From Gammaproteobacteria bacterium (GTDB lineage: Bacteria; Pseudomonadota; Gammaproteobacteria; GCA-2400775), in the NCBI GenBank assembly GCA_013151045.1, contig JAADIY010000037.1, positions 1 through 58,225 of the forward strand: a stretch of 58,225 nucleotides of DNA, read 5' to 3'. Shown piece by piece: positions 1 to 58,225 of the stretch. The notes below the pieces were generated by a model that was not told where the DNA came from, did not search any database, and saw only the letters and a list, made by a program, of their open reading frames with translations. Each line of letters begins with the position of its first letter. The first letter of the stretch is position 1. Position numbers and translations under genes: made by a program.

Positions 1-480
1 CACGCCGCTAATTGGAGCGTCTACGGTGTTGAGCACTACATCGAAATAGAACCTAACGATAAGCAATACGGCATTAAAGGTCGTATTGACCGTGTTGATT
101 CAAACAATGCTGATAATAATAGTGGCGACACTATCATTGATTATAAAACTGGCTTCAGCGCAAGCTATGACGACGTTATGATGGGCGAATCAATACAGCT
201 TCCCTTCTATGCACTACTTTGGCAGCGCCCCACTACACAATGCGCCTATGTCGAATTGGCTGATCGCGTTAGCGAAACTGTTATCGAAGATAATGACTTA
301 AACACTATCGCCATTGAAAACCGTGAACGTCTTGATACTTTGCATAAACAGCTACAAGACGGTAAAGCATTACCTGCATGGGGTGATGAGAACGTGTGTC
401 AATATTGTGAATTCCACGGTATCTGTCGCAAGCAAAGCTGGCAAACGGAGCCTGCCCCTATGGTAGGGCCAGCACAATAA
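1..480 (+). CDS. AddB-like PD-(D/E)XK nuclease, C-terminal part (5' end outside window)
   Basis: The reading frame is open from base 1, so only the last 159 residues are present. It reads GRIDRVD (fragment residues 27-33), then IIDYKTG (45-51) and QLPFYA (66-71), the order of the PD-(D/E)XK nuclease active site of RecB/AddB-type exonucleases. Near the end are Cys133, Cys136 and Cys142 in CxxC-x5-C spacing, which in AddB proteins hold an iron-sulfur cluster together with an upstream cysteine. It ends 5 bases before the AddA-like gene, the usual addB-addA order. Inference: it is the nuclease partner of that helicase in end resection at DNA double-strand breaks. It could also be called a RecB-family exonuclease; the missing N-terminus would decide. 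Confidence 0.85.
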   Translation, partial: HAANWSVYGVEHYIEIEPNDKQYGIKGRIDRVDSNNADNNSGDTIIDYKTGFSASYDDVMMGESIQLPFYALLWQRPTTQCAYVELADRVSETVIEDNDLNTIAIENRERLDTLHKQLQDGKALPAWGDENVCQYCEFHGICRKQSWQTEPAPMVGPAQ

Positions 481-485
481 TCATT

Positions 486-3400
486 ATGGAAGCACTCAAC
501 CCTAATACTAATATTACTGTTTCTGCATCGGCAGGCAGTGGAAAAACTTATTTACTAGTCAGCAGAATCATTCGCTTACTACTGCAAAACACGTCACCTA
601 ATAGTATTGTCGCGATAACCTTTACACGTAAAGCCGCTGGCGAAATGCTCGAGCGTCTCAACGAGCGCCTTTATGAATTGGCAAGCATTGAAGATGATGA
701 TCTACAGCTAAAATTAAACAACCTCGGTTTAGACTCGGCTTATTGCGCGCAAGCACGTTCACTCTATGAAACATTACTGCTCAATCCACGAGCGGTAAAA
801 ATTACAACTTTCCACGCTTTTTGTCATGACTTGCTACAGCGTTTTCCATTAGAAGCGAATATTAGCCCTGGCTTCGAATTGCTTGAATCAAGCACCTTAT
901 TAAAACATCAATCTTGGCAATGCTTACTCGACACAGCGACCAAAAAAGACTCTAGCACTAGCGATATCAATACATCGCTCGATCAGTTGTTCAAGGAATG
1001 TAGTAACCCAAGCACTGTTGAAGAACTATTACTCAATGATTTTCTTGAACATCGCAGTGATTGGTGGGCCTTTACTGAAGGTCAAGCTAACCCTGTTGCC
1101 TTTGCTCATCAAGAAACGCGTAAAACATTAAAACTAAAAAAAGAACCACTTGTAGCGTCTTCGCTATCGAGCACCGCTCGTGATCAATACCAACTGTTTT
1201 CGCAACTGCTAGATACACATAAAACAAAAACTAATACTGAATTTGCACACAAGCTCAATGCCTTGCTGGAACACACTAAGTTTGATATCGACAAACTCAA
1301 AGCATTACATGCAATATTTTTTACCGCTAGTGGTTCTTTGCGTAAACGCAGTACAAGCAAAGCTCAAATAAAGAGCATGGGCCTTGACGGCGAAGAGAAG
1401 TTTTTAGCGCTGCATATTTCTCTGTCAGAACACATCGAAGAATTACTCGATATACAGTACCGAGAAAAAACCGCTGCCTTGAGTCATGCCTGGTGCACAG
1501 TTGGCAATGCTTTGCTATCAATTTTTCAATCTATTAAACAAGAACAAAATGCGCTGGATTTTTCTGACCTAGAATGGAAAGTCTATCAGCTGTTGTCAGA
1601 CAGTGAACAGTCTCACTGGGTGCAGTACAAACTCGATCAACGCATTGATCATATTCTGATTGATGAGTTTCAAGATACCAACCCTACTCAATGGCATATG
1701 CTCTATCCTTTATTAGAAGAGATCACTGGGTTAGAAGAAAGTAATGGCCAGCAAGAAAGATTACGCAGTGTTTTTATCGTTGGTGATGGTAAGCAGTCGA
1801 TCTATCGTTTCCGCCGTGCCGCTCCTGATCTGTTTATCGCATCTCAAGCGTGGCTTAAACAACAACCTGCTAAACATCATGCGCTACGCTTAGATCGATC
1901 ACGCCGATCATCTCCCGCTATCATCAATCTAGTTAATCAAACTTTCTCAGATACACCCTTAGGAGAGAAACTCATTGATTATCAACAGCACGATACGGTG
2001 CATCAGGAGCTATGGGGGCATACAGAATTACTCCCTTTAATCGCTAACGAGAGCATTGAAAAAATAGAAGACGGTGAGCTTAACGTCGATATGACTCTGC
2101 GTAACCCCCTTGAGTCACCAAGAGAAGTTGAGATTGATCACCGTTATCAGCAAGAAGGCGAACTCATCGCCGGCAAGATATCCCAACTCATCGATAAGGG
2201 TTCTACTATTCTCGATAATAGCGTAGCACGTAACATTCATTACGGCGACATCATGATCTTAGTCAAAAAACGACGCCATGTTGCTGACTATGAGAACGCA
2301 TTACTCGCCGCCAGCATCCCTTTTATCGGTACTCAGCGCAAATCACTGCTCTCGACACTGGAAATACAGGATATGCTCAGTCTTTGTAATACTCTGCTGA
2401 CACCGCATAGTAATTTGGCTCTAGCCATCGTATTACGCTCACCTATTTTTTCTTGTAGCGATGAAGACCTTAGCGCATTAGCCTGCGTTAATGATGACAA
2501 GACCTTATCTTGGTATGCGCGCTTAGAATCAGGCTCTGGCAAACCATCATTTAGCCCTGCACTGACACGGGCGCATTCCTTGCTCAAACAATGGCGTCAG
2601 CTCATAGGTGTATTACCCGTTCACGACTTGTTGGATCATATTTACCATCAAGGCAATATTGTCGCCCGCTATATGGCGAGCTTTCCCTCTCACTATGTCT
2701 CCAGGGTACAAGCAAACCTAACACGCTTTATTGAACTTGCTTTAGAGATTGATAGTGGACGCTATCCTAGCTTACAAAAATTTATCTACCGTTTAGAGCT
2801 ATTAAGTAAACGTAATGAATCACCTGACGAATCGGCGCTTGGTAATGAAGAACAAGCAGTTAGATTGCTCACCATACACTCAGCCAAAGGCTTAGAGTCA
2901 CCCGTAGTCTTTATTGCCGATAGCACTAATCAAGAAGGTCGCAATCGCCGTCACCATACGTTAATCAACTGGCCTGCAAATAAAAAACGCCCTGATTATT
3001 TCTTTATCTCGAGCATGCATCGTGACAGCGTGAGCAAAACGTTTATTGAATTAGACAAACAAAAAGATGACATTGAAGATGTTAACTTGCTCTATGTCGC
3101 CCTAACGAGAGCGCGACAATATTTATATATTAGTGGCGTGGAACCGCGCAGAGGCAACTGGAAAAGCAGTTGGTATGGCCAAATTTCTCAGCAAGTTGAT
3201 AATGAATTTGATTGCTCGCTTGGCTGGTCTAATACAAGCGGAAAGAGTAGCCAAGCAAATGTAGCCTCACCAGACAATTCATTAGCTAGCAATGAAAACA
3301 AAACTGAAAATCAAACCACTGGGGCAGATTATAGTTTTTCAGCGGTATCATCATTGAAACAACCTGAATACATCGCAAAAGACGAATCTGGCGATGTTGA

Positions 3401-3887
3401 TACACTTACTGCCGCCTACGGTGAGACACTGCATCGTTTATTGGAGTTACTCAGCTTAGGAACATTAAACCCTTCACAGCATATTGATGAGGCTAGACGA
3501 CACTTTCCTTCATTGCCTAACAACCTAGCTATAGAAGACTGCTGGCAAGAAGCGTTAGCTGTTTTCACTGCACCAGCATTGCAGCCTTATTTCGATAAAG
3601 CTCAGTTTAACAATGCACACAACGAAGTGAGTATTAATGCCTTGGATGCGAATGGCCGGAGACTCTATGGAATCATTGATAGACTGATTATCAATGACAA
3701 CACTGCGCTTATCATTGATTACAAAAGTCGAAAAAATTTAACTGGGGATTTAGTTGATATCGCAGAAGAATATCGTGAACAACTGTCGCGCTATCGTGAC
3801 GCAGCTAAAATACTCTGGCCTGATAAAGTGATTAGCGCGGCAATATTATTTACCGCGCAACAAAAACTAGTCGAGCTTAATTTTTAA
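486..3887 (+). CDS. AddA-like UvrD-family helicase with C-terminal nuclease domain
   Basis: 1133 residues, the size expected for AddA or RecB. Helicase motifs appear in order: Walker A ASAGSGKT (residues 14-21), ITFTRKAAGEM (Ia), DEFQDTNPTQW (Walker B), GDGKQSIYRFRRA (III), LTIHSAKGLE (V) and LYVALTRARQ (VI). A C-terminal nuclease domain follows, with GETLHRLLEL, GIIDRL and IIDYKS supplying the His, Asp and D-x-K residues. It probably unwinds and resects broken DNA ends with the AddB-like protein just upstream, feeding RecA-dependent repair. The start is the first ATG, 5 bases after the upstream stop, which suggests coupled translation. RecB is the alternative name, but the AddB-like neighbour favours AddA. 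Confidence 0.9.
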   Translation: MEALNPNTNITVSASAGSGKTYLLVSRIIRLLLQNTSPNSIVAITFTRKAAGEMLERLNERLYELASIEDDDLQLKLNNLGLDSAYCAQARSLYETLLLNPRAVKITTFHAFCHDLLQRFPLEANISPGFELLESSTLLKHQSWQCLLDTATKKDSSTSDINTSLDQLFKECSNPSTVEELLLNDFLEHRSDWWAFTEGQANPVAFAHQETRKTLKLKKEPLVASSLSSTARDQYQLFSQLLDTHKTKTNTEFAHKLNALLEHTKFDIDKLKALHAIFFTASGSLRKRSTSKAQIKSMGLDGEEKFLALHISLSEHIEELLDIQYREKTAALSHAWCTVGNALLSIFQSIKQEQNALDFSDLEWKVYQLLSDSEQSHWVQYKLDQRIDHILIDEFQDTNPTQWHMLYPLLEEITGLEESNGQQERLRSVFIVGDGKQSIYRFRRAAPDLFIASQAWLKQQPAKHHALRLDRSRRSSPAIINLVNQTFSDTPLGEKLIDYQQHDTVHQELWGHTELLPLIANESIEKIEDGELNVDMTLRNPLESPREVEIDHRYQQEGELIAGKISQLIDKGSTILDNSVARNIHYGDIMILVKKRRHVADYENALLAASIPFIGTQRKSLLSTLEIQDMLSLCNTLLTPHSNLALAIVLRSPIFSCSDEDLSALACVNDDKTLSWYARLESGSGKPSFSPALTRAHSLLKQWRQLIGVLPVHDLLDHIYHQGNIVARYMASFPSHYVSRVQANLTRFIELALEIDSGRYPSLQKFIYRLELLSKRNESPDESALGNEEQAVRLLTIHSAKGLESPVVFIADSTNQEGRNRRHHTLINWPANKKRPDYFFISSMHRDSVSKTFIELDKQKDDIEDVNLLYVALTRARQYLYISGVEPRRGNWKSSWYGQISQQVDNEFDCSLGWSNTSGKSSQANVASPDNSLASNENKTENQTTGADYSFSAVSSLKQPEYIAKDESGDVDTLTAAYGETLHRLLELLSLGTLNPSQHIDEARRHFPSLPNNLAIEDCWQEALAVFTAPALQPYFDKAQFNNAHNEVSINALDANGRRLYGIIDRLIINDNTALIIDYKSRKNLTGDLVDIAEEYREQLSRYRDAAKILWPDKVISAAILFTAQQKLVELNF

Positions 3888-3893
3888 TAGTCA

Positions 3894-3920
3894 CGTAAAG
3901 AACTTACGCGGTTTTATTAT
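3894..3920. terminator. possible terminator between convergent addA-like gene and dsbC
   Basis: CGTAA (3894-3898) can pair with TTACG (3904-3908), followed by a T-rich run on the plus strand. It lies in the 50-base gap between two convergent genes. The stem is only five pairs, so this is a weak call. Confidence 0.4.
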
Positions 3921-3937
3921 TTTTATTACCAGAGTTT

Positions 3938-4651
3938 TTAAGAGTGACCTTGCTCTAAAGTCCGTAGCAAACGTGCAGCAGGCACATAACCTGGCATCAA
4001 AGTGCCATCTTCTAGAATAATCGTCGGCGTACCGCTAATGCCTATATCAGCAGCAATTTTCATGTGACTATCGACTGGGCTATCGCATTTGCTTTGCTCA
4101 AAATCTTCACCATTTTTTGCTTTTGTCATTAGCGCTTTTTGATCTTCACCACACCAAACAGACACCGCTTTAAAATAAGACGGCGTATCACGACCACTGC
4201 GTGGGAACGCGGCATAACGCACAACAATACCAGCGTCGTTATAAGCTTGAATTTCGCGGTGCAACTTACGACAGTATCCACAATCAATATCAGTAAACAC
4301 AGTCACTGTGTACTTAGGCTCTTCAGGTGAAAATATAATTAAACCTGATTCATCCATGGACTCAATAAGATCAGCACGTAGGGTTGTTTGCCTTGTTTCA
4401 GTCAAACTAACCTTGGTTTGAGTATCGAGAATATTACCTTGGAGAAAGTAGCGACCATCCGCACTGATATAAAAAACCCGTGTGCCGAATACGACTTCGT
4501 ATAAGCCATCCACTAAGCTAGGGCTAATACTATCTACCTCTAGCTCAGGCACTAGGTCTTGCAGTGATTTTTTAATTTGCGCCATTTCATCAGCGGCAAA
4601 ACTCAAGCTGGATACCAACAGTGCTAGTACCAATACGATCAATCGTGACAT
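3938..4651 (-). CDS. dsbC: thiol:disulfide interchange protein DsbC
   Basis: Periplasmic disulfide isomerase that reshuffles wrong disulfide bonds and is kept reduced by DsbD. A signal peptide (hydrophobic LIVLVLALLVSSLSFA) is followed by the dimerisation domain and a thioredoxin fold with the redox motif CGYC. A second, structural cysteine pair lies further on, and the cis-proline loop reads SGTPTI. From the chosen ATG it is 237 residues, normal for DsbC. An ATG eight codons upstream (4675) is open, but the ATG at 4651 has a GAGAG ribosome binding site and puts the signal peptide at the N-terminus. It sits downstream of xerD, as in many gammaproteobacteria. Confidence 0.93.
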   Translation of the reverse strand: MSRLIVLVLALLVSSLSFAADEMAQIKKSLQDLVPELEVDSISPSLVDGLYEVVFGTRVFYISADGRYFLQGNILDTQTKVSLTETRQTTLRADLIESMDESGLIIFSPEEPKYTVTVFTDIDCGYCRKLHREIQAYNDAGIVVRYAAFPRSGRDTPSYFKAVSVWCGEDQKALMTKAKNGEDFEQSKCDSPVDSHMKIAADIGISGTPTIILEDGTLMPGYVPAARLLRTLEQGHS

Positions 4652-4756
4652 CAAACTACTCTCGGTTAAATACATGATTAGTATAGCGGCGATTTATTGC
4701 TAAAACATAACGGCTTGGACATAGTTTCAGCAATAAAAATCCCGTAATTTAGTTTT

Positions 4757-5713
4757 TCATCCTCGCGGGTGATGCTGGGCATGAATGCTTTTTAAGCGCT
4801 CTTTCGCCACATGCGTATAAATTTGCGTGGTGGATAAGTTGCTGTGCCCCAACAACATCTGTAATACTCGTAAATCCGCACCATGATTGAGTAAATGCGT
4901 GGCAAAAGCATGGCGTAGAGTATGCGGCGAAACGGGTTTGTTAATGCCCGCAGTGATGACGTAGCGCTTTATTAAGTACCAAAATGTTTGCCGAGTCATG
5001 CCTTGACCACGGTTACTGACAAATACTGCATCGCTTTGCCTACCCTTCAATAGCTCTGGGCGCGCATTAATAAGATAATGCTGCACACTCAATATGGCAT
5101 TCTCACCTAGGGGGACCAAACGCTCTTTATCGCCCTTACCGACAATCCGAACCAAACCTTCATTCAAGTTTAATTGTGACAGCTGCAAACCAATGAGTTC
5201 ACTGACACGTAAACCACTTGCATACAAAGTTTCTAACATGGCTTGGTCACGCTGACCTTGCGCATTGTCTACATCTGGCGCGTTAAGCAATGCTTCAATA
5301 TCTGATTCGGTTAATGATGATGGCAGTGCCTTCATATAACGTGGCGAGTCAATCTGTGCTGTGGGATCGACGGCTAACTCGTTTTCACGAATTAAATATT
5401 GGAACAATCGCTTTACGCTGCTCAACAAGCGAGCATTAGTACGCGATGACTTACCTTGCTGTTGAATATGCGCAAGATAACGTAATAAATGCTCGCGCTT
5501 TAAATCAAAGAGCCGCATTTTATTATTTTTTTTCTGCCATAGAGCCAACTGGCTTAGATCACTTCGATAGGCGCTCAAGGTGTTTTTGCTGAGCCCATTT
5601 TCCACCCACAGCGCATCGAGAAAACGCTCGACCAGTACTTGATCATCACCATCCATAGCGCTTGCAGAAGATGAGGAGAAAGATGAGCTAATGGCTGATG
5701 ACCTTGCGCTCAT
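4757..5713 (-). CDS. xerD: site-specific tyrosine recombinase XerD
   Basis: Works with XerC at dif to resolve chromosome dimers at FtsK-active septa. The N-terminal SAM-like core-binding domain (VERFLDALWVENGLSKNT) is followed by the catalytic domain with the first Arg in ASGLRVSEL, the HTLRHAFATHLL box (His-x-x-Arg), GHSNLSTTQIYTHV and the tyrosine nucleophile. 318 residues from the first ATG. The first 19 are a serine-rich tail; starting at Met20 (5656) gives 299 residues, the standard XerD length. Neither start has a good Shine-Dalgarno sequence. With the longer start it overlaps ogt by 26 bases, so the two are probably co-transcribed. Confidence 0.93.
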   Translation of the reverse strand: MSARSSAISSSFSSSSASAMDGDDQVLVERFLDALWVENGLSKNTLSAYRSDLSQLALWQKKNNKMRLFDLKREHLLRYLAHIQQQGKSSRTNARLLSSVKRLFQYLIRENELAVDPTAQIDSPRYMKALPSSLTESDIEALLNAPDVDNAQGQRDQAMLETLYASGLRVSELIGLQLSQLNLNEGLVRIVGKGDKERLVPLGENAILSVQHYLINARPELLKGRQSDAVFVSNRGQGMTRQTFWYLIKRYVITAGINKPVSPHTLRHAFATHLLNHGADLRVLQMLLGHSNLSTTQIYTHVAKERLKSIHAQHHPRG

Positions 5714-6233
5714 GCTCTAACAACCACTGCTTGATAGCAATGTGTTTACCCATTACCCCACCAGCAAAACCACCCATACCCTTGCTCGCTACAACACGGT
5801 GACAAGGAATAATAATAGGCACTGGGTTGCGTCGACAGGCTCCGCCCACGGCGCGCGGCGCACTACCTAGGTGTTTAGCAATTTCGCCATACGTCGCCAC
5901 TGCACCAGCCGGAATTTGTTGAATAGCTTGCCAAACACGGCGCTGAAAATCTGTACCTTTGAGAGCAACAGACAATGACGCTGGCGACCGACCATTTAAA
6001 AAGTAACCGTGTAATATCTCTATAGCTGTGACTAGTTGTGGATCTTTGGCCTCAATATCGGTAACCGAGTCAGGCAGAAAATCCATCGTAGTTATCGCAC
6101 CAGTACCTTCATCAGGTTCCGACGTTGCAGAGTTCCAGCGAAACCCTAGCTTTACGCCCTCTATCGGCACATCCACTATAGCGTCATACTCTGCAGCAGC
6201 CATAACCGCCAAATCTTCTAAACACTCCGCCAT
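5688..6233 (-). CDS. ogt: methylated-DNA-[protein]-cysteine S-methyltransferase (Ogt type)
   Basis: Suicide repair protein that removes O6-alkyl groups from guanine onto its own cysteine. The active-site motif IPCHRVV and the downstream GxGGFAGG loop are intact. Upstream is the DNA-binding helix region (RRVWQAIQQIPAGAVATYGEIAKHL). 181 residues from the ATG at 6233, which has GGTGAG close upstream; a GTG three codons earlier (6242) is possible. It lies between rplS and xerD. The 42-bp inverted-repeat element lies 24 bases upstream of its start codon, so its promoter region may have been altered. Confidence 0.93.
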   Translation of the reverse strand: MAECLEDLAVMAAAEYDAIVDVPIEGVKLGFRWNSATSEPDEGTGAITTMDFLPDSVTDIEAKDPQLVTAIEILHGYFLNGRSPASLSVALKGTDFQRRVWQAIQQIPAGAVATYGEIAKHLGSAPRAVGGACRRNPVPIIIPCHRVVASKGMGGFAGGVMGKHIAIKQWLLEHERKVISH

Positions 6234-6257
6234 AATTCTCACCAGTGAACACGCTAA

Positions 6258-6299
6258 GGAACCTCTGATTAATTCTGGGGCAGCGAGATTGGCGGCTCC
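6258..6299. mobile_element. short internally deleted MITE with CTAA target duplications
   Basis: Begins GGAACCTCTGATTAATTC and ends GGCTCC, and is flanked on both sides by CTAA (6254-6257 and 6300-6303). The first 34 bases match one arm of the 159-bp element at 14064 with about four differences. Inference: an internally deleted relative of that element that left only one arm and the other tip. Confidence 0.7.
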
Positions 6300-6330
6300 C
6301 TAAGTTAAGCCTATCTAAAAAGAGCTTAAA

Positions 6331-6365
6331 CAAAAACAGGGTTCTATGTTGCCATAGAACCCTGT
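6331..6365 (-). terminator. rho-independent terminator of the rpsP-rimM-trmD-rplS operon
   Basis: A perfect 13-pair stem, ACAGGGTTCTATG (6336-6348) with CATAGAACCCTGT (6353-6365) and a 4-base loop. Read on the minus strand it is followed directly by a run of T residues. It lies about 70 bases after the rplS stop codon. Confidence 0.93.
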
Positions 6366-6436
6366 CAATTTCACTGTATCTTAAACTGGGATTAGCCCTT
6401 CGACTAAACCCTGCCTAATAGATAGCCAGCTATAAA

Positions 6437-6802
6437 TTAATCCGCTTTTTTCTTGATCGTTAACTTTTCTTTAATACGTGCTGCTTTACCCGTCAAACCA
6501 CGTAAATAATAAAGCTTAGCGCGACGCACATCACCGCGGCGAACGACTTTAATGCTATTCACTGCTGGGCTATGTGTTTGAAAAACACGTTCAACACCTT
6601 CACCATGAGATAACTTACGCACGGTAAATGCTGAGTTTAAGCCACGGTTACGTTTGGCAATCACCACTCCAGCAAACGCTTGTAAACGTTCACGAGTGCC
6701 TTCAACCACTTTCACTTGAACTTCAACCGTATCACCAGGGGCAAACGCTGGGACATCAGTTTTTAACTGTTCTGCTTCTAGCTGGTCAATGATATTGCTC
6801 AT
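6437..6802 (-). CDS. rplS: 50S ribosomal protein L19
   Basis: Large-subunit protein at the 30S-50S interface. 121 residues, typical size. It begins [11 protein letters not shown] and carries the family signatures [19 protein letters not shown] and [29 protein letters not shown] stands about ten bases before the ATG. It is the last gene of the rpsP operon, 35 bases after trmD, and is followed by the strong terminator at 6331-6365. Confidence 0.97.
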
Positions 6803-6837
6803 TGGAATAACTCCTAAAATAAACCTAATTAACTTAA

Positions 6838-7581
6838 TTACTTTTGCTCGCGAATAAATTCATCAAGCAAACTACGTTCTTCTTTACTCAAGCTGCGCGC
6901 TTCAATCAGCTCCGGTCGTCTTAACCAAGTTCGACCTAAAGCCTGCTTTAATCGCCAACAGCGAATCTTTTCATGATTACCGCTGAGCAGCACACTTGGC
7001 ACTGCCGTATCGCCCAGTACTTCAGGGCGGGTGTAATGTGGGTAATCTAACAACCCATCGACAAATGAATCTTGGCTCGCTGAGCCAGCATCACCTAATA
7101 CACCGGGTAGCCAGCGCAGCATGGCATCAACTAACACCATTGCCGGTAACTCACCACCACTTAATACATAATCGCCGATCGACAATTCCAAATCGACTTC
7201 GGCATCAATGACTCGCTCATCAAGGCCTTCGTAGCGTCCCGCAAGCAATAACAAGCGTGGTCGCGACACTAAATCTTGCACTACAGCATGGTCAAGTGTC
7301 TGACCCTGCGGTGACAAATAGACACAATAGGCCTTCTCTGTCGCTGCTGCGCGTGCTGCCTTAATAGCAGCCTGCACTGGCTCCACCTGCATCACCATGC
7401 CAGGGCCACCACCATAGGGCCGATCATCGACATTTCTATGCTTATCCTGGGTAAAATCCCGAGGATTCCACGTTGCAAAGTTAACGCTTTCGTCTTGCAA
7501 CGCTCGACCAATCACACCATGGTCGGTCAACGCAGTAAACATCTGCGGAAATAAGGTCACGATATCAATACGCTTTATCAT
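6838..7581 (-). CDS. trmD: tRNA (guanine-N1)-methyltransferase TrmD
   Basis: Methylates G37 next to the anticodon with S-adenosylmethionine, which prevents frameshifting. 247 residues, normal. The SPOUT-fold knot signatures are present: [25 protein letters not shown] and [15 protein letters not shown]. It starts 30 bases after rimM and is co-transcribed with it. Confidence 0.97.
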
Positions 7582-7611
7582 GACGGCTTATTTACCCAAA
7601 GCTTGGTGCGT

Positions 7612-8142
7612 CTAAAAATCTGGATCCCAGTCGACCTCGATAATTGCCGTTTCAAGATCAATCTTATGAATCACTTCGCCTCGTATATAAGGTACATAAC
7701 GCTCACGCTTAGCCTCTTCACCCTGGCTACGCACAATCATTACATCGTTGGCACCCGTTTCGATCAAATGACTGACCTTACCCAGCTTATAGCCATCGAT
7801 GGTAACGACCTCTAGACCGACTAAATCAGTCCAGTAATATTCATCTTTGCCGATCTTTGGCAGTTCAGAGCGCTCAATAACTAGCTCTGTCTTCAGTAGT
7901 GTTCGCGCAAATTCCGGGGTTTCTACACCCTCTATCAACGCGACCAATCCTTTACCGTGACGTCGCCCTTCGAGCAAACGGCGCTTCTCCCAGCCAGTTG
8001 ATAAACCTAGCTGCAAAGAACGGTACTGCAATATGTTTTCAATCGGATCAGTGTAGGAATGGATTTTCACCCAGCCCTTAACACCAAAAACCCCAGCAAT
8101 ATGACCAACAAGTAACTGACTGGGGCCTAACTTAGCCTTCAA
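7612..8142 (-). CDS. rimM: ribosome maturation factor RimM
   Basis: Assists assembly of the 30S head through ribosomal protein S19. 176 residues with the N-terminal barrel ([15 protein letters not shown]) and the PRC-barrel region ([20 protein letters not shown]-like). The start codon appears to be TTG at 8142. It overlaps the rpsP stop as TTGA, a typical arrangement for translational coupling; no ATG fits the conserved N-terminus. Confidence 0.96.
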
Positions 8143-8387
8143 GACGCGGTGCTATTTGACTCAATTAGCTTATTAACGCGATCTGAAGGCTGCGCACCTT
8201 GGCTTAACCAATAATCGATGCGTTCAGATTTGAGCTGCAAACGAACTTCTTGACCCGTAGCAACTGGGTTAAAAAACCCAACACGCTCGATATAACGACC
8301 ATCACGAGGCATACGCGAATCTGCAACTACTACGTGATAAAACGGCCGTTTTTTAGCACCACCCCGTGCTAGACGGATTGTGACCAT
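8139..8387 (-). CDS. rpsP: 30S ribosomal protein S16
   Basis: Small-subunit assembly protein of 82 residues, the standard length. It begins [20 protein letters not shown], followed by [13 protein letters not shown] and the [13 protein letters not shown] box. GGAGAG lies about twelve bases before the ATG. It is the first gene of the operon here because ffh, its usual upstream neighbour, lies 12 kb away. Confidence 0.97.
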
Positions 8388-8688
8388 GAAATACTCTCCG
8401 GAAAATACAGTCTTTCGGTAAAAACGGCGGATTATATATAAAATTGTGCCTTAAAGTACAGCGTAATCTGCCTAAACTATGATTTTCTCGCCATAACACT
8501 TCTTTAGATAATACTAAACACGGTTTCTACCGTGGATTTGCCTTTGGTGTAGATGGCCTAGCAAGTAAATTAGAGCTGAAATAGAACATCCCTGAACTTT
8601 ATAAATAATAATGAAGATAGGATTGATTCTCAATTACTTTTGTATTAATATTCTATTCAGCCGCGTTAATGAAGGAATTCAATAAAAA
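8388..8688. promoter_or_regulatory. divergent intergenic region: rpsP promoter side and receptor promoter side
   Basis: The region holds a TATAAT on the minus strand (plus-strand ATTATA at 8431-8436), 44 bases from the rpsP start, as a likely -10 element. The receptor-side promoter is listed separately. The middle part (about 8450-8600) is AT-rich and shows no gene I can support. Confidence 0.5.
8611..8651 (+). promoter_or_regulatory. sigma70 promoter with overlapping Fur-like box for the siderophore receptor
   Basis: TTGATT (8623-8628) and TAATAT (8646-8651) are separated by 17 bases, a good housekeeping promoter 37 bases upstream of the receptor gene. The stretch ATAGGATTGATTCTCAATTA covers the -35 box. 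Its TGATTCTCA core matches half of a typical Fur box (TGATTCTCAT type), the other half being poor. Inference: iron-repressed transcription by Fur. Confidence 0.5.
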
Positions 8689-10809
8689 ATGAAGTTATCT
8701 AATTTATCTTTGCTTATCACAGCTAATCTATTGGCACCTATAACAACTTATGCCAATGACGCACAAAGTGAGAATGATTTAAATAGCGATCAATCCAATG
8801 AAATTGAACACGTTATTGTTACTGGAAAAAGTATCGAAGAAGACGTTAGCCTGTCGCTTAAAACGCCTGAATTATTAATTAATGTTCCTCAGTCTTTGAC
8901 TGTTATTTCAGCTGAACAGATCGAGGATCAGGGATTTCGAGATATTGGAGATATTTTGCGCTACACGCCAGGCGCTTCTATTGGCCAAGGCGAGGGTCAG
9001 AGAGATCAACTTACGATTCGTGGTCAGAATACGCAAGCAAATTTCTTCCTGGACGGTTTGCGCGACGATGCTGAATACTTTCGACCTTTCTATAATTTAG
9101 AGCGTGTCGAGGTATTGCGAGGTGCCAATGCCCTTATTTTCGGTCGTGGTGGCGGTGGCGGTGTTATCAATCGCGTGACGAAAAAACCCGTCCATGACGA
9201 AAAATTTGGTGGCCTATCTGCCAGTGTAAATAGTTTTGGTTCTAACTTTGTCACAATAGATAGCAACTACTCCACCAGTGAAAATTCAGGCTTTAGAATT
9301 AATGGATTTTATGAAAGCTTGGAAAATCATAGAGACTTTTTTGGTGGAGATAGATTCGCATTCAATCCCACTTTTTCAGCGGACATCAATGATGACACTT
9401 CTGTGCTTGTCTCGTATGAACATGTAAACGATGATCGCACAGTGGATCGTGGTGTTCCTGCTCTAAATGGCCGTCCTTTAGCAGGGTTTAGGGATACATT
9501 TTTCGGCGACCCTAATCTGAACCTTACAACCCTTGGCGCTAATATCTTTAAGACCCGAGTCGATCACGATATTTCAAGCCAATGGCACGTAGATGCGACG
9601 CTACTGTATGCAGATTATAACAAGATATACCAAAACCTTTTCCCAGTAGGGTTTGATGATGTAGCGGGCACAGTGACATTGGATGGTTATCGGGATAGGC
9701 GAGACAGAGAGAACTTAATTACACAAGTTAATGTTGTCGGAGAATTTGATACAGGCTCCATCGCGCATACTCTATTATTTGGCATGGAGTACGGTGACCA
9801 AGATACAACCAATATAAGACAAGATACATTGTTTGCCCTTAATGGCGACGACCAGATTACTTTCGCCTTTTCTGATCCTTTAGTAATCCCCGCAGTCAGT
9901 TTTCCAGTTGCTAATCGAGATCGTGACACTACTGTTCAGTTTCAGTCTTTTTTTATTCAAGATCAAATTGATATCGGTGAACATTTTAAAGTTATCGGCG
10001 GAGCCCGCTATGACAGATTTGATATCGATGTTATTAATCGTGACGGGGTTGCCGATGGCGATGATGTGCTTTTGCTAGGCCGGGTTGACGAAGAAATATC
10101 GCCTAATATTGGCGTGATTTACAAGCCTCAAGAAAATATGTCCTTATATGCAAGCTATAGTCAAACTTTCTTGCCCCGCTCTGGCGATCAGTTTCTGACT
10201 CTCACATTGGATCAACAAGCCTTGGCACCCGAGGTGTTTACCAATATGGAAATCGGTTTTAAGTGGGATATTAGCAATGCTTTTAGCCTGACCACATCGA
10301 TATTTGAATTAGAACGTGATAGTGGTACTACAGTTGACCCTGATAATGTAGAAAATACCATTTTAATTAGTAGCGAAACTCGCGGCATTGAAGTTCAATT
10401 GATCGGTGATATTACAGAGGATTGGTCTATTAATGTCGGTTACAGCAATCTGAATGCAGAAGAAGTAGGACGCGTCATTGGTGGCCAAGCGGATAACCGT
10501 ACTTTATCTCAAGTGCCAGAGAATATGTTCTCCTTATGGAGTCGCTATGACCTCAATCAGCAACTCGGTTTTGGCGCAGGTTTGATCTATCAGTCCGGGC
10601 AATTTGCATCGATTAGTAATGCAGTAGAATTGCCCAGCTTTACACGGGTCGATGCGGCGCTATTCTATGCCCTGGATAAAAATACAGATATTCAATTGAA
10701 TATTGAAAACTTGTTCGACAGAGAGTATTTTCCAGCAGCGCATAATGACAACAACATTTCAACAGGTGCACCGATTAATGCCAGGTTAACGGTTAGAAGA
10801 CGCTTCTAA
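8689..10809 (+). CDS. TonB-dependent siderophore receptor
   Basis: Outer-membrane beta-barrel of 706 residues for ferric siderophore uptake. A signal peptide ending near TTYAND is followed by a TonB-box-like segment (EHVIVTGKS). The plug domain carries VPQSLTVISAEQIEDQG, TIRGQNTQANFFLDGLRDD and ERVEVLRGANALIFGRGGGG, and the barrel ends in the terminal aromatic TVRRRF. The plug pattern matches the TonB-dependent siderophore receptor family (Fiu/FhuA-like), probably a catecholate or hydroxamate type; the substrate cannot be read. The Fur-like promoter upstream and the TonB2 operon downstream agree with an iron role. A hairpin at 10933-10966 follows. Confidence 0.92.
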   Translation: MKLSNLSLLITANLLAPITTYANDAQSENDLNSDQSNEIEHVIVTGKSIEEDVSLSLKTPELLINVPQSLTVISAEQIEDQGFRDIGDILRYTPGASIGQGEGQRDQLTIRGQNTQANFFLDGLRDDAEYFRPFYNLERVEVLRGANALIFGRGGGGGVINRVTKKPVHDEKFGGLSASVNSFGSNFVTIDSNYSTSENSGFRINGFYESLENHRDFFGGDRFAFNPTFSADINDDTSVLVSYEHVNDDRTVDRGVPALNGRPLAGFRDTFFGDPNLNLTTLGANIFKTRVDHDISSQWHVDATLLYADYNKIYQNLFPVGFDDVAGTVTLDGYRDRRDRENLITQVNVVGEFDTGSIAHTLLFGMEYGDQDTTNIRQDTLFALNGDDQITFAFSDPLVIPAVSFPVANRDRDTTVQFQSFFIQDQIDIGEHFKVIGGARYDRFDIDVINRDGVADGDDVLLLGRVDEEISPNIGVIYKPQENMSLYASYSQTFLPRSGDQFLTLTLDQQALAPEVFTNMEIGFKWDISNAFSLTTSIFELERDSGTTVDPDNVENTILISSETRGIEVQLIGDITEDWSINVGYSNLNAEEVGRVIGGQADNRTLSQVPENMFSLWSRYDLNQQLGFGAGLIYQSGQFASISNAVELPSFTRVDAALFYALDKNTDIQLNIENLFDREYFPAAHNDNNISTGAPINARLTVRRRF

Positions 10810-10932
10810 ACTACTCTGACTATCTAACGGTAGTGGTTTTAGAGAAATTAGCTTTTTGAATAACAATAATTTATTGAAACTGCTGTATCTCAAGGTATCT
10901 CTGATCAATTCACAACAGGAAACTAACCCTGT

Positions 10933-10966
10933 ATCAGTTGGCCCTCTTCTTCGAGGGCCAACTGAT
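10933..10966. terminator. strong hairpin, probable terminator after the siderophore receptor
   Basis: A 14-pair perfect stem: ATCAGTTGGCCCTC (10933-10946) with GAGGGCCAACTGAT (10953-10966) around a six-base loop. No T-run follows on either strand, so it may stop transcription inefficiently or stabilise the receptor mRNA instead. Confidence 0.65.
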
Positions 10967-11209
10967 CACATCCTTAACCTGTGATGACATAAATCAAATG
11001 CTTTTACTTAGGCACAAAATTTATAACCATCTCAAATCAGGAATAGGATTAACTGCTGGACCTGCCTTAGAGACAACGCTGCTCTTCAATATGTCAGATG
11101 ACCGCGTTTCTGAAACTGGAGTGCGTGCAAGCGCAAATATTTTGCTAGAATCAGCACCAAGATTAGATTTTACCTACCAGATGGGTATCAACGAGCGTTT
11201 AGACCTTAA

Positions 11210-11222
11210 GGAGCCTCTGATT
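11210..11222 (+). repeat. solitary MITE end
   Basis: GGAGCCTCTGATT, preceded by TTAA, is identical to the left tip of the elements at 14064 and 14660 including the flanking TTAA. No partner end is visible downstream. It may be a remnant of an excised or decayed copy, or chance. Confidence 0.4.
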
Positions 11223-11307
11223 GTCAGGGGTGACTATAGACTGTTGTCATTTAATGAAAATTCCACTTGATTTAAATCATGACAAATCACTTTTATGGTG
11301 CATAGAA

Positions 11308-12075
11308 ATGAGTTTTTTAAAATATACGTTACTTGTTTTTGGCGTTTTCCTTATATCCAATTTTACGTTAGCTGCTAGCGTTGATCAGATTGAAAAAGCA
11401 GGGACAAAAAGAGCAGAGGCAGGCGTTTCTGCACAAGCAACCATAAACAAGCTCGCTGATGAGACACAAAATATAGTCTCAAAGTATAAGACAGAACTTA
11501 AAGTGCTAGAGGGTTTGAAACTTTACAACCGTCTGCAACAAAAACAAGTGGATAATCAGAACCATTATCTCAATGACCTCAGTGAGTCGATTGGAAAGAT
11601 TGCTGTAATTGAGCGTCAAATAGTTCCATTAATGGTTAGCATGATAGATTCACTAGACCAATTTATTGGTCTTGACGTGCCATTTTTAGTCGAAGAGCGG
11701 AATGATCGAATAGTTAACCTAAGAGACACTTTAGAGCGTCCCGATGTTTCGGTCGCGGAAAAATTTCGCAAAGTGCTAGAAGCTTATGAGATAGAAATTG
11801 AATATGGCCGAACGATCGAAGCGAACAATGGCAAGCTTACCATTGGTGATAATGTTCGAGAAGTGCAATATCTTCGTGTCGGTCGCATCTCTTATTTATA
11901 TCAGACGGCTGACGGAGAAGAGACTGGCGTTTGGAACGTTGATAGCAAGTCCTGGGAAATTGTTTCACCAAAACTATACAAAAGAGAAGTCGCAAAAGGT
12001 TTGCGTTTGGCACGCAAAGAAGCGGCTCCCGACTTAATTATTATTCCTGTGTCTGTAACTCAGGAGATTAATTAA
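11308..12075 (+). CDS. DUF3450 domain protein, periplasmic, first gene of TonB2 operon
   Basis: About 255 residues. The hydrophobic N-terminus (FLKYTLLVFGVFLISNFTLA) is a signal peptide. It is followed by a long coiled-coil region (roughly residues 25-120: VDQIEKAGTKRAEAGVSAQ onward) and a compact C-terminal part with YGRTIEANNGKLTI and RVGRISYLYQT, features of the DUF3450 family. This family is regularly encoded directly ahead of ttpC/exbB in TonB2-type operons; its exact role is unknown, perhaps as a periplasmic partner of TtpC. The ATG at 11308 is chosen because the signal peptide starts there; the frame is open 29 codons further upstream. Its stop overlaps the next start by one base (TAATG). 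Confidence 0.85.
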   Translation: MSFLKYTLLVFGVFLISNFTLAASVDQIEKAGTKRAEAGVSAQATINKLADETQNIVSKYKTELKVLEGLKLYNRLQQKQVDNQNHYLNDLSESIGKIAVIERQIVPLMVSMIDSLDQFIGLDVPFLVEERNDRIVNLRDTLERPDVSVAEKFRKVLEAYEIEIEYGRTIEANNGKLTIGDNVREVQYLRVGRISYLYQTADGEETGVWNVDSKSWEIVSPKLYKREVAKGLRLARKEAAPDLIIIPVSVTQEIN

Positions 12076-13496
12076 TGAAAACATTATGTGCCAGCCCAAT
12101 AGATAGCTCGCTCGTCACACGCATTTTGGTTGTAAGTATCAGTATAGCTTTATCCGCCTCATGGCTAATGATGGGTCAAGCAGCAATAGCTGCTGAGCCA
12201 GTTTCCATGAACGAATTGTTAGAGCAAGTTAAACAGGGTCGCGGTCAAGACGCGGCAGCAAACAAACAGCGCATAGAAGAATTTAGCAGTAACAAAACAC
12301 AACAGGTGAAGCGGCTTCAAGAGACGGTTTCATCTCGTGTTACAGAGGAAGAACACTCAAAATCTCTAGAATTAGCCTTTGAAGAAAATGATAAAAAAAT
12401 TACTGAATCTGAGAACGCACTTAATGAGCGATTGGGCGACCTAAAGGAATTGTTTGGTGTTTTGCAGGTGGCGGCAGCTGAGGCTAGTGGTCAATTTGAA
12501 AGTTCGCTGACTCATGTCCAATACCCAGGCCGACCTGAGTTTGCGACAAATCTTGCACAAAAACTGGGCACTACCGGCAAGCTTGTTTCTATTGAAGAAA
12601 TCGAGCAGTTTTGGTTTGAGCTACAGCGTGAAATGATTGAGTCTGGCAAAACCGTCAAATTTGAAGGTAAAGTAATAACGACGGATGGCGAAGAACGTGA
12701 TCAGTCGGTTACTCGTGTTGGTTTATTTAACACTGTATCTAACGGAAAATATCTTACCTTCAATGCAGAAACAGGTAGTTTATCCGAATTGTCACGCGAC
12801 CCACAGACTCGCTATATCGCGACGATAAGTGGTGTAGAAAGTACCAACTCCGGTATCGTACCGTTTGGATTGGACGTGTCTCGCGGCCAAATTTTGTCAA
12901 GATTAGTGCGCAAGGCCAACCTTCAAGAGCGTATTGAGCAAGGCGGCATAATTGGTTATATCATTTTAGGTTTAGGTGCATTTGCATTGCTTATAGCAAT
13001 ATGGCGATTGTTAGTATTATTTTTCTCAAGTGTCGCGATAAGCGGTCAAACTCGCAAGTTGGATAAACCGAGCAAGGGTAATGCACTTGGGCGAGTAATT
13101 CAGGTTTATCATAATCACCCAAAAGCTGATCTTGAGACAATGGAGCTACGCTTGGATGAAGCGGTTATGAAAGAAACACCCAAATTTACTCGCTTTTTGG
13201 TCTTCATCAAAATTATAGCGGTTGCAGCGCCTTTATTGGGATTGCTGGGTACCGTTACCGGTATGATCAATACCTTCCAGGCAATAACCCTATTTGGTAC
13301 GGGGGACCCGCAAGTGATGGCAGGTGGAATATCACAGGCGCTTGTGACGACAGTGCTAGGTTTAGTCGTTGCTATTCCCGCAGTTTTATTGTTTTCATTA
13401 GCCAGTGGTCGCGCAAAGCGTTTGAGTCAAGTATTGGAAGAGCAAGCCGTCGGCATGATTGCCGAACATTCTGAGAAGCGTACCGCTGTAGCTTAG
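12075..13496 (+). CDS. ttpC: TtpC-like MotA/TolQ/ExbB proton channel protein with periplasmic extension
   Basis: 473 residues, more than twice the size of a plain ExbB. The signal peptide ends near AIAA|EP (residue 40). A periplasmic part of about 240 residues follows, coiled-coil rich at first (EEFSSNKTQQVKRLQETVSS), then a TolQ/ExbB channel domain with a first membrane helix (GYIILGLGAFALLIAIWRLL). The hallmark loop and helices are APLLGLLGTVTGMINTFQAI and GISQALVTTVLGLVVAIPAV. In Vibrio, TtpC is an essential fourth component of the TonB2 complex, and the gene order here matches that system. It is probably translationally coupled to DUF3450 and followed 17 bases later by exbB. Confidence 0.9.
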   Translation: MKTLCASPIDSSLVTRILVVSISIALSASWLMMGQAAIAAEPVSMNELLEQVKQGRGQDAAANKQRIEEFSSNKTQQVKRLQETVSSRVTEEEHSKSLELAFEENDKKITESENALNERLGDLKELFGVLQVAAAEASGQFESSLTHVQYPGRPEFATNLAQKLGTTGKLVSIEEIEQFWFELQREMIESGKTVKFEGKVITTDGEERDQSVTRVGLFNTVSNGKYLTFNAETGSLSELSRDPQTRYIATISGVESTNSGIVPFGLDVSRGQILSRLVRKANLQERIEQGGIIGYIILGLGAFALLIAIWRLLVLFFSSVAISGQTRKLDKPSKGNALGRVIQVYHNHPKADLETMELRLDEAVMKETPKFTRFLVFIKIIAVAAPLLGLLGTVTGMINTFQAITLFGTGDPQVMAGGISQALVTTVLGLVVAIPAVLLFSLASGRAKRLSQVLEEQAVGMIAEHSEKRTAVA

Positions 13497-13513
13497 TATT
13501 TAGCGTACTGATT

Positions 13514-14059
13514 ATGAGCTTTCTAGAACAGTTATTGGGCCACTATACTGAATTTGCTGCGGTGCGCGATTTCCTTGAATTAGGTGGTGAAGTGCTTGTC
13601 GCTATTGCCGTGTTGCTGTTGATAATGTGGGCGCTCATTATTGAACGCATGTTTTACTTATTTGGCGCTCATCGTAAGCAAGTACAAATAGCGTTGGCGA
13701 TATGGGAAGCACGTGAAGAGAGAAAATCCTGGCATGCCCACCGCATTAGAGAGCGCCTTATTTCGATGGTTTCTCAAGGGTTAGAGAAAAACTTAAACAT
13801 TCTAGCTACCTGTGTTGCACTGTGTCCATTGTTAGGCCTGCTTGGCACAGTATGGGGTATGATCGAAGTATTTGAAGTAATGGCATTGTCTGGTTCGGGT
13901 AACGCAAGAGCCATGGCATCAGGTGTATCTAAAGCGACCATCCCCACTATGGCTGGAATGGTTGCCGCCTTATCAGGTCTAGCGATAAGCGCATTTTTAC
14001 AGTCACGTGCGAAGCGCGAGCGTTTGCTACTGGGTGAACACATGACGATGGATCATTAA
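13514..14059 (+). CDS. exbB: ExbB-type biopolymer transport protein (TonB2 system)
   Basis: 181 residues, the short ExbB2 form. It has an N-terminal membrane helix (LGGEVLVAIAVLLLIMWALII) and the conserved channel helices CPLLGLLGTVWGMIEVFEVM and SKATIPTMAGMVAALSGLAIS. With ExbD it forms the inner-membrane proton channel that energises TonB. The stop codon is followed immediately by the CTAA duplication of a 159-bp mobile element, so the gene itself is intact although the operon is interrupted there. Confidence 0.92.
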   Translation: MSFLEQLLGHYTEFAAVRDFLELGGEVLVAIAVLLLIMWALIIERMFYLFGAHRKQVQIALAIWEAREERKSWHAHRIRERLISMVSQGLEKNLNILATCVALCPLLGLLGTVWGMIEVFEVMALSGSGNARAMASGVSKATIPTMAGMVAALSGLAISAFLQSRAKRERLLLGEHMTMDH

Positions 14060-14063
14060 CTAA

Positions 14064-14222
14064 GGAGCCTCTGATTAATTCATGAAACACGATCTTGCAC
14101 CTGAAATCTTCCAGCTCTTCGGCACTAATCTTGTTAATAGCCCCACTATTGACTGCGATTTGCGTCTCAATCTGAAAAATTTCATGCACAATCTCATTGT
14201 CCCAGAATTAATCAGAGGCTCC
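14064..14222. mobile_element. MITE copy 1 (159 bp) between exbB and exbD
   Basis: The ends are an 18-base perfect inverted repeat (GGAGCCTCTGATTAATTC). The similarity continues inward for roughly 65 bases per arm, so the whole element is an imperfect palindrome. It is flanked by CTAA on both sides (14060-14063 and 14223-14226), a four-base target duplication of the YTAR type made by IS5-group transposases (family knowledge; the mobiliser is inferred). It carries no transposase. The central part matches, in opposite orientation, the centre of copy 2. Confidence 0.85.
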
Positions 14223-14245
14223 CTAATTTTTTATAGGCAAATACT

Positions 14246-14659
14246 ATGAGACGTTTGGGTTCGCGTTCTTCTGAAGTAGAAGAAGAATCAGCCATAGATA
14301 TCACACCCATGTTAGATGTGGTATTTATCATGTTGATCTTTTTTATTGTGACAGCAACTTTTGTCAAAGAGTCAGGTATTGATGTCAACAAGCCTGATGC
14401 CGCAACAGCAGTAAAACAAGAAAAAGCCAATATACTTATTGCGATAAACGCCAATAACCAAATTTATATTGATCGACGCAATGTAGATGTACGGCGTGTC
14501 CGACCAGTCGTTGAACGTTTACATGCTGAGAACCCTCAAGGCTCAGTAGTAATACAGGCCGATAAAGAATCAAAAATGGATATTTTTATTAAAGTTTGGG
14601 ATGCAGCAAAACAAGCAGGTGTCGATAATATTGCCATTGCAGCTGAGCCAAAAACTTAA
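14246..14659 (+). CDS. exbD: ExbD-type biopolymer transport protein (TonB2 system)
   Basis: 137 residues. A short cytoplasmic N-terminus is followed by one membrane helix that contains the conserved proton-relay aspartate (Asp24 in PMLDVVFIML), then a periplasmic domain (LIAINANNQIYIDRR, VVIQADKESKMDIFIKVWDAA). It works with ExbB and the TtpC-like protein. The start is an ATG 20 bases after MITE copy 1; TAGG stands eight bases before it. The stop codon TAA abuts the tip of MITE copy 2. Confidence 0.93.
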   Translation: MRRLGSRSSEVEEESAIDITPMLDVVFIMLIFFIVTATFVKESGIDVNKPDAATAVKQEKANILIAINANNQIYIDRRNVDVRRVRPVVERLHAENPQGSVVIQADKESKMDIFIKVWDAAKQAGVDNIAIAAEPKT

Positions 14660-14819
14660 GGAGCCTCTGATTAAGTCCGGGCGAAAAAGATTGAGAGTCA
14701 AAACATTCAAATTCGAGGCGCTAATCGCACGTAATAGTAGAGCTATTGCGAAGATTAGCAACGAAGGAGTTGAATGTTTTGGACTCAATATTTTCGTTCA
14801 TGACTTGATCAGAGGTTCC
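14660..14819. mobile_element. MITE copy 2 (160 bp) between exbD and tonB
   Basis: The left end GGAGCCTCTGATTAAGTC and the right end (complement GGAACCTCTGATCAAGTC) are inverted repeats. Similarity continues inward to CAAAACATTCAA on both arms, about 48 bases. Flanks are TTAA on the left and GTAA on the right, an imperfect duplication. Its reverse complement aligns with copy 1 through the centre (both contain TGCTAATCTT- or ACTAATCTTG-like and CTACTATT-like blocks), so the two copies are family members in opposite orientation. No transposase gene. Confidence 0.85.
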
Positions 14820-14845
14820 GTAAAGCATGCTGGTAAGTGAATAGC

Positions 14846-15508
14846 ATGAGCACAGAGACAATCGATTCGCTTGGTGATTCCACTTCGGTTCAAACTGTAT
14901 TGCGCTTTTTGATCAGTTTAGCTTTAGCAATAGCCATCACCTTTTTTTTGCTTTGGGCAATGCAGGCATTGGTGGCCACGGGTGACCGATCAATAGCCGA
15001 TGATCGTGATCGACTCGCTTTGGATTTTGTTCGTGTTGAGCGTAGTGAAACACTTGAACGAAAAAAAAATAAGCCAGATAAGCCGCCGCCGCCTGATAAG
15101 CCACCGCCGCAACCGCCGCAACCAAAGCTCGATGATATAAACCCTCATGTAGAAAAAATCAGCGTGAGCGTGGCGCCTGTAGGAATTGAAGTAAAATTAT
15201 CCAGTAGTGGTTTCTCACTGGGTCTTAGCGAAGGCGAGTTTTTACCCCTGGCCAAGGTATCGCCGGTTTATCCGCAACGCGCATTACGCCGCGGCGTAGA
15301 AGGTTTTTGTACTGTGCAGTATACGGTGACGTCTACGGGCGCAACTTCGAATGTTGTAGTACTGGAAGATCAATGTACCAGCAAGGTCTTCCATCAAACT
15401 TCCATTGCCGCAGCAAAGAGATTTAAATATCGCCCACGTGTGCGTGATGGCAAAGCTATCGATGTGCCGGGTGTGCGCAATAAATTCATCTATCAATTGG
15501 AAAAATAA
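14846..15508 (+). CDS. tonB: TonB family energy-transducing protein (TonB2)
   Basis: About 220 residues. One N-terminal membrane helix (LRFLISLALAIAITFFLLWAMQAL) is followed by a proline/lysine-rich spacer (KPDKPPPPDKPPPQPPQPK) spanning the periplasm. The C-terminal TonB domain has SPVYPQRALRRGVEGF, VQYTVTSTGATSNVVVL and FKYRPRVRDGKAIDVPGV. It carries proton-motive energy from ExbB/ExbD to outer-membrane receptors, plausibly the one at 8689. I chose the ATG at 14846; a GTG three codons earlier is possible. The compact spacer fits TonB2 rather than TonB1. Confidence 0.93.
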   Translation: MSTETIDSLGDSTSVQTVLRFLISLALAIAITFFLLWAMQALVATGDRSIADDRDRLALDFVRVERSETLERKKNKPDKPPPPDKPPPQPPQPKLDDINPHVEKISVSVAPVGIEVKLSSSGFSLGLSEGEFLPLAKVSPVYPQRALRRGVEGFCTVQYTVTSTGATSNVVVLEDQCTSKVFHQTSIAAAKRFKYRPRVRDGKAIDVPGVRNKFIYQLEK

Positions 15509-15557
15509 ACCCTCGTAAAAAACAAGGCTGGATATTTTAACTCGTTAAATCGAGGGT
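15509..15557 (+). promoter_or_regulatory. hairpin that covers the ribosome binding site of the TPR gene
   Basis: ACCCTCG (15509-15515), directly after the tonB stop, pairs perfectly with CGAGGGT (15551-15557). That segment contains the GAGGG Shine-Dalgarno of the next gene, seven bases before its ATG. An inner stem TTTAA/TTAAA with a CTCG loop (15536-15549) stacks under it. Inference: translation of the TPR gene depends on ribosomes reaching the tonB stop and opening the stem. Confidence 0.55.
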
Positions 15558-15563
15558 ATTGTT

Positions 15564-16886
15564 ATGAATAAGCATATTGTTAAAAGAAAATGGGTTTCGT
15601 TGGTTGCCGTATTCGCTGTTGCCTGTGTTCTATTTACTTCTAATAGCTTCGCAGTGAAGGTAACTGAAACACTGAGTCAGCCTGTCTATGAAAAGTTAGA
15701 GCAAGTTGAAGATGCCATTGATGCCAAGGCCTACGACCAGGCTTTAAAAATTGTTCGGGAGATGCGTAGCAATTTTAAATTAACACAATATGAGGCCAGC
15801 CAAGTATGGAATATTGAGGCCTACATTTACTATCTTAAAGAAGATTATAAGAAAGCCATTGCGACCTATAACGAAGTACTAAAATATGGAAACCTGGCTG
15901 AGGCCGTAATACAAAGCACCTTAAAAACTGTGGCACAATTGCATTTTATTCGTGAAGAATATAAGCCAGCCATCGCTGCTGCGAGTCGTTTAATAGCTCG
16001 GTTAGATAGCCCGGATGTCAGCTTATATATGCTGCAGGGACAAGCTTATTACCAGCTCAAAGAGTACGATAAGGCATTGACGCCAATTACGAGTGCAATA
16101 AACGCAGATAAAAGCATAGGCAAAATACCTAAAGAAAATACATTATTGCTACTTAGAGCAATTTACTATGAAAAGAAAGACTTCAAAAACATGGTGTTAG
16201 TACTAAAGGAAGTCATACAGCATTACCCTAAGGACAGCTACTTATATACCTTAGCCGCTATATATAGCGAGCTTGGCCAAACAAAAAAACAAATGGCGTT
16301 GACAGAAGTACTCTTTGAGAAGGGTTATATTAAGGGTGAAAAACACGCAATAAATTTAGCCAACCTCTACTTGTTACACAATTTGCCCTATAAAGCAGCT
16401 CAATTGTTACAGCGAGAAGTAGATAATAAGCGCGTGCAAGCAAATGAGCGAAATCTCAGGTTGCTTTCTCAAGCTTGGTATCAGGCACGTGAAGACAAAA
16501 AAGCGATACCACCGATGCAACTTGCTGCAGAACAAAGTGAAAAAGGTGAACTGTACATCCGGCTTGCGCAGTCTTATTTGAATTTAGAGCAGTGGTCAAA
16601 GGCCGTCAAAGCAATTGAACAAGGCCTGAAAAAAGGCGGCATCAAAAAACCAGACACTGCCAATATCATGCTAGGCACAGCCTTGTTTAATTTAAAAGAG
16701 CTGGGTAAAGCGCGTAAGGCATTTACTACCGTAGCAGCGTCCAAAGTAAAAAATAACAGCAGGACCGCCAAAACTTGGTTAGCCTTTCTGGATTCTGAAA
16801 TTCGCCGATCAAAACTAGAGCAAGAATCAGCGCCAGAATTTGAACGCAGCCTGGAAGCACAAGAAAATATCGAGGAACTCTCCTGA
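15564..16886 (+). CDS. TPR-repeat protein of the TonB2 operon, probably periplasmic
   Basis: 440 residues with a signal peptide (WVSLVAVFAVACVLFTSNSFA). Most of the protein is tetratricopeptide-type helical repeats, for example YDQALKIVREMRSNF, YKKAIATYNEVLKYG, YDKALTPITSAI and WSKAVKAIEQGLKKG. TPR genes end TonB2 operons in several gammaproteobacteria (TtpD-like). A likely role is to hold the complex together or link it to the wall, but this is inference. It is the last gene of the operon, and its translation start is covered by a hairpin. Confidence 0.85.
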   Translation: MNKHIVKRKWVSLVAVFAVACVLFTSNSFAVKVTETLSQPVYEKLEQVEDAIDAKAYDQALKIVREMRSNFKLTQYEASQVWNIEAYIYYLKEDYKKAIATYNEVLKYGNLAEAVIQSTLKTVAQLHFIREEYKPAIAAASRLIARLDSPDVSLYMLQGQAYYQLKEYDKALTPITSAINADKSIGKIPKENTLLLLRAIYYEKKDFKNMVLVLKEVIQHYPKDSYLYTLAAIYSELGQTKKQMALTEVLFEKGYIKGEKHAINLANLYLLHNLPYKAAQLLQREVDNKRVQANERNLRLLSQAWYQAREDKKAIPPMQLAAEQSEKGELYIRLAQSYLNLEQWSKAVKAIEQGLKKGGIKKPDTANIMLGTALFNLKELGKARKAFTTVAASKVKNNSRTAKTWLAFLDSEIRRSKLEQESAPEFERSLEAQENIEELS

Positions 16887-16920
16887 GTTGTCCTCACTGT
16901 AATACCCCGCATCAGCCAAT

Positions 16921-16954
16921 AGCCCTTCTGGTAGCTTCAGAGGGCTTCAATTTC
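16921..16954 (+). terminator. terminator of the TonB2 operon
   Basis: AGCCCTTCTG (16921-16930) pairs with CAGAGGGCT (16938-16946) with one bulged base, followed by a short T-rich stretch. It lies 35 bases after the TPR stop codon. Confidence 0.65.
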
Positions 16955-17145
16955 ACTGAGTTGCGCCAAAGGCCGGGGCAATTTGTTGTTTGTCGTTGGA
17001 CTACTAGGTGAAGTATTTTTCAGGAAACCAATCTTAAATCGAGGCAAGGAAATAGATAGAGGCTATTTCAATTGATCGGTTGAAATTCACCTGACATAGC
17101 CGTGCTCGATCCAGTATTGTGTGTATTCGTATTTTACTGGCTTTG

Positions 17146-17184
17146 ACGCCTAAACCCGACAGACTCAGCGATCAATTTAGGCGT
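17146..17184 (-). terminator. inverted repeat after the OmpA-like gene
   Basis: ACGCCTAAA (17146-17154) and TTTAGGCGT (17176-17184) form a perfect nine-pair stem with a 21-base loop, 23 bases downstream of the stop codon of the minus-strand gene. The long loop and lack of a T-run make terminator function uncertain. Confidence 0.45.
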
Positions 17185-17206
17185 AAACCACGCTCTATAT
17201 TAACCC

Positions 17207-18688
17207 TCAGCAAGTGCCTGCGTCAGTCAACTGTATGAGCACTGATCGCGCTAATGACTCTTTTATATTCGCACTAACCCTCTGTGAGCCTTCTTTATAG
17301 GGTGCCAGACTAGCCATCTCCTCTAGCCCCCCATGAATACGCAAATCTAGCACAATCGCACCACCCTGCCTCTCAACCATTGGCGCTAGTGCAGCATAAA
17401 TACTTTCAGCGCGCTTATTAGCCGTCGCCAAATTCAATGCATCAGATTGAGCTAAGATCTCGCCACCTTTACGAAAAGGCCGCGAACTGGCAAAACCCAC
17501 CACCCTGAGTTGGGTTGGACTATCAGTAGAAGCGCATTCACCGACAAGTGAGATCAAACGTTTAAGTGACTGCATATGACTACCTTTGGGTGTAACACCG
17601 CCAACGATATCGCCGGCTGGGCTTAAACGCGCATTATCAAAGGCTAACGCCAAGCCATCTAATACACCACCGGACAATGGTATCTGACCACCTAAATCCA
17701 AGAATTGCTGTTCAGGCTCTATCTTCGACGAGGATTTTGCATGATTAGCAGACTCGTGCTTAATAAGTTTAACTAGCAATTTCTCTATGCTTTGCTCAAG
17801 GCTATCGATACGGTTATTAACCGAATCGACACTCTCTATAGCCGTTGCAAACTCAGTACTCAAGCTATCAAACTCGGCACTCAATGCCGCGCGCTCGGCA
17901 ACTATCGACTGTTCGTTTTGACGTAAACTATCAGCGCCCGCTATTAGCTTTGAAACTTGTTCACCAATACTTGACTGATCATGCATTGCTGCACTTAAAC
18001 CAAGGCCAAAATCTTCACTACTCTGTGTTAGCTCAGCCACAGACACAAGCAAACCATCAAAACGCTGAGCTTGTGCACGCGCTTGGTCAGCCACTAGAGC
18101 TTTCAATTCCTGCATGCGTGCCGACAAAGTCTGTCGCTGCACGGTTATTTCCTCGCCGCGGGTATTGCCTTTTAAAGACATATTCTCCAAAGCCAAACTC
18201 ACTTGCGTAATACGCTTATCTAAATCAGTGAGTTCATCTCTCAGTGAACTGTTTTGACTATTCAGGCTCTCATAAGAACGAGCTAGCTCTTCAAACTTGC
18301 CATCGCCACGATCAACGGTTGAACCACCAATAAAAAAAGTTATGGCCGCATAAATCAATAACAATAAAGCCGTCACAGTCATGACTGCATTGACTGTACT
18401 GTGTTCTAACTGATGCCTATCCTCGCCATCAAAATAACGACCATAAGCAGTAAACAAGAAAAAAAATCGTGTGATATTACCCAACAACCAAACAAGGCAG
18501 ATAGCTAATACCAGCCAAATTAGCACAGAACCATAAAATTGGCTCTGGCTATTATCAATCGCCCAATAAAAAACCAAATCAGCCAACACAAAAGAGATAA
18601 TAAGAATAAGAAAAAAATGTGCAACAATAATTAAAAGCTTACCCAATGCAAAACTCGATGCGTCATCAGGGCGATTATCTACTGACAT
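17207..18688 (-). CDS. membrane protein: three helices, coiled coil, OmpA-like C-terminal domain; function unknown
   Basis: 493 residues from an ATG with an excellent GGGAGGTGAT ribosome binding site (an upstream start at 18748 has none). Three membrane helices occupy about residues 15-135 (LLIIVAHFFLILIISFVLADL, SVLIWLVLAICLVWLL and TVTALLLLIYAAITFFIGG, each cut short). A coiled-coil stretch of about 180 residues follows (SLRDELTDLDKRITQVSLAL onward). The C-terminal domain has RVVGFASSRPF and SDALNLATANKRAESIYAAL, which resembles peptidoglycan-binding OmpA-like domains. Three helices would place the coiled coil and OmpA domain in the periplasm. I do not know a function; it looks like a spacer anchored at both membrane and wall. 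Confidence 0.8.
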   Translation of the reverse strand: MSVDNRPDDASSFALGKLLIIVAHFFLILIISFVLADLVFYWAIDNSQSQFYGSVLIWLVLAICLVWLLGNITRFFFLFTAYGRYFDGEDRHQLEHSTVNAVMTVTALLLLIYAAITFFIGGSTVDRGDGKFEELARSYESLNSQNSSLRDELTDLDKRITQVSLALENMSLKGNTRGEEITVQRQTLSARMQELKALVADQARAQAQRFDGLLVSVAELTQSSEDFGLGLSAAMHDQSSIGEQVSKLIAGADSLRQNEQSIVAERAALSAEFDSLSTEFATAIESVDSVNNRIDSLEQSIEKLLVKLIKHESANHAKSSSKIEPEQQFLDLGGQIPLSGGVLDGLALAFDNARLSPAGDIVGGVTPKGSHMQSLKRLISLVGECASTDSPTQLRVVGFASSRPFRKGGEILAQSDALNLATANKRAESIYAALAPMVERQGGAIVLDLRIHGGLEEMASLAPYKEGSQRVSANIKESLARSVLIQLTDAGTC

Positions 18689-18824
18689 ATCACCTCCCAC
18701 TATTTTATTTGTTTTAATGTTCGCCCTATCATTGTTACCAACAATCAATCACGATACGTAAAACGAGCTTGCTCTTTACGCAACTTGGCGCGAGAATAGC
18801 TATCATACTCTTGTCGGATGAATT

Positions 18825-19736
18825 ATGAATAACGACAAAGATATTGACCATCTTGCTAATATTTTTGACCTGCTCTACGATGGTGTCGTCATCATAGACA
18901 AGGATAGCAACATAGTGTTTGCCAATACGGGATGCCAGCGAATTTTTGGCTTTAGCAAAACTGCGCTGATGGGTGAATCGCTGGACATGCTCATTCCTGC
19001 ACAACATCGCCAACATCATTGCCAACATATTGAAGCCTACAAAAAGCACCCAACTCCACGCCTAATGAGTGATCGTGCTGTCTTATTTGGCCTCAACAAT
19101 TTAGGCGAAGAAGTCCCTGTAACTATTTCTATCACCGCATTTAACAATGGATCAGCCTATTTAATAGCCATTATTCGAGACGGCGCCTTACTCAAACAAC
19201 AATTTGAACAAGAAAAAGAGCTTGCTGAAACCGATGTATTGACACAGCTTGGCAACCGTCGTTATCTATCTCGCATGTTTGAAGAGTTAAGTAAAAAACC
19301 GCAATCACAATTTGCCGTCTTGTTTATAGATCTCGACAACTTTAAACCTGTCAATGATGACTACGGTCACGAAGTCGGTGACCAAGCTTTAAAAATTATT
19401 TCAAAACGATTAAATGCCGTACTCAGACGTTATGATATCGTCGTTCGTATCGGCGGAGATGAATTTGCTGTCTTACTGTGTAATATCCATGACCACAACT
19501 CGATTAAGCCTATAATTAGAAAGGTTATTCATAGTATTTCGCGGCCTATTCATGCGCAGCAACTGACACTCACCGTTGGCGCTAGTATCGGTTGTGCTCT
19601 TTATCCTGAAGATGGAAAAACAGAAAAAGAATTGCTCAACAAATCGGACAGCGCCATGTATCACGCGAAATCACGCCAAACTGGCTTTTGTTTTTTTAGT
19701 GACTTACAACACCTAGAAGGCACACCCAAATTATAA
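18825..19736 (+). CDS. PAS-GGDEF diguanylate cyclase (copy 1 of a tandem pair)
   Basis: 303 residues, soluble. The N-terminal PAS domain (LLYDGVVIIDKDSNIVFANTG; PVTISITAFNNGSAYLIAII) is followed by a GGDEF domain with an intact RIGGDEFAVLL active site. An inhibitory site RRYD lies five residues before it, so the enzyme is probably active and product-inhibited. It would make c-di-GMP from GTP. No membrane helix, so the signal is cytosolic; no cofactor ligand is obvious. The next gene is a clear paralogue in the same order and orientation. Confidence 0.92.
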   Translation: MNNDKDIDHLANIFDLLYDGVVIIDKDSNIVFANTGCQRIFGFSKTALMGESLDMLIPAQHRQHHCQHIEAYKKHPTPRLMSDRAVLFGLNNLGEEVPVTISITAFNNGSAYLIAIIRDGALLKQQFEQEKELAETDVLTQLGNRRYLSRMFEELSKKPQSQFAVLFIDLDNFKPVNDDYGHEVGDQALKIISKRLNAVLRRYDIVVRIGGDEFAVLLCNIHDHNSIKPIIRKVIHSISRPIHAQQLTLTVGASIGCALYPEDGKTEKELLNKSDSAMYHAKSRQTGFCFFSDLQHLEGTPKL

Positions 19737-19814
19737 GTATAATCCAACAGTCGTTGATTATTTACTATACATATAGCAAACTAGAGCTGGTTAAAAATCA
19801 GCAGAAAAATAATA

Positions 19815-20708
19815 ATGTCACTGCATGACAATAATGGTATTAAGCATTTTTCTAATGTGTTCGATTTACTTCACGATGGTGTGGTAGTTATCGATAAGAA
19901 TAGCCGTATCGTGTTTGCTAATGCCGCCTGCCATCGGGTTTTTAATTATGATGATGGTGCATTAACTGGCAAACCGCTAAACCACCTAATTCCGGCTGGT
20001 TTTCGCAAACAACATCATAATCATATTAGCGCGTATATGAACGATACCAAGCCGAGGCTGATGGGCGATCGCTCTGTCCTATTTGGTATCAACAGTCTTG
20101 GCGAAGAAGTCCCCGTCACCATTTCAATCTCTTCATTCTTTTACGAAAAACAATATTACTTTGCTGTTATTCGTGATGGTGCATTAATCAACTTACAGCA
20201 TGAGACAGAGAAAGCTAGAGCAGAAACCGACTCATTAACGGGGCTTGGCAATCGTAGTTATTTATCAAATAGGTTTATTGAGCTGATCAAAAAACCAGAT
20301 CAGCACTTTGCGGTACTGTTTATTGATCTAAATAAATTCAAACCGATTAACGATCAATATGGCCATGAAGCTGGTGACCATGCTTTACAAATCGTCGCAA
20401 AACGTCTCAGTACCACGCTGCGTAATAATGACATTATTGTCCGTATTGGCGGGGATGAGTTTGTCGTGTTACTACAGAATATTAATGATCAGAATCAAAT
20501 AAAAATAATTATTAAAAAAATTATCGACAGCATTTCGCTACCCATACACGCCCAAAACACTGTTTTCTCCATCGAGGCCAGTATAGGTTGCGCACTTTAC
20601 CCTATGGACGGAACTGCTGAAAAAGAATTATTAAACAAAGCAGATAGCGCCATGTACCACTCTAAATCTAACAATAGTGGCTTTGCTTTTCATAACGAAA
20701 CCAGCTAA
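19815..20708 (+). CDS. PAS-GGDEF diguanylate cyclase (copy 2 of a tandem pair)
   Basis: 297 residues with the same PAS-GGDEF layout as the preceding gene and near-identical stretches, for example LGEEVPVTIS, VLFIDL and RIGGDEF. The active site RIGGDEFVVLL and the inhibitory site RNND are intact. The 78-base spacer lets it be co-transcribed. The PAS domains differ more than the cyclase domains, so the two may respond to different signals; this is inference from the visible divergence. Confidence 0.92.
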   Translation: MSLHDNNGIKHFSNVFDLLHDGVVVIDKNSRIVFANAACHRVFNYDDGALTGKPLNHLIPAGFRKQHHNHISAYMNDTKPRLMGDRSVLFGINSLGEEVPVTISISSFFYEKQYYFAVIRDGALINLQHETEKARAETDSLTGLGNRSYLSNRFIELIKKPDQHFAVLFIDLNKFKPINDQYGHEAGDHALQIVAKRLSTTLRNNDIIVRIGGDEFVVLLQNINDQNQIKIIIKKIIDSISLPIHAQNTVFSIEASIGCALYPMDGTAEKELLNKADSAMYHSKSNNSGFAFHNETS

Positions 20709-20724
20709 AGATAAACTTCAATGA

Positions 20725-22071
20725 CTAGCTTAAGCGCATTCCTGGCGCCATACGCTTAAGCATTTTTGACATACCACCTTTTTTAAATTGCTTCATCATT
20801 TTTTGCATTTGCGTAAACTGTTTTAACAAGCGATTGACATCTTGCACCTGCGCGCCCGAACCTAGCGCAATGCGGCGGCGACGAGAACCCTTAATAACTG
20901 CTGGCATGCGACGCTCATGTGGCGTCATAGAATTAATCATCGCCTCCATTTTAAGAAACTCTTTATCGTTAACCTGATCACGCATCTGCGGCGTGATGCC
21001 GCCCATGCCAGGCAACTTGTCCATCAAACTTGCGACACCACCCATACTTTGCATTTGTTTCAATTGGTCACGAAAGTCTTCTAAATCAAATCCTTTGCCT
21101 TTTTTCAGTTTCTTGGCTAGCTTCTCAGCTTTATCGTGGTCAACAGTTCGTTGAGCCTCTTCAACCAAACTCAGCACATCACCCATTCCGAGAATACGTG
21201 ACGCCATACGTTCTGGATGAAAAGGCTGCAGGGCATCGGTTTTCTCACCCATACCGAGAAACTTGATCGGCTTGCCCGTAACTTGACGCACTGACAGTGC
21301 TGCACCACCGCGCGCATCACCATCCATCTTAGTTAAGATGACACCGGTCAAAGGCAAGACATCAGCAAAGGCTTTAGCCGTATTCGCGGCGTCTTGACCG
21401 GTCATGCTATCAACAACAAATAGTGTCTCAATCGGTGCTAATATCGTATGCAGGTCTTTAATTTCATACATCATATCCTCATCAATATGAAGACGGCCCG
21501 CGGTATCTACGATCACCACATCAATCGCCTGTCGACGCGCATGGTCCATTGCTAACGCAGCGATATCAGCGGGTTTTTGCTCAACACTACTTGCAAAAAA
21601 ATCGACATCAATATCTTTGGCAAGTGTCGCTAATTGCTGAATCGCCGCTGGCCGATAAACATCGCAACTCACCATCATGACTGATTTTTTATCTTGCTTA
21701 AGATGCAAGGCCAACTTAGCGGCGCTGGTTGTTTTACCCGCCCCTTGCAAACCAGCCATTAAAATGACGGCAGGGGGCTGAGTATTTAATAACAACGGTA
21801 CGTTGGCTTCACCCATGAGGTGAACCAACTCATCATTAACGATTTTTACGAACGCTTGACCTGGCGTTAGGCTCTTAATCACCTCTTCGCCTTGAGCTGC
21901 TTCACGCACCCTATCAATGAAACTTTTGACTACAGGCAGAGCAACATCGGCCTCAAGCAACGCCATGCGTACTTCACGCAACGCCTCTTTAATGTTGTCG
22001 TCACTAAGACGACCTTGGCCGCGAATATTACGAACTGTGCGACCAAGCCGCTCGGTTAATACTTCAAGCAT
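20725..22071 (-). CDS. ffh: signal recognition particle protein Ffh
   Basis: GTPase that binds signal sequences and 4.5S RNA and delivers ribosomes to FtsY. 448 residues, standard. The N domain is followed by the G domain with GLQGAGKTT, VDTAGR and TKMDGDARGG. The methionine-rich M domain has SRRRRIALGSG and ends with FKKGGMSKMLKRMAPGM. In many gammaproteobacteria rpsP follows directly; here the TonB2 block and cyclase genes separate them by about 12 kb. Confidence 0.97.
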   Translation of the reverse strand: MLEVLTERLGRTVRNIRGQGRLSDDNIKEALREVRMALLEADVALPVVKSFIDRVREAAQGEEVIKSLTPGQAFVKIVNDELVHLMGEANVPLLLNTQPPAVILMAGLQGAGKTTSAAKLALHLKQDKKSVMMVSCDVYRPAAIQQLATLAKDIDVDFFASSVEQKPADIAALAMDHARRQAIDVVIVDTAGRLHIDEDMMYEIKDLHTILAPIETLFVVDSMTGQDAANTAKAFADVLPLTGVILTKMDGDARGGAALSVRQVTGKPIKFLGMGEKTDALQPFHPERMASRILGMGDVLSLVEEAQRTVDHDKAEKLAKKLKKGKGFDLEDFRDQLKQMQSMGGVASLMDKLPGMGGITPQMRDQVNDKEFLKMEAMINSMTPHERRMPAVIKGSRRRRIALGSGAQVQDVNRLLKQFTQMQKMMKQFKKGGMSKMLKRMAPGMRLS

Positions 22072-22143
22072 AGAAAACCACTTTAAAAATCAAAAAAGTT
22101 GAAATGTGCGCTTAGGATGTGAAACGCCTAAGCTATAAAGTGA

Positions 22144-22908
22144 TTATAGCGCGATGGTCTCGCCACCGGAGAGAAAATTCAAATCATAGCCAGACATATG
22201 GCGCTGACACTCAGCAGCAATAACAGACTCAACACCAGGCTTAGTATGGGTTATGTACACTTTGGGCCGGTGCTTCAGTTTCTCTATGTCTCGCGCTAAC
22301 ACTTTTGGCGTGTAATGCTTAGCTAGTTTGCCTAGCGGCTCATCCTTGTCTTCAAATGCTATCTCAACAACAATAAAATCGAGCCGTTGACGTTCATTTA
22401 GAGCATTCCATAAGGTATCATTAACACTAGTATCGCCACTAAAAGCAAACGCACCCGCATCGCATTCAACGTAGTAACCTACCGCTGGCACACTATGTTT
22501 TACCGGCAACATGCTAATGCGACGCCCGTCTATTTTTATTTCATCACCCATAGCCATTTCTTGATAGCGAAATACCGGGTTCCCCGCAGAAGGCAACACT
22601 GAAAAATCAGGCCAAATTACATTGTTGAAGATGTGCTGCTTAAGCGCAGCCAAAGTTTCAGCTTGCCCATAAACAATGATCGGGGTGGTGATAGAGTCAA
22701 AAATACTATCCAACATTAATGGCAGAAAGGCGATATGGTCTAGATGAGAATGGGTAATAAAAATATGCCGAATCTGCGTCATTTCATCAAGCGACAAATT
22801 ACCCACACCGCTACCAGCGTCGATCAAGATATCTTGATCCAATGCCAGCGATGTTGTCCGTCGGTCACCGCCAACGCCCCCGCTGCATCCCAACACCCGC
22901 AGCTCCAT
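22144..22908 (-). CDS. metallo-beta-lactamase-fold hydrolase, possibly cyclic-nucleotide phosphodiesterase type
   Basis: 254 residues. The metal-binding motif THSHLDH (residues 52-58) is intact. Further ligands are plausible in VKHSVPAVGY, FSGDTSVND and THTKPG. The opening MELRVLGCSGG and the overall spacing resemble class II 3',5'-cyclic-nucleotide phosphodiesterases and RNase Z-like enzymes. The precise substrate is not readable. GAGGGAAC gives a good start. It lies between ffh and the divergent ypjD-like gene, a position usually without such a gene. Confidence 0.8.
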   Translation of the reverse strand: MELRVLGCSGGVGGDRRTTSLALDQDILIDAGSGVGNLSLDEMTQIRHIFITHSHLDHIAFLPLMLDSIFDSITTPIIVYGQAETLAALKQHIFNNVIWPDFSVLPSAGNPVFRYQEMAMGDEIKIDGRRISMLPVKHSVPAVGYYVECDAGAFAFSGDTSVNDTLWNALNERQRLDFIVVEIAFEDKDEPLGKLAKHYTPKVLARDIEKLKHRPKVYITHTKPGVESVIAAECQRHMSGYDLNFLSGGETIAL

Positions 22909-23199
22909 AGTTCCCTCACCATTTTGGTATCTGTTAATGACTAACTAGCGGCAAAAAATAAGCTGACTTGCCAACATTTATCATAAATCTAAGCAAATTC
23001 AAGTGTTTTTTAGCATATTTTAGCTAAAAATCGACCACTATCACTAACAATCCGTCACTTACAACGCAAAACTAAACACTAAATAACCATCCACTAACGC
23101 CAAAGATCAAGCTTATTTGCCAATAGCGCTACTCAATATCGCAATCTATCGCTAGAATAGAGCCTCTATGAATAAGACTTTCCTGTTTGGTTTCCATTT

Positions 23200-24018
23200 A
23201 TGAGTGCATATATCACGGCCATAACCTTTGTCGCTGTCGCGCTATACCTGGCGTCAGGCGGACTATTAGCAAAGCGCCTAATGAAAGGGAATGCGAGCAC
23301 TGGCGACAACCCTAAGACTCTATTACTTAGCCTAGGCTTAATCGCAGTAGTTCTGCACGGTGTCGTACTACATTATTCACTGGTTACTGACGCAGGGCTA
23401 AATCTCGGCTTTTACAATGCGATATCACTATTACTTTGGTTTATCGCACTACTATTACTTACCGCCTCATTCAAAAGCCCAATTGAAAATATCGGCATTG
23501 CTCTGCTACCACTGGCAGCACTCGCTCTAATTTTAGAACGATTCTTACCGTCCGACCATGTGCTCGGCAACGATATAGCAATGGGCTTGGGTATTCACAT
23601 ACTCACTTCGCTACTTGCTTACGCTGTACTGACACTCGCTGCAGTACAAGCAATTTTACTCGCTATACAACATCAACATTTACATAACCGTCACCCTGGC
23701 GGTTTTATTCGCGCCCTACCTCCACTGGAGACCATGGAGTCACTATTATTTCAACTAATTAGTGTTGGCCTCGTTTTACAAACCATCTCATTACTCAGTG
23801 GATTTATCTCGCTAGATGATATGTTTGCGCAACACCAAGTGCACAAAACAGTTTTTGCCATCATCGCCTGGTGTGTCTTTGCTGTGCTGCTTTGGGGCCG
23901 CTGGCAATACGGTTGGCGTGGGCGCATTGCTATTCGCTGGACTTTAATTGGGTTTGTCGCGCTCTTGCTCGCCTATATCGGCAGCAAGCTAGTACAAGAA
24001 ATTGTCTTAGGGCGCTAA
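23200..24018 (+). CDS. YpjD-like cytochrome c assembly (CcsA-family) membrane protein
   Basis: 272 residues, about eight membrane helices. The hydrophobic pattern and GLGIHILTSLLAYAVLTLAAVQA, with HKTVFAIIAWCVFAVLLWGRW later (each a partial quotation of a longer helix), fit the CcsA/CcmC-type family. In Escherichia the orthologue ypjD stands divergent from ffh and ahead of yfjD, as here. Its biochemical role is not settled; a function in haem handling or cytochrome assembly is inferred from the family. Confidence 0.87.
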   Translation: MSAYITAITFVAVALYLASGGLLAKRLMKGNASTGDNPKTLLLSLGLIAVVLHGVVLHYSLVTDAGLNLGFYNAISLLLWFIALLLLTASFKSPIENIGIALLPLAALALILERFLPSDHVLGNDIAMGLGIHILTSLLAYAVLTLAAVQAILLAIQHQHLHNRHPGGFIRALPPLETMESLLFQLISVGLVLQTISLLSGFISLDDMFAQHQVHKTVFAIIAWCVFAVLLWGRWQYGWRGRIAIRWTLIGFVALLLAYIGSKLVQEIVLGR

Positions 24019-24098
24019 CACCTCTTACAAGCAAATGAATGGGTTGCGGCCACAGCCAAAGAATTAGATGAAACCAGCAATAATCGGAACCACCACGT

Positions 24099-25355
24099 AT
24101 GCATGAGCTGTCAGTTGAGACACTGCTTATTATTCTCTTTGTATTGATTATTCTCTCAGCCTGCTTCTCCGGCTCTGAGACAGCCATGATGAGTGTCAAT
24201 CGCTACCGCCTACGCCACCTCGCCAATGCCAAAGTCAAAGGCGCACACCGTGCGGCTGAACTGCTTGATCGCCCTGATCGTTTAATTGGCTTTATCCTAC
24301 TCGGCAATAACCTCGTCAATATCTTAGCGGCCTCAATTTCTAGCGTGATCGCCTTGCGCCTCTACGGTGAAGACTCAGTAGTGCTCGCGTCACTCATGTT
24401 AACGGTAGTTGTGTTAATTTTTGCTGAGCTAACACCTAAAACCTTAGCTATATTACATCCTGAAAAAATCGCCTTCCCCGCAGCGTTTGTCATTAAACCT
24501 CTATTAAAAATTACCTATCCATTAGTTTGGGTCATCAACACTATTGCCAACGGCTTATTAGCAATGTTTGGTGTATCATCAAAATCAGGACAGTCAGAAC
24601 ATTTAGATAGCGATGAGCTACGTACTGTCGTTAACGAAGCTGCAGCAATGATCCCTCAGCGCCATAAAAAAATGCTCATCAACATACTCGACTTAGAAAA
24701 AGTCAACGTTAATGACATCATGGTGCCGCGCAATGAAATCGTCGGCATCAATATCAACGATGACTGGCAAGAAATTGTCACCGACCTAAAACATGCCGAA
24801 CATACACGTATGCCTGTTTACCGTGATTCACTTGAAGACATCGTCGGCTACATTCATGCACGTAATTTGTTAACTATGCTCGACTCCGAATCAGATAGAG
24901 AAGTTTTTAAAGCAGCCATCAGAGCACCTTATTTCGTACCAGAAGCCACTCCGCTTAATACACAGCTATTAAACTTTCAACGTGGAAAGCGGCGCATCGG
25001 TCTTGTCGTTGATGAATACGGCGATATTCAAGGCTTGGTCACGCTAGAAGATATTCTTGAAGAAATTGTTGGAGAATTCACTACCGACCCTGGAAGCACC
25101 ATTCCTGAAATTCAAGAACAAGATGATGGTAGTTATATCATTGAGGGCGGCGTCACACTGCGCATGCTAAACCGCATACTCAATCTTGAGCTAAATACCG
25201 ACGGCCCTAAAACACTAAACGGACTGCTCTTAGAAACACTTGAATCAATACCAGAACGAGGCACTAGCGTATTGATTTCAGGTCATTCTATGGAAATTAA
25301 ACAAACAAAAGATAATGTCATTAAAGTTGTTCAGTTACGGCCTTACATCAAATAA
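24099..25355 (+). CDS. CorB/CorC-type (HlyC/CorC, CNNM-like) membrane protein with CBS domains
   Basis: 418 residues. An N-terminal DUF21 membrane domain (CFSGSETAMMSVNRYRLRHLA; FAELTPKTLAILHPE) is followed by two CBS domains (DIMVPRNEIVGI, HTRMPVYRDSLEDIVGYIH; LVVDEYGDIQGLVTLEDILE). A C-terminal CorC/HlyC-type domain (GSYIIEGGVTLRMLNR) ends the protein. Members take part in magnesium or cobalt efflux and resistance. It follows the ypjD-like gene by 80 bases, the arrangement of ypjD-yfjD. Both corB and yfjD are used as names in the family. Confidence 0.92.
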   Translation: MHELSVETLLIILFVLIILSACFSGSETAMMSVNRYRLRHLANAKVKGAHRAAELLDRPDRLIGFILLGNNLVNILAASISSVIALRLYGEDSVVLASLMLTVVVLIFAELTPKTLAILHPEKIAFPAAFVIKPLLKITYPLVWVINTIANGLLAMFGVSSKSGQSEHLDSDELRTVVNEAAAMIPQRHKKMLINILDLEKVNVNDIMVPRNEIVGININDDWQEIVTDLKHAEHTRMPVYRDSLEDIVGYIHARNLLTMLDSESDREVFKAAIRAPYFVPEATPLNTQLLNFQRGKRRIGLVVDEYGDIQGLVTLEDILEEIVGEFTTDPGSTIPEIQEQDDGSYIIEGGVTLRMLNRILNLELNTDGPKTLNGLLLETLESIPERGTSVLISGHSMEIKQTKDNVIKVVQLRPYIK

Positions 25356-25361
25356 CAGTAA

Positions 25362-26390
25362 CTATACTTTTCCTTCCATAATACGGTTTTTCCCAGCACG
25401 TTTAGCGCTATACAAACCTTGGTCTGACGCTGATACTAATAAGGTGCCGTCTTCCATACTAAGCGGCACTAAAGCCGCATAGCCAACACTCACCGTTATA
25501 TGATCTGACATTTTTGAATGCTCGTGCGTAAGTTTCAGCACATCCACTGCAGCACGCAGGGTTTCTGCAACAATACACGCACCTTCTATGTCGGTTGCCG
25601 GCAGAATCGCGACAAATTCTTCACCACCGTAACGCGCAATAAAATCTGATGGCCGACGCAGAGAGTGACTTAGTGCTTGAGCAACTTCACGCAAGCAAGT
25701 ATCGCCCATCTGGTGACCGTAGTTATCGTTATACGGTTTAAAATAATCAATATCGAGCAATACTACAGCAAGACTAGTACGCTCACGTAGTCCACGCTGA
25801 GTTTCCTCTGCCAATCGTTCATCAAAATAACGCCGGTTGGCCACGCCAGTGAGTCCATCAATAGAAGATAAGTGTTTAAGTCGGGCATTACTACGTTCAA
25901 GATCGTGCTTTAATTTACGTAATTCGCGATACGCTTCATCACGCTCAAGCAAACTAATATAACCCTTAGAGTGTGCTCGAATACGTGCGACCAACTCAAT
26001 TTCGTCAGGCAATTTAACAAGGTAGTCAATCGCGCCAGAACTAAAGGCACGACTCTTACCGTTAGAGTCTTCATTTGATGACAATACAATAATAGGGATA
26101 CTTCGCGTTTGCGGGTGACCGCGAAAAAACTTAACCAGCATAATGCCATCAACACCCGGCATTACCATATCTTGAAGAATCACCGTAGGCTTTACTTTCT
26201 GCGCAATTTCAATTGCTTGCTTAGGATCCTGACAATAGTGGAACTCAATATCCTCATGATTGCTCAGTAAACGACGCACGCCCTCAGCAATAATCGGTTG
26301 ATCATCAACCAACAAGACAACTGGGTTACTATGATCATTACGTAACGAAGGCAGCTCTTCTTCTTCAATATTTTCTATAAGCACACTCAC
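25362..26390 (-). CDS. wspR: WspR-like response regulator diguanylate cyclase
   Basis: 342 residues. The receiver domain has VLLVDDQPIIAEGV, the phospho-acceptor Asp in VILQDMVMPGVDG and the switch Lys in VKLPDEIE. A linker helix leads to the GGDEF domain with ARYGGEEFVAILP and an inhibitory RPSD site five residues earlier. Phosphorylation by the CheA-like kinase should activate c-di-GMP synthesis. The start is GTG, two bases after the stop of the upstream cheB-like gene. Last gene of the wsp-like operon, with the same layout as Pseudomonas WspR. Confidence 0.93.
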   Translation of the reverse strand: MSVLIENIEEEELPSLRNDHSNPVVLLVDDQPIIAEGVRRLLSNHEDIEFHYCQDPKQAIEIAQKVKPTVILQDMVMPGVDGIMLVKFFRGHPQTRSIPIIVLSSNEDSNGKSRAFSSGAIDYLVKLPDEIELVARIRAHSKGYISLLERDEAYRELRKLKHDLERSNARLKHLSSIDGLTGVANRRYFDERLAEETQRGLRERTSLAVVLLDIDYFKPYNDNYGHQMGDTCLREVAQALSHSLRRPSDFIARYGGEEFVAILPATDIEGACIVAETLRAAVDVLKLTHEHSKMSDHITVSVGYAALVPLSMEDGTLLVSASDQGLYSAKRAGKNRIMEGKV

Positions 26391-26392
26391 GA

Positions 26393-27430
26393 TTAAATAG
26401 CTCTACGCACGTCCGTATCGACAAGCCGTGCAATCAGTGCGGGAACAATATCTGCTAACGGCAATATATCCGTCACCCCACCCACCTCAATAGCCGCCTT
26501 TGGCATACCATAGACAGCACAGCTTGCTTCGTTCTGTGCGACGGTATAGTGCCCCGCATGATACAAAGCAAGCATACCCTTTGCACCATCTCGCCCCATG
26601 CCCGTCAACATGGCAGCTACGACATCGCCATACCAATTACTCACTACGCTTTCAAAAAACACATCTACTGACGGTTGGTACGCATGCCAATCTTCAACTT
26701 CTTGATAACGAAAAACACCTGATTCGTCGAGAATTAAATGCGCTTTGGCATCAGCCACATAAACATGACCCACTTTAGGCCTTTGTCCGGATTCAGCCAA
26801 ATGCACCGGGATATCACAGCTCTTATCAAGCCATTTCGCCAGCTCTCTAGAAAAATCAGGGTCAATGTGCTGGACAATTACAACAGGGGCAGCAAGGCTC
26901 ACCGGTAAGCTCGATATCACTATCTCCAAAGCATTTGGACCGCCGGACGAGGCGCCAATAACAATAATTGGGTTTCCTAACCGTATACCATTGCTTGTAA
27001 ACTCCCGTTTCTTAATCAAGGCTTCTTCTACTTTATACGATGACAAACGATGAAGCATGTCGACTTTACGTAAAAATTCTTCTACGTCTGTTTCACCGTG
27101 ACTAGAACTCAAGACAGGTGTTTTAACCGCATCAAGTGCGCCAGCGCCCATGGTTTCAAATACCAATGCCGCGTTGGTTTCAAGCGAACTTGTGACAACT
27201 AAGATAGGGCATGGGCACTGAGCCATTATTTGGCGTGTTGCTTCGACGCCCCCCATTACCGGCATCACCATATCCATTAAGATCAAATCAGGCTTATCGT
27301 TCAAACACATCTGCACTGCTTGTGCACCGTTTTTAGCAATCCAGGCAACTTCATAACCCGGATGCTCTACCAATACACGACGCAAACATTCTGCGGCCAT
27401 CATCATGTCATTTACAATTGCGATTTTCAT
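26393..27430 (-). CDS. wspF: CheB/WspF-like chemoreceptor methylesterase
   Basis: 345 residues. The N-terminal receiver domain (IAIVNDMMMAAECLRR; Asp in LILMDMVMPVMGG) is joined to the CheB esterase domain with VIGASSGGPNALEIV, VVIVQHIDPDFS and MLTGMGRDGAKGM, which supply the Ser-His-Asp triad. It removes methyl groups from the receptor to reset signalling. Overlaps the kinase gene by four bases (ATGA). Confidence 0.94.
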   Translation of the reverse strand: MKIAIVNDMMMAAECLRRVLVEHPGYEVAWIAKNGAQAVQMCLNDKPDLILMDMVMPVMGGVEATRQIMAQCPCPILVVTSSLETNAALVFETMGAGALDAVKTPVLSSSHGETDVEEFLRKVDMLHRLSSYKVEEALIKKREFTSNGIRLGNPIIVIGASSGGPNALEIVISSLPVSLAAPVVIVQHIDPDFSRELAKWLDKSCDIPVHLAESGQRPKVGHVYVADAKAHLILDESGVFRYQEVEDWHAYQPSVDVFFESVVSNWYGDVVAAMLTGMGRDGAKGMLALYHAGHYTVAQNEASCAVYGMPKAAIEVGGVTDILPLADIVPALIARLVDTDVRRAI

Positions 27431-29910
27431 GCGGCTACCTCGCCTATTAAGTCGACAACTGCATTACGTAGTGTGTCGTCGTGAAAACTCCCTTTCGTCA
27501 AATAATAATCAGCACCTGCTAATAAACCACGCTCGCGATCATCATCTCTATCCTTATACGAGACAATCACCACAGGCAAGCCACAATAACGAGACTCAGC
27601 TTTGATTTTCTCTACCAGCTCTATGCCGTTCATACGCGGCATATCAACATCAGTAATGACCAATTCATAGCTATTCTTACGCAATGTATTCCACGCGTCC
27701 AAACCATCAACTGCAACATCCACTTCATAGCCACATTGCAACAACAATTTACGCTCAACCTCACGTACCGTCATCGAATCATCTACGATAAGAATGCGTT
27801 TAACCAGTTTTTTATTGATATTTTCTCTGGAACGAACACTATCAATATAAACAACTTCAGCACCAAAAATTTTCGCTATGCTATGCAGCATGTCTTCAAC
27901 ATCAAAAATGAGGCTCATACGCCCATCATCTAGTGTTGCAGCTGCAGCAATATCTTTGACTTTACCTAATCGCGAGTCGAGCTTTTGCACTGCCAGCTCA
28001 CGCTCACCAATAAAGCGATCAACAATAACGCCATATAAACCGTTATGGTCACCGATAACCACAACAGATAATAACTCTGAGTTACAATTTGTATTTCCTA
28101 ATTCAAGAATTTGACTGGCAGAAATAAGGCTTATATTTCTATTTTCAGCGACAAAATAAGGCTGCCCTGATAAGGCTTTTAGTTCGCTAGAATCAATTTT
28201 TTCAATGCGCTCGATACGTGACAAGGGGAACGCATAAGCCTCGCCTTCAATCTCAACTAGCAAGGCACGTATTACCGATAATGACAAAGGCAATTGAATA
28301 TGCAATTGGAAACCGTGTCCAGGCCAGTTGCGCATATGCACCACGCCGTTCATTTCTTTTATGACGGTCATCACCGTATCCATACCAACACCGCGACCTG
28401 ACATTTCGGTGACTGTGTCACGAGTACTAAACCCAGGCAAATACAAAAACTCTAATAGCTCAGCTTCGCTAAGGGTTGAAGCCATAAGCTCATTCGTTAG
28501 ACCACGAGCGACAATTCGACTACGCAAACTTTCTAGATGAATACCGCGACCATCATCCTTAACGATAATAGATAACATGCCGGCGCTATGAAACGCACTT
28601 AACTCAATTGTTCCATTTTCTGGCTTTCCAGCTTTTTCACGCTCAGCAGGAAGCTCAAGGCCGTGATCAACGGCATTACGTAAAATATGATCCAGTGGTG
28701 ACTTAATTCGCTCTAACACCTCACGATCAACCGGTGTTTTTAGCCCTTGAATATCCAGCTTTATTTGTTTACCCAGATCTCGAGCGATATCACGCAAGGT
28801 ACGCTGTATACCCGTAACGCCCTCTGAAAATGGGCGCATACGACTACTAATGACTTCACGGTGCAAATTCTCGGCAATGCGGCTACTGCGACGATCAATT
28901 TGTTCTAATTCTTCCACTCGACCTGCTAAGTCACCTCGATACTCGCTCGAGTTCTCTTGCACCTCGCGTAACATAGCAATCAATTCAGGTGAGGCATCTT
29001 GCTCAAGCATTTTTTCACGTATGCGATCTAGCTTAACAATCAGCTTACCTTGCTGTTGCTTTAACCGTGCAACTGACCGCGTATAAGGCGCCAGCCTTCT
29101 CGACTCAACCAAACTTTCACCAGCAATGCCCAACAACTTATCAAAACAGAGTGAACTTACTTTTATAGATAAATCACAGCTTGGGCCGTTAGTGTTACAA
29201 GCTGCGATTTCAGAAGACGACTTCTCAGCAACAGCATGTTTCTTTTTAACCTTCTGCACCGCTGGATCTTGATCTGCAAAATCAATAACAGGTGTTTGCG
29301 CTATTGCTGCATTAGGCTGAAAAACCGCTGAATTAATTGCCCCTGATATTTGTTTAAGCTCACTACGACTTACTGGTGGCTCAACTTCCACTTTTTCAAC
29401 GGCCTGAGGTGAAGGCACTGCCGAATCAAAGGATTGCTCCTTAAATTGATCGGGAGATTGATCAGGCGAAAAATCGCCCGAACTATCTGCAACTGAAGCA
29501 ACTTCTAGGTAAGCACGGCTTTGCTTAACGTTTTCGTCAATCTTAACTTGGTTATTCTTTAACCAGTCAGACAAGCCACCTTCATTAAGCGCAGCAATCT
29601 GTTGAATTAAATCTAAGCAATGCAGAAAATGATCAACGTGCTGTACTTGCAATGATAACTTACCCTCTTGCGCCGCAACAAAACAATCTTCCATGGCATG
29701 TGCTACCGTCACCACCGGTAGAATATCCACCATTCGTGCCGCACCTTTAATTGAATGTGCGGCTCGCATCAATTCTTCTAACTGATATTGTTCAGCCCCA
29801 TGCTCTACTTGCAACAGCCCTTGTGTTAAAACACCTATCTGCGTTTCGGCTTCAACCCGAAACAATTCGAGCATTGAAAAGTCAGCTAAATCGTTTTTGC
29901 TATCACTCAT
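27427..29910 (-). CDS. wspE: CheA/WspE-like hybrid histidine kinase with C-terminal receiver
   Basis: 827 residues. Domains in order: Hpt with the phospho-accepting His in AAHSIKGAARMVD (about residue 50); a proline/glutamine-rich linker; the dimerisation and ATPase region with LRNAVDHGLELP, VKDDGRGI and MSGRGVGMDTV; a CheW-like regulatory domain; and a receiver domain with ILIVDDSMTVREV, VITDVDMPRMNG and YLTKGSF. The fused receiver is typical for WspE. It phosphorylates the WspR-like cyclase and the CheB-like esterase. Overlaps both neighbours by a few bases. Confidence 0.94.
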   Translation of the reverse strand: MSDSKNDLADFSMLELFRVEAETQIGVLTQGLLQVEHGAEQYQLEELMRAAHSIKGAARMVDILPVVTVAHAMEDCFVAAQEGKLSLQVQHVDHFLHCLDLIQQIAALNEGGLSDWLKNNQVKIDENVKQSRAYLEVASVADSSGDFSPDQSPDQFKEQSFDSAVPSPQAVEKVEVEPPVSRSELKQISGAINSAVFQPNAAIAQTPVIDFADQDPAVQKVKKKHAVAEKSSSEIAACNTNGPSCDLSIKVSSLCFDKLLGIAGESLVESRRLAPYTRSVARLKQQQGKLIVKLDRIREKMLEQDASPELIAMLREVQENSSEYRGDLAGRVEELEQIDRRSSRIAENLHREVISSRMRPFSEGVTGIQRTLRDIARDLGKQIKLDIQGLKTPVDREVLERIKSPLDHILRNAVDHGLELPAEREKAGKPENGTIELSAFHSAGMLSIIVKDDGRGIHLESLRSRIVARGLTNELMASTLSEAELLEFLYLPGFSTRDTVTEMSGRGVGMDTVMTVIKEMNGVVHMRNWPGHGFQLHIQLPLSLSVIRALLVEIEGEAYAFPLSRIERIEKIDSSELKALSGQPYFVAENRNISLISASQILELGNTNCNSELLSVVVIGDHNGLYGVIVDRFIGERELAVQKLDSRLGKVKDIAAAATLDDGRMSLIFDVEDMLHSIAKIFGAEVVYIDSVRSRENINKKLVKRILIVDDSMTVREVERKLLLQCGYEVDVAVDGLDAWNTLRKNSYELVITDVDMPRMNGIELVEKIKAESRYCGLPVVIVSYKDRDDDRERGLLAGADYYLTKGSFHDDTLRNAVVDLIGEVAA

Positions 29911-30611
29911 AGCAATTGCTCATTACAGGCGTTAACCAAGGCGTCACCGTCTAAACAACCAACGTCATGCTCTAACCATGAAACCACACCAGTTAGCAAT
30001 TTTTTACCACCCACGACTAGCGCTGCAGGTGCTTCACGCATCGAATTAGTCGTAATTTTCATAACGCCATGAACTTGCGCAACTGAGAAAACAAATACAT
30101 GTTGACGACTTTCAATCACAATACAGCGATGGCGACCATTCTCTACTGCATCGTCTTTCGCACCCCCCATCAAGCCTTCTAAGCTAATCCACGGTACTAA
30201 CTGGCCATGCACGCTCATCAAACCTTTAAGAATCTCCCTGTTTCGATGCGGAAGACAATGGGTTACACCTATCTCACTAACTTCTTTAACCATGCTGGTG
30301 CGAATGGCCAACCATTCATTACCTAAACGAAAAATCGTGTAGGAACTGTTATCTGCTACGGACTCTTGCACTTCGGCAATGCTTTTACTGTCGGCCCACT
30401 CGCCAACGTATTCAAGGTTAGCTGCATTTTCAAACAAACGCCGTCCAGCCCGAGTAAAGACGTCACAATTACGACAATGAATCACTTCTTGTAAACGCGA
30501 ACAACGTGGTGTCTGATTACCCCAAACACCTGTTTGATTCCAGCAATCTTCACCGCTAGCCGTCACCAACGGCGCCAAACTATGCGGATCCATAGGTGTC
30601 AAGCGCTGCAT
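29907..30611 (-). CDS. wspD: CheW-like scaffold protein, WspD type, with N-terminal cysteine cluster
   Basis: 234 residues. The C-terminal two thirds form a CheW domain (FRLGNEWLAIRTSMVKEVSE; GLMSVHGQLVPWISLEGLM; GVMKITTNSMRE). The N-terminal 55 residues contain Cys-W, CSRL and HCRNCDVFTRAG, four cysteines and a histidine in a pattern seen in WspD proteins that may bind a metal; that function is inferred. The protein would couple receptor and kinase. Its start overlaps the stop of the cheR-like gene (TGATG). Confidence 0.9.
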   Translation of the reverse strand: MQRLTPMDPHSLAPLVTASGEDCWNQTGVWGNQTPRCSRLQEVIHCRNCDVFTRAGRRLFENAANLEYVGEWADSKSIAEVQESVADNSSYTIFRLGNEWLAIRTSMVKEVSEIGVTHCLPHRNREILKGLMSVHGQLVPWISLEGLMGGAKDDAVENGRHRCIVIESRQHVFVFSVAQVHGVMKITTNSMREAPAALVVGGKKLLTGVVSWLEHDVGCLDGDALVNACNEQLL

Positions 30612-31807
30612 CAGGATGCCATCCGCGATCTTAGCCGTTCTATGCGCTGTGTCGTCAAGGTTAACAACCCTTCATCATCGAGCTGTTTGGCGCATTCCAT
30701 CAGCTGTTCTAAGGCAGCCATATGCTCTGAGTCGAGATACAATACTTTTTGGTATAGCGTTTTAGCAGTTAACCAATCTTCTTTTTTACGTGCAATAGTC
30801 GCCAACAGATAAAAACCACGGCTATTTAGCGGTGCCATTTCTACAGCGCTCTGACAAAGATAACGCGCAGCAATAAAATCACTAGCGTCAATCAACTGCT
30901 CTGCTTGTATAAGAAAACGATTGACTATCGCCGCATCATTCTGGTTAGGGCGGTTACGCACAGCATTAACACTATTTTTTTCTGGCTTCGCTAACCGGGC
31001 TGATTTCTTCTCAGCTTTAATAAAGACAAAGGCACCTTTATGTTTAACAGACTCAAGTTGACTAAGGCGCTGCACAGAATTAACTTCGGCGTGGCCAACA
31101 AAAAATACGCCCCCGGGAACAATACTGTCTACCAATGATTGACACACCTGCAACTGCGTATCGGTCTCAAGGTATATCAGCAAATTACGGCAAAATATAA
31201 TGTCGTACTTGTGTCGCGCTAATAAAGTACTTGTTTCAAGAATATTACCTTGTCGAAAATTAACCATTTCACGCACTTCATCATCAAGGTAATAAAGGCT
31301 ACCCTGACGATCGAAAAAACGTTGGCATCTACTATCTTCATCACCACGAAAAGAGTTTTCGCGATAAATGCCTCTACGTGCGGTTTCTACGCATCGGCCA
31401 CTAATATCAAATGCATCGATATTAATAAGGTCTTTAGGCACACCAATTTGCTTTAACACCATTGCTATGGAATATGGCTCTTCTCCTGTCGAACAGGGAA
31501 AGCTCAAAATATTAAGTCGACGCTCGCCACGGTTATCTAACCATTCGCCGGTAACGTACTGGGCAAGGTAGTCAAAAGGCGTGCGGTCGCGAAAAAACCA
31601 TGTCTCAGGAACAACAATCTCTTCTATTAACAAGGCTAATTCATTGCCACCGCTTTTTCTCAGATAAGCAATATATTCCTCGGTCGATGCATTATCTGTC
31701 TTGGTTCGACGCAAATTCACGGCACGATCTATCCCGCTAGTCCCAACCTTAAAGTAATCAAAGCCGATTGCGGACTTTACTAATTCGTATACCGTTGACT
31801 TATCCAT
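30611..31807 (-). CDS. wspC: CheR/WspC-like chemoreceptor methyltransferase with C-terminal TPR
   Basis: 398 residues from the ATG at 31807 (an upstream TTG at 31816 is possible). The CheR domain has the SAM-binding loop FPCSTGEEPYSIAM, FDISGRCVETARRGIYRENSF, and CRNLLIYLE followed by GGVFFVGHAEV. The C-terminal part (RFLIQAEQLIDASDFIAARY; LLATIARKKEDWLTAKTLYQ) is TPR-like, as in WspC. It methylates glutamates of the receptor to tune adaptation. Confidence 0.93.
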   Translation of the reverse strand: MDKSTVYELVKSAIGFDYFKVGTSGIDRAVNLRRTKTDNASTEEYIAYLRKSGGNELALLIEEIVVPETWFFRDRTPFDYLAQYVTGEWLDNRGERRLNILSFPCSTGEEPYSIAMVLKQIGVPKDLINIDAFDISGRCVETARRGIYRENSFRGDEDSRCQRFFDRQGSLYYLDDEVREMVNFRQGNILETSTLLARHKYDIIFCRNLLIYLETDTQLQVCQSLVDSIVPGGVFFVGHAEVNSVQRLSQLESVKHKGAFVFIKAEKKSARLAKPEKNSVNAVRNRPNQNDAAIVNRFLIQAEQLIDASDFIAARYLCQSAVEMAPLNSRGFYLLATIARKKEDWLTAKTLYQKVLYLDSEHMAALEQLMECAKQLDDEGLLTLTTQRIERLRSRMAS

Positions 31808-31836
31808 GACTATCAATAAAGAAAGGGTTGAAAAAT

Positions 31837-32319
31837 CTAGGCGACTTCAAGTGAAGAATCTACTGAGAATAAATAGCGATGCACCGCATCTGGCAAAATA
31901 CGTTGGCTATCTAAACAATGGATAGTGCCGTGTTTATCTTCAAACAAGTGGCCGTGACTCAAACCCGCGCCTTCACCCACTGAAATTGCTCGTAGATCAC
32001 TATCAGCAATTTTACGCGTCTCTGTGACCCCTTCTGCAATAAGCCCCAACCACCTTGCTTGTTGTTGATCACGCGTGTAATTAACGATAAGAATGCGCGT
32101 GCTCATCACCTTTATTGCCTCTCTACCACAAGCCATGCGACAAAAATCAACAACTGGGACGGGAACATTACGGTAACAAAGAATACCGTTGAGATATTCT
32201 GGCGCACCAACAACTGATTTCGTCTCTAAGATAGGCAGCACTTCAACAACGTTACCCGCAGCAATAGCATAGCGTTGACCGTCTACGTGAAAGACCAGGT
32301 ATAAGGTGCTAGAGCCCAT
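31837..32319 (-). CDS. wspB: CheW-like scaffold protein, WspB type
   Basis: 160 residues, a single CheW domain: YLVFHVDGQRYAIAAGNVVEV, LNGILCYRNVPVPVVDFCRM and ILIVNYTRDQQQARWLGLIA. It links the receptor to the CheA-like kinase; the operon has a second, larger CheW (29907). It begins five bases after the receptor gene stop, so the two are co-translated. Confidence 0.93.
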   Translation of the reverse strand: MGSSTLYLVFHVDGQRYAIAAGNVVEVLPILETKSVVGAPEYLNGILCYRNVPVPVVDFCRMACGREAIKVMSTRILIVNYTRDQQQARWLGLIAEGVTETRKIADSDLRAISVGEGAGLSHGHLFEDKHGTIHCLDSQRILPDAVHRYLFSVDSSLEVA

Positions 32320-32324
32320 ATGTG

Positions 32325-34322
32325 TTACGCACTCACTTTAAAGCGTGACACACCGCCCTGTAGACTTTGTGCAGCATCATTAAGCCGCTCAATAGTAATC
32401 GTTGATTGACGAATAGAATCTAAGGTTTGTTGCGCTGCGTCGTTCAACTGAACGATTGTCTGCTTAATTTGATCTGCGCCTTTAGATTGAAATTGCATTC
32501 CTTCATGAACATCTTCAAAACGCGGAGTCAGTTTTTGCACTTGCTCGATAATATGAACAAGCTGACCACTCACCTTACTCATGTCATCGACACTGCTACG
32601 TACTTCTTCAGAGAATTTATCGACGCTCATGACACCTGCAGATACGGCGGCCTGCATTTCTTTAACCATTTGCTCAATATCTAGTGTCGCCACCGCAGAT
32701 TGGTCAGCCAAACGGCGTATTTCGGTGGCAACGACCGAGAAACCGACACCGTACTCACCGGCTTTTTCAGCCTCGATAGCCGCATTCAACGAAAGTAAAT
32801 TCGTCTGATCAGCGACCTTAGTAATAGTCGTAACAACACTGTTAATGTTGCTGGCTTTTTCACTCAACACTTCAAGCTTAGCGCCTATCGTTTCCGACGC
32901 TTTAACAACACGCAACATGGTAGATTCCATACGCGTCAAGAGTTCCTGACCTTCGGTAGCAGACTGCGCAGTACTATCCGCAACATTCGACACATCATCC
33001 ATTGTATTCAACAACTCTTTTGACGTTGCTGATATTTCAGTTGCCGTAGCAACAATATCGTTTACTGTTGTCGCTTGCTGCGCGATAGTCACTTCTTGCT
33101 GCTTAGACGTCGCAGCAATTTCAGTGGCCGAAGATGATACCGAGATACCGGAACGCTGCACCTGTGCAACCAGGTCGTTTAAGTTATCGATCATAGCCTG
33201 CACGCCGCGCGCCATACCTGATAAGCTATCGCTGCCGTCCAAGTTGATACGTCCGGTTAAATCACCGCCACCCGCACGATTAACCACTTGTGAAATATCT
33301 TCAACTTTATTCTTTAAGACGTCTATTTGCGTTTCACGCTCATCCATTAACGATCTCAAATTATCGATCATTGATTGCAAACCACGACCCAATTCACCAA
33401 TAGAGTCACGCGAATCAAAATTGACCTTACCGGTTAAATCGCCCTCTGCAGCGAGATTAACGACATGCAATAGTTCATCAATTTTTCCGCGCATATCATT
33501 AGCAGATGATGATTCCTTATCAATCATGTCATCCATGGTGTCAGTCATTCCATTGAAGGCTAAAGACAACTTACCAATTTCATCATCACCATTAATGGGA
33601 ATACGTATATCGCGATCACCTGCTTGTCTCGCACGCAAAACCTCTGTGATTTCGCTGAATGGCTGACTGAGCCAACGGCGCAAACCTAACAAAACCAAAC
33701 TAATACCAGCAATCAATAGAATCATTGAAGCAATAACAATATAGGTAGTGTCTTCTTCAACGGCTTTATCAAGTTCTGCTAAGGAAAATTCAACACGCAC
33801 CGCTCCGTTGACGGTACCAGGCGCAACGTTATGACAAGCTAAACAATCAACGCCATTATTATTACTGGTCGCTCTAAAGGGTGTTAATACCACTAATTCA
33901 CGACCAGAATCGCTACTTTCAATTTGCAAAATTTCTTCGCCCGCTAACGCCCGTCTATCTAAATCGTCTTGTGGCAACTCTGATCCATCAGACAAACCTG
34001 GGCCGTATTGCTGACTGACAGATTCTGCGCGTAATACACGCGCATCGATTACGCCAGGGCGCTTAATAATTTTTTTGCGCAAAATATCACGCTGATCCAT
34101 GGTGCCTGTGAGCATCATGGTATTGAGGCTGTCGAAATAAAAATGAGTAATTTCTTTAGCATGATTTTCCGCCATAGAAAGCATGCGTTCTTTCTCGTTT
34201 TTCGCAAAGAACGAAGTGATAGCAATCACAATGACCATAAACACCAAGGCCACCATCAATCCAAGCTTCGCCGTTACCGATAGTCTGCTGAAATAACTTC
34301 GTGAATCCTTATTGAGTATCAC
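32325..34322 (-). CDS. wspA: WspA-like chemoreceptor with periplasmic c-type haem motif and repeated HAMP domains
   Basis: 665 residues from a GTG at 34322 that has AGGGA seven to eight bases upstream; a TTG ten codons earlier is weaker. First membrane helix (LGLMVALVFMVIVIAITSFF), a periplasmic domain of about 150 residues, a second helix (YIVIASMILLIAGISLVLLG), a HAMP domain, two further HAMP-like repeats (EGDLTGKVNFDS and GGDLTGRINLDG), then the methyl-accepting signalling hairpin with TNLLSLNAAIEAEKAGEYG. The periplasmic domain contains CLACH (residues 160-164), a CxxCH covalent haem attachment motif. Inference: haem-based redox or gas sensing feeding c-di-GMP output. First gene of the wsp operon. 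Confidence 0.92.
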   Translation of the reverse strand: MILNKDSRSYFSRLSVTAKLGLMVALVFMVIVIAITSFFAKNEKERMLSMAENHAKEITHFYFDSLNTMMLTGTMDQRDILRKKIIKRPGVIDARVLRAESVSQQYGPGLSDGSELPQDDLDRRALAGEEILQIESSDSGRELVVLTPFRATSNNNGVDCLACHNVAPGTVNGAVRVEFSLAELDKAVEEDTTYIVIASMILLIAGISLVLLGLRRWLSQPFSEITEVLRARQAGDRDIRIPINGDDEIGKLSLAFNGMTDTMDDMIDKESSSANDMRGKIDELLHVVNLAAEGDLTGKVNFDSRDSIGELGRGLQSMIDNLRSLMDERETQIDVLKNKVEDISQVVNRAGGGDLTGRINLDGSDSLSGMARGVQAMIDNLNDLVAQVQRSGISVSSSATEIAATSKQQEVTIAQQATTVNDIVATATEISATSKELLNTMDDVSNVADSTAQSATEGQELLTRMESTMLRVVKASETIGAKLEVLSEKASNINSVVTTITKVADQTNLLSLNAAIEAEKAGEYGVGFSVVATEIRRLADQSAVATLDIEQMVKEMQAAVSAGVMSVDKFSEEVRSSVDDMSKVSGQLVHIIEQVQKLTPRFEDVHEGMQFQSKGADQIKQTIVQLNDAAQQTLDSIRQSTITIERLNDAAQSLQGGVSRFKVSA

Positions 34323-34709
34323 CAGTCGTTCCCTAGTCTGTAATTTTATCAATCGCTGCCTTGCTCACTCACCCCCGACGACATGCAAACAGCCCGTTGG
34401 CCAACTAAGCAAATAGAACAGTGACCTCAGAGTAAACAACGGCCGCAGAGACGAATTCTTTAAGGCAACTCCAGTAGTAGCAAGAACGACAATGTGAGCG
34501 ATAGTCGGCCAAAAAGCACCTTTAGATAACAATTCACGTAAATAACGCATCTTTTCAGTGAATATGCTATTGTTCACGCTTTCAAGACTAAATGTGCGCC
34601 GAGTGTATTGCGCTAGACTAAGAAACCGCATTTCGATATTGTCTGCATCCCTGATGCCAAGCCCCAACACCTCTGCCCCCTGTAGCCTTACCCAATCAAA
34701 TTACTTGTC
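34323..34709. other. divergent promoter region between wspA-like and EAL genes
   Basis: About 390 bases between divergent genes. A minus-strand frame of 101 codons (34365-34670) covers most of it but shows no domain, and it would overlap both promoters, so I do not call it. I see no convincing operator or terminator. Confidence 0.5.
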
Positions 34710-36389
34710 ATGACTCAAAGCAACCGTTTTTCGGCGAAATTAAACGAAAATACCGAGTTTTTAGGCGATGATCACCAAAATTCTCGCGTACTGGATAATA
34801 TTCGCGACGTCATCTTAGAGCTTGATGCACAGGGAAAATTAATATTTATCAACCCAGCATGGAGCGCCCTAACAGGGCACAACAACAAGCAATCGCTAGG
34901 TACCCTGCTAAGCAGCTATATCCACACAGACGATAGCGCCAACTTTAACTCGATGGTTGAACGCATCATCAACGCCGATAACGACCACACCAGCAATGAA
35001 GTGCGCTTAATCTGCCAAAATAAAGACACCATTTGGGTCACTCTTTCGCTAGACAGCAAAATGATAGGTAGTGACAAAGCCATATTCGGCTGCATAGTGG
35101 GTGCAAGCAAACACCATATCTATCACCCATCACCCATTTCACATGACGCAGTCACCGGCGCCTTTAATCGCCATCATTTTGAGCTCGAGTTACAGTCACA
35201 TATCAACTCATTGCCGGCACAATCAAACCGTCATGGTTTACTTTATCTCGAACTAAGAAATTTTAAACTGATCAACCAAGCACTGAGTCATGCCGATGGT
35301 GATAACGCACTGAAAGAAATTGCTGAACTACTCTCATCATGCTTACAGGGTCATGACCAGCTATGCCGTATAGGTGGCTACGAATTCGCGCTATTTTTGC
35401 ATTCTCGCAATCAAACTGAAATTGACGCCGCTGCGAATAACATCTTAAAGCAACTTGCCAGTTACCGTTATAGCCGCGAACCTTTTAGCTTTATCATCGG
35501 TGGCAATATCGGTATACGATTAATCGACAACAGCGATATTAAAGCCAGCGAATATATCTCTGACGCAGTTAAGGCCACAGCAATATCAAAAAAAATGGGC
35601 CGCAACCACAGCCATCTTTACACTCAAGAAGACAGCGACTCAGACCCGTCACATGGCTGTGACTGGAGCCACCACATTCACAGAGCAATTGAAGAAGACC
35701 GACTCGAGCTTTATCTGCAACCCATTCGTTCCATTAATGACAACAAAATCAATCATTACGAAGCACTGCTTAGACTTATTGATGCCGACAGTGGCAAAAT
35801 TATCCAACCCGAACAATTTATCGACGCCATCGAACGCTCTGGTGCAATCGTTGATGTTGATCGTTGGGTTATTACCAACGCCATTAAATTACTCAGCCAA
35901 CAACCACAAATACATCAGCTCGCCATCAATTTGTCAGCACATGCCTTTGAAGACGCAGAACTGCATATGCTCATTCATTCACAACTCAAGCATTTTCAAG
36001 TCGCACCACAGCGCGTCATTCTTGAGCTGACAGAAACCAGCAGCCTAATCAACCTCGAACAAACACATACCGTCATCAACAACCTACGCAAGATAGGCTG
36101 CCAATTTGCACTCGATGATTTTGGCACCGGCTTTTGTTCGTTTAGCTATTTAAAACACCTACCAGCAGACTATGTAAAACTCGATGGCTCATATATTAAA
36201 AATATTTGCGACAACGAACTCAATCAAGTCATGGTTCGCTCAATGAACGATATGGTGCACGCAATTGGCCATAAAACCATCGCCGAATGCGTAGAAAGCC
36301 CACAAGCTATAGAGCTACTTAGCGATATCGGTGTCGACTATATTCAAGGGTTTTCTGTCGGCAAACCATCACCATTGGCCATCCAATAA
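34710..36389 (+). CDS. PAS-GGDEF(degenerate)-EAL protein, probable c-di-GMP phosphodiesterase
   Basis: 559 residues, cytosolic. PAS domain (NIRDVILELDAQGKLIFINPA), then a GGDEF domain whose active site is altered to RIGGYEFALFL, so cyclase activity is unlikely. The C-terminal EAL domain is intact, with YEALLRLID, LSAHAFED, LELTETSS, LDDFGTGFCSF, KLDGSYI and AECVES supplying metal and base residues. It probably hydrolyses c-di-GMP to pGpG. It lies divergent from the Wsp operon, opposing its output, and 115 bases ahead of the TPP-enzyme gene. Confidence 0.92.
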   Translation: MTQSNRFSAKLNENTEFLGDDHQNSRVLDNIRDVILELDAQGKLIFINPAWSALTGHNNKQSLGTLLSSYIHTDDSANFNSMVERIINADNDHTSNEVRLICQNKDTIWVTLSLDSKMIGSDKAIFGCIVGASKHHIYHPSPISHDAVTGAFNRHHFELELQSHINSLPAQSNRHGLLYLELRNFKLINQALSHADGDNALKEIAELLSSCLQGHDQLCRIGGYEFALFLHSRNQTEIDAAANNILKQLASYRYSREPFSFIIGGNIGIRLIDNSDIKASEYISDAVKATAISKKMGRNHSHLYTQEDSDSDPSHGCDWSHHIHRAIEEDRLELYLQPIRSINDNKINHYEALLRLIDADSGKIIQPEQFIDAIERSGAIVDVDRWVITNAIKLLSQQPQIHQLAINLSAHAFEDAELHMLIHSQLKHFQVAPQRVILELTETSSLINLEQTHTVINNLRKIGCQFALDDFGTGFCSFSYLKHLPADYVKLDGSYIKNICDNELNQVMVRSMNDMVHAIGHKTIAECVESPQAIELLSDIGVDYIQGFSVGKPSPLAIQ

Positions 36390-36472
36390 CAAACTCACAC
36401 AAATCATTATTTACAACAATGATTTTGGTTGAAACTATTTGTTACAGCCGTTAGTCTACAGCCTCAAGGAAT

Positions 36473-36489
36473 ATTGATAGGACATCAAT
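36473..36489. promoter_or_regulatory. inverted repeat upstream of the TPP-enzyme gene
   Basis: ATTGAT-aggac-ATCAAT, six-base half sites with five between, 15 bases before the start codon at 36505. It may be a repressor site or a small RNA hairpin in the leader. The start itself has GGAGG six bases upstream. Confidence 0.35.
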
Positions 36490-36504
36490 CCTGCAGGAGG
36501 CGGT

Positions 36505-38409
36505 ATGTCTTTACTCCGACCAATGGGTCAGTTGTTAGACAAAAAAATATCAGTTTCAATTGGGCAGTATGAAGCTGGAGACCTAATTCTTGACTATCTA
36601 AAAGAGTTAGGTGTCGAATATGTGTTTGGTATTCCTGGTGGCGCAATAGAGCCTCTATACAATGCGCTAGTACGAAGCTCGACTGACGGCGGACCCAAAT
36701 CTATCACTGCAAGACATGAAGCTGGCGCCGCCTTTATGGCAGATGGCTATGCGCGGGAAACTGGAAAGCTAGGAGTTTGCATCGCGACCAGCGGGCCAGG
36801 CGCAACCAACTTAATCACCGGCATAGCTTCTTCATACATGGATAGGGTTCCTTTATTAGTCATAACAGGCCAACCATCAATTGACACATTCGGCGGCCTC
36901 GCGTTCCAAGAGTCTTCTTGCTCAGGCATTGATATCGTCGCAATGTTTAAATATTGCACAGCTTACAGCAGCCTGGTCTCACATTCCGATCAATTAGAGC
37001 GCAAACTTATAGCCGCCATCGCTGCGGCTCTACGACACCGCCGCCCCGTGCATTTAAGTATCCCTACCGATATTGCACGCAGCAAACACCAACGATCATT
37101 CGGGCAACAACTATTACCTAAACACCCTATCAACAACGCTATCGATATAAATGCCATCGAGGAATTCGACCGGAGGCTTTCCCAATCCATCAGCCCAGTA
37201 TTTGTTATTGGTGAAAACTGTGAAGGTGCGATTCGCGATATTACTCAATATTGCGAAAACAACGGTGTCTCACTCGTTGCAACACCGCAAGGAAAAGGCC
37301 TCATCAATCCCTATTACTCTAAGTACTATGGGGTATGTGGTCTTGCTGGACATGAGTCTGCGATAGACTTACTCAATTCACCTAAAACAGATCTCATTGT
37401 TATCATTGGCAGTTCACTAGACCAACAAGCCGCATGCGGATGGCAACCTACCAACATTTCATCAACAAACTATATTCATATAGATTGTGATCCAGAACAC
37501 TTCTGTAGAAGCCCTTATTCAACTTTCAATGTGCTAGGCAACATCAAGCGAACATTTGGGCATCTAAACAAATCGATGAAGCCATCATATAACCAAGCAA
37601 CACGTCAAAAAGAAAACAATGCTAACGTGCTTGCAATAAAACCACTCCTAATTGAACGCCGACAGATTGAGAGACGAAAAAAAAATATCCCTACTTGCAC
37701 TATAAAAGAGTTTCGCATCGGTGAAAGAAGAAAAAACTCAGCCAACTCAAAACCCCTCCATCGAAACTTTAAACTGATAGACGAATCAAAATACCTAGAG
37801 GACAGTTCACCAATCAAACCTCAACGCCTTATGTATGAACTATCCCATCGCACTAAACACAATACTTGTTTTCTATCAGACATCGGCAGCAGCTATTTAT
37901 GGGCAATTCATTACCTCAACCCATACCATGATATAGATGGCCCCAATAAAAGATATTTGCATATGGCTATGGGGTTAGCATCCATGGCTTGGTCGATAGG
38001 CGCGGCAATTGGTATAGCGCTCGCTTCCCCAAAAAAACCGGTCGTTTGTATCGTCGGTGATGGCGCCTTGCTAATGAGCGGTCACGAAATCACTGTTGCT
38101 GTTGAGCACAAATTACCTATCATCTATATAGTACTTAACGACGAAGCCTACGGCATGGTCAAACATGGCCAAAAAATGGCGGGGGCTGAATTAACCAGCA
38201 CCAACTTACCCGCCGTCAATTTTGCCAACTATGCACACTCCATCGGCGCAAAAGGAATTACAGCGAAATCACTACAAGACTTTATGTCAGTTGACTTTGC
38301 AACACTCAGTAAAGCTCATACACCCACATTAATCGACGTACATATCGACGTAACCGAAGCGCCACCTTTATCCAGCAGGTTAAAAATGCTAACTTCATGT
38401 CAAAACTAA
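36505..38409 (+). CDS. acetolactate-synthase-like thiamine-diphosphate enzyme with an arginine-rich insert
   Basis: 634 residues. Pyrimidine-binding domain with the catalytic Glu72 in ARHEAGAAFMADGYAR, TSGPGATN and LLVITGQPS; a central domain; and a pyrophosphate-binding domain with VGDGALLMSGHEITVAV (Asp-Gly 519-520 region) and Asn545. Instead of the GMVxQWQ motif of true acetolactate synthases it reads GMVKHGQ, so the acceptor probably differs. Residues 383-411 form an insert with IERRQIERRKKN and RIGERRKNS, absent from ordinary family members. It starts a likely operon with two citrate-synthase-like genes. Substrate unknown; a carboligase or decarboxylase acting on a 2-oxo acid is expected. 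Confidence 0.8.
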   Translation: MSLLRPMGQLLDKKISVSIGQYEAGDLILDYLKELGVEYVFGIPGGAIEPLYNALVRSSTDGGPKSITARHEAGAAFMADGYARETGKLGVCIATSGPGATNLITGIASSYMDRVPLLVITGQPSIDTFGGLAFQESSCSGIDIVAMFKYCTAYSSLVSHSDQLERKLIAAIAAALRHRRPVHLSIPTDIARSKHQRSFGQQLLPKHPINNAIDINAIEEFDRRLSQSISPVFVIGENCEGAIRDITQYCENNGVSLVATPQGKGLINPYYSKYYGVCGLAGHESAIDLLNSPKTDLIVIIGSSLDQQAACGWQPTNISSTNYIHIDCDPEHFCRSPYSTFNVLGNIKRTFGHLNKSMKPSYNQATRQKENNANVLAIKPLLIERRQIERRKKNIPTCTIKEFRIGERRKNSANSKPLHRNFKLIDESKYLEDSSPIKPQRLMYELSHRTKHNTCFLSDIGSSYLWAIHYLNPYHDIDGPNKRYLHMAMGLASMAWSIGAAIGIALASPKKPVVCIVGDGALLMSGHEITVAVEHKLPIIYIVLNDEAYGMVKHGQKMAGAELTSTNLPAVNFANYAHSIGAKGITAKSLQDFMSVDFATLSKAHTPTLIDVHIDVTEAPPLSSRLKMLTSCQN

Positions 38410-38422
38410 CAAGAAGTTAACA

Positions 38423-39241
38423 ATGCCACAAAAAAAAGAAGTTATTCATACCAAAATCTGGCAAGAAGAAGCTGAAAGCGATAATCCTTTCGCCACAAAA
38501 CGCTGTCTATGCAGTGGTTATGATGTCTATGGTGATCTTTTGGGGAAAATCAGCTGGATCGAATACCTCTATCTTATTTATTGCTTAGAACCACCCTCTC
38601 AAAAACAAAGCAAACTACTTGAAGGTATTGCGGTCATTTTAGCTAACCCTGGGCCCCGAGACCATTCAGTGCGCGCCGCAATGCTAGGGGGAGTGGGTGG
38701 CTCACACAGTGCTGCTAGCCTAATGGCGGCCTTATCAGTAGGTGCTGGGCAGCTAGGTGGTGCCAGAGAGGTCTTTCTTGCCATGGAATATTGGCAACAA
38801 TGCAATTGCTCCTTGCAAGCATGGCAAGAAATCATTCTACAACCACCAAAACAAACACGCGTTGATGTTTGGCCAGAAATGGAACATACACCAGGCTTTG
38901 ATCCACATGGTGCCAGTTGCCCTACACCAATCAAACAAAGTCTAGAATACCTCGCGAGCAGCACACCGGGCGAGACACTTCCATGGCTACAGAAACATCG
39001 CAAAGAATTAGAAAATTGCGCTGAAATGCCACTTGCGCTAACCGGAGTGATCGCATCAGCATTTACCGATCTAAAACTAACACCAGAACAAGGTGAAATG
39101 ATTTACTTGCTATTACGTTTACCTGGCGCTGGTGCACACGCCCTAGAACAGCGCCAGCATGGCTGGCGTAAATACCCCTTCTTTAAAGATGCCATTGTGC
39201 TAACTGATGACCCTGGCCCCGTTAACGTGGATAAATCATGA
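38423..39241 (+). CDS. short citrate-synthase/citryl-CoA-lyase-like protein A
   Basis: 272 residues, the size of citryl-CoA lyases and about 160 shorter than citrate synthase. The fold is suggested by SGYDVYGDLLGKISWIEYLYL, GGVGGSHSAASLMAALSVGAG, QLGGAREVF and the end segment PGAGAHALEQRQHGWRKYPFF. Usual catalytic positions are changed: LHGGA is QLGGA (residues 110-114), GxGHP is GFDPHGA (158-164), and no NVD motif appears before TGVIAS. It lies 13 bases after the TPP-enzyme gene and overlaps protein B by four bases. Inference: one half of a heteromer acting on a CoA thioester or a product of the TPP enzyme. Confidence 0.75.
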   Translation: MPQKKEVIHTKIWQEEAESDNPFATKRCLCSGYDVYGDLLGKISWIEYLYLIYCLEPPSQKQSKLLEGIAVILANPGPRDHSVRAAMLGGVGGSHSAASLMAALSVGAGQLGGAREVFLAMEYWQQCNCSLQAWQEIILQPPKQTRVDVWPEMEHTPGFDPHGASCPTPIKQSLEYLASSTPGETLPWLQKHRKELENCAEMPLALTGVIASAFTDLKLTPEQGEMIYLLLRLPGAGAHALEQRQHGWRKYPFFKDAIVLTDDPGPVNVDKS

Positions 39242-40041
39242 GCTCAACAGAAAAACTATTAGCGGCAGAAAACAATTGGCAAACCTCAATGGGGCGCTGG
39301 TTTGCCGGTGAACGCGTAGTTATACGCGGCAAAGATTTGTTTACCGAACTCAAAGATATGCGGTGGATGGAGCTCATGTTATTCTCAATCACTGGGCGAC
39401 ATTTCAGTGAAAATGAACTTAAACTGCTTGAAGGAATGTGGGTCCTCTGCACAAGTTATCCTGACCCCCGACTATGGAATAATCGTGTCGCATCACTTGC
39501 TGGCACAGTTCGATCAACACCTACACTAGCATTAAGTGGCGCAAACTCCCTCTCAGAAGCAGAAATATACGGGCGCAAACCTGACGTTAGAACTTATGAT
39601 TTTTTGGTGCGCTGCCAAGAAACACTTAAATCGACCGATGCTTGTCTGGAAGACATAATACGGCAAGAATTGAAAACACATCGGGTCATACCAGGTTATG
39701 GCAGACCTATAATTAGCAAAGATGAACGCATCAAACCTATGACTGAGCTCTCAATAAAGCTCGGTGTGTTTGATAAGCCATACATCAAACTAGCGCACAC
39801 AATTGAAAATGCCTTATCAGAAGGACGGTGGCGCATGAAAATGAATATTGCCGCATTTACCGCAGCGCTTGCTCTTGACTTAGGGTTATCTAGAAATGAA
39901 TATCTCCGTTATGCTGCACTCAGCTTTTCAAGTGGGCTATTAAGCTGTTACATCGACGCCAATGACCAGGCCCTAGGCACCTTTTTACCAATTCGGTGCA
40001 GTAAAATTTCATACGAAGGCAAAAATGTAAGAAACTGGTAA
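39238..40041 (+). CDS. short citrate-synthase/citryl-CoA-lyase-like protein B
   Basis: 267 residues, related in layout to protein A (RGKDLFTELKDMRWMELML; LKLLEGMWVLCTSYPDPRLW). The GYGHP motif is VIPGYGRPIISKDERI with Arg156 in place of the catalytic His. The GGA loop reads LSGANSLSEAE (99-109). The Asp motif NVD appears as NIAAF (203-207). All three usual citrate-synthase residues therefore seem lost. Start and stop overlap with protein A as ATGA, so the two are made in step, which supports a hetero-oligomer. The activity cannot be predicted. Confidence 0.75.
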   Translation: MSSTEKLLAAENNWQTSMGRWFAGERVVIRGKDLFTELKDMRWMELMLFSITGRHFSENELKLLEGMWVLCTSYPDPRLWNNRVASLAGTVRSTPTLALSGANSLSEAEIYGRKPDVRTYDFLVRCQETLKSTDACLEDIIRQELKTHRVIPGYGRPIISKDERIKPMTELSIKLGVFDKPYIKLAHTIENALSEGRWRMKMNIAAFTAALALDLGLSRNEYLRYAALSFSSGLLSCYIDANDQALGTFLPIRCSKISYEGKNVRNW

Positions 40042-40123
40042 ACTACATTGCAATCTTAAAGTTGTAGTTACAGGTGGTCGATATCATATCTTGTGAGGGA
40101 ACAAATACGCAGTGGAGGGAGCA

Positions 40124-42208
40124 ATGCGACCACGTTTACGCTCGTCGCTTGGGCTAAGCCTAATACTATTAGGCAGTAATACAGCTTTAGCGATATCTCA
40201 GGAAGACGAACTAGACTTGGGTTATGGTGGCGAGGAGTTCATCAGCCTAGCAACTGGGGCAAGCCAACCTATCTCGCGCGCACCTGCCGTCGCCAGCGTA
40301 ATAACCGCAGATGATATTGAAGCACTAGGTGCTACTGACATTGATGAAATCTTAGAAACCGTGCCCGGCTTGCACGTCTCCAGGTCTGCGCTCGCATATA
40401 ACCCTATCTATTCAATTCGAGGTATTTACTCTAATAGTAATTCACAGGTATTAGTCCTTATCAATGGCATACCAATCACCAATTTATTCGTGGGTAATCG
40501 CAGTGATATTTGGGGAGGCATGCCCGTAAAGAATATCTCACGTATCGAAGTTATCCGTGGCCCTGGTTCAGCACTACATGGTGCTGACGCGTTTTCTGGC
40601 ACAATCAATATTGTAACCAAATCTGCTAAGGAACTTGATGGCACTCGGGTCGGCGTGGGAGTGGGCTCGTTCGATAGCCAACGTGCTTGGCTTCAACATG
40701 GGCATAGTAATAACGGTCTCGATGTCGCGTTTTCATTACAGTACTATAAGACGGACGGACAACGTGAAATTATCGATTCTGATGCGCAGACTGGCTTAGA
40801 CCCTTCTATTTCAAATGCGCCAGGCCCAGTCAATACACAAGCTGAAACCGTTGACCTTCGACTAGACCTAAAGCGTAACCACTTGCAGCTGCGTTTGGGC
40901 TATCAAGGCCGAAAAGGTATTGGCACCGGCGCAGGCGTTGCCCAAGCACTAGACCCTAATGGTAACGGTGATAGTGATCGCTTCAATGCTGACTTAACTT
41001 ACAAAAATGACCACTCTCTAGACAATTGGGATTTTATTGGGCAATTAAGCTACCTAGATACCAGCGCAAAATCTGATTTATTTCTTTTCCCCGCTGGCAC
41101 TAGCCTCCCAAATGGACAAACATTTCCAAATGGCGTTATAGGTAATCCCGATGTTTTTGAGCGTCATGCTCGGCTTGGTGGTTCTGCTTTTTATCACGGC
41201 TTCGACGACCATCGATTACGCTTCGGCGCGGGTGTTAATTTCGATGAAATTGACAGAGTTAGAGAAAGCAAAAATTTTGGCCCTGCATTACAACTTTTAC
41301 CTGGAGGCCTGACAGACACAACCAACGATCCTGACCTCGTCTTTCTTCAACCAGGCAGCCGCACTATTCAATATGCATTTGCACAAGATGAATGGCACTT
41401 CGCTCCTGATTGGGATCTCACTGGCGGTATTCGATGGGACAATTACTCGGATTTTGGTACTACGGTTAACCCGCGCGCAGCGCTAGTATGGCAATCTGCA
41501 TACAACCTTACAACAAAGCTATTATATGGCCGTGCTTTTAGGGCTCCATCATTTCAGGAAACCAGAAACCTAAATAACCCTGTAGCCCTTGGTAATCCAA
41601 ATCTAGACCCAGAGATTATTGACACTATAGAACTAGCCTTTGACTATCATCCCACACACAATATGGCAACTACCCTTAATATATTTCGCTATGAATTAAG
41701 GGACATCATTCGCTTCGTACCAGGCACTGGCCCTAATGATGAAGCTACCGCACAAAATACAGGCGACCAAACTGGTTTTGGCCTAGAATGGGAAGTAGAT
41801 TGGCAAACCAGTTCATCGCATACACTACTCGCAAACTATGCCTATCAAAACTCTACCGACGAAGACACCAATAGCGATGTCGCCAATGCTCCCCAGAATC
41901 AAATCTATCTTCGTAGTGATTGGGAATTTATTCCTGATTGGAAATTAAATACCCAGTTAAATTGGGTCGGCGATAGAAAACGTGCTGTTGGTGATTCCCG
42001 AGACGATATCGATGACTACACTACGGTTGATTTAGGCTTGCGACATAGCTTTAGAAATATGCCTCTCGACATATCTCTAATTATACGCAACCTATTTGAT
42101 GAAGATGCTCGCGAGCCTAGTCTTACTGGTAGCCCTGCTGCTGCAATAACTAATGATCTACCACTACCCGGTATTAATGGTTTTATAAGTCTGGAATATC
42201 GTATCTAA
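40124..42208 (+). CDS. TonB-dependent receptor (paralogue 1), FepA/BtuB-like plug
   Basis: 695 residues from an ATG with GGAGGG eight bases upstream (a GTG four codons earlier is in frame). Signal peptide (LGLSLILLGSNTALA), plug domain with SVITADDIEALGATDIDEIL, YSIRGIYSNSNSQVLVLING and ISRIEVIRGPGSALHGADAF, and a 22-strand-type barrel ending in ISLEYRI. Ligand unknown. It follows the citrate-synthase-like gene B by 80 bases in the same direction and is probably co-regulated with it. No perfect TonB box is seen. Confidence 0.9.
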   Translation: MRPRLRSSLGLSLILLGSNTALAISQEDELDLGYGGEEFISLATGASQPISRAPAVASVITADDIEALGATDIDEILETVPGLHVSRSALAYNPIYSIRGIYSNSNSQVLVLINGIPITNLFVGNRSDIWGGMPVKNISRIEVIRGPGSALHGADAFSGTINIVTKSAKELDGTRVGVGVGSFDSQRAWLQHGHSNNGLDVAFSLQYYKTDGQREIIDSDAQTGLDPSISNAPGPVNTQAETVDLRLDLKRNHLQLRLGYQGRKGIGTGAGVAQALDPNGNGDSDRFNADLTYKNDHSLDNWDFIGQLSYLDTSAKSDLFLFPAGTSLPNGQTFPNGVIGNPDVFERHARLGGSAFYHGFDDHRLRFGAGVNFDEIDRVRESKNFGPALQLLPGGLTDTTNDPDLVFLQPGSRTIQYAFAQDEWHFAPDWDLTGGIRWDNYSDFGTTVNPRAALVWQSAYNLTTKLLYGRAFRAPSFQETRNLNNPVALGNPNLDPEIIDTIELAFDYHPTHNMATTLNIFRYELRDIIRFVPGTGPNDEATAQNTGDQTGFGLEWEVDWQTSSSHTLLANYAYQNSTDEDTNSDVANAPQNQIYLRSDWEFIPDWKLNTQLNWVGDRKRAVGDSRDDIDDYTTVDLGLRHSFRNMPLDISLIIRNLFDEDAREPSLTGSPAAAITNDLPLPGINGFISLEYRI

Positions 42209-42367
42209 TATTTCTCACCACTTTATTTTTTTAATAATAATTAGAAACATAATTGCTTCCACCTTATTTCGATGCCAAAAGTGCTCCAGTCTATTTCATT
42301 CAAAACCATATTATCAGGCATAGTGCTTGACTATAAATATGGATGTTAAATAGAAAATCAGGTCAAA

Positions 42368-44512
42368 ATGCTTCTCTTTCTATTTTCTTTATCTAAAATA
42401 AATCGGCTGCAACGAAAAAACTGCTTGCTGATTTTTATATTGCAATACCTCTCCACTCCTGTGGCTATACAGGCAAAATCCCATGAAGATCTAGATGTTC
42501 TCTATGCCAATGAAATCATGACTAGCCTAGCTACCGGCACCAGCCAACCCATATCACTTGCACCAGCTGTAGTTAGCGTCATCACGGCAAAAGATATCGA
42601 CATCATCGGCGCAACTGATCTTGATGACATACTAGAAACCATACCCGGCCTACACGTCTCTAGGTCTACGCGCTCAAACCTACCAAATTTTATTATTAGA
42701 GGCATACATTCAGAAACCAATTCGCAAGTTCTAATTTTGATTAATAGTATTCCCGTGACTAATCTATATCTTGGTGAACGCGGCCAAGGCTGGGGAGGAA
42801 TGCCCGTAGAAAATATCTCTCGTATCGAAATAGTCCGTGGCCCTGGCTCTGCTTTATATGGTGCTGATGCCTTTGCTGGTACTATCAACATAGTCACCAA
42901 ATCAGCTAACGAGATCAATGGTACGCAAATAGGTGCGGCGATTAGCTCAACTGACATTTCGTCCACTTGGTTGCTGCATGGCCAACGCTACAATCACTTC
43001 GATTTTGCTTTTTCTTTTCAGTACACCAACAACAATAGCCAAGGCCCATTAATCACTGCTGATGCACAAAGCTTACTTGATTCCAGTCAAGGTACTGCTG
43101 CTTCAAACGCTCCCGGCTTTGCGGACAACCAAAGAGAAAATATTGACGTTCGCATTGACCTAACACGCAATAATTGGCAATTTCGACTCGGCTACCAGGG
43201 CAGAAAAAACATCGGTAACGGAGCAGGTATTGGTATGTCACTTGACCCCGAAGGAAGGGCCCTCTCCGAAAGACTCAATGCTGATCTGAGCCATAAAAAC
43301 CACCATAGTTTTGAGCACTGGAATATCGATTCACAGATAAGTTATTTTGATAGCAGCCTAAGAACAGATTTAACCCTCTCGCCCGCTGGTGCACAGTTTC
43401 CAAACGGCGCGTCCTTCCCCAATGGGGTTATTGGTAATCCGTCTATCTTTGAACGTCACTTAAGGTTAGGTAGCTCTGCTTTTTATTCTGGCATAGCTCA
43501 TCATCGTATTCGTATCGGTGGCGGCATCAATTTCAATGAAATTGATCAAATCAAAGAAAGCAAAAACTTTCTTATCGACGACATGTTATTTCCTTCACCC
43601 ATAAGCGCTGACTTTGCTGTAGTTGACGTTACAAACAACCCAGATCTAGTATTTTTCCAACCAGGAAGTAGAACCAATATTTTTGGATTCTTTCAAGACG
43701 AATGGAACTTCTCGCGTGACTGGAATCTCACTACTGGAGCGCGTATAGATCGATATTCTGATTTTGGCAACACGTTCAACCCACGCGCAGCCCTCATCTG
43801 GCACCCTAGCTACCATCTCACTACTAAATTTTTGTATGGCCGCGCATTTCGAGCACCTTCTTTTGCTGAACTACGCAACATTAATAATCCCGTATTCTTA
43901 GGCAACCCTAATCTAGAGCCAGAAACTATCGATACAGTTGAATTAGCATTCAGTTATCAACACTCTCAATATATCTCTAATAACCTCAATTTTTTCTACT
44001 ATAAATGGCAAGATATTATTCGCTTTGTCCCCGATAATAGCGGCGTATCGATAGCGCAAAATACCGGTGATCAAACCGGCTTTGGCTTGGAATGGGAATT
44101 TGACTGGCGCCCTAGCTCAACATTTGATGTTATAGCAAACTACGCCTTTCAAAAATCCACCGATGAAGAAACAAACCGCGATGCGGCCAACGCCCCACAG
44201 CACCAAGTATACCTGCGCAGTAGCTGGGTTTTTGCCCACAATTGGTCATTCACTAGCCAATTAAATTGGGTCGGTAGCCGCAAGCGTGAGGCAAGCGATC
44301 CGCGTGACAACATTGGTGACTTTACTTGGGTTGATTTGGGATTGCGTCATACGCTAAGAAAGACGCCACTTACTATTTCACTGTCTATTCGCAATGCACT
44401 CAATGAGAATGCTCGCGAACCTAGCTTAAATGGAAGCCCTTCGCCTGCTATACCCAACGACCTACCACTGCCAGGTATTCACGGTATTCTCGCTGTTGAA
44501 TATCGAATTTAG
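42368..44512 (+). CDS. TonB-dependent receptor (paralogue 2)
   Basis: 714 residues, clearly a duplicate of the preceding receptor: the plug reads GATDLDDILETIPGLHVSRS, NSQVLILINSIPVTNLY and IVRGPGSALYGADAF, and the barrel matches it through the end (LAVEYRI). The N-terminal segment is longer and lysine-rich before the hydrophobic part (LLIFILQYLSTPVAIQA), so the true start may lie a few codons later. The spacer of 159 bases from paralogue 1 has AT-rich sequence and no strong terminator. The two probably bind related compounds. Confidence 0.88.
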   Translation: MLLFLFSLSKINRLQRKNCLLIFILQYLSTPVAIQAKSHEDLDVLYANEIMTSLATGTSQPISLAPAVVSVITAKDIDIIGATDLDDILETIPGLHVSRSTRSNLPNFIIRGIHSETNSQVLILINSIPVTNLYLGERGQGWGGMPVENISRIEIVRGPGSALYGADAFAGTINIVTKSANEINGTQIGAAISSTDISSTWLLHGQRYNHFDFAFSFQYTNNNSQGPLITADAQSLLDSSQGTAASNAPGFADNQRENIDVRIDLTRNNWQFRLGYQGRKNIGNGAGIGMSLDPEGRALSERLNADLSHKNHHSFEHWNIDSQISYFDSSLRTDLTLSPAGAQFPNGASFPNGVIGNPSIFERHLRLGSSAFYSGIAHHRIRIGGGINFNEIDQIKESKNFLIDDMLFPSPISADFAVVDVTNNPDLVFFQPGSRTNIFGFFQDEWNFSRDWNLTTGARIDRYSDFGNTFNPRAALIWHPSYHLTTKFLYGRAFRAPSFAELRNINNPVFLGNPNLEPETIDTVELAFSYQHSQYISNNLNFFYYKWQDIIRFVPDNSGVSIAQNTGDQTGFGLEWEFDWRPSSTFDVIANYAFQKSTDEETNRDAANAPQHQVYLRSSWVFAHNWSFTSQLNWVGSRKREASDPRDNIGDFTWVDLGLRHTLRKTPLTISLSIRNALNENAREPSLNGSPSPAIPNDLPLPGIHGILAVEYRI

Positions 44513-44532
44513 TGCTGTATCACTTAACAAGT

Positions 44533-46167
44533 CTAGCTCGCCAGCACCTCACCTTCTTCTTGATGTTCTTGCAATGGCAGTGGGATTGTAAAATACAATA
44601 CTGAACCTTCGCCTACCTTGCTTTGTACTTCTATTGCGCCGCCCATCAGCGTACAGAGTCTCTGCGAAATAGTTAAACCAAGACCTGTACCACCAAAGTT
44701 TTTGGTGGTAGTCATATCCGCTTGCTTAAACGCTTTAAATATACGCTGTTGTTGCTCTTCATCCATGCCAATTCCGGTATCAGCCACTGAGCAAAATAAA
44801 GCGTCTTCGTTATGTTCAATCTTTAGCGTTATCATGCCTGACTCAGTGAACTTCGCGGCGTTACTTAGCAGGTTAACGAGTATCTGTCTTAATTTAACCG
44901 GGTCCATCCATAGTGGACTGCCATCGGTAATGATTTCCTTCTGAAATTGATTGTGTTTACTTTTAATTAACGGAAATACGGTATCTTCAACTTGGCGCGC
45001 AAGCTGTTTTAATTCGACCATATCGCATTCTAGTTCCATACGACCTGCTTCGATTTTCGCCAAATCAAGAATATTGTTAATCATAGATAACAAATGTTTG
45101 CCCGCGTTTTCAACACGGTTCAAATCGTCAATGCAATCATCTGTATCAAAACTACCACCGCGTACATCTTCAATGACCATGCTGGTATAACCCAACACTG
45201 CGTTCATCGGTGTTCTCAACTCGTGGCTCATATTGGCAAGAAAGGCTGATTTATGCTTACTTGCTTGAATGGCCTTATCTCGCGCTTCGAGCAACTCGCG
45301 TGTTCGCACTTTAACTTGATTCTCTAAGTCGTCATTTTGATTACGCAAACGTAAATCACGTTCGTCTAACACATCCATCATGATATTAAATGCCCGCGCC
45401 ATATCCTGAATTTCTATTGGTCCTCTAACAGCAACACGCGACGTTTCTTTCTCGGCATCTTGCTCACGCATCAATGTCGATAACTCACTCAATGGTGTCG
45501 TCACCCGCGACAACGCTTTTTGCAAGACAAACAATATTAAGATTGCCAAGACAACAGACACGCCGATATTTTGCAGAATAGTCGTCGTACGCTGCGCATT
45601 GAGCGCGGCTTTACTGATAATAATGTCTGCGTAACCCAGTAAATTGGGCTCTTGAACATCGCTAACAATAACGCCTATTTCATCATCATTGAATCGACGT
45701 TCCAACACGGGTGAGCGAAAACAAATATGATCGTCTGTCTCCGAAAATAAGATTGTCTCTGTGACCATAACTTCATCGCCACCATTTACATTCGATTTCG
45801 ATTGCGCTGAAATATTCAGCGCCTTTACAATATCCGCAGAATGGTCGCCTTCATGCAATAATACTTTGCCATCAAACGTTCGCAGTGAAATATGCATAAC
45901 ATTTGGAAATGACAAAGTATTGGCTACAGACTCTTCGACGTTTTCAGCCGAACCAAACAACAATGCCAACACACTTTGCTCAGCAAAACTTTCTGTCAGC
46001 TGTAAACCTTGGTCAACCAATTGATCTCGTGAATTTTTACTCGTCACCCATGCAGTTAATAATGCGGTAATCAGCGCCAGGGAAAATATTCCTACGGACA
46101 CCAGCAGCATTATTTGGCGTCCAAACTGACGATTAGGTGGCAACAATAATCTTAGCAAGGCTTTCAT
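44533..46167 (-). CDS. membrane sensor histidine kinase
   Basis: 544 residues. Membrane helix (IMLLVSVGIFSLALITALLTA), periplasmic domain of about 140 residues, second helix (IGVSVVLAILILFVLQKAL), HAMP, coiled coil, HisKA with the phospho-His in ANMSHELRTPMNAV, and HATPase with LLSNAAKFTESG, DTGIGMDEE and GGTGLGLTIS. No receiver is attached and no response-regulator gene is nearby, so its partner lies elsewhere. Eight bases after the substrate-binding protein gene, so the two form an operon. Inference: the binding protein presents a ligand to this kinase. Confidence 0.92.
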   Translation of the reverse strand: MKALLRLLLPPNRQFGRQIMLLVSVGIFSLALITALLTAWVTSKNSRDQLVDQGLQLTESFAEQSVLALLFGSAENVEESVANTLSFPNVMHISLRTFDGKVLLHEGDHSADIVKALNISAQSKSNVNGGDEVMVTETILFSETDDHICFRSPVLERRFNDDEIGVIVSDVQEPNLLGYADIIISKAALNAQRTTTILQNIGVSVVLAILILFVLQKALSRVTTPLSELSTLMREQDAEKETSRVAVRGPIEIQDMARAFNIMMDVLDERDLRLRNQNDDLENQVKVRTRELLEARDKAIQASKHKSAFLANMSHELRTPMNAVLGYTSMVIEDVRGGSFDTDDCIDDLNRVENAGKHLLSMINNILDLAKIEAGRMELECDMVELKQLARQVEDTVFPLIKSKHNQFQKEIITDGSPLWMDPVKLRQILVNLLSNAAKFTESGMITLKIEHNEDALFCSVADTGIGMDEEQQQRIFKAFKQADMTTTKNFGGTGLGLTISQRLCTLMGGAIEVQSKVGEGSVLYFTIPLPLQEHQEEGEVLAS

Positions 46168-46175
46168 TATTAGCT

Positions 46176-47144
46176 CTATTCTTGTGGAAACTTCAGGTCG
46201 TAACGCCCTAAACTTTCCTTGTTGAGCTTAATTCCTAAATGCGATGCCGTTCTGATATTGATCGCAAAACCTAAATCGGTTAGTGGTTTTATTTCGAATT
46301 GAGGTTCGCCAGCGCGTAGCCATTCATTGACTGTCCCGGCTATACTTTGCCCCATCTCTATATTTTTAGGGAATGTAGAAAACAATGTGCCGCGTTTTGC
46401 ATGCGGCGCGTTACTTGATACGACTATTAAATTTTTATCCCAGGTCACACGTAATATCAATGGCAGTATCGTGCGATTCTCTACCGTGATTGGGTCTAAC
46501 GGTAGCCATAAGGCATCGTGCCCTGTCTCCAGTTCATTTAGCACTGATTTATATTGTATAGCTGCCTGCCTAAGATCAGTGGCCTGAAGGGGCTTGAGCT
46601 CGATACCATAATCTTCAGCAATCTTGCTCGCATATTGCATCAACCAATCATTATGCTTAGGGCTATAAACTACATAGATTTTTTTGACGGCAGGAGAGAG
46701 TCGCTTAAGTTCAGCCATTATCAATTCTGGATCAGCAGCCAGGCTAATTCCACCCGTATTACCGCTTTCCAATAAGCTTGCTGACAACAGCGAAGCTGCA
46801 GCCATAATAGGACGCCCATTGGCAGTCTGTTGCGCTGCTTTGAGCCCGCGGCTACCAAAAGCCACGATGGCTATGACATTTTTCTTATCTAACCACGCTG
46901 AAATTTTTTCTTGGTTGTAATCGCTGCTGATTTTTTTGATGCTGACTTTAAAATCAGCTTGTTCTTTTATGCCGTTAACGATGGAGCGAAACACTTGATC
47001 ATAGGGGGCGCGTAAATCTGGCTGGAACACCGCAACGGTCTCTTTTCCTTGCGCAGAAGAAATACACAGAAAAAAAACAACCCCTAAAAAAAAAGTCTGT
47101 TGCCACATGCCCTTGGGGCACAATTTTTTTAACATGTTATCCAT
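46176..47144 (-). CDS. ABC-type substrate-binding protein (ABC_sub_bind, PF04392-like)
   Basis: 322 residues with a signal peptide (FFLGVVFFLCISSAQG). The mature part has VFQPDLRAPYDQVFRS, IVAFGSRGLKAAQQT, KKIYVVYSPKHNDW and ALWLPLDPITVENRTILPLI, as in the periplasmic-binding-like fold of this family. No ABC permease or ATPase is present, so transport is unlikely here; the next gene is a sensor kinase with a periplasmic domain. The start may be the first ATG (47144) or the fourth codon. A hairpin lies just upstream of the start. Confidence 0.85.
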   Translation of the reverse strand: MDNMLKKLCPKGMWQQTFFLGVVFFLCISSAQGKETVAVFQPDLRAPYDQVFRSIVNGIKEQADFKVSIKKISSDYNQEKISAWLDKKNVIAIVAFGSRGLKAAQQTANGRPIMAAASLLSASLLESGNTGGISLAADPELIMAELKRLSPAVKKIYVVYSPKHNDWLMQYASKIAEDYGIELKPLQATDLRQAAIQYKSVLNELETGHDALWLPLDPITVENRTILPLILRVTWDKNLIVVSSNAPHAKRGTLFSTFPKNIEMGQSIAGTVNEWLRAGEPQFEIKPLTDLGFAINIRTASHLGIKLNKESLGRYDLKFPQE

Positions 47145-47154
47145 TCATTAACCA

Positions 47155-47173
47155 GGGGAAAATCGCTTTCCCC
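47155..47173 (-). promoter_or_regulatory. hairpin in the leader of the substrate-binding protein gene
   Basis: GGGGAAA (47155-47161) pairs with TTTCCCC (47167-47173) with a five-base loop, ending 11 bases before the start codon on the minus strand. It overlaps the region where a ribosome binding site is expected. It may hide the site or simply be the end of a leader. Confidence 0.4.
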
Positions 47174-47346
47174 TAAGCTGTCTTCAATGACAAAGCACTA
47201 ACCAATTTTTCGCTGAAGATGAAAACAATATGACTATACCCACCAGAGCTAACTGATAGGGCATTCAGTATCTCAATATTACTCGTCAACCACCAGCATC
47301 TTATTTATCACAAGCCAATATTGGACTTGCGCTGATAAAAATAATA

Positions 47347-47523
47347 CTAATCTTCGACTAAGCGAAAATCCATATCCAGAAAGTCACCGCTGTCATCCCA
47401 CTCATTACCCCAGGCATCGACCTGGATATGCTCGGCACTGATTTCATCCATTTCATCTAGCAAAGAACTTTCTGAATCCATTGCTAACTCATTGTTTTGC
47501 TTCTCTTTCGGTGCAGATTTCAT
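47347..47523 (-). CDS. small acidic protein, 58 residues, unknown
   Basis: Begins MKSAPKEKQNNELAMDSES and ends DFLDMDFRLVED. It carries about 18 acidic residues against seven basic ones, with the negative charge rising toward the C-terminus (HIQVDAWGNEWDDSGDFLDM). The ATG has GGGAG nine to thirteen bases upstream, a good Shine-Dalgarno, and the frame fills an otherwise empty 570-base gap between the substrate-binding protein gene and DUF1249. No membrane helix, no cysteines. Function not recognised; an acidic partner or anti-activator peptide is possible but only a guess. Confidence 0.6.
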   Translation of the reverse strand: MKSAPKEKQNNELAMDSESSLLDEMDEISAEHIQVDAWGNEWDDSGDFLDMDFRLVED

Positions 47524-47715
47524 CACGCTACTCCCGATGTTCTATGGCCATACGGCCCACCAGTTACGCTTTTGACCACCAATCACATCGCAAGTTTTAG
47601 CGACAAAAGCGGCTCACACTACTCTAAATATAGCGACCTTCGGAACACCAACTTTAAGGGAGAATACCCGTAATTCAGCGGCAAACAGAACAAAAACATG
47701 CCATAACACACAGTT

Positions 47716-48177
47716 TTAAGTAGGACACACCTGCTCTTTACCCTTCCACAGGTTTAATAGGCAAGCACCCAGCCAAGCACTGAGAAACTCATTAAGACGA
47801 CGCTTTTCTCGTTTATTGAACATATCAGGGTTTGGGTAATCGTATTCTGCCCTGATACGCCTGCGCTTTTGATAAGAAACCACTTCCGCCACAGCGGCGT
47901 CATGATATAGCCTTACGGTCACTTCAGGCGTCGGCACCAGTTTTGAGCATAGACTCCAATCAGCGGTCAAACGAACCACACTGGTATAAGGGGTTTTCTC
48001 AAGCAACTCGAAACCAAAACCATTGCAACCAGCAAGTTCTCGTCGGTTTTTTATAGTCACCTGACGCAGAGCAGGCAACAAGGTCATTAAGCGATCATAA
48101 TTATCGCCATATACCGCTAGCGGTGCATAAAATTCGGCAGCACAACTATGTGTCCCAGAGGCGCAATACTTATTCAT
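47716..48177 (-). CDS. DUF1249 family protein (YqiB-like)
   Basis: 153 residues. The central part VTVRLYHDAAVAEVVSYQ, RIRAEYDYPNPDMFNKREKRR and NEFLSAWLGACL closely follows Escherichia YqiB, which lies beside nudF and cpdA. Here nudF is 1.6 kb away with the VKOR-DsbA gene between, so the group is only partly kept. Function unknown. The first ATG is used; the short cysteine-containing N-terminus before YGDNYDRLM is not conserved, so a later start is possible. Confidence 0.85.
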   Translation of the reverse strand: MNKYCASGTHSCAAEFYAPLAVYGDNYDRLMTLLPALRQVTIKNRRELAGCNGFGFELLEKTPYTSVVRLTADWSLCSKLVPTPEVTVRLYHDAAVAEVVSYQKRRRIRAEYDYPNPDMFNKREKRRLNEFLSAWLGACLLNLWKGKEQVCPT

Positions 48178-48404
48178 TATTTAAACCAATAAAAATACTC
48201 TTTATGTCCTTGCTTAATCTAGCGACCGTTGACAAAAAAACTTGTTTAATGACACATTATTAAATTCATTCAGATCAAACATCACGTTACAATATCACCA
48301 TAAATAAACAGCAAATTCGACTCATCTAAAATGACCATATCACAGTTCTTTGACAACATGTACGCTACCTCAAACACTCATTTAGCCTTATACTACGCCA
48401 CACT

Positions 48405-49754
48405 ATGAAACCTTCACGTAATACATTATTGGCTTTACTTATCAGCGGCCTAGCTGGTGTTGCTGTGACCATCTATCAGTGGCTAGCGCTATTGGTACTG
48501 CGCACCAGCAATGAAAAACCTTTGTGCGCAATTAACGAAGCGCTTGACTGCAGCGCCATATGGGACTCAGCACTATCGACCACCATTCACCAATACAGTG
48601 GCATACCTATTGCTGGCTGGGGCCTTATCTGGTCAACATTAATCGTAGTGTTTGCAATCAAACTATTATTAGATAATCAAAAAGAAAACCATAGCGCGCT
48701 GGCGATGTCAGCGCTATTTATCAGCACCGTCGCAGGAGTTATAGGTGTCATTGCGCTGATCTTTTATAGCATTTCACTGCAAGTATTTTGTTTAAGCTGC
48801 ATTACGTTTTATGTTGTTACAGCAGTGATCGCCTTCATAGTTTTCACCAAACTAGGACGTAACAACATTAACTACACCAGTGGTGGTGGCACCTCTTTAG
48901 CTGTAACCATTGTTTTAGCTCTCGTACTTTATTTGCCTGGTCAAAACACACCACTACAGTCGGTGTTAAACAGCCCGCTGGTTGCAGCTAATACCTCAAA
49001 CAGTGATGTTGAAAGCAAGACCACAGATACTGATGTTGCGGCAACAAACAATGAAGAGCTAAAACAATTTATTGCGGCACAACCTGTCGAAGCACTGCAA
49101 GCAATGAGCAATTTTCTTGCTGAATACCAAGATGCCGAACCTATTAATCATGCCGCAGACAACAGTCGTATTGCCTTTGGTAATGAGCAAAGCCCAGTTA
49201 AAATCATAGAATGGCTAGAAATTACTTGCCCGCACTGCGCGCAACTTAGCCAACAACTGGCGAGTATCAAAAACTCTACTGCTAGTAACAGCTGGTCGTT
49301 AGAAACGCGTTACTACCCTCTGGATAGCGAGTGTAACCTGAATATGTCACGCAGTCGCAATGACGGTGTTAGCTGCCTTGCCGCAAAGTCGCTTATTTGT
49401 CTGAGTGATGACAAAGATAAGGCTCATTCTATACAAGAGACACTTTTTGCTAATCAAAAGCAGCTCACCACCGACATGATTCGCGACATCATCCGCGATC
49501 ATGAGGTGGATATGATCCAACTAGCAACATGCATCGAGTCAGAAGCTACCGCCAATGCTCTAGCCACTGATATTGCTATGGCGCAGGATCACAATATTAC
49601 CGGCACACCACTCGTCGTTATGAATGGTCGCTCGCTAACCGCCATGCCACATTTAATTTATAGCCTTATACTCAGTGGCGGCGATGGTAAGGTGATTGAA
49701 TTTGCTCAACTGCCTAAAGCTGAACCTATTTCACACGAAGGTCATAACCACTAG
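48405..49754 (+). CDS. VKOR family membrane protein fused to a DsbA-like thioredoxin domain
   Basis: 449 residues. The N-terminal part has four or five membrane helices and the vitamin-K-epoxide-reductase cysteines: Cys41 and Cys49 in PLCAINEALDCS, and the CLSC pair at 129-132. A further helix and a linker lead to a DsbA-like domain with CPHC (275-278) and a cis-proline loop NITGTPLVVM. VKOR oxidises the thioredoxin partner and passes electrons to quinone, so one chain can replace DsbB and DsbA. In the same window DsbC (3938) supplies isomerase activity. Start ATG without a strong ribosome binding site. Confidence 0.9.
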   Translation: MKPSRNTLLALLISGLAGVAVTIYQWLALLVLRTSNEKPLCAINEALDCSAIWDSALSTTIHQYSGIPIAGWGLIWSTLIVVFAIKLLLDNQKENHSALAMSALFISTVAGVIGVIALIFYSISLQVFCLSCITFYVVTAVIAFIVFTKLGRNNINYTSGGGTSLAVTIVLALVLYLPGQNTPLQSVLNSPLVAANTSNSDVESKTTDTDVAATNNEELKQFIAAQPVEALQAMSNFLAEYQDAEPINHAADNSRIAFGNEQSPVKIIEWLEITCPHCAQLSQQLASIKNSTASNSWSLETRYYPLDSECNLNMSRSRNDGVSCLAAKSLICLSDDKDKAHSIQETLFANQKQLTTDMIRDIIRDHEVDMIQLATCIESEATANALATDIAMAQDHNITGTPLVVMNGRSLTAMPHLIYSLILSGGDGKVIEFAQLPKAEPISHEGHNH

Positions 49755-49789
49755 GCTGTAAACCTTACACATTTAAATTAGCAACCGAG

Positions 49790-50389
49790 CTAACACCATC
49801 GATCTTGAAGGTTTTGCTTATTAAGTTGCAGCCATTGCAAAGCAATCACCGCTGGCGCACTGCATACCTTGCCTGAAGCTAGTGCCGCCATCGCCTCATT
49901 GCAAGATACCTTGTACACACGAATATTTTCGCCCTCTTCATCAAGTCCGGCAATACCATTACTTAGACCTGCACTATCGACCTTAGCGCAATAAATTTGC
50001 GTAGTCTCTGAGCTACCACCAGGGCTGACATACACTTTGGCAATAGGCTCAAGCGTTATAAGTTGACAATTTGCTTCTTCTCTCGCTTCGCGATGTGCCA
50101 CCTCTTCATGTGACTCGTCTTTTTCTACTACGCCGGCAATAATTTCTAACAACCACGGGCTTCCACTAGCAAGTGCGCCCATTCGAAACTGCTCTATCAA
50201 TACTAACTGATCTGTATGAGGATCATAGGGTAGTACTGCTACACCATGACCACGCTCAAATAACTCAAAATCTTGTGGCTCGCTCCATTCACCATCAAAA
50301 CGTCGATATGACAGACGATACGCATCAATACGAAAATATCCAGAATAGGCATTTCGATAATCGATAAGTCTGATATCGTCTTTATTCAT
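49790..50389 (-). CDS. nudF: ADP-ribose pyrophosphatase NudF (Nudix hydrolase)
   Basis: 199 residues. The Nudix box reads GVVEKDESHEEVAHREAREEA, cut here, with the conserved Glu cluster that binds magnesium. VSPGGSSETTQIYCA follows, typical of ADP-ribose pyrophosphatases. It converts ADP-ribose to AMP and ribose 5-phosphate. Starts six bases after the small gene at 50396, so co-transcribed with it. Confidence 0.93.
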   Translation of the reverse strand: MNKDDIRLIDYRNAYSGYFRIDAYRLSYRRFDGEWSEPQDFELFERGHGVAVLPYDPHTDQLVLIEQFRMGALASGSPWLLEIIAGVVEKDESHEEVAHREAREEANCQLITLEPIAKVYVSPGGSSETTQIYCAKVDSAGLSNGIAGLDEEGENIRVYKVSCNEAMAALASGKVCSAPAVIALQWLQLNKQNLQDRWC

Positions 50390-50395
50390 AGTGGT

Positions 50396-50662
50396 TTATT
50401 TTGTCGCGGTGATTAACGCCTGATCAACACCACTACTATAATCAATATCAACGTATCCGTAACAAGATATTCGCGCCGCCACGCAGCCCGACCCTTCCAT
50501 CACAATTTCATCGAATCGCACCTTCAATTTAACCGAGTTATCAGACTGCTCAATCAAGTCATAACTAAGGGTGGCTGAATCGATCCAGCCATTCTGGCTG
50601 CATAAGACCGCTAACTCTCGGTTGGTAGCCAGTAAATGACTAATTTCTAAATTATTCATCAT
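50396..50662 (-). CDS. small protein of unknown function upstream of nudF
   Basis: 88 residues (MMNNLEISHLLATNRELAVL to GVDQALITATK), no membrane segment, three cysteines, one in CVAARISCYGY. The order of alternating hydrophobic segments suggests a small beta-rich domain. The frame, start and close spacing to nudF support a real gene, but I do not recognise a family. Confidence 0.6.
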   Translation of the reverse strand: MMNNLEISHLLATNRELAVLCSQNGWIDSATLSYDLIEQSDNSVKLKVRFDEIVMEGSGCVAARISCYGYVDIDYSSGVDQALITATK

Positions 50663-50770
50663 AAGGCGATCATAACGGTAATCGGAATATCATCACAAGC
50701 TATAGTGGTTAATAGCCATAAAAAATAGCGGCCTTTTACTTATTAAAATTTACTTCATGAATTATCACTA

Positions 50771-50847
50771 TGTTACCTGGCGAGTAGGATGTTCACTTGT
50801 GTGACACAAGCGAGAAGCAAGTGATAACGGTATGGATGCTGCTGTCA
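50771..50847 (+). repeat. direct repeat copy A
   Basis: Begins TGTTACCTGGCGAGTAGGAT. The first 42 bases match copy B (53633-53711, TGTTGCCTGGCGATTAGGAT) at roughly 80 percent, including the small inverted repeat CTTG...CAAG; the rest is looser. Together with the adjacent M16-like remnant it brackets the chemoreceptor gene. Confidence 0.65.
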
Positions 50848-50865
50848 TTTCATTTTGATATACGC

Positions 50866-50956
50866 GGCATCACGATCAAAAAGTACTATATGAAACGCAT
50901 TCTTGTCTTCGCCGACAAGTGAACCTGACTTATCAATAAAATCGATATCACCCGAT
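50866..50956 (-). pseudogene. decayed fragment of an M16 protease gene
   Basis: Read on the minus strand it gives IDKSGSLVGEDKNAFHIVLF and then DRDAAYIKMK and a stop. The intact M16 gene further on reads IDKPGSPAGEAKGAFHAELF then DRDAAF, 18 of 26 residues the same; at DNA level about 75 percent over 81 bases (compare 53916-53999). It lacks the last 50 or so residues that the intact copy has, and the rest of the gene. Its place beside repeat copy A mirrors the intact gene beside copy B. Confidence 0.65.
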
Positions 50957-51185
50957 TGACATAATCACCAACTATCACGTGCTTCGCACTTAGAGCTACA
51001 ACCCGGCCAACACTAATAACCTTAAAAATATTCCTTATTTTAGGGTTTAATCATTACTGGCGTTCTGCAATGCAAACTAAGACGCCCATATTCTTCTTTC
51101 TAAAGTTTGCTGAATAAATTACCGCTACCCTTAAAGCAGAATCATGGATTAATGACGCCTATCTGATGGATTAGGAGAAGGAAGC

Positions 51186-53564
51186 ATGTCAATTCGTAAC
51201 AAGCTGGTATTTGCGCTCGTCGCAATGATGGCAGTATTTATCGTCGTATCAAATGTTATCAGCGGCACTGCCGCTGAGCGCAGCGGTAAAAGTCTTATCG
51301 CAGATGAGGTCGCCCATCGACTAGAAAGTGTGCGAGAACTTAAGCGCATGGAAATCGAAGAATATTTTTCTTCCGTCAAAAACCAACTTGTTACTTTATC
51401 GAAAAGTGACGCCATAAATGAATTAATGGTGTCTTCAAAAAATCACTTTTCTAGCTTCAAAGATCAAATAGATAACAAAAATTTGGCAGCCATGAGAAAT
51501 AGCTTAAGAGATTTTTATGACGATCAGTTTGGCAATAAATATGCGCGCATCAATCCCAGCGCCAGCAAGAATCAGAACACGCTTATGTCAGCACTTGATG
51601 ACAACAGCATCGCATTGCAATATCACTATATTAGCAACAATCCAAACCCTTTAGGCAGCAAGGAAGCCTTAGACCATCCTGGCGATAATTCTGCTTACAG
51701 CCAAACACATGAACAATATCACCCCACCGTCAGAAGCTATCTCGAAACCTTTGGCTACTATGATATCTTCTTAGTCGACCCTGAAACAGGCTACATCGTC
51801 TATTCAGTATTCAAAGAGTTAGATTATGCTACGTCGTTAAAAAGTGGGCCCTATGCTAATAGCGGCATAGCCAAAGCGTTTCAATTAGCCAACAATTCAA
51901 GCTCAACCCAAGATTACTTCCTCTCTGACTTTGCCTCATACATACCCTCCTATAACAATTCAGCTTCGTTTATTGCCACACCTATCAGCGAAAATGGCAA
52001 AAAAACGGGGATACTCATTTTTCAGATCCCCATCAACAAAATCAACCACATCATGACCAGCGGCAAGGCTTGGGAAAAAGTCGGCTTAGGTAAGACTGGT
52101 GAAAGCTATCTCGTAGGCTCAGATCAAAAAATGCTCAACATGAGTCGTCACCTAGTTGAAAATGAAACCGAATTTTTCAATCAGCTTGCTGCTCAAAACA
52201 CCAACGCTGAAACACTATCTATCATCAAAGCAAAAAAAAGCACTATTGGTAATCTAAGTGTGCAATCTGCCAGTACGCAACTGGCGATGCAAAAAGAAAC
52301 GGGGGTTCATAAAATCCGCAATTATCTTGGCACTGAGGTATTATCAGCCTACACTCCGATAGAAATCGCTGGTGTCAATTTAGCTATTATCAGTGAAATT
52401 TCTGTTACCGAAGCTCAAGCGCCCGCCAGCAAATTAAAAACAGATATCATAAACAGTGTTATTGGGGTATTAGTCGTCATGCTAGCACTCACTTATCTCT
52501 CGGTATGGTGGTATACGGGGAAATTGACCGTACCCATTGATACTTTCTCAAAAGAAATTGAAGAGATTCAGCATAACGCCGATCTTTCCCACAGCATTCA
52601 GACCAATAAAGGCGATGTTACACGTGATATCGCACACTCAGTCAATAGAATGCTAGAAAAATTCAGTGCAACGGTCACGGGCATTTCTAACGTCAGCAAT
52701 ACATTAAATGAATCTTCATCACATGTATTAAACGTAACGCAAGAGTCCAACAAAATCGTTCATGAACAAAAAGAACAAACAGCTACCGTCACCGAAGCAA
52801 TGCAGAAAATGTCGAGCATTACTCATGGTGTTGCCAGTAATGCAACTGATGCGTTAGAAGCAGCAAAAATAGCGGATCAAGAAGCGCATAGTGGTCGTAC
52901 CATCGTTAAGCAAACCGCAACGCGCTTAACACAGCTCGCTGATGCCATGGAAAAATCATCCTCGGTTATTAATAAACTCAAACAAGACAGCGAAAGCGTA
53001 GGCACCGTCGTTGAAGTGATTAATAGTATTGCCGAGCAAACGAACCTACTCGCATTAAATGCTGCCATCGAGGCGGCTCGCGCGGGCGAGCAAGGCCGTG
53101 GCTTTGCCGTAGTTGCCGATGAAGTACGAGAGCTTGCTCGCAAAACACAAAATTCTACCAAACAGATTCAAGAGATTATCGAAGGCCTACAACATGGTGC
53201 CAAAGATGCGGTGAATGCGATGGAACAAGGTAAACAACAAGCCCATGACAGTGTTGAAAGCGCCGAAAAAGCGAATGCTTCATTGCAACAAATCACCGAC
53301 TCGATCGAAAAAATTGTTGCAACCAACGGTGAAATTGCCAATGCCACAGATAGTCAGTCTGCTGTATCAGAAGACATTAATAAAGCCCTTGAGACAATGA
53401 GCGACCTTTCTGACCAGACTGCTAACAGTACCGCTGACACCACACAGTCAGTCAAAGAGCTGAGCGATCTAGCCAATGAGCTCACTAGCGTGGTTAAACA
53501 ATTCAAGTTAACCGACGAAACCAACGGCACACAACACAAAGACGGTGGTATAGAAGCCGCCTAA
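51186..53564 (+). CDS. methyl-accepting chemotaxis protein with large periplasmic sensor domain
   Basis: 792 residues. First membrane helix ([20 protein letters not shown]), a periplasmic region of about 390 residues with [18 protein letters not shown] and [16 protein letters not shown], marks of double-Cache-type sensors. Second helix ([20 protein letters not shown]), HAMP, then the signalling hairpin with [20 protein letters not shown]. Ligand unknown. It stands alone, without che genes, and would use the cell's main chemotaxis system rather than Wsp, since its tip sequence differs from the WspA-like one. Flanked by degenerate repeats. Confidence 0.93.
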
Positions 53565-53599
53565 TAGAATTAGCTATGAGACACTATACAGAACCAAGG

Positions 53600-53712
53600 A
53601 CTGCAGCAAGGATGCTGCTGTAGCAACGGGATTGTTGCCTGGCGATTAGGATGGTCGCTTGCATGGTACAAGCACAAACTAAGCTATAGCAACACGGATG
53701 GTTGCTATAGCT
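53600..53712. repeat. cluster of hairpins and repeat copy B between convergent genes; terminator
   Basis: Three stems follow each other: CTGCAGCA-aggA-TGCTGCTG (from 53602), GCAAC-GGGATT-GTTGC (from 53623), and the strongest, AGCTATAGCAAC (53682-53693) with GTTGCTATAGCT (53701-53712), a perfect 12-pair stem, followed by T-rich sequence. The last is likely a two-way terminator between the chemoreceptor and the M16 gene. The stretch 53633-53711 is the partner of repeat copy A. Confidence 0.65.
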
Positions 53713-53745
53713 ATGTCTTAATATTTATTACTCTTGTTTATTGTT

Positions 53746-56697
53746 TTATAACTTCTTAATACCGTATTGCAGGTCTGCCGCTGATTCGGCATTTTCAGCA
53801 TTAGTCACTACGGCGGCGACCGACTCCTTAGACTTAAGATAAGTTGCGGTCACACGTTTTAAGTCATCTAGCGTTACTTTTAGTACGCGTGCACGGGTCT
53901 TTTGTCTAAAGGCAGCATCACGATCAAACAGTTCAGCATGAAACGCGCCCTTAGCTTCGCCAGCAGGTGACCCTGGTTTATCAATTGAACCGATAACTCC
54001 TAAAATCGCTTCTTCTAATTGGCGTTCTTCGTGATTGTGTTCTAACACCCAATCAATGGCCTTATCAAAATCGCTAAGTGTTTCAACTAGTCGTGGGTCA
54101 CGATAGGAATAAAAACGGTAGGTTGCTGAATCAGCATCATACGATGCGCCGCCACCATAAGCACCGCCTTGCTCACGCACTGCTGTATGTAAATAACCAT
54201 TACGCATGAAACCTGACAAGACCGACAAGGCCGCTGCATCAGCGTGTGCAATGGGTACCGCTTGATAAGCTCTTGCACAAAAATTCACTTGAGTATTGGT
54301 TACCCAAAGGTCACCTAAGGTTTTTTCTGTTTGTGCGGCATTTAATATTACTTGGTCTTGCTGCGCACTGTCAGCACCTTGCCACTGCTCTGTTAAGGCA
54401 TCCACTAATTTTTCACGATGCTCAGCTTCTCCCACCACTAAGAATTGTTTTGGCGCAGCAATAATCACTTTATGCAATGCGGCTAATTGCTGACAAAAAT
54501 TATTAAGTGCCGCCTCGTCATTTAAACTATCATCCAAGGCTTTAAGCGTGCTTAAACCTGCTAGACCGCGCATAGCATGTTGCAAGCTAGCAATAGGACT
54601 AAACGCTGCGCTAGCCGCCATCATCGCCAAACTATGACCACGCCCCACTACACCTTGCTCTCGACGTAGGCGCATTTGACTCATTAGCTCGCGGATACGT
54701 GTTGTTTCATCAAAACGTGCTTCGTTGAAAGTTTGCTTTAGCAGCTCTGCTAGCGCTTCGTGGTTACGCACCAGCGCCTTGCTCGACATAACTAGATAAC
54801 CTTTAGCACTCGACGCATCGTCTGTCGCACCGCGTATCATCGTGTAAGCGCTAATACCACCACTAACCTTGGATTGCTCCACTTGTGCGGCCAAATAGTC
54901 TAGCTTACCGCTACCGAGTTCTGGCAACAGTGAACTATAGTACGGCAACAACGCAATTTGCTCGGCATTTAAATCAGGCAAGGTGGCAATAATTTCTTGA
55001 TAAGCTATACCGTTAGTACCTTGACCGTAGTAGCGTAGTGGTGACTGGCCTATGTTTAACCTTTCACCTTGCGGTATATGAATGCTCGCTGGCACGTCTT
55101 CGATGCCAACCTTAGGTAAGAGACTAGGGTCATCTTCTTGCAATTGTCGCTCTGACAGCTTGGCTGCCAAATCAATGACATTACTTTGTTGTTCTGTCGT
55201 CATCGATTGTTTTACTTTTTCTAACTTATTTTCTTGCGCTTGATCACGACGTTGTATCAACTGTGGATCTGGCTTTAAAGTTAAACGCACGCGATGCGCA
55301 TTAGTCAATAAATATTCGTTGATCATGCGTGAAACAAAATCAGGGGCTTTAATTTCTTCGCGCAGCTTTGCTAATGCAGGGTCAAGATTCAACATGGCCA
55401 CCGGGTCTCCACCATGAACCGCGCTCGACAAGCTTTCTAACATGAGTTGCAAACCATAAGGCATGCCGTCACCACCGACTTCGCGCTGGCCCAGCTCTAA
55501 CTGATGCAACATAGCTTCGATACGTTCTTGCTCGATGCCATTTTCAGCGACATCGTTCAACACAGATAAAACCAAATCTTCGACGGCTTGTGCGCTTTCT
55601 GGCTTGGCTCCTTCTACACCACAAACAAAAGCCATCTCTCTATTAGAGTCTTCTAAACCACATAAGGGCGACGGTGAACCACCCAAATCTGTGGTCTCTA
55701 ACGCACGTCGTAATGGCGACGCACTATCATCTAATAACAAACTGCTGAGCAAGTTTGCTCGCAATACATCTTCTAAGTTGGTGCTGTTACCTAGCAACCA
55801 TGACAATACGATATGGGTGCGATCTCCGTCTGCTTCTTCTTCAGAAAGTGGATAGGCTTCTTCTACAACAACAGGTGAGAAATAACGTTTTTCATCACTA
55901 ACACCAATCACATCATCGAGACGATCAAAACGCGATAACACACGATCTTGAAATACCGCCTGGTGCTCCGCTGCTGGAATATCACCATAAGTCATAAACA
56001 CTGCGTTGCTGGGATGGTAATGTGTTTTATAAAATGACTTTAGCTCATCGTAGCTTAGATCGGTGATATGCTCAGGCTCACCACCACTGTTATAGTGATA
56101 AGTTGTTGTAGGGTACAAATATTTCGTTAGTGTATGCCATAAAGTACTTGTCACTGAGCTCATCGCGCCCTTCATCTCATTAAAGACGACACCCTTATAA
56201 ACCAACTTAGATGAAGAATCATCAGGGGACTCAAATTCTACTCGATGGCCTTCTTGCAAAAAGTCTAATTCATGCAAACGTGAAAAAAATACCGAGTCAA
56301 GATAAACATCTAATAAATTATCAAAATCTTTACGGTTTTGACTGGCAAAGGGATAGGCTGTCCAATCGCTACTGGTAAAAGCATTCATAAATGTATTCAA
56401 TGAACGACGAATCATCATAAAAAATGGGTCACGCACCGGATAACGCTCACTACCGCACAATACTGTGTGCTCAAGAATATGTGCGACCCCGGTCGAATCC
56501 ATCGGCACAGTACGCAAAGCAACCAGAAATACGTTCTCTGGGTTGTCGCTGGCAATATGATAATGCAGCGCGCCTGTGACGCTATGACGGTATTCCTCTA
56601 CGGTAACATTAAGTGATTCAATTTCTTCACTGCGTAACCACTCAAAACCTGAACTCCCTGAGCTAAGGGCCTGTGTACCAGCAACTGTGCTCGACAT
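53746..56697 (-). CDS. M16C insulinase-family metalloprotease, PreP-like
   Basis: 983 residues, the size of presequence protease (PreP) and its bacterial relatives. The zinc motif is HILEH (His73, Glu76, His77), with the downstream Glu in FNEMKGAMSS about 100 residues later and TSDWTAYPFASQNRKDF between. The usual four-domain layout continues to a C-terminal domain (GGAYGGGASYD). Such enzymes clear short unfolded peptides; bacterial location is usually cytoplasmic, and no signal peptide is seen. AGGAG stands before the ATG. A decayed copy of its 3' part lies upstream of the chemoreceptor. Confidence 0.93.
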   Translation of the reverse strand: MSSTVAGTQALSSGSSGFEWLRSEEIESLNVTVEEYRHSVTGALHYHIASDNPENVFLVALRTVPMDSTGVAHILEHTVLCGSERYPVRDPFFMMIRRSLNTFMNAFTSSDWTAYPFASQNRKDFDNLLDVYLDSVFFSRLHELDFLQEGHRVEFESPDDSSSKLVYKGVVFNEMKGAMSSVTSTLWHTLTKYLYPTTTYHYNSGGEPEHITDLSYDELKSFYKTHYHPSNAVFMTYGDIPAAEHQAVFQDRVLSRFDRLDDVIGVSDEKRYFSPVVVEEAYPLSEEEADGDRTHIVLSWLLGNSTNLEDVLRANLLSSLLLDDSASPLRRALETTDLGGSPSPLCGLEDSNREMAFVCGVEGAKPESAQAVEDLVLSVLNDVAENGIEQERIEAMLHQLELGQREVGGDGMPYGLQLMLESLSSAVHGGDPVAMLNLDPALAKLREEIKAPDFVSRMINEYLLTNAHRVRLTLKPDPQLIQRRDQAQENKLEKVKQSMTTEQQSNVIDLAAKLSERQLQEDDPSLLPKVGIEDVPASIHIPQGERLNIGQSPLRYYGQGTNGIAYQEIIATLPDLNAEQIALLPYYSSLLPELGSGKLDYLAAQVEQSKVSGGISAYTMIRGATDDASSAKGYLVMSSKALVRNHEALAELLKQTFNEARFDETTRIRELMSQMRLRREQGVVGRGHSLAMMAASAAFSPIASLQHAMRGLAGLSTLKALDDSLNDEAALNNFCQQLAALHKVIIAAPKQFLVVGEAEHREKLVDALTEQWQGADSAQQDQVILNAAQTEKTLGDLWVTNTQVNFCARAYQAVPIAHADAAALSVLSGFMRNGYLHTAVREQGGAYGGGASYDADSATYRFYSYRDPRLVETLSDFDKAIDWVLEHNHEERQLEEAILGVIGSIDKPGSPAGEAKGAFHAELFDRDAAFRQKTRARVLKVTLDDLKRVTATYLKSKESVAAVVTNAENAESAADLQYGIKKL

Positions 56698-57041
56698 ACT
56701 TACTCCTAATAAAGTGAAACTCGCAACCGGTTAACCCGTTTAGCAAATAGAAAAAATATTAGCCAAAATTAGACTAAAAAGTTTTTACTGTGATAACCCT
56801 TCTATATAAGGCCACCAATCCAAGAATTCCAGTAAAAAATGCACATTTGCACACTCTATGCAGTCTACCGCAAACACCTCATACGCACTCGATGCCAATC
56901 AGCCGCGATTCAGGAAGGCTGCCTATAATCTTAATTGCAATGCATTGCTTAACACCTAAGCCAGCTGCACAACCGACTCAAACCCATCAAGTTTGCTAGG
57001 TACTCAGTTGAAATTAATATTTTTAAATTAAGGAGTTTGAT
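56698..57041. promoter_or_regulatory. divergent promoter region of the M16 and EF-hand genes
   Basis: 344 bases. TATAAT at 56924-56929 is a likely -10 toward the EF-hand gene. A perfect 12-base palindrome GCAATGCATTGC (56937-56948) just after it could be an operator. A 69-codon plus-strand frame (56790-56999) shows no motif and is not called. Confidence 0.4.
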
Positions 57042-57314
57042 ATGCAAAATCGTATTTCTACACTATTAGGCGTAGGCGCTAGCTGCCTGCTTTTCTCGGC
57101 GACCACATTGGCTGCTGGCGTGTCATTTTCAGAGCTAGATATCAATACTGACGGCACTATTGATCAAGGCGAAGCGGCCAAATCAGCGGTGCTAGCACCC
57201 TTGTTTTCCGGCGCGGACAGCAATGCTGATGGCCGCCTAGATCAAGGTGAGTTCTCGGCTCTCGTTGAGGCTTCGCAAGGGTCCCCGCAAGACTTTACGG
57301 AAGAAGCCGAGTAA
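57042..57314 (+). CDS. small exported EF-hand protein
   Basis: 90 residues. Signal peptide (TLLGVGASCLLFSATTLAA), then two EF-hand loops of 12 residues: DINTDGTIDQGE (33-44) and DSNADGRLDQGE (59-70), each with Asp at positions 1, 5 and 9 and Glu at 12, so calcium binding is likely. The C-terminus is acidic. AAGGAG gives a clear start. Role unknown; such small periplasmic proteins may buffer calcium or bind partners. A strong hairpin follows the gene. Confidence 0.85.
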   Translation: MQNRISTLLGVGASCLLFSATTLAAGVSFSELDINTDGTIDQGEAAKSAVLAPLFSGADSNADGRLDQGEFSALVEASQGSPQDFTEEAE

Positions 57315-57369
57315 AACCACCATTATGTAGATAAACAAGCCCTTAGGTCAAAAACTGGCCAATAACTGC

Positions 57370-57397
57370 GGCAAGCCCAGTGGATACTGGGCTTGCC
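57370..57397. terminator. hairpin between the convergent EF-hand and VOC genes
   Basis: GGCAAGCCCAGT (57370-57381) and ACTGGGCTTGCC (57386-57397) form a perfect 12-pair stem with a GGAT loop. It lies between convergent genes and probably ends transcription from both sides, though T-runs are short. Confidence 0.8.
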
Positions 57398-57405
57398 CAC
57401 TCTAA

Positions 57406-57783
57406 TTAATTGGCCTGAATAAACTCAAGACCATTGCCATCTGGGTCACGACAAAATAGCGCGTTGCGTCCAGAGTGGCTGCGCATATACGCGACATTGG
57501 CCTCTGTAAGCCTCTCGGCTAATGCATCAATATTGTCTAGATAAAACGCAATATGGCGGTCTCGACCAACATGCGCTGGCCTATTTTGGATCGGATCAAC
57601 GTTGTCTACCTGTAATAAGTGTAATTGCTGTTGACCGATGCATAACCACGCACCAGGGTAGCCTAAATCTGGCCGCGCAGGGTCAACCGCTAAACCCAAC
57701 ACATCGCAATAAAAAGCCAGTGAAACTGTAGTATCTGCAACAACCACGCTACCGTGGTGAATACCTGTTAATTTAAAATGCAT
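57406..57783 (-). CDS. VOC-superfamily (glyoxalase/bleomycin resistance-like) protein
   Basis: 125 residues from the ATG at 57783 (an upstream ATG at 57801 overlaps the preceding pseudogene by four bases). Shows the paired beta-alpha-beta pattern: TGIHHGSVVVADTTVSLAFY, GAWLCIGQQQLHLLQ, DRHIAFYLDNIDALAERL and FCRDPDGNGLEFIQ. His and Glu residues at the usual metal sites (HHGS, HLLQ, HIAF, LEFI) are present, so it may be a metal-dependent lyase or dioxygenase; the substrate is unknown. Confidence 0.85.
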   Translation of the reverse strand: MHFKLTGIHHGSVVVADTTVSLAFYCDVLGLAVDPARPDLGYPGAWLCIGQQQLHLLQVDNVDPIQNRPAHVGRDRHIAFYLDNIDALAERLTEANVAYMRSHSGRNALFCRDPDGNGLEFIQAN

Positions 57784-57797
57784 CTCAGTGTTCCTAC

Positions 57798-58138
57798 TCA
57801 ATCCGCCGACTCTTGAAACATACGTTGCTTGTGTCGAAACAGCGTTGAAATATCTTCATCAGCAAAACCTTCATCAATCAAACATTGATAAAGTATCAAG
57901 CTCATTTCAACCATCGGCAACTGCACATCATACTCAGCGAGCATAGCTTTACCTATCTGCAAATCTTTTTGATGCAACACGAGCTTAAAACCTGGCGCAA
58001 TATCAACAGGGCAGGTTTTAACAAATTCAGCGCAACGCGAACGACTACGGTTATAAACAAGCGATAACACACCCTCAGTGTGAAGATTAACCGCCATACC
58101 CGCACCCATTGCCCCAAACCAATCAAATCAACCTTCAT
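57798..58138 (-). pseudogene. broken NAD(P)-dependent dehydrogenase of the 3-hydroxyisobutyrate dehydrogenase family
   Basis: The gene starts at an ATG at 58138 with GGGGTAGAG upstream and reads MKVDLIGLG. Then the frame is lost at a GGGG run near 58107; the continuation AMGAGMAVNLHTEG lies in another frame. After about 35 residues (to CAEF) it jumps to the C-terminal substrate domain (IAPGFKLVLHQKDLQIGKAM; GFADEDISTLFRHKQ), so some 150 residues of the middle are missing. One frameshift and one internal deletion make it inactive. The cofactor-binding motif GLGxMGxGMAxNL identifies the family. Confidence 0.8.
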
Positions 58139-58225
58139 CTCTACCCCAAAATAAGCACGGAACCAACAAATTAGACCATTTTCGACCACTCATCGCCAAA
58201 TATTATCCATCCGTCCACAAACCCT
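58139..58225. other. window end, upstream of the broken dehydrogenase
   Basis: 87 bases with no gene that I can support; they include the ribosome binding site of the broken gene. Confidence 0.5.

Follow-up and report, generated by a model that had tools for sequence, protein, structure and literature searches.

A recurrent pair of citryl-CoA-lyase-fold proteins with an apparently replaced catalytic set, encoded beside a ThDP enzyme and putative sensor genes in Gammaproteobacteria

What can two proteins do when both are predicted to have the fold of citryl-CoA lyase (CCL) and neither has kept the catalytic residues of that enzyme? The question is raised by two genes, here termed A and B, found in the window, that is the whole stretch of 58,225 nucleotides of gammaproteobacterial DNA that was analyzed (contig JAADIY010000037.1). 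The preliminary description of this DNA, made from the letters alone, had noticed the two reading frames and had left three options for their products, namely that they complement each other's sites, that they catalyze a different reaction, or that they only bind a CoA compound. Both frames were recovered, the stop of A and the start of B sharing the four bases ATGA, and they are presented in Table 1 together with the neighboring genes, among which is a ThDP-dependent enzyme (T).

Table 1. Position, strand and basis of assignment of the features discussed in the text (window coordinates).
Feature	Position	Strand	Basis
PAS-GGDEF-EAL protein, directly upstream of T in a subset of modules	34710..36389	+	
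T, ThDP-dependent, acetolactate-synthase-like / putative CybE-type acyloin synthase, 634 aa	36505..38409	+	Pfam TPP_enzyme N, M and C domains
A, predicted citryl-CoA-lyase-fold subunit, 272 aa	38423..39241	+	ORF, NCBIfam, AlphaFold model, alignment
Overlap of A stop and B start, 4 bases (ATGA)	39238..39241	+	
B, predicted citryl-CoA-lyase-fold subunit, 267 aa	39238..40041	+	ORF, NCBIfam, AlphaFold model, alignment
Codon of B R156, replacing the catalytic His of GYGH; Arg in 43/43 B	39703..39705	+	
Codon of B C237, invariant Cys	39946..39948	+	
TonB-dependent outer-membrane receptor, conserved module member	40112..42208	+	Pfam Plug and beta-barrel, neighbor tables
Second TonB-dependent receptor, paralogue of the first	42368..44512	+	
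Membrane histidine kinase (HAMP, HisKA, HATPase; weak sCache_4), conserved module member	44533..46167	-	
Periplasmic binding protein, ABC_sub_bind PF04392, conserved module member	46176..47144	-	

In size and in predicted fold both proteins resemble CCLs, as had been proposed. The CCL of Hydrogenobacter thermophilus (6hxp) ranks first in a PDB sequence search for A and for B, and it is also the best PDB match found by Foldseek for the AlphaFold models of the two subunits (built from 34 and 32 homologues, pLDDT 85.4 and 89.7), with TM values of 0.76-0.79 for B and 0.68-0.72 for A; Foldseek ranks CCLs highest with either model, so that comparison of the predicted structures recovers the CCL fold for each single chain. 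The likeness to 6hxp and to the CCL module of ATP-citrate lyase includes the length of about 270 residues and the CoA-loop motif PGF/GYG, and B keeps the DPR arginine and A the AHxxE motif. However, the scores lie far below the curated cut-offs: the CCL subfamilies of NCBIfam (PRK06224) match A with E = 2e-12 and B with E = 1e-13, at CCL scores of at most about 47 and 51 bits, respectively, against cut-offs of 193-261, and the citrate synthase family of Pfam (PF00285) gives 26.3 bits for B and 10.4 bits for A, both under the gathering score of 27. For A and B, no family of Pfam or NCBIfam scores above its threshold, and the pair is unnamed in the libraries searched. The two genes do not represent the citrate synthase of this genome, because an ordinary citrate synthase gene is present in one copy elsewhere in it. 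A plasmid search with B returned only ordinary CCL-like genes, at 24-26% identity, and a scan for promoters and terminators gave a number of sites no higher than in shuffles.

The catalytic positions were compared by aligning 40 A and 43 B proteins with 15 CCL-type sequences that came from other genomes; in the CCL-type set, 11 of the 15 carry both catalytic histidines (His-1 and His-2) and the catalytic Asp, and the other four keep His-2 only. No member of this His/His/Asp set stands at the aligned columns of either protein of the window, as the preliminary description had maintained from individual motifs, most of which are placed correctly by the alignment. In B, the motif GYGRP has R156 at the His-2 column and NIAAF has A205 at the Asp column; in A, QLGGA brings L111 to the His-1 column and GFDPHGA brings P161 to the His-2 column, and T207 is found at the Asp column. 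The motif LSGAN of B (residues 99-103), taken at first for the counterpart of LHGGA, was instead read in the wrong register, being about 10 residues upstream of the His-1 column; the latter holds I110/Y111 in the alignment with the 15 CCL-type sequences, and the counterpart of LHGGA lies in or just after EIYG. The placement of the His-1 counterpart of B varies by a few residues between alignment methods, and none of them puts a His there. The losses extend to the homologues: the Asp is gone in 83/83 A and B sequences and His-2 in 82/83, the exception being the A protein of locus L100, and the His-2 column is occupied by Arg in all 43 B and by Pro, Ser, Leu, Ala or Thr in A, with that one His. 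His-1 is gone in 43/43 B and present in 13/40 A, all of divergent sub-lineages, the group of the window having mostly Leu.

The preliminary description had also proposed a search of homologues for newly conserved residues, and invariant ones are found, mainly in B. In this protein R78, R156 and C237, which CCLs do not have, are present in 43/43 sequences, as are R164 and R265, and an alignment of 34 sequences includes W80, N82 and the stretch D162-E163-R164 among the invariant positions; in A, the invariant residues are R79, H239 and E242 (40/40). R78 of B sits in a PxPR motif that in A holds R79, and C237 of B occupies the position of the His of AHxxE in CCLs and A. Since both proteins have such invariant residues, the catalytic set appears, on sequence grounds, to have been replaced rather than to have decayed. 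In citrate synthase we take the substrate-binding arginines to be R329, R401 and R421. By this numbering, R164 of B is equivalent to R329 and R265 to R421 (each in 43/43 B; CCLs align poorly in the R421 column), and R232 of A is equivalent to R401, being kept in the group of the window and in 19/40 A overall. The substrate-binding arginines would then be divided between A, with the R401 equivalent, and B, with the other two. Mutual completion of a citrate-type site, the first of the three options, finds no support: only these arginines are split between the subunits, and neither has any of His/His/Asp.

A and B are related to each other (hhalign profile comparison, probability 99.1), and in the tree A, B and CCLs form three groups with SH-aLRT values of 94, 100 and 92, respectively, the A and B clades containing matching sub-lineages; the grouping of A with B is conditional on the use of CCLs as the root. 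The two are probably sister paralogues that arose by one old duplication of a gene whose product would have been CCL-like, followed by co-inheritance. They occur together in 46 of the 51 loci having either, a recurrence well beyond chance; some copies of A or B were hidden by the overlap filter applied to ORFs and were recovered with profile searches. Three of the five loci without the full pair (L129, L132 and L133) are at a contig edge, in L070 A is fused to T, and in L078 A is present and B was not detected near it. A first scan of genome contigs had found two relatives only. The pairing now spans more than 20 families with reading frames intact, and it also occurs outside Gammaproteobacteria. 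A 1:1 pair, suggested earlier by the ATGA overlap, is favored by the adjacency or overlap of the genes in nearly all loci and by the matching sub-lineages. In L071, counted among the 46 and belonging to a single-contig complete genome, B is truncated (82 aa, 9460-9705) after intact T and A genes; it adjoins an ORF of 578 aa on the opposite strand, possibly as the result of an insertion or as part of a decaying module.

T ends 13 bases upstream of A. Its catalytic Glu (E72) and the cofactor motif GDG...N are intact, being conserved in 38/38 homologues. The closest solved structures are BbmA (8x3x, 283 bits) and CsmA (8x3z, 213 bits), followed by the best acetolactate synthase (193 bits), and the same ranking is obtained with the T protein of L130. 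T also resembles ordinary acetolactate synthases, and with 289 bits it does not reach the cut-off of 538 for the acetolactate synthase equivalog of NCBIfam. With its class set by the nearest solved relatives, T would be a CybE-type ThDP acyloin synthase, which differs from CybE, CsmA and BbmA of the furanolide pathways in its company of A-B and sensor genes and, in the window, in an additional Arg-rich linker. This insert (37600-37800) separates the middle and C-terminal ThDP domains and has repeated ERR motifs (ERRQIERRKKN...GERRKN); a similar one is present in the T of L131 and none in those of L130 and L070. BbmA is presumably the enzyme written as 'BpmA' in the work on CybE. In 2025, CsmA and 'BpmA' were named as homologues of CybE, and CybE-type enzymes make alpha-hydroxy-beta-keto acids, CybE itself joining two alpha-keto acids (PMC12395478). 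The CybE product is then joined to an acyl-CoA by CybF, giving a furanolide (PMC12395478; PMC13288894), CybF being annotated as a 3-oxoacyl-ACP synthase (PMC8777810).

The link between A and T is nearly obligate. In the sample of 369 gammaproteobacterial genomes, once two canonical CCL hits had been discarded, 41 genomes carry A and 48 carry T, with 39 having the two together (Fisher 1.6e-41). Of 95 relatives, 16 have the PF04392 binding protein and 18 have T, every genome with the binding protein being among the latter (p = 3e-16). These p values treat genomes as independent and overstate the evidence, and the distribution across more than 20 families carries more weight. Two genomes at first taken for module members (G357 and G193) were rejected, their hits being canonical CCLs. 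Of the two genomes with A and without T, G038 has a broken T and G132 has its locus close to the end of a contig. In the 51 A/B loci T is found in 44, the TonB receptor in 37 and the PF04392 binding protein in 30, kinase and GGDEF/EAL genes being common neighbors. Possible cognate sensor genes thus adjoin the putative synthase genes. Kinases may be found beside the genes in loci that have no TonB receptor: in L072, a response regulator and hybrid kinases flank T-A-B, and in L101 (9392-14575) a protein of 1727 aa with Ser/Thr kinase, AAA, GAF and histidine kinase domains follows T-A-B, replacing the TonB receptor and the binding protein. The window has two TonB receptor paralogues in tandem (40112-44512), most other modules having a single receptor. 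It also contains, adjoining the module, a chemosensory operon on the minus strand (25362-34352) that resembles the Wsp surface-sensing system, with a response-regulator GGDEF protein, CheB, a CheA-like hybrid with Hpt and CheW, CheW, CheR and an MCP; parts of it (MCP/CheR) are beside the module in several close relatives (L053, L061, L063 and L065). No exporter for the product of the module was identified, and a search of open-license papers found none on the T-A-B module.

T is the constant part of the system and the enzyme encoded after it varies. In the genome G037 (locus L130), the order is T, a KASIII-like gene, TonB receptor, binding protein and kinase, and A/B is absent; this T is 33% identical to that of the window over 614 columns, and the KASIII-like gene (4691-5683, minus strand) matches the FabH subfamily of NCBIfam with E = 1e-58, below the cut-off. 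In G136 (L134), the place of A/B is taken by a SAM-dependent methyltransferase (7509-8306, minus strand) overlapping T by 4 bases and followed by TonB receptor, binding protein and kinase. In three other genomes (G079, G182 and G206; loci L131, L135 and L136), T adjoins a kinase with neither A/B nor a KASIII gene nearby, the regions L131:6647-10691 and L136:8339-12443 encoding a FIST-type sensor protein along with T and a histidine kinase, and having no A/B, TonB receptor or binding protein. G068, a further candidate for T without A/B, was rejected, a B fragment being present at the contig end. The variable slot, observed with other enzymes in single genomes (G037 and G136), is the strongest hint that A-B acts chemically on the product of T and is not merely a structural subunit.

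The reading that we favor, although tentatively and at a little less than even confidence, is that A-B is a retooled heterodimer by which the product of T is tailored, probably with an acyl-CoA as partner, to a small molecule that the neighboring gene products sense or retrieve. T would couple two alpha-keto acids in an acyloin reaction dependent on ThDP, giving an acyloin-type acid. A and B would form a heterodimer with clefts lacking the citrate-type His/His/Asp and bearing the new, strongly conserved residues, mainly in B; the T product and an acyl-CoA would bind in this remodeled CCL cleft, where they would be joined, exchanged or rearranged, the direction of the reaction presumably being synthetic. 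This step would correspond to that of the KASIII-type CybF, which acts after CybE on the way to furanolides. A-B and CybF would share their likely position in the pathway, with an acyloin product and an acyl-CoA, and by analogy the replacement of A-B by a KASIII-like gene in L130 is consistent with it; A-B has instead a predicted CCL fold and not a thiolase/KASIII fold, and the likeness concerns only the way of working. The final product would be a small diffusible molecule, perhaps a cell-cell signal, sensed or imported through the TonB receptor, the binding protein and the kinase or c-di-GMP proteins. Of the three options for the pair, a different reaction fits best, because new invariants of B are found at the former catalytic positions and a KASIII-like enzyme fills the slot.

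The absence of the catalytic set from both subunits would also suit a regulatory or scaffold pair of T, non-catalytic, which would bind CoA or acyl-CoA in the old cleft and tune or channel T like the small subunit of acetolactate synthase. Near-obligate co-occurrence with T agrees with this role, and so does a fusion found in nature: in L070, T and A form one frame of 886 aa (6276-8936), with B starting 4 bases before its end. We nevertheless regard a regulatory pair as unlikely, since catalytic types (KASIII-like, methyltransferase) hold the slot elsewhere, which suits tailoring better, several T genes are without A/B, and the invariant polar residues of B seem more than a ligand sensor would need.

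Cleavage is a direction open to ThDP lyases as well as to CCLs. The module could then be catabolic, with the adjoining TonB receptor and binding protein importing a substrate, T and A-B degrading it and the kinase inducing the genes. However, the conserved genes of the module include no inner-membrane transporter, no ABC permease was seen beside the PF04392 binding protein, and the c-di-GMP and chemosensory neighbors suggest signaling; degradation therefore seems quite unlikely to be the role of these genes. Retention of a citrate-type CoA aldol or lyase reaction by A-B, with acid and base supplied by shifted residues, would be in keeping with the CCL fold, with the His-1 of some A proteins and with the acid-binding arginines split between the subunits, but it is improbable in view of the loss of the Asp from every homologue and of His-2 from all but one, the A of the window being without His-1 too. 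Finally, that A and B are duplicates in decay or with moonlighting roles and share no function, as the lost residues and the truncated B of L071 might suggest, is hardly credible and already contradicted by the new invariants, the intact frames and the pairing across more than 20 families.

Returning to the tailoring heterodimer, its fold and its parts are of known kinds, and their combination with a replaced catalytic set appears undescribed in the libraries searched. Unlike CCL, A and B are two different genes forming a pair and linked to a ThDP enzyme. A precedent for a condensing enzyme made of two paralogues in signal synthesis is PqsB-PqsC of the Pseudomonas quinolone signal, a heterodimer of paralogues of CoA condensing enzymes, one of which has no active site; there, however, the fold is that of thiolase and PqsC keeps its active site, whereas A and B have both lost the ancestral one. 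In LuxP-LuxQ and in CqsA-CqsS / LqsA-LqsS, a binding protein or a signal synthase is encoded beside a sensor kinase, and the molecules involved are of hydroxyketone type, as the product of the module may be. The layout of binding protein plus kinase in LuxP-LuxQ is like that of the module, although the putative synthase of the module is unrelated to those systems and a TonB receptor is present. It is conceivable, if doubtful when all parts are taken together, that these genes make up an undescribed signaling system of Gammaproteobacteria and of some other bacteria of the same phylum, in which T, as a CybE-type enzyme, would make an acyloin core, an exchangeable finishing enzyme (A-B, KASIII-like or methyltransferase) would set the dialect, the receptor, binding protein, kinase and c-di-GMP proteins would sense the product, and A-B would be the retooled heterodimer.

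The pair is more significant than the preliminary description suggested, which did not cover the ThDP enzyme, the receptor and sensor genes or the wide conservation. If the favored reading is true, the citrate synthase / CCL fold would have acquired a new chemistry as a heterodimer in which the catalytic set has been lost from both subunits, and the finding points to a widespread module for the synthesis and sensing of a small molecule, unnamed in the family libraries searched.
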